NCBI GenBank assembly: GCA_017618515.1
Contig: JAFZUB010000117.1
Span: 1 to 18,368, forward strand
Direction of reading: 5' to 3'
Length of the DNA: 18,368 nt
Source: Bacteroidaceae bacterium
GTDB lineage: Bacteria; Bacteroidota; Bacteroidia; Bacteroidales; Bacteroidaceae
This document shows positions 1 to 18,368 of the stretch, piece after piece (the stretch's first letter is position 1; each line of letters opens with the position of its first letter). Below the pieces are notes generated by a model. It was given only the letters and a program-made list of their open reading frames with translations. It did not search any database and was not told where the DNA came from. The position numbers and the translations under genes were made by a program.

Positions 1-3
1 ATA

Positions 4-32
4 GATTTACGATTTTACGATTTACGATTTAC
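4..32. repeat. Heptamer array downstream of the ABC-F gene
   Basis: Four units of GATTTAC (one carries an extra T) lie at 4-10, 11-18, 19-25 and 26-32. Read on the minus strand, which is the coding strand of the adjacent ABC-F gene, the unit is TAAATCG and follows the stop codon at 42-40 after 8 bases. Together with the stop and the TAAATAA stretch it places TAA in all three frames. The array may continue beyond the window edge. It belongs to the same period-7 class as the arrays at 6293, 7987, 8734, 12382, 12917 and 14750. Confidence 0.8.
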
Positions 33-39
33 TATTTAT

Positions 40-1683
<1,644 letters not shown>

Positions 1684-1691
1684 TCAGGCCG

Positions 1692-1699
1692 CGAAGTTA
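1692..1699 (-). promoter_or_regulatory. Candidate -7 box for the ABC-F gene
   Basis: On the minus strand the sequence reads TAACTTCG, one mismatch from the Bacteroidetes -7 consensus TAnnTTTG. It would give a leader of roughly 30 bases before the ATG at 1656. No convincing TTTG -33 element is seen at the expected distance; an A/T tract (1701-1708) sits just upstream. The assignment rests on one box and its position. Confidence 0.4.
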
Positions 1700-1743
1700 C
1701 AAAAAAAATCCAATATCATGCCCTTTGTTTGGATATTTGTTTG

Positions 1744-1751
1744 TACTTTTG
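1744..1751 (+). promoter_or_regulatory. Candidate Bacteroidetes promoter for the FAH-porU-porV run
   Basis: TACTTTTG matches the Bacteroidetes sigma-A -7 consensus TAnnTTTG exactly. A TTTG at 1724-1727 could be the -33 element, although its 16-base gap is a little short of the usual 19-21. The implied start of transcription near 1758 leaves a leader of about 15 bases before the ATG at 1773. It is the only plausible promoter found ahead of the six-gene run ending at 9297. Confidence 0.55.
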
Positions 1752-1772
1752 CGGTAAGAGAAGATAAGGATT

Positions 1773-2399
1773 ATGAAGATTATCGTAGCGGAAAACTCGC
1801 GCGCGAACAATAAATCGTGTGTTAGCGCGTTAGATATTATGCAGGCGTGTCCACGCATCTGGCTCAAGGCAGACTCAGCGCTGCTGACTCACGGCAAGCC
1901 GATGTTTAAGCCTGACTTCACTCGGGAGCTGAGTGCCGCGCCATATCTGGCACTGCGTATCAGCCGCATGGGCAAGAGTATTCCTGCCCGCTTTGCTCAT
2001 AGATATTATGACGCTGTGGGTGTGGCAGTGGACTTCACTGCCGAGGATGTGCTGAGGCAGCTGCGCTCGGAGGGTGAGCCCTGGGACATGGCCAAGAGCT
2101 TCGACGGCTCAGTGTGTCTGGGGGAGTGGCTTGAGTTAGGAGTTAGGAGTGAGGAGTTAGGAGTGAATGAAGTTAAACTCACGCTTCTCGTTGACGGCAC
2201 TGAACAGAGCACTCTGCCAATAAGTGACCTCAAGGCTGAGGCCGGCGAGATAATAGAGCAGGTGAGTGGCTTGTTCACTCTGAGGCAGGGCGACATACTG
2301 CTGATGGGCAAGCCTGAGCGGAAGCCTCTGGTGGAGATAGACAACCACATTGAGGGCATGATTAACGGCAGGCTGCTGACGAAGTTTAATGTGAAATAA
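1773..2399 (+). CDS. Fumarylacetoacetate hydrolase (FAH)-fold protein, probably degenerate
   Basis: 208 residues. Family recognition rests on the central block (FAHRYYD at 74-80, DFTAED at 87-92, K108-S-F-D) and the C-terminal block (LRQGDILLMGKP, 170-181), which match small FAH-family proteins I know from Bacteroides. FAH enzymes bind a divalent metal through E-x-E and a later Asp about 29 residues on. Here D87 is present, but the expected E-x-E position reads A56-P57-Y58, and the N-terminal RNY-type motif is replaced by AENSRANNK. A hydrolase or isomerase activity is therefore doubtful; it may be a pseudoenzyme. Residues about 121-132 are encoded by a heptamer array (2133-2167). It is the first gene of the run, 22 bases ahead of porU. 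No signal peptide, so probably cytoplasmic. Confidence 0.7.
   Translation: MKIIVAENSRANNKSCVSALDIMQACPRIWLKADSALLTHGKPMFKPDFTRELSAAPYLALRISRMGKSIPARFAHRYYDAVGVAVDFTAEDVLRQLRSEGEPWDMAKSFDGSVCLGEWLELGVRSEELGVNEVKLTLLVDGTEQSTLPISDLKAEAGEIIEQVSGLFTLRQGDILLMGKPERKPLVEIDNHIEGMINGRLLTKFNVK
2133..2167 (+). repeat. Heptamer array inside the FAH-fold coding sequence
   Basis: Five contiguous 7-base units, GAGTTAG or GAGTGAG with a final GAGTGAA, at 2133, 2140, 2147, 2154 and 2161. The reverse complement gives units such as CTCCTAA and CTCCTCA, the same family as the intergenic arrays at 8734 and 12917. It encodes ELGVRSEELGVN, an apparent insertion in a loop between the GEWL segment and the next beta strand (VKLTLLVDG). 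In this orientation the stop-bearing strand is antisense, so the frame stays open. Confidence 0.85.
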
Positions 2400-2421
2400 A
2401 CGTAAGGAATTAAGCAAATAT

Positions 2422-5400
2422 ATGAACAAGAGTGTTTTATACAAGGTGAGAAGGGCTACAGCTTTGGCGCTTGTGATGCTGGCTGGTTGTGTGGCCTGGG
2501 CTCAGAGCGACAATGTGTTTACGCATATTAACTGGAGGGGCGTTAGTCTCGACGGTGACCTGCCTGAGTTTTGCAAGACTATTGACCTAGGCCCCGACTA
2601 TGCCAAGGATGGCTACGACGTGACGATAGAGTATCCCGAGTTTGCGGAGATGACTAAGGCTGAAGCCCAGTTGCTCAACGATGACGAGGGCGTAATCGGC
2701 GAGAACATCAAGGTGGAGACCTTCCTCGGCGTGAGTCGCAAGGTGGGCATGCTTGACGTGAAGTTCGTGCCTATCGTGAAGCGAGAGGGCAAATACCTTA
2801 AGCTGCTGAGCTGCAAGATAAATGTTACGGAGCGTGGCAGCGCCAAGGCTCCTTTGTATGGCGGAGGACTGAAAGACACACCATCCATACTGACCGACGA
2901 CACTCCCGGCTACAAGAGTCACTCTGTGCTTGCGAAGGGCAAGTGGGTTAAGATACGCGTTAGCAAAGAGGGCGTGTATCAACTTACTCCGAGTTTCCTC
3001 AGGAGCCTGGGTTTCAGCGATATGAGTAGGGTGAAGGTGTATGGCTACGGCGGCCGCATACAGAATGATGTGGTGAGCTATGGCTCCTACCTTAACAGCG
3101 ACTATGACGATTTGGAGGAAGTGCCTCTCTACCGCCGCAGTGATGCCCTGTTGTTCTTTGCCGAGGGCACAGTGAGATGGGGCAACTGGGTGCTGGCCAA
3201 TCCGTCGGACGAACACGGACAATGCACGGCTACCCACCTGAACAATACATATTCGAGCTACTCATATTACTTTGTAACCGAGGGCGACAACCCACTGCGT
3301 ATGACTACGCTGACATCACCGGAGACGACCAGCCAGACAATCACCACATATCCCGAGCATGTTATATTTGACAAGGACGAGTACAGCTGGTTTACCGGAG
3401 GCAGCACATTCTACGAGGACTATGACTTTGCCAACGGCAACGACCGCACCATCAATATCAGCACTCCCGATGTTGACAACAGTTATGTTACGACGATGAG
3501 TGTGACCATTTCGTCAAAATCTACGAAGATAACCAATTCCCAATATTATTTCAATAGCAAGAGTCTGGGTAGCATCACGATGGGTTCGTTGACCAATGAG
3601 TTTGACAAGGCTACCACCGGCAAGCGCGACTTCCAGCTCACCAATCTGACGGGCACCAATGCGCTGAGGATAACCACCACGGCAGGGCAGAGTGCACGCT
3701 TGGATTATGTGAAGCTGTGCTATCGCCGTAAACTGAAGATGATGAACGATGCTATGGTGTTTAGCCACTACAGCACACGGCCTTCTACGATGAAACTGGA
3801 GGGGGCCACCGATAATACTCAGGTGTGGCGACTGGGTTATCCCGGTAATCCCGTGGCTCATGTGGAGGGCACTCTGAGCGGCAGCACGCTTACATTCAAT
3901 GTTGAGAATCCTACGCTGCGCTATTTGGCAGTAAATGTGAACGCAGCCTTCCCCACACCGGAGAGCGCGGGAGCTATTGTGAATCAAGACCTGCATGCTG
4001 ACTCGCTGGCCGACATGGTTATCATCATTCCTGAGAGCGGCAAGCTGAGGGAGCAGGCCGAGAGGCTGGCAAATATCCACCGCAGCCACGACTCGCTGAG
4101 GGTGAAGATTGTGAGGGCTGACGAGCTGTACAACGAGTTCTCATCGGGCACTCCTGATGCCGGAGCTTATAAGCGTTATATCAAGATGCTCTACGACCGC
4201 AATACCGCACCTGACCTGCCTAAGTATCTGCTGCTGTTTGGTAGCGGAGTGTGGGACAACCGCTGCCTCACTGAGGCGTGTCGCAAGCTTGACCCGCGTG
4301 ACCTGCTGCTGTGCTATGAAAGCGAGGCATCGGTGAGCGAGATCAATTGCTTTGTATGCGACGACTATTTTGGATTCCTCGACGATGGAGAGGGTGGCAA
4401 TATACGCTACGATAAGGTGGATGTCGGTATCGGACGCCTACCGGTAAGGACTGCCGATAAAGCCAAGATATTGGTGGATAAGATTGAGAAATATATTGCC
4501 AACAAAACTCCTGGCAGTTGGAAAAACACCGTATGCTTTATGGCCGACGACGGCGACAAGCAGAAGCACATGATAGGCGCTGAGAGTGTGGTGCAGAATG
4601 TGGAGCTGAAGTATCCCAATCTGAAGGTAGACCGCATCTACTGGGACACTTTCACCCGTGTGGCAACAGCTACGGGCTTCACTTATCCTCAGGTGGAGAG
4701 CACCATCAACACAGTGATGAACAAGGGCGCATTGCTTATGAACTACACAGGCCATGGCGCACCATACTGCATCTCGAAGGAGATGGTGCTGAAGACGGAG
4801 GACTTCAAAACCTTTGCCAACACTAAGGTGCCAATGTGGGTGGTGGCCTCGTGTGAGATTTTGCCTTACGACCGTGAGGAGGAGAGCATCGGCAGCGAGA
4901 GTATGCTCAACCCCAATGGTGCGGCGATAGCATTTATGAGTTCGGCTCGCGCTGTGTATAGCACCCAGAACAGCTACATCAACAACTACTACATCTATTA
5001 TCTCTTTGGCAAGGAGAATGGCAAGCGCAACACCATCGGCGATGCCATGCGATTGGCCAAGGTGAACCTTGTGAGTGCTATGGATGGCGAGATAATCTCT
5101 GCTCGTGACTATAGCGAAAACAAACTGAAGTATGCCCTTATCGGTGACCCTGCCATGACATTGACTATGCCTACGCAGACAGTTGTGCTTGACAGTATCA
5201 ACGGCGTATCTCTCAAGAGTGGCAACCTGCCTAATCTCAGCGCTGGCAGCAAGGCTCGCTTTGCCGGACATATCGAGGATGAGGACGGCAACCGTCTGAC
5301 AGGCTTCAACGGTCGTGTGACGGCTACGCTATACGATAGTCAGGATACCGTCACATGTCGTAACAATACTAATGAAGATGTGGAGCCGCTGACCTACTAC

Positions 5401-6267
5401 AGCTACGACCACATGCTGTTTGAGAGCAATGATTCTGTGAGGGGCGGCAACTTCAGCATGGTGATGCCCATTCCTCTTGACATCAAGTATACCAACGGTG
5501 AGGGAATGGTGAAGCTCTATGCTGTCAACTCTGACCTCTCGCTTGAAGCCAACGGCACTGACAAGCGCTTTACTGTCGGAGGCACCAGTGGTAGTTTGAC
5601 ACCAAGCACCGAGGGACCGAAGATATATGTATATCTCAACAATCCTGATTTCAAGAATGGCGAAGCGGTTAATCCTACGCCCTACTTCTACGCCAATCTG
5701 TCTGACTCTGACGGCATCAATATCACCGGCAATGGGGTAGGCCATGACCTGGAGCTCATCATCGACGGCAGAGAGGCTACATCTTATATCCTCAATCCTT
5801 ATTTTGAGAATGACTTTGGCAGCTATACCAGCGGCAAGGTGTCGTTTATGATCCCCGAGCTGCCTGACGGCGACCATCACCTATATTTCCGTGCATGGGA
5901 TGTGAAGAACAACTCGTCGGCCGTTTCGCTCGACTTTACCGTGGACGCCAGTATGAGGCCCCAACTCACCTCAGTGGCTCTGAGTGACAATCCTGCACAC
6001 ACCTCAACGACATTCCTTATAACCTACGACCGTCCCAACACAGAGACCACCTTCACCATTGATGTGTATAACCTCTATGGCCAGAAAGTGTGGACGCATA
6101 CCGAACGCACCGCTACTCCTACGGGCTACCACACCATCAAATGGGACCTCGCGTCCAACAACGGAATAGCTCTACGAGGCGGCCTGTATGTGTATAAAGT
6201 CACCATCAGTTGCAAAGACAGCAAGGAAAGCACTAAAAAACAAAAATTGATTATCCATAGGCAATAA
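2422..6267 (+). CDS. porU: Type IX secretion system sortase PorU
   Basis: 1281 residues, slightly longer than the P. gingivalis protein. PorU is the gingipain-family (C25) cysteine peptidase at the outer-membrane surface that removes the C-terminal sorting domain of T9SS cargo and joins the mature protein to its membrane anchor. Residues 1-28 form a signal peptide (A-W-A-Q cleavage), followed by a long beta-rich N-terminal region. The C25 domain runs from about 530 to 915 and includes VGIGRLPVRTADKA, NYTGHG with catalytic His778, ASC with catalytic Cys811, and GDPAMTL near its end. The C-terminal 90 residues form an Ig-like sorting domain (GGLYVYKV ... KQKLIIHRQ); in PorU this domain is known to be retained. 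It lies 50 bases ahead of porV, whose product docks PorU. An LAGC box (20-23) in the signal peptide is discussed as a finding. Confidence 0.95.
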   Translation: MNKSVLYKVRRATALALVMLAGCVAWAQSDNVFTHINWRGVSLDGDLPEFCKTIDLGPDYAKDGYDVTIEYPEFAEMTKAEAQLLNDDEGVIGENIKVETFLGVSRKVGMLDVKFVPIVKREGKYLKLLSCKINVTERGSAKAPLYGGGLKDTPSILTDDTPGYKSHSVLAKGKWVKIRVSKEGVYQLTPSFLRSLGFSDMSRVKVYGYGGRIQNDVVSYGSYLNSDYDDLEEVPLYRRSDALLFFAEGTVRWGNWVLANPSDEHGQCTATHLNNTYSSYSYYFVTEGDNPLRMTTLTSPETTSQTITTYPEHVIFDKDEYSWFTGGSTFYEDYDFANGNDRTINISTPDVDNSYVTTMSVTISSKSTKITNSQYYFNSKSLGSITMGSLTNEFDKATTGKRDFQLTNLTGTNALRITTTAGQSARLDYVKLCYRRKLKMMNDAMVFSHYSTRPSTMKLEGATDNTQVWRLGYPGNPVAHVEGTLSGSTLTFNVENPTLRYLAVNVNAAFPTPESAGAIVNQDLHADSLADMVIIIPESGKLREQAERLANIHRSHDSLRVKIVRADELYNEFSSGTPDAGAYKRYIKMLYDRNTAPDLPKYLLLFGSGVWDNRCLTEACRKLDPRDLLLCYESEASVSEINCFVCDDYFGFLDDGEGGNIRYDKVDVGIGRLPVRTADKAKILVDKIEKYIANKTPGSWKNTVCFMADDGDKQKHMIGAESVVQNVELKYPNLKVDRIYWDTFTRVATATGFTYPQVESTINTVMNKGALLMNYTGHGAPYCISKEMVLKTEDFKTFANTKVPMWVVASCEILPYDREEESIGSESMLNPNGAAIAFMSSARAVYSTQNSYINNYYIYYLFGKENGKRNTIGDAMRLAKVNLVSAMDGEIISARDYSENKLKYALIGDPAMTLTMPTQTVVLDSINGVSLKSGNLPNLSAGSKARFAGHIEDEDGNRLTGFNGRVTATLYDSQDTVTCRNNTNEDVEPLTYYSYDHMLFESNDSVRGGNFSMVMPIPLDIKYTNGEGMVKLYAVNSDLSLEANGTDKRFTVGGTSGSLTPSTEGPKIYVYLNNPDFKNGEAVNPTPYFYANLSDSDGINITGNGVGHDLELIIDGREATSYILNPYFENDFGSYTSGKVSFMIPELPDGDHHLYFRAWDVKNNSSAVSLDFTVDASMRPQLTSVALSDNPAHTSTTFLITYDRPNTETTFTIDVYNLYGQKVWTHTERTATPTGYHTIKWDLASNNGIALRGGLYVYKVTISCKDSKESTKKQKLIIHRQ

Positions 6268-6292
6268 ACAGCGAGTTTTTGAGTTTATAAAA

Positions 6293-6313
6293 TTACATCA
6301 TACATCTTATATT
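6293..6313 (+). repeat. Short heptamer array between porU and porV
   Basis: Three 7-base units, TTACATC, ATACATC and TTATATT, at 6293, 6300 and 6307, ending 4 bases before the porV start. TTACATC recurs exactly in the array at 14778-14784. With only three loosely related units this is the weakest member of the series. Confidence 0.5.
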
Positions 6314-6317
6314 ATCT

Positions 6318-7523
6318 ATGAAGAAACTGACTTATGCGCTCACAGCGCTGATGTTACTAATCTCTGCGGGCAGTCGCGCAGAGGATATCAAAGAAAAGTT
6401 TAACCCCGTGCAGACAGCCGTGGTGTCGCAGAGCATTGCTCCCGATGCACGTGCTGGCGGTATGGGTGATATAGGTGCCGCCACGGAGGCGGACATCAAC
6501 TCGCAGGCATGGAATGCCGCCAAGTATCCGTTTGCTATTTCCAAAGGTGGTGTAGCTATTAACTATACTCCCTGGTTGCGCCAGTTGGTTAACGACATCG
6601 ACCTTGCATACATGGCTGGCTACTATCGTCTGGGCGACTACCAGGCAATCAGTGGTTCACTGCGCTATTTCTCCCTGGGCGATGTGCTGGTTAACGGTAT
6701 GGAAAACACTACCATTAAGCCTTATGAACTTGCCGTTGATGCAGCCTACAGCCGCATGCTGAGTGAGAAATTTGCTGCTGCCGTAACCTTCCGCTATATC
6801 TACTCGGACCTCAGCGGCAAGACCGACGATGGCTCAAAGCCGGGCTCTGCATTTGCTGCCGACCTTGCTGCCTATTATAATACATATTTAAATGTAGGTA
6901 GCCGCGAGTGCCAGTTGAGCATTGGTGGTGGTATATTCAACCTCGGTAGTAAGATAAACTACGGCGACGACTACTCCTATTTCATTCCTACCACACTGCG
7001 ACTGGGCTTCAACTACACTGTGCCTATCAACGAGTTTAACCGCATCTCCTTTGCAGCTGATGCCAACAAGTTGCTTGTGCCTACTTATCCCACTGACGCA
7101 CAGTGCGCCAAGAAACTTGGTTACGAAACCACCGATGGTCAGGACCATACCGCCGAATATCAGAAGTATCGTGAGGAGCATTACTACAACATATCCTCCA
7201 TTTCCGGTGTGTTTAAGAGTTTCAACGATGCGCCCAACGGCTTCTCCGAGGAGCTCGAGGAGATACAGTGGTCGCTCGGTATGGAGTATGTGTACAACGA
7301 CAAGTTTGCTCTCCGTGCCGGTTATCACCACGAGGCGGACACCAAGGGTGGACGCAAATACTTCACCGTGGGTGCTGGTTTCAAGATGAGCGTATTCTCT
7401 ATTGACGCGGGCTATGTAATCTCTACTGCGGCCGCCAATCCTCTTGACCAGACACTGCGTGTGTCACTGGGCTTTGATCTCGACGGCATACAAGATCTCT
7501 TCAACCGCGGAAGACGCAGATAA
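6318..7523 (+). CDS. porV: Type IX secretion outer-membrane shuttle protein PorV (LptO)
   Basis: 401 residues. PorV is a FadL-like 14-strand outer-membrane barrel that collects T9SS substrates from the SprA translocon by their C-terminal domain and delivers them to PorU. Seen here: a signal peptide with cleavage after SRA (residue 21), then VSQSIAPDARAGGMGDIGAATEADINS (split 36-49 and 50-62), the hallmark N-terminal segment of PorV, and a beta-barrel pattern of alternating aromatic/hydrophobic strands to the end. The length is close to the P. gingivalis protein. Immediate linkage to porU upstream and ispF 3 bases downstream matches the P. gingivalis gene order as I recall it, which supports the assignment. 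The C-terminus ends in RGRRR instead of an aromatic residue. Confidence 0.93.
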   Translation: MKKLTYALTALMLLISAGSRAEDIKEKFNPVQTAVVSQSIAPDARAGGMGDIGAATEADINSQAWNAAKYPFAISKGGVAINYTPWLRQLVNDIDLAYMAGYYRLGDYQAISGSLRYFSLGDVLVNGMENTTIKPYELAVDAAYSRMLSEKFAAAVTFRYIYSDLSGKTDDGSKPGSAFAADLAAYYNTYLNVGSRECQLSIGGGIFNLGSKINYGDDYSYFIPTTLRLGFNYTVPINEFNRISFAADANKLLVPTYPTDAQCAKKLGYETTDGQDHTAEYQKYREEHYYNISSISGVFKSFNDAPNGFSEELEEIQWSLGMEYVYNDKFALRAGYHHEADTKGGRKYFTVGAGFKMSVFSIDAGYVISTAAANPLDQTLRVSLGFDLDGIQDLFNRGRRR

Positions 7524-7526
7524 AAT

Positions 7527-8003
7527 ATGCGCATAGGTTTTGGGTATGATGTACACCGCATAGTGGCTGACCGCGAGCTATGGCTCGGGGGCATCAAGTT
7601 TGACACAGACTTCGGCCTGCAGGGTCACAGCGATGCCGATGTACTTATCCATGCTATATGCGACGCACTTCTGGGTGCGGCTTGTCTGCGCGACATAGGC
7701 TATCATTTCCCTGACACCGACCCGCAGTATAAGGGAATCGACAGCAAGCGTCTCCTAGCAGAGGTGATAAGCCTGCTTCGCGAGCATGGCTACACCGTGG
7801 GCAACATCGACTCCACCATCATCTGCGAGCAACCGAAAATCAATCCTCACATTCCTGAGATGCAGGCATGCCTTGCAGAGATAATGCAAGTGCCTGTGGA
7901 CTGCGTCTCTATCAAGGCCACTACCACAGAGCATCTGGGCTTTACTGGTCGCGGTGAGGGCATCGCCGCCCAGGCTGTGGCATTGATAACCAATAACCTC
8001 TAA
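7527..8003 (+). CDS. ispF: 2-C-methyl-D-erythritol 2,4-cyclodiphosphate synthase
   Basis: 158 residues, the usual length. It converts 4-diphosphocytidyl-2-C-methyl-D-erythritol 2-phosphate to the 2,4-cyclodiphosphate with release of CMP in the non-mevalonate (MEP) isoprenoid pathway; the enzyme is a cytoplasmic trimer. The zinc ligands D8, H10 and H42 fall at the same residue numbers as in the E. coli enzyme (GYDVHR, HAICDALLGA), D56 is present, and the C-terminal TTTEHLGFTGRGEGIAAQA segment is typical. It starts 3 bases after the porV stop, so translation is probably coupled. The last five residues (ITNNL) and the stop codon are encoded by the start of a heptamer array (7987-8028), so the extreme C-terminus is repeat-derived. 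Confidence 0.96.
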   Translation: MRIGFGYDVHRIVADRELWLGGIKFDTDFGLQGHSDADVLIHAICDALLGAACLRDIGYHFPDTDPQYKGIDSKRLLAEVISLLREHGYTVGNIDSTIICEQPKINPHIPEMQACLAEIMQVPVDCVSIKATTTEHLGFTGRGEGIAAQAVALITNNL

Positions 8004-8028
8004 CCAATAACCTTTAACCTTTAATATA
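7987..8028 (+). repeat. Heptamer array, TAACCNN type, between ispF and the aquaporin gene
   Basis: Six contiguous 7-base units begin at 7987, 7994, 8001, 8008, 8015 and 8022. The first five fit TAACCNN (TAACCAA twice, TAACCTT twice, TAACCTC once) and the last is TAATATA. The third unit supplies the ispF stop codon (8001-8003). Because 7 is 1 modulo 3, the array carries TAA in every frame. It ends 9 bases before the next ATG. Confidence 0.92.
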
Positions 8029-8037
8029 CCAATTACA

Positions 8038-8736
8038 ATGAAAAAGTATTTAGCTGAAATGGTGGGTACATTCGTTTTGACCCTCCTGGGCTGCGGCACT
8101 GCCGTAAGTCTTAACTGCGGCTTAGACACCGCATCTGTTGTTGGCACTGCCATGGCATTTGGCCTTGCCGTTGTAGCTATGGCCTACACCATTGGTGGCG
8201 TAAGCGGTTGCCACATCAACCCCGCTATCACCGTGGGCTGCCTTCTCTCCAAGCGTATCAGCGTTAAGGATGCTGTGGGCTACATTGTGTTCCAGGTAAT
8301 CGGCGCCATCATCGCCGCTGCTGTCCTCTATGCTATCACCAGTGTGACTACTACTGAGTTTGGCGGCACTCTCACCGGTGCCAACAGTTGTGCAGGTGCT
8401 GGCAGCCAGTTGGCAGGCTTCATCGTTGAGGCTGTGCTCACCTTCATCTTCGTGCTTGTAGTGCTCGGCACTACCGACAGCAAGAAGGGCGCTGGCCAGT
8501 TCGCAGGCCTCGCTATTGGTCTCAGCCTTGTGCTCATCCACTTGGTAGGCATCCACTACACTGGCACTTCTGTTAACCCCGCTCGTTCTATCGGCCCCGC
8601 CATCTTCGAGGGTGGCCAGGCTATGACAGACCTCTGGGTGTTCATCGTGGCTCCCATTGTAGGCGCTATCGTTGCTGCCATCGTATGGTGCATCATCGGC
8701 ACTTGCTGCTGCAAGGATGAGTGCAAAAAAGATTAA
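8038..8736 (+). CDS. aqpZ: Aquaporin, AqpZ-like water channel
   Basis: 232 residues, a normal length for a MIP-family channel of the inner membrane with six membrane helices and two half-helices. Both NPA motifs are intact (N61-A63 in GCHINPAIT and N180-A182 in SVNPARS). Residues matching the AqpZ selectivity filter are F41, H168, T177 and R183, which points to a water-selective pore and away from glycerol facilitation; peroxide passage is possible but cannot be read from sequence. The cytosolic tail is odd: five cysteines among the last 15 residues (C218, C223-C225, C229) followed by Lys/Asp. It sits between ispF and rubrerythrin, 18 bases ahead of the latter, so co-transcription is likely. 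Confidence 0.93.
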   Translation: MKKYLAEMVGTFVLTLLGCGTAVSLNCGLDTASVVGTAMAFGLAVVAMAYTIGGVSGCHINPAITVGCLLSKRISVKDAVGYIVFQVIGAIIAAAVLYAITSVTTTEFGGTLTGANSCAGAGSQLAGFIVEAVLTFIFVLVVLGTTDSKKGAGQFAGLAIGLSLVLIHLVGIHYTGTSVNPARSIGPAIFEGGQAMTDLWVFIVAPIVGAIVAAIVWCIIGTCCCKDECKKD

Positions 8737-8754
8737 CTCCTAACGACTAACTCT
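8734..8754 (+). repeat. Heptamer array forming the whole aquaporin-rubrerythrin spacer
   Basis: Exactly three 7-base units, TAACTCC, TAACGAC and TAACTCT, at 8734, 8741 and 8748. The first begins with the aquaporin stop codon and the last abuts the rubrerythrin ATG at 8755, so the spacer contains nothing else. TAA occurs once in each reading frame. The TAACTCC unit is the reverse complement of the one embedded in the FAH-fold gene at 2133. Confidence 0.85.
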
Positions 8755-9297
8755 ATGAAGGATCTTAAAGGAACAAAGACTGAGCAGAACCTGATGACCG
8801 CCTTCGCTGGTGAGTCACAGGCTCGCAACAAGTACACCTACTATGCCTCCAAGGCTAAGAAGGACGGCTATGTTCAGATCGCCAATCTCTTTGAGGAGAC
8901 TGCCGCCAATGAGAAGGAGCACGCTAAGATATGGTTTAAGCTCCTCCACGGCGGGGGCATACCTTCCACTGAAGAGAATCTTAAAGACGCTGCCGCTGGC
9001 GAGAACTATGAGTGGACAGACATGTACGCTCAGTTTGCCCGTGAGGCTCGCGAGGAGGGATTCGATGATATAGCCGACAAGTTTGAGATGGTAGGTGCCA
9101 TCGAGAAGCATCATGAGGAGCGTTACCTCAAGCTGCTCGACAATCTGCAGAAGAAAGTCGTCTTCACCAAGGACGGCGACTGCATCTGGCAGTGCTCCAA
9201 CTGCGGCCACATAGTAGTGGGCAAGCAGGCTCCCGAGCTTTGTCCAGTGTGCGACCATCCGCAGAGCTTCTTCCAGCTGCTGGCTCAGAACTATTGA
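8755..9297 (+). CDS. rbr: Rubrerythrin
   Basis: 180 residues, a typical length. Rubrerythrin is a cytoplasmic NADH-dependent peroxidase system component that reduces hydrogen peroxide in anaerobes. The N-terminal ferritin-like four-helix domain holds the diiron ligands E20 (GES), E53-x-x-H56 and E117-x-x-H120. The C-terminal rubredoxin-like domain has its Fe(Cys)4 site at C147-x-x-C150 and C163-x-x-C166 (CSNCGH and CPVCDH). An extra cysteine, C143, precedes the site. It is the last gene of the run that starts at 1773, followed by a strong terminator, and is tightly linked to the aquaporin gene. Oxidative-stress control (for example by OxyR) is known for Bacteroides rubrerythrins, but no operator is visible here. 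Confidence 0.96.
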
Positions 9298-9322
9298 TGT
9301 CGCAGCCCGACAGCCATACACT

Positions 9323-9368
9323 AAAGCGTGGGTCTCTTTACAGTGAGAGGCTCACGCTTTTGCTTTTT
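9323..9368 (+). terminator. Intrinsic terminator after rubrerythrin
   Basis: An 8-base arm AAAGCGTG (9323-9330) pairs with CACGCTTT (9353-9360). An inner TCTC (9333-9336) pairs with GAGA (9345-9348) across a small internal loop. T runs at 9358-9361 and 9364-9368 follow. It closes the 1773-9297 run. No gene converges from the other side. Confidence 0.85.
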
Positions 9369-9485
9369 CTTGTTTTCTGGTGAAATAATTAACAAATCAA
9401 ATGCTAATATGGGGGTAAATCTATAAAAATTCTTAAAGAAAGTAATTATTTGGCCTTTAAACATTTTATATTATTATATAATGTC

Positions 9486-9493
9486 TAACTTTG
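9486..9493 (+). promoter_or_regulatory. Candidate -7 box in the A/T-rich leader before the W/Y-rich protein gene
   Basis: TAACTTTG fits TAnnTTTG exactly. The implied transcription start near 9500 gives a leader of about 20 bases to the ATG at 9520. No TTTG is found 19-21 bases upstream; only a TTTT at 9464-9467, so the -33 element is weak. The rest of the gene-free stretch 9298-9519 holds the terminator (9323-9368) and strongly A/T-rich sequence with nothing else I recognise. Confidence 0.6.
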
Positions 9494-9519
9494 CATCGTC
9501 AACGTAAATATATTGCGCT

Positions 9520-10755
9520 ATGAAAACATCCGTACTTTTTCTTGGTTTGGCTATTCTGCTGCCTATGGCGGCGAATGCGCAGGACGATGTGTACTACATC
9601 CCCTCAAAGGACATCCGCAAGGTAACCACCACTGACGGCACCCTTGTCCCCACAGAAAACATTGCCGACAAGGCACAGTATTATGAGGAGACAAGAGATG
9701 TTGATGACTACAACCGTCGTGGTAGCGTTATCACAGATACTGTGGGCTATGAAAGCGAAGAGGTAACAAGAACCGTTGAGAGCACGTTTGATGACAGTTC
9801 CGACGATGTGGCATACCCCTACACCAAGCTTGTGATGCGTTTCCATAGCCCTCATGTGGGCTACATCGTGAGCAGCCCATACTATTGGGATATATGCTAC
9901 GGCGATGTGTGGGACGTTTATTACGATGGCTGGGCAGCCTATGTGCCGAGCTACACCTATTGGAGCTACACCTATGACCCGTGGTACTACAACCGCTGGC
10001 ATTTCCGCACCTGCTGGGACTTTACCTGGGGGTGGTATGACCCGTGGTATTACCGTTCCTACTGGGGCTGGGGCCGCCCGATTTATTGGGGCTGGAGCCG
10101 TCCCTACTACTATCATCATCACCACTACTACAGCCGTCCCGCATGGGGCCGTGGCTACAGTCGCTATGCTCCTGGCTTCGGTCATCATGGCGGTCGCGCC
10201 TTCGCAGGCCGCGGTATGGACAGGCCTCGTGCAGACTTCGGTGGCAGGATAGGCGGTGGTCGTTCAGGTGTTGGCGCACCCACACGTGGTGCAGGCAGTC
10301 GTCCTCTCTCTGGAGTGTTCCGCTCTAGTCGTGAGCCGGTTTCACATGCTAGCGCTCAGATGAGCCGTGGCACACGCCATACTGGTCCCAACTCCGTAAT
10401 GCGCAGCGACAATATCTCTCGCAACGGCGGCGGTGGTGTATCGCGTGGCGGACGTATCACTCCGGGCAATGCTGACCGTCAGCGTTCCAGCCAGGTACAG
10501 CGTCGCCCCGATGTCAGCCGCTCTCCCTCGACTGTCAATCGCAGCGAGAGCCGTCCGAGCACCCGCTCGTCTGTTCCCTCTAGCGTAGGACGTAGCAGTG
10601 GTAGCAGCAGCCGTCCTTCCGGTGGCTTTGGTGGCGGCGGCAGCATAGGTCGCAGTTCATCACCCTCTCATAGCGGCGGCGGTGGAGTCTCCCACGGCGG
10701 TGGCGGTGGTGGCTCACGTGGCGGCGGCGGAGTATCCCGCGGTGGTCGCAGATAG
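9520..10755 (+). CDS. Exported protein with W/Y-rich core and Gly/Ser/Arg-rich tail, function unknown
   Basis: 411 residues in four parts. Residues 1-20 are a signal peptide cut after ANA before Q21. Residues 21-100 are acidic and polar. Residues 101-208 are extremely aromatic, with YDPWYY at 152-157 and again at 173-178 (period 21) and a run of four His at 199-202. Residues 209-411 are basic, disordered-looking, rich in Gly, Ser and Arg, and include GGGGVSRGGR at 303-312 and 401-410 with a variant at 386-395. No enzyme motif is seen. Similar aromatic then glycine-rich proteins occur in Bacteroidales as hypothetical proteins, as I recall. The composition suggests a surface-coating, polyanion-binding or scaffold role, but that is inference. 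It is the first gene of a new block, with its own candidate promoter. Confidence 0.85.
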   Translation: MKTSVLFLGLAILLPMAANAQDDVYYIPSKDIRKVTTTDGTLVPTENIADKAQYYEETRDVDDYNRRGSVITDTVGYESEEVTRTVESTFDDSSDDVAYPYTKLVMRFHSPHVGYIVSSPYYWDICYGDVWDVYYDGWAAYVPSYTYWSYTYDPWYYNRWHFRTCWDFTWGWYDPWYYRSYWGWGRPIYWGWSRPYYYHHHHYYSRPAWGRGYSRYAPGFGHHGGRAFAGRGMDRPRADFGGRIGGGRSGVGAPTRGAGSRPLSGVFRSSREPVSHASAQMSRGTRHTGPNSVMRSDNISRNGGGGVSRGGRITPGNADRQRSSQVQRRPDVSRSPSTVNRSESRPSTRSSVPSSVGRSSGSSSRPSGGFGGGGSIGRSSSPSHSGGGGVSHGGGGGGSRGGGGVSRGGRR

Positions 10756-10781
10756 CATATCATTTTCTTCTTACGCATAGG

Positions 10782-10813
10782 GAGGCGGGGCGCAGCCTCG
10801 TCTCTCATTTTTT
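10782..10813 (+). terminator. Possible weak terminator or attenuator
   Basis: GAGGC (10782-10786) and GCCTC (10795-10799) form a short hairpin with an 8-base loop; a six-T run follows at 10808-10813 after an 8-base gap. The gap makes it a poor classical terminator. It could lower read-through from the abundant-looking W/Y-rich gene into the barrel gene downstream. Confidence 0.35.
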
Positions 10814-10814
10814 C

Positions 10815-10846
10815 AACTCTATCACTCTCGAACTTTCCAACTCTTT
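10815..10846 (+). repeat. Octamer array before the outer-membrane barrel gene
   Basis: Four contiguous 8-base units, AACTCTAT, CACTCTCG, AACTTTCC and AACTCTTT, at 10815, 10823, 10831 and 10839, fit the loose consensus MACTYTNN. The array ends 5 bases before the ATG at 10852. It resembles the heptamer arrays in base content and placement but has a period of 8. Confidence 0.6.
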
Positions 10847-10851
10847 ATATT

Positions 10852-12384
10852 ATGAAAAAACTTTTCCTCGCATTAGTACTGGCTCCTGCTCTTACATTTG
10901 CCCAGGACCTCTATCAGGTGGCCGAGCTCAGCGCTACCGACCTTAATGGTACTGCACGCTACGTCGGTATGGGTGGAGCCATGAGCTCCCTCGGAGGCGA
11001 CCTCTCGGTGATGTCGTCCAATCCCGCTGCCATAGGCCTTTATCGTCGCAGCGACGTGGCAGCCACGGCAAGCCTAGTCACCATGCCCGGCAGCCATAAG
11101 TTTGACGGCGACAAGCCTACCTACGTATCTTTCGACCAGATAGGCTTCGTGTGTTCCATCCCCAGTGGTGGCAACAGCCTGCGCTATATCAACTTTGGTG
11201 TAAACTACCACAAACACCACGATTTCAATCAGCTACTCAATGCTGACAACGACCTTGCTGCCGCAGGCTATGCCTCGCAGACATGGCAACTGGCCGACCT
11301 CTGCAACAGCTGGGGTGGGGTGGACAATGCTACTCCGCTGGCTGACATGGCTTACTCGGCATACTTGCTGGGCGAAGATGGTGGCGAATACACAGCCTAC
11401 AACGCTGCCGACAATGCTTACGGCAAATCGCGCAGCGGTAGCAATCAGGCCATTGATTTCAACATATCCACTAATATCAAGGACCAGTTCTATCTCGGTC
11501 TCACCGTCACGGGCTACAATGTAAGGCAGAAGAGCTACATGGCCTACGGCGAGGATCTGCTTACCGCAGATCTTGCTGATGATGGCTACTACTTGATGGA
11601 TAATGAGAGTAAGCTCACCGGTAATGGTGTTGATGTGAAGTTTGGCTTCCTCGTGCGCCCCATACAGGAGAGCAACTTCAAGATTGGTGTCACACTTGCT
11701 ACTCCCACCTTTTATAGGCTCACCTATCGCAACGACCTGTTGCTGGGTTCCTACACTGATAGTTACGGTGAGGTAGAGCCGCGCGGCTACTACTTCGACT
11801 ACGACTACAACGTTCGCACTCCGTGGAAGGTAGGCGTAAGTTTGGGCAACACATTCTTCAATCGTCTGGCAGTCGGTGCCGAGTATGAGTTTGCCGACTA
11901 TAGTTCCTGCTCCGTCTCCTACGATGACGACTATTGGGATGACTGGGATTGGGGCCACCAGACTAAGGACCGCGAGCTTAACAAGCAGCTCGACAACTAC
12001 CTCAAGGGTACTCACACTCTCAAGTTCGGTGCAGAGCTGATGGTAACTCCAAATGTTTACCTCCGTGGCGGATACAACCATGTTACCTCTGCCATCAAGA
12101 AGGACGCATGGCTCAACCATTTCATCAACAGCGCGTCTGTTGACGTAGCAACCAACACCGACTACCTCAACCTTGGCGGCATCAACCGCTACACGGCTGG
12201 CATAGGCCTTAAGTTCGGCAAGTTCTATGCCGACGCCACATGGCTCTACCAGCACCAGCGTGGCACCCTCTATGCTTTCAATGCTCCCGAAGACCCTGCT
12301 GTGCCGGAGATTAACGCATGTCCCGCCAATCGTGTCAGCCTCAACCGCTCCCAGGTGATGCTGACTATGGGATACCGTTTCTAA
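10852..12384 (+). CDS. Outer-membrane barrel protein, OmpP1/FadL/TodX-like
   Basis: 510 residues. A signal peptide ends at TFA (residue 17) before Q18. The segment RYVGMGGAMSSLGGD (36-50) followed by SSNPAAIGLYRRSD (55-68) is the FadL/OmpP1-type hatch region, and the protein ends in an aromatic residue (GYRF), as expected for an outer-membrane beta barrel recognised by the BAM complex. Proteins of this kind carry hydrophobic small molecules or have receptor-like roles; in Bacteroidales they are often labelled OmpP1 or hemin receptor without proof. It shares the G-G-M/A style N-terminal segment with PorV in the same window but is longer. An unusual acidic aromatic stretch (DDDYWDDWDWG) probably lies in an extracellular loop. 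The next gene starts 19 bases on. The substrate is unknown. Confidence 0.8.
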   Translation: MKKLFLALVLAPALTFAQDLYQVAELSATDLNGTARYVGMGGAMSSLGGDLSVMSSNPAAIGLYRRSDVAATASLVTMPGSHKFDGDKPTYVSFDQIGFVCSIPSGGNSLRYINFGVNYHKHHDFNQLLNADNDLAAAGYASQTWQLADLCNSWGGVDNATPLADMAYSAYLLGEDGGEYTAYNAADNAYGKSRSGSNQAIDFNISTNIKDQFYLGLTVTGYNVRQKSYMAYGEDLLTADLADDGYYLMDNESKLTGNGVDVKFGFLVRPIQESNFKIGVTLATPTFYRLTYRNDLLLGSYTDSYGEVEPRGYYFDYDYNVRTPWKVGVSLGNTFFNRLAVGAEYEFADYSSCSVSYDDDYWDDWDWGHQTKDRELNKQLDNYLKGTHTLKFGAELMVTPNVYLRGGYNHVTSAIKKDAWLNHFINSASVDVATNTDYLNLGGINRYTAGIGLKFGKFYADATWLYQHQRGTLYAFNAPEDPAVPEINACPANRVSLNRSQVMLTMGYRF

Positions 12385-12402
12385 CCTCTAATCCCATGAC
12401 CC
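12382..12402 (+). repeat. Short heptamer spacer after the barrel gene
   Basis: Units TAACCTC (12382), TAATCCC (12389) and ATGACCC (12396) start with the stop codon of the barrel gene and reach to within one base of the next ATG at 12404. TAACCTC also occurs in the array at 7994. Only two of the three units fit TAANCNC-like sequence, so on its own this would not be convincing. Confidence 0.45.
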
Positions 12403-12403
12403 C

Positions 12404-12919
12404 ATGAAAAAGACAATCCTTTTCTATTCTCTATTCTCTCTTTTCTGTTCTCTGACCTTTACGGTCAGTGCCCAGAAGATAGCCAACACTTTTTGGGATA
12501 GCAAATTTGGAGTCACCAGTGAGGAGGTGTACAACAATCTCCTTGCTGCGGGGTTGGAGCCCATCGTCAGTGATGATGCCATCTATCTGCAGGATAACGT
12601 AGTGTTCAGCATTCCCTTCCATACTATTGGCTTCAAGTTCACCACCGAGGATGCCTTCTACAATGTCTTCGGATACACTAAGTTCACTGCTAAGCAGGAT
12701 GCCTTCAATTTCTTTGACGATGCCTATGCCAAGGTGCGTGAGCAGTACCCCAACATTCAGACCATGAGTCGCACCGAGGGAGTCGTAAAACTCTACGCCT
12801 ATGCCGATGCTGATAGTGGCGACGCCTTCTCCATCGGGCTATATAAGGGCAACGGGGCCTACTTCGTGCGCCTCAACATATTCAGCGACTACCTCTTGAA
12901 GCGCGAAAAGAAGAACTAA
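12404..12919 (+). CDS. Small exported protein of unknown function
   Basis: 171 residues. A clear signal peptide is present, with a lysine pair, a hydrophobic core to about residue 20 and cleavage after VSA (residue 23) before Q24, so the mature protein is periplasmic or surface-facing. The mature part is about 148 residues, mixed alpha/beta in appearance, with two F/Y-rich segments (FKFTTEDAFYNVFGYTKF and NFFDDAYAKV) and a lysine-rich end. There are no cysteines after the signal peptide, no transmembrane helix and no motif I recognise. It sits between the FadL-like barrel and the ABC exporter with gaps of 19 and 33 bases, so an envelope role linked to them is plausible but unproven. Confidence 0.8.
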   Translation: MKKTILFYSLFSLFCSLTFTVSAQKIANTFWDSKFGVTSEEVYNNLLAAGLEPIVSDDAIYLQDNVVFSIPFHTIGFKFTTEDAFYNVFGYTKFTAKQDAFNFFDDAYAKVREQYPNIQTMSRTEGVVKLYAYADADSGDAFSIGLYKGNGAYFVRLNIFSDYLLKREKKN

Positions 12920-12951
12920 CCCCTCACTCCTCACTCCTCACTCAGAACTCC
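12917..12951 (+). repeat. Heptamer array between the small exported protein and the ABC exporter
   Basis: Five 7-base units run from the stop codon (12917-12919): TAACCCC, TCACTCC twice, TCACTCA and GAACTCC. TCACTCC is a rotation of CTCCTCA, the antisense unit of the array inside the FAH-fold gene. The array ends two bases ahead of the TTG start at 12953, and no ATG follows it. Confidence 0.88.
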
Positions 12952-12952
12952 G

Positions 12953-14743
12953 TTGTCTCTCATAAAGCTATTCCGTAAGCTCTGGCCTTTTGTAAAGCCC
13001 TACAGATGGCTCGTGGCCTGCACATTGGTGCTCACCCTCCTTGGTTCCACCATTGCGCAGGTCAATGCCATTGTGCTTGACCGCACTGTCGATGCAATCA
13101 ACTCGCTTGTTATGAGCGGTGGCCTCAGTTGGCGGCGTGCTTCAGGCATCCTTGTGGTCATCACCATTGTGCTACTGGGCAAGGAGTTGCTTGCTGTCGT
13201 CATCTCCTATGCCCAGAATTTCTTTGGCGAGAAGATACGCACCTTTGTGTCTCGTGACCTCGCCCAGCGAGCTGTTGACCGCATTCTTAGCTATCGCATG
13301 GCCTTCTTCTCGCGCAGCGGCAATGAGGCGGGCAAACTACAGACGCGCATCGATCAAGGTGTGGGCAGTCTCTCCACCACGGTACAGAACACGTTTATCG
13401 ACCTCTTGCCCTTGTTCACATCGGCGCTGCTGGCATTGATACTTATGTTTCTCGCCAATTTCTACGTGGGACTCACAGCCTCCGTCATTGTGCCCGTCTA
13501 TATCTATATCACTGTGCGGCAGGCACGTCGCCTTAAAGGCTGGCGTCAGCAGATGCGTTCCTACCGCGAGCAGAAGAGCCACGGCATAGTCAATATCATC
13601 GAGAGCATCAATGTCATCAAGTCGTTCAACCGTGAGCGCATAGAGAGCGACAAGCAGCTCAATATACAGACGCAGCTCACCGACAATCAGCTGCGTACCC
13701 GCAAGGTGATGCTTTACTTCGACGGTTGGAAGCGCTTCGTGCAGCAGATGGGCACCGTGCTCATCATCATTCTTACCGCCTATCTGGTGCTCATCAACTA
13801 TCCCGGCATGACTATCGGTAAGATAATGTACCACGTCATGCTCTTTGCCAATGTCACCGCACCCATCACTCAGTTGCAGCGTATTTTCGACACTCTTAAC
13901 GACGCTCTCATCTACGCCGAGGGCTATTTCTCCGTCATCGAGTCGGAGCCCGATGTTGAGGCCACCGGCACCTACCGCCCCGAACATATCGAGGGCAAAC
14001 TGGAGCTACAGCACGTCGATTTCACCTATCCCAATGGCACACACGCCCTCCACGACATCAATATGGTCATCGAGCCCAACCATATCACTGCCTTCGTGGG
14101 ACTCAGCGGTGCAGGCAAATCGACCATCATCAATCTGCTCGACAAGTTCTACGCGCCGCAACAGGGGCGCATCCTCCTCGACGGCGTTGACCTGCAGGAC
14201 TATGACACCCAGTATCTGCGTGACCATATCGGTCTCGTGCTGCAGAAGAACCATATCTTTGACGGCACCATCATGGAGAACATACGCTACGGCAACCCCC
14301 ACGCCACCGACCAAGAGGTGGAGGACGCTGCCCGCAAGGCGTATATCTACGACCAGGTGATTCAGTTGCCCAATGGCTTCCAGTCGCAGGCGTCGCAGCT
14401 CAGCGGCGGCCAGCAGCAGCGCATAGCCATCGCCCGCATGTTTCTCAAGAATCCCCCCATCATCTTCCTCGACGAGCCCACCGCCTCCCTCGATGCTGTT
14501 GCCACCGAGCAGATTAAGAATAGTCTCGATGCCATCAAGCAGGGGCGTACCGTTATTATCATTTCCCATTCCATCTCACAGATTATCGACAGCGACATGG
14601 TCTATGCCCTACGCGAGGGCAGGGTAGAGCAGAGCGGCGATCCCGACGGCCTCTACCGCAAGGGCGGCGTCTATAAGGACATCGTCGATGCCTCGGCGCG
14701 CAGCCTCAATGTCGATAAGCTTGCCAAGACCATTTCACATTAG
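12953..14743 (+). CDS. ABC exporter half-transporter (fused membrane and ATPase domains)
   Basis: 596 residues. The N-terminal half is a type-1 exporter membrane domain with about six hydrophobic segments (near 18-45, 60-85, 145-190 and 255-305). The C-terminal half is the ATPase: Walker A GLSGAGKS at 383-390, signature LSGGQ at 483-487, Walker B IIFLDEP at 503-509 with E508 intact, and H-loop H539. All ATPase motifs are canonical, so a homodimer with two working sites is expected, similar in layout to MsbA. The substrate (lipid, peptide or drug) cannot be told. Translation is taken to start at TTG 12953, since that frame opens at the upstream stop and the first in-frame ATG comes well inside the membrane domain. 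The 3' end overlaps the next gene. Neighbours are exported proteins. Confidence 0.9.
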   Translation: MSLIKLFRKLWPFVKPYRWLVACTLVLTLLGSTIAQVNAIVLDRTVDAINSLVMSGGLSWRRASGILVVITIVLLGKELLAVVISYAQNFFGEKIRTFVSRDLAQRAVDRILSYRMAFFSRSGNEAGKLQTRIDQGVGSLSTTVQNTFIDLLPLFTSALLALILMFLANFYVGLTASVIVPVYIYITVRQARRLKGWRQQMRSYREQKSHGIVNIIESINVIKSFNRERIESDKQLNIQTQLTDNQLRTRKVMLYFDGWKRFVQQMGTVLIIILTAYLVLINYPGMTIGKIMYHVMLFANVTAPITQLQRIFDTLNDALIYAEGYFSVIESEPDVEATGTYRPEHIEGKLELQHVDFTYPNGTHALHDINMVIEPNHITAFVGLSGAGKSTIINLLDKFYAPQQGRILLDGVDLQDYDTQYLRDHIGLVLQKNHIFDGTIMENIRYGNPHATDQEVEDAARKAYIYDQVIQLPNGFQSQASQLSGGQQQRIAIARMFLKNPPIIFLDEPTASLDAVATEQIKNSLDAIKQGRTVIIISHSISQIIDSDMVYALREGRVEQSGDPDGLYRKGGVYKDIVDASARSLNVDKLAKTISH

Positions 14744-16586
14744 TCATCCTCACATCTTACATTTTAAATCTCACATATTACATCTCACATCCCTGCTGCT
14801 CATAGGCATTGCAAATGCAGCCTTTGCTCAGGAGACAGACATCATGTCCGACACATGGGTTGCTACCGATGCTTTGGGACGTGTGATGCCTGATGCCGAC
14901 GAGTCTCCTTTGCGTACCGACAAGCCGCGCACCGTAGGAATTTTCTATATCACATGGCACGACGAGGCAAAGCATAATTGGAAGGCTCCCTATGGTGGCG
15001 ATGTCACACGCACACTGCAGGAAGCTCCCGAGGCACGGCTTGACGCTTTCCACCCTGCTTGGAAAGAGTGGAGTCTTCACTGGGGCGAGCCCGAGGCAGG
15101 CTACTTCCTCAGCCAGGACCGCTGGCTCATCCGGCGCGATCTGTCGATGTTGGCGGATGCAGGTGTTGATGTGCTCATTCTTGACGTCACCAATGCTGTG
15201 CTCTATTGGGATGAGTGGACGGTGCTCTTCGATGAGATGCAAAAGATGCGTGCCTTGGGCAACCGCGTACCACGGTTTTGTTTCTGGGCGTTCAATGGCA
15301 ATGTAGTTAGTGTTGTCACCCAACTCTACGAGCGTATATATAAAGAGGGGCGCGCGAAGGATTTCTGGTTCCAATGGGAGGGCAAGCCTCTGCTGCTTTA
15401 TAACGCCGAGCCTGACCACGATGCCAACGGAGGAGGCTACGACGCTGGCACCTATCCGCAGGAGATACGCGACTTCTTTACCCTCCGCAATATGTGGTGG
15501 GGGTACTATGAGTGGGGTGGTCATCGTTATGTGGGCACCGAGGACAATTGGAGTTTCGGCTATGAGATGAACGATGAGCGTGTGGCAACTATGAAGCCTG
15601 CCGAACTAGCTTCGCGCCATAAAGGCCGTCTGGAGGAGATGGCTGTCACCCCCGCCCAGCATCCCATCATCATCACTGGCAAGAGCTGGCGGCGTGAGAC
15701 CAAGGAGCCACCCCTCAATCAATACGACATGCCCGACTCCGCATACGTGCCCTGGCTCGGGCGCACTGTGGCACACCCCGAGGGCTACGGCATCTACTTC
15801 CAGGACCGTTGGGACGAGGCACTCGCCGTTGATCCCGACTTCATCTATATCAACGACTGGAACGAGTGGACGGCAGGCAAATATATCTCTGGCTACGCAC
15901 CTGGCAGCACTACTGTTCCAGGGCCGACCACCTTCCTTGGACGCGAGAATCCCTTCTACTTCGTAGACCAGTATAATGCAGAGTTCAACCGCAGCATACA
16001 GCCCATGCGCGGTGGCTACACCGATAACTACTATATGCAGATGGTGCAGAACATCCGTCGCTACAAAGGAGTACGCCCTCAGCCCGTCACACGCGGCTAC
16101 AACACTGCCGCCCGCTATTTCGACACCAGAGGCGATGTCCTCCATCGCGATCACAACGGCTACGGAGGCCTCCATTACGCGGACTCCACGGGGCGCAACG
16201 ACATCATCGAGGCTACCGTCAGTGTCACCCGCAAGGACATCATCTTTACTGTCACCCTGTCCCCTCACACTTCACCCTCCTTGCCGCTATTATATCTTGA
16301 CATCGATTGCGACATGTCCACAGGGTGGGAAGGGTTTGATTATATGGTAAGTGATGGTAAGTTATTCTCTCTCCCCTTGAGTGGAGAGGCGGGAATAGAT
16401 TGCAAGGAGGGCATATGCTCCCTCACCATTCCCCGCAAGGCTCTAGGCCTTACATCTAAAGCCTTTACCTTCGACTTCAAGTGGGCTGACAATCCCACCG
16501 ACCCATTCGACATCATCTCCATATCCACCACCGGCGACACAGCCCCCAACCGCCGTTTCCGTTATCGTTTTCACTGGGCCAGATAA
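14709..16586 (+). CDS. Exported GH99/WbsX-clan-like protein, probable polysaccharide-active
   Basis: 625 residues from ATG 14709. An alternative ATG at 14688 would add seven residues, and both overlap the ABC exporter gene. Residues 1-40 form an unusual signal peptide: a long His-rich n-region encoded by a heptamer array, then LLLIGIANAAFA before Q41. Residues about 75-420 look like a TIM-barrel of the GH71/GH99 type: GIFYITWHDEAKH near 77-89, VDVLILDVTNAV, and DWNEWTAG at 383-390. GH99 enzymes carry catalytic Glu in N-E-W-x-E; here E386 is kept while the second position is A389. The C-terminal part (from about 470) resembles a CBM9/DOMON-like beta sandwich (YLDIDCDMSTGWEGFDY). It probably acts on host or plant glycans or has lost catalysis. 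Family assignment is tentative. Confidence 0.75.
   Translation: MSISLPRPFHISHPHILHFKSHILHLTSLLLIGIANAAFAQETDIMSDTWVATDALGRVMPDADESPLRTDKPRTVGIFYITWHDEAKHNWKAPYGGDVTRTLQEAPEARLDAFHPAWKEWSLHWGEPEAGYFLSQDRWLIRRDLSMLADAGVDVLILDVTNAVLYWDEWTVLFDEMQKMRALGNRVPRFCFWAFNGNVVSVVTQLYERIYKEGRAKDFWFQWEGKPLLLYNAEPDHDANGGGYDAGTYPQEIRDFFTLRNMWWGYYEWGGHRYVGTEDNWSFGYEMNDERVATMKPAELASRHKGRLEEMAVTPAQHPIIITGKSWRRETKEPPLNQYDMPDSAYVPWLGRTVAHPEGYGIYFQDRWDEALAVDPDFIYINDWNEWTAGKYISGYAPGSTTVPGPTTFLGRENPFYFVDQYNAEFNRSIQPMRGGYTDNYYMQMVQNIRRYKGVRPQPVTRGYNTAARYFDTRGDVLHRDHNGYGGLHYADSTGRNDIIEATVSVTRKDIIFTVTLSPHTSPSLPLLYLDIDCDMSTGWEGFDYMVSDGKLFSLPLSGEAGIDCKEGICSLTIPRKALGLTSKAFTFDFKWADNPTDPFDIISISTTGDTAPNRRFRYRFHWAR
14750..14791 (+). 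repeat. Heptamer array translated as a signal-peptide n-region
   Basis: Six contiguous 7-base units begin at 14750, 14757, 14764, 14771, 14778 and 14785: TCACATM three times, TTACATY twice and TTAAATC once. Three units span 21 bases, so the in-frame translation repeats the tetrapeptide HILH. The array starts six bases after the ABC exporter stop codon and is open in the frame of the following gene. Confidence 0.9.
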
Positions 16587-16623
16587 AGAACTAAAACCAT
16601 GATAAACAGAAGAATATTCGAGT

Positions 16624-17157
16624 ATGAAACATAAGAAAGACCTGATTCAGCTTGTCATCCTCTCCGAAGAGCACATCATAGCCTTTAAGGAGGAGATGCA
16701 GGAGGCATTCCAACACGGTTTTGAGGCATATAACAAAGATACCGAAGAAAAAAATCAGTGGCAGGTGTTGCCCGACAAGGACTTTTATCAGTCGTTAGAA
16801 GCAGAAGGCGCCGAAGCATATGAGGCTGTCAGCGAGGATGGCCAGCGTGTGGGTGGTGCCATAATTACCGCTAACGGCAATATGGGTGAACTGGCATTCC
16901 TCTATGTGAAGGTGGGTGTTCAGAGCAAAGGCATTGGTCAGGCCATTTGGAAAACCATCGAGACTATGCATCCGGAGATAGAAGTGTGGGAAACCTGCAC
17001 TCCGTATTTTGATCGTCGAAACATACACTTCTATATCAACCGCTGTGGTTTCCATGCTGTTGAGTTCTTCAACGAGCATTATCCAGACCCCAACATGCCA
17101 GAGCAGTTTGATCAGGGAGATGGTCTCTTCAAGTTTGAAAAAAGAATTAATAAATAG
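16624..17157 (+). CDS. GNAT-family N-acetyltransferase
   Basis: 177 residues, a typical length for this cytoplasmic acetyl-CoA-dependent fold. The acetyl-CoA pyrophosphate loop is V99-Q100-S101-K102-G103-I104-G105 (Q-x-x-G-x-G), preceded by the strand GELAFLYVKV (88-97). The later helix-strand NIHFYINRCGFHAVEFF (133-149) is the usual motif B region. The acceptor could be a small molecule, peptide or protein and is not predictable. The DNA appears less G/C-rich than the genes before it. It ends 8 bases ahead of the CotH-like gene, so the two are probably co-transcribed. The upstream spacer (16587-16623) shows no clear promoter. Confidence 0.88.
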   Translation: MKHKKDLIQLVILSEEHIIAFKEEMQEAFQHGFEAYNKDTEEKNQWQVLPDKDFYQSLEAEGAEAYEAVSEDGQRVGGAIITANGNMGELAFLYVKVGVQSKGIGQAIWKTIETMHPEIEVWETCTPYFDRRNIHFYINRCGFHAVEFFNEHYPDPNMPEQFDQGDGLFKFEKRINK

Positions 17158-17165
17158 AAAGTAAT

Positions 17166-18368
17166 ATGAGAGATATTATATTCATAGGAAAGGGATTATT
17201 GATATCCTTGGCATTAAGCTTTTTTATCTCTGCTTGCGGGTCTGGTGGTAAGGTGCAGCCAGCAGAAGAAGCGGAATATTCTGAGGCTCTTTTCACACTT
17301 GGAGAACTTGCTGATATAAAACTGGAGATGCCAGAAGAGACATGGCAGACCCTTATCACGAAAGCCTCGGATAAGGCATATTACGAGTGTGCAGCCACCA
17401 TCAATGGGGAGCGGTTTGACAATGTAGCTATCCGCACCAAGGGTGCTAGTAGCTTGGATGATGTGAAAATGATGAAGTCCGACCGATTCAGCTTCACGAT
17501 GAAACTGAACAAGTATGAAAAGGGACAGAACTACCACGGACTCTCGAAGCTTCTGTTGAACAATAATATTTGGGATGCCACACAGATGAAGGATGCTATC
17601 GTCTATGATATGTGCCGCTTCCTAGGACTTCCTGCACCATTGACGAATTATGCAAAGATTTACGTAAACGGTAAGTTTTTCGGATGCTACTTGCTCGTTG
17701 AGCCTGTTGATAAGCATTTCTGTCACCGCAACTGGCCCAATGAGGTCAGCAATATCTACAAGCCTTATCATAATCTGGCCTATACGGGAGGCGATATAGA
17801 GGATTATGCAGAGATTGCCGATTACACCAAAGTGAAGGGCGGCGAGGCATCCATGCAACGCACAGTGGCAGCACTCAAGAGTGTGGCTGAGGGAAAGGAC
17901 ATCGACGAGCATGTAGATATTGAAAGCGTGATGAAATACATGGCGCTGCAGACTATTGTGGTCAATTACGACTGTATGACGGGGCCTAATGTGCAGAACT
18001 ATTATCTGCACGAAGCCAACGGCAAAATCAGCCTCATTCCTTGGGACTATAACCTTGCCTGGGGCGGCTATCCAGAGGACGAGGAGATGGAAGGCGAAGA
18101 CCTTTTGGAGCAGTCAGAAACGAACAGACTTCCTACTGATGCCGGGAAGCGGAGCAAGGAGGAAACCTGCAGGATTATAAATTTCCCCATCGACACACCT
18201 TTCTTTGTCGACCTTTCGCAACGCACGTTTTTTATGAAACTGTTGACTAACGAGACATACAAGTCACGGTACTACCATTATCTGACACTCTTGTGTAAAG
18301 AGTATATCAATGGCGGTGAATTAGCCAAAACACTTTCGACCATTAAAAGCGAGATAGGAGAGATTGCA
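17166..18368 (+). CDS. CotH-type kinase lipoprotein (3' end beyond the window)
   Basis: 401 codons from ATG 17166 to the window edge with no stop, so the gene is partial. The N-terminus is a lipoprotein signal with lipobox I21-S22-A23-C24, so the protein should be membrane-anchored outside the cytoplasm. CotH-family signatures follow in order: R90-T-K-G-A-S-S96 (substrate/ATP loop), LSKLLLNNN with a following D, VNYD269, and I-P-W-D294-Y-N-L-A-W-G-G (metal-binding segment). B. subtilis CotH is an atypical protein kinase that phosphorylates Ser in the Ser/Lys/Arg-rich coat proteins CotB and CotG; Bacteroidetes members are common, but their substrates are unknown to me. The 8-base spacing to the GNAT gene suggests an operon. 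Confidence 0.88.
   Translation, partial: MRDIIFIGKGLLISLALSFFISACGSGGKVQPAEEAEYSEALFTLGELADIKLEMPEETWQTLITKASDKAYYECAATINGERFDNVAIRTKGASSLDDVKMMKSDRFSFTMKLNKYEKGQNYHGLSKLLLNNNIWDATQMKDAIVYDMCRFLGLPAPLTNYAKIYVNGKFFGCYLLVEPVDKHFCHRNWPNEVSNIYKPYHNLAYTGGDIEDYAEIADYTKVKGGEASMQRTVAALKSVAEGKDIDEHVDIESVMKYMALQTIVVNYDCMTGPNVQNYYLHEANGKISLIPWDYNLAWGGYPEDEEMEGEDLLEQSETNRLPTDAGKRSKEETCRIINFPIDTPFFVDLSQRTFFMKLLTNETYKSRYYHYLTLLCKEYINGGELAKTLSTIKSEIGEIA

Follow-up and report, generated by a model that had tools for sequence, protein, structure and literature searches.

Seven-base tandem arrays at gene ends of rumen Bacteroidaceae look like traces of active copying rather than a regulatory code

Tandem repeats with a 7-base unit are known as STRR in heterocystous cyanobacteria; the arrays described here have the same period and differ in their units. 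Rickettsia palindromic elements, hairpins of ~100 bp, lie between genes and in frame within protein genes. The inserts described here are likewise in frame, but usually they are heptamer arrays, and hairpins form a second layer. To our knowledge heptamers are prevalent among the long simple repeats of many bacteria, and we know of no accepted cause.

In most genomes that one survey covered, heptamers outnumbered the other classes of long simple repeats, and polymerase slippage was proposed as their origin (Mrazek 2007, as cited in PMC4679880 and PMC4692102). Direct repeats of TAACTGA were described in marine Beggiatoaceae, Cyanobacteria and five Bacteroidetes genomes (MacGregor 2015, PMC4679880), so heptamer repeats were already published for this phylum; the earlier note on this DNA had named heterocystous cyanobacteria and knew of no described function in Bacteroidales. 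In the main genome of that study the sets are mostly intergenic near starts, 13 of them overlap the upstream stop codon, and 25 proteins contain or overlap repeats; the forward repeat carries stops in all three frames. As described there, one Flexibacter set lies in reverse orientation behind a stop, various heptamers occur intermixed in Microcystis (6 forward and 8 reverse, so that forward preference is absent), and most differences between the sets of two Cyanothece strains are indels in steps of 7 nt (PMC4679880). The GGGAATC and GGGGA(C/T)T heptamers of Xanthomonas and Nostoc are mainly intergenic and gene-proximal, some being paired as inverted repeats; 83% of the xanthomonad repeats keep their position between two species, and a general link to mobile elements was not found (Rehm 2015, PMC4692102).

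We analysed 18,368 bp of a Bacteroidaceae genome (contig JAFZUB010000117.1 of GCA_017618515.1), here called the window, from a group of uncultured rumen bacteria. Sites were examined with TRF and by autocorrelation at lags 4-12, with each stretch shuffled by a first-order Markov model for comparison, in intervals chosen with hindsight. The following features were recognised (p values are for lag 7 unless stated).

4..38, minus strand: GATTTAC (TTTACGA) array of 4.9 copies at the 3' end of an ABC-F gene; found by TRF, p 0.003
2133..2164, plus strand: GAGTTAG/GAGTGAG array of 4.6 copies, in frame within the FAA-hydrolase gene 1773-2399; p 0.0005
6294..6314, plus strand: degenerate heptamers TTACATC ATACATC TTATATT in the porU-porV gap; weak (p 0.023 for 6290-6312)
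7987..8024, plus strand: array TAACCAA TAACCTC TAACCAA TAACCTT TAACCTT in the ispF-aquaporin gap, which also encodes the last ispF codons; p 0.0005 (from 7986)
8734..8754, plus strand: three units TAACTCC TAACGAC TAACTCT from the aquaporin stop codon exactly up to the rubrerythrin ATG; p 0.065 for 8732-8754
10813..10844, plus strand: four in-phase octamers TCAACTCT ATCACTCT CGAACTTT CCAACTCT 5' of a 510-aa gene; lag-8 p 0.0145 for 10805-10851
12382..12395, plus strand: two units TAACCTC TAATCCC from the stop codon of the 510-aa gene onward; weak, p 0.054 for 12380-12403
12423..12453, plus strand: TCTATTC array within the signal-peptide codons of a 171-aa gene, a site additional to those of the earlier note; p 0.0025
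12917..12951, plus strand: five in-phase units TAACCCC TCACTCC TCACTCC TCACTCA GAACTCC from the 171-aa gene (stop 12917-12919) to an ABC transporter gene (TTG 12953); p 0.0005
14744..14791, plus strand: degenerate TCACATC/TTACATC array 3' of the ABC gene, overlapping the N-terminal codons of the ORF that follows; p 0.001

TRF gave period-7 rows at 4-38, 2133-2164, 7986-8012/7994-8024, 12423-12453, 12922-12943 and 14749-14791. A 7-base period at these junctions, with an octamer version at 10815, had been proposed from the letters, and the best lag was indeed 7 at all sites then named except 10815, where it was 8. Five of the named sites (4-38, 2133, 7986, 12917 and 14744) were strong, while those at 6293, 8734 and 12382 were short and individually weak; over the whole porU-porV junction (6268-6317) lag 7 was not significant (p 0.14). 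The lag-7 signal was absent from three control stretches (p 0.24-0.85), and lag 8 gave p 0.007 in control stretch 9298-9519. At 8001 (8001-8003), 8734, 12382 and 12917 a unit opens with the TAA stop codon. Units were phase-locked from stop to next start at 8734-8754 and 12917-12951, and the filling of whole gaps by arrays is thus exact at the former and within one base at the latter. The recurrence of TTACATC and of TAACCTC at distant window sites is directly visible.

The genome-wide scan covered the window and eight related genomes (2,246,830 bases, 2.25 Mb), with one genome per species among the relatives, genes called by a home-made codon log-odds caller whose start positions are uncertain, and arrays counted from at least three copies. 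We found 154 intergenic and 89 coding arrays of period 7. Period 8 was the runner-up in the intergenic spectrum (one array each at periods 4 and 5, 11 at 6, 44 at 8, 15 at 9, 13 at 10, one at 11, two at 12, none at 13, and 31 at 14, a multiple of 7). The coding spectrum comprised 12 arrays at period 4, two at 5, nine at 6, 89 at 7, 12 at 8, one at 9, three at 12 and six at 14. Shuffled junctions yielded about zero period-7 arrays, at most 0.3 per genome, and other genomes of the family (300 kb) contained one. The contigs of G001, G005, G174 and G187 were picked partly through TAACTCC matches, and those of G002, G003, G004 and G006 (1.11 Mb) solely by contig number or length; this repeat-blind half held 59 intergenic and 34 coding period-7 arrays. 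Chance low complexity, already dismissed by the earlier note, is therefore excluded, since no shuffle set of any genome exceeded 0.3 against the 154 observed, and the junctions of relatives carry more period-7 signal than shuffled ones. The same note had placed most of the arrays at junctions and one inside a gene; the 89 coding arrays show that they are not confined to junctions. A 21-base super-period was considered, as lag 21 was as strong as lag 7 in the intergenic autocorrelation; it was rejected, for part of this signal comes from 21/22-bp tandem repeats, a separate class without internal period 7.

With 7-base tandem arrays beyond chance genome-wide, the arrays belong to the broad class of bacterial heptanucleotide simple sequence repeats. 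They resemble the TAACTGA repeats in unit length, in patchy occurrence among relatives, in their place near gene ends and in having copies within genes (PMC4679880). However, TAACTGA is not among the 59 distinct cyclic consensus units of our 243 period-7 arrays, so they are not TAACTGA repeats; in the main genome of that study a single unit dominates and heptamers related to it seldom form repeats, and its 25 proteins with repeats compare with 89 coding arrays in 2.25 Mb here (PMC4679880). Nor are they GGGNATC G-quadruplex heptamers: the Xanthomonas/Nostoc unit type is G-quadruplex-prone (PMC4692102), whereas runs of at least three G or C occur in just 5 of the 59 units and the common units lack them. 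No Rfam family matched at gathering thresholds in six sources, and window positions 6200-14900 had no megablast match in phage records.

The unit vocabulary differs per genome. Two intergenic arrays had the same cyclic unit with a probability of 5.7-10.6% within a genome and 2.6-3.7% between genomes, compared with 0.21% for random intergenic 7-mers; recurrence was 27-51 times that of random 7-mers, and the within-genome excess was matched in 0 of 300 label shuffles. Doubled TAACTCC matched 65, 10, 3, 74, 84 and 0 times in G001 to G006 (reversed control 11, 4, 1, 0, 1 and 4), and GGTCAATGGTCAATGG 38, 39, 1, 28, 16 and 49 times, with none in ten other genomes and a control of 0 throughout. Across the family, TMACTCC arrays occurred in 32 of 201 genomes. 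By a cruder gene caller, whose array counts are superseded, 81% of distinct units fitted T[AC]A[AC] as against 35% of random intergenic 7-mers; we found no tie of this consensus to a mechanism and keep it as description. A match of at least 35 bp to another junction was present in 149 of 414 junctions in G001, 146 of 400 in G004 and 33 of 128 in G005, many matches being array-free. Array-bearing blocks were common to different junctions, some of them distant, and a 123-bp block of G005, present in two places with 93.5% identity, comprised two arrays, one of heptamers and one of octamers, with their spacer.

The comparison with orthologous junctions that the earlier note had proposed was run on relatives. 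The flanking genes were kept, while the array was often missing or had another unit or period. Between the 171-aa and ABC genes the stop touches the start in L001 (TAA before ATG) and L003 (TAG before ATG), a 3-base gap is left in L005, and L002 has a hairpin-like insert. At the ABC-F 3' junction L001 has GGAATTA/GGAGTTA and L002 the octamer GATTTTAC; the counterpart of 10813..10844 in L001 consists of octamers TTCAATTT/TTCAATTC. The FAA-hydrolase array is common to the window and L001, where it is one residue longer, and was not seen in L002-L006 (DNA) or L007-L008 (protein). This turnover is unlike the xanthomonads with 83% of positions kept (PMC4692102). The part of MacGregor 2015 used here describes neither a swap of units at an orthologous junction nor in-phase hairpins (below) (PMC4679880). 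Swaps of this kind, together with block insertions that keep the reading frame, expose the process and make it testable by comparing strains.

Plain replication slippage at each site would let 7-base steps grow from a local seed, with coding and intergenic copies unrelated. Such seeds are visible at some sites, e.g. in L020, L022 and L024, where TTAAA is repeated around the porV stop, and the origin proposed for heptamers by Mrazek and the 7-nt indels between Cyanothece strains point the same way. However, the units at the 171-aa/ABC and FAA-hydrolase sites are common in the sister genome G001 and missing from the relatives' empty sites, so slippage from a local seed is insufficient there. Genome-specific recurrence of units and shared blocks with two arrays plus spacer likewise speak against it, and 7-base steps within genes would have to pass through frameshifts. 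We regard slippage as the whole explanation as doubtful.

Coding arrays were in-frame, stop-free heptapeptide repeats, with heptads such as ELGVRSE, NGQWSMV and NSQFSIL; on average 2.50 of three frames were open in sense and 0.57 in antisense. An ortholog spanned the site for 37 of 91 coding arrays (first passing alignment, one per array, some pairs being counted from both sides): 19 were in-frame insertions, 12 of equal length and 6 shorter, and the 18 of 37 without net insertion count against the copying process proposed below. Since coding DNA is dominated by 7 although selection would favour the safer 6 or 9, the mechanism sets the period and its source should be machinery; with 89 coding arrays beside 154 intergenic ones, spacer need cannot set it. 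Arrays may also give rise to new protein segments and let the untranslated ends of genes change quickly.

Because of the period-7 excess, the genome-specific units, the turnover at orthologous sites, the shared two-array blocks and the in-frame insertions in genes, we consider the arrays, with a probability of about 0.6, to be products of an ongoing lineage-specific process of mutation and copying that moves in 7-base steps and is tolerated at gene edges; a regulatory function is not needed to account for the data. In this process short stretches would be reiterated in tandem with a natural step of 7, less often 8, bases, set by the replication or repair machinery and not by selection. Array-containing blocks would then be copied elsewhere in the same genome, new arrays probably being seeded from existing ones by template switching or by ectopic recombination at array microhomology and later lengthened or shortened by slippage. 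They would persist where harm is small, that is, flush on stops and starts, and in genes where the strand and variant are stop-free, and could then become acceptor sites for hairpin elements. Among the three options of the earlier note (slippage, copying, spacers), a copying component thus gains from the recurrent units and shared blocks, slippage from local seeds leaves the units at new sites unexplained, and nothing but position speaks for the spacer role. The porV-ispF junction, array-free in most of 27 sequences (ispF being missed by the gene caller at 10 of these loci), counts against copying.

Hairpin elements of G004 lay in phase within arrays in 6 of 14 complete copies, whereas the share with flanks permuted was 1.6% (0 of 1000 permutations), and these six are insertions without target-site duplication. 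The G001 family A was weaker, with 3 of 13 against 12.8% (5 of 1000). Borders were set by eye from a listing sharing some of the scored copies, and scoring was limited to complete copies whose flanks were also complete (14 in G004 and 13 in G001, from 26 and 16 matches listed). Arrays could be parts or scars of MITE-like or IS200/IS605-like hairpin elements that carry or create heptamers, and the in-phase hairpins and dispersed composite blocks agree with this. However, on either side of these hairpins the same unit runs on in phase and target-site duplications are missing, which makes the array most likely the older in those cases, and CCAAG followed within 18 nt downstream in just 16 of 46 TTTGA-type arrays of G004. 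Y1 transposase (PF01797) was found in 3 of 17 genomes, two over the cut-off (one being G001), and not in G002-G005; it did not track the arrays and so does not back mobilisation of the IS200/IS605 or REP/RAYT kind, for which the lack of target-site duplication at the six in-phase copies is as expected. We think an origin from mobile elements unlikely. In these possibly incomplete genomes, reverse transcriptase (PF00078; 4 of 17) and the MutS domain (15 of 17, examined for MutS loss) did not track arrays either, and Ku was found in 0 of 15. These searches yielded no enzyme for the proposed copying, which speaks against it.

Arrays lay a median of 11 bp from the gene end (35 expected). Of the 208 intergenic arrays with period 7 or 8, 87 passed the distance rule (arrays with C = G left out); in 68 of these the C-rich strand pointed inward relative to the nearest gene end and in 19 outward. 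Ahead of starts the coding strand was mostly the C-rich one (33:11), and behind stops it was mostly the G-rich one (35:8); for a TAACTGA-type forward orientation by starts the relevant count is the inward 33:11 overall, with G001 unbiased overall. The polarity was present in G004 (33:1), G005 (9:0) and G174 (5:0), absent in G001 (18:14) and reversed in small counts in G002 (0:2) and G187 (0:1); octamers alone near starts showed none (6:5). The three polar genomes are like Xanthomonas and Nostoc, where the G strand is non-coding before starts and coding after stops (PMC4692102). A polarity rule across all bacteria is disfavoured by the 6 forward and 8 reverse sets in the Microcystis sample (PMC4679880). 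Stop codons are not the cause, as units with stops on both strands were still polar (10:1 near stops, 14:2 near starts), nor are start codons (12:3 and 17:4 for units without them on either strand). Gene direction alone gave no clear bias (26 C-rich and 19 G-rich codirectional period-7 arrays; cruder caller).

Flush placement and polarity would suit a regulatory or translational function, with arrays as protein- or ribosome-binding leaders or as unstructured spacers that set re-initiation between genes, and a translational role was suggested for TAACTGA repeats (PMC4679880). This is very unlikely, as junctions of the same genes are array-free or have another unit or period, 89 period-7 arrays are coding, G001 has no orientation bias, and DNA 5' of starts is rich in C even where arrays are absent (C 4372, G 3291; cruder caller). 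Also, L002 and L003, whose genomes are poor in doubled TAACTCC (10 and 3), manage without several of the window arrays. Polarity and flush placement are nevertheless not foreseen by a purely neutral process lacking a polar step, and this speaks against copying with tolerance.

A further, rather improbable, proposal is that arrays are the substrate of a candidate copying system, whose blocks would be pasted around the genome and into genes by multiples of 21 bases, with fixed polarity to the nearest gene end in some genomes, and would serve as landing pads for in-phase hairpins. If so, proteins would gain heptapeptide repeats from pasted blocks, and the matching polarity of differently composed heptamers in Xanthomonas and Nostoc would point to one general 7-base-step mechanism. 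The Microcystis sample makes this proposal less probable. Framing of genes by matching inverted arrays is no rule, with opposed orientation in just 11 of 39 flanking pairs; the same unit stood at both ends in 13 of the 39, where 4.3 were expected.

The window contains genes for an ABC-F ATPase, FAA-hydrolase, PorV, IspF, aquaporin, rubrerythrin, an ABC transporter and others, and its C25 peptidase with a CHU_C match is porU-like. A scan with PorV gave 26 loci. The nearest were L001, L002 and L003, Bacteroidaceae MAGs whose record titles give goat and yak rumen as the source; they are syntenic with the window, and their nucleotide identity to it is about 90%, 87% and 82%, respectively. L004 (about 77%) and L005 (about 75%) come next.

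The earlier note had claimed arrays of 7-base period at gene junctions of the window, with changing units and in excess of chance. Through TRF and a shuffle test, the arrays at 4-38, 2133, 7986, 12917 and 14744 were confirmed; those named at 6293, 8734 and 12382 are short, and each is weak alone. The site at 10815 is indeed an octamer array, and a further array at 12423, overlooked before, lies in signal-peptide codons. The TAA stop codon is the beginning of a unit at 8001, 8734, 12382 and 12917. The gap from stop to start is filled, as had been noticed, by in-phase units at 8734-8754 and 12917-12951, the latter with one spare base. The ABC transporter start after this array (12953) is TTG, and is ATG in L001, L002, L003 and L005. 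At 14709-14830, the hydrophobic signal core of a 632-aa ORF follows immediately after the array with no ATG between them, and the array may have replaced the start or N-terminal codons of this ORF.

Using codon-based gene calls, we counted arrays of at least three copies in 2,246,830 bases drawn from the window and eight related genomes.

Arrays by period in the related genomes and the window
Period 4: 1 intergenic, 12 coding
Period 5: 1 intergenic, 2 coding
Period 6: 11 intergenic, 9 coding
Period 7: 154 intergenic, 89 coding
Period 8: 44 intergenic, 12 coding
Period 9: 15 intergenic, 1 coding
Period 10: 13 intergenic
Period 11: 1 intergenic
Period 12: 2 intergenic, 3 coding
Period 13: 0 intergenic
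Period 14 (a multiple of 7): 31 intergenic, 6 coding

The 154 intergenic period-7 arrays compare with at most 0.3 in any genome when junctions were shuffled, so that the signal is beyond chance; a single period-7 array came from 300 kb of controls, in two sets made up of G170 and ten more members of the family. The stretches of G001, G005, G174 and G187 came partly from contigs listed for TAACTCC hits, which inflates their density; G002, G003, G004 and G006 were sampled by contig number or length, and together (1.11 Mb) still contained 59 period-7 arrays in intergenic and 34 in coding DNA. Within genes, multiples of three are favoured by selection. Period 7 is nevertheless far ahead in the coding spectrum, which is the key point: the step comes from the manner in which arrays are made, and we infer that it is set by the machinery.

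Doubled TMACTCC was found in 32 of 201 family genomes, with 1 to 203 hits each. In G001 to G006, doubled TAACTCC gave 65, 10, 3, 74, 84 and 0 hits (reversed control 11, 4, 1, 0, 1 and 4) and GGTCAAT 38, 39, 1, 28, 16 and 49, with zero GGTCAAT hits in ten further genomes. These uneven counts indicate a patchy phenomenon with a separate history for each unit.

When orthologous junctions were compared in relatives, as the earlier note had proposed, the array at one gene pair varied by species. Between ispF and aquaporin, the window has a TAACCNN array, L001 about six TAATTCC units and a TAACC part, and L004 TAAACAATAACC blocks around a hairpin-like insert; heptamer arrays are absent there from L002 and L003. 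Between the 171-aa protein gene and the ABC transporter gene, the window has five TCACTCC-type units; stop touches start in L001 and L003, and 3 bases separate them in L005. The left-edge junction carries GATTTAC in the window, GGAGTTA/GGAATTA in L001 and octamer GATTTTAC in L002. The porV-ispF junction was judged by eye in 27 sequences, the gene caller having missed ispF in ten loci. It is compact in the window, L002 and L025 (3 bases) and in L016 (4-base overlap), packed from stop to start with unrelated heptamers in L001 (TAATTTC-like), L020 (ATTAAAC), L021 (TTGATAA), L022 and L024 (both ATTAAAG), of mixed repeats in L003 and L004, and a plain spacer in other loci. The C-terminal end of IspF is altered by the array region: ALITNNL in the window, ALINS in L001, ALIN in L002 and L003, and ALINNKQ in L004. 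In the junction between the 411- and 510-aa protein genes, a G+C-rich stretch (10780-10806, GGGAGGCGGGGCGCAGCCTCGTCTCTC), perhaps a terminator, is almost conserved in L001, L002 and L003.

In the FAA-hydrolase gene, the window and L001 share an array inserted in frame, which is absent from the DNA of L002-L006 and from the protein of L007-L008. Orthologs from another genome spanned the site for 37 of 91 coding arrays, giving 19 insertions that keep the frame, 12 cases of equal length and 6 shorter ones, where a few pairs were entered from both sides and the window's FAA case counts as equal since its partner L001 has the array too. The encoded heptapeptide repeats include ELGVRSE, NGQWSMV and NSQFSIL. 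Coding arrays have 2.50 of three sense frames open (at least one by definition) and 0.57 of three antisense, and among the 144 intergenic arrays that reach 26 nt, 51 have no open frame; arrays thus seem to land in many places and to persist where the frame allows. One 3.5-kb gene of the sister genome (G001, L027:1173-4689) contains two long arrays, of 132 and 187 bp, that encode GVRSEEL repeats in frame; their unit variants return every third unit, so the frame stays open.

The same cyclic unit is shared by 5.7-10.6% of intergenic array pairs within one genome and 2.6-3.7% between genomes, against 0.21% among random intergenic 7-mers; the within-genome excess was matched by none of 300 label shuffles. 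A match of 35 bp or more to another junction occurs in 149 of 414 junctions in G001, 146 of 400 in G004 and 33 of 128 in G005. Many sharing pairs are array-free (490/787, 1317/1728 and 75/241, respectively), so dispersed repeats are generally common in these junctions. Some shared blocks comprise two different arrays and a spacer (e.g. 123 bp at 93.5% in G005), which local slippage could hardly produce.

An approximately 80-bp hairpin element of G004 (ATGCCGAAGGCAT...GAAGCGGCA) sits within arrays of differing units. In six of 14 complete copies, the identical unit resumes in phase on both flanks (score at least 0.85; permuted flanks reach it in 1.6% of cases, and none of 1000 permutations matched the count) with no target duplication; the other eight fall short of this score. 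A second family in G001 gave a weaker signal (3/13 versus 12.8%; 5 of 1000 permutations). Where in-phase hairpins occur, the array probably came first and served as the acceptor site.

Intergenic arrays lie close to gene borders (median 11 bp; placing them at random inside their junction gives 35). Among 87 arrays with one gene border no more than 30 bp away and the other more than 60 bp away, the C-rich strand points into the nearer gene in 68 (p 1.2e-7).

Polarity by source (inward:outward)
G004: 33:1
G005: 9:0
G174: 4:0
G006: 2:1
G003: 1:0
Window: 1:0
G001: 18:14
G002: 0:2 (contrary)
G187: 0:1 (contrary)

With more DNA, G174 gave 5:0, every case near starts; octamers alone gave 6:5 on the start side and 5:1 on the stop side. 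The presence of stop or start codons within units does not account for the polarity. In array-free background, counted with an older gene caller, C exceeded G upstream of starts (C 4372, G 3291), which agrees with the arrays; downstream of stops the excess of C was slight (C 4517, G 4118) and opposite to the arrays. Rehm et al. (PMC4692102) describe a matching orientation bias of G-rich heptamers in two xanthomonads and in Nostoc. According to MacGregor (PMC4679880), TAACTGA before starts is mostly forward in the main genome, one Flexibacter set is reversed after a stop, and a Microcystis sample has 6 forward and 8 reverse relative to starts. Polarity is thus a lead rather than a general law.

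The arrays are most likely products of a lineage-specific process of reiteration and copying with a 7-base step; the spectrum, vocabulary, turnover, shared blocks and in-frame insertions are the observed part of this reading. Copying would proceed by template switching or ectopic recombination, and arrays would be retained where tolerated, chiefly at gene edges. Searches for a copying enzyme in up to 17 genomes found no candidate; lone reverse-transcriptase genes (G001:C30, G006:C122, G007:C155, G024:C40) showed no tie to array abundance. Heptanucleotide repeats are already known, Bacteroidetes included, and for TAACTGA repeats MacGregor reports copies within genes, stop-codon overlap, mixed heptamers and 7-nt indels between strains (PMC4679880), so the arrays here are no new class. 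The sections covered have no counterpart to units that swap at a single orthologous junction, to in-frame coding arrays on this scale, to shared composite blocks or to in-phase hairpins. In open-licence literature, we found no account of such arrays for this bacterial group.

Tandem repeats of 21 and 22 bp without internal period 7 (e.g. AATCTAATCGCGCCGAAACGA and palindromic TTTTCTTAGTTAAGAAAAGAAT) form a separate class, scattered over many junctions (L067, L072, L078, L079, L081 and L165 in G004; L039 and L042 in G001). A module, CCAAGTCCGG, follows heptamer arrays of several unit types in G004 (L068, L069, L074, L082, L086, L149, L151 and L160), and TTAG or TTAA precedes 18 of the 23 copies listed. 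In L069 (9241/9313), array and module are duplicated together, and the module with one extra A was found in six G005 junctions.
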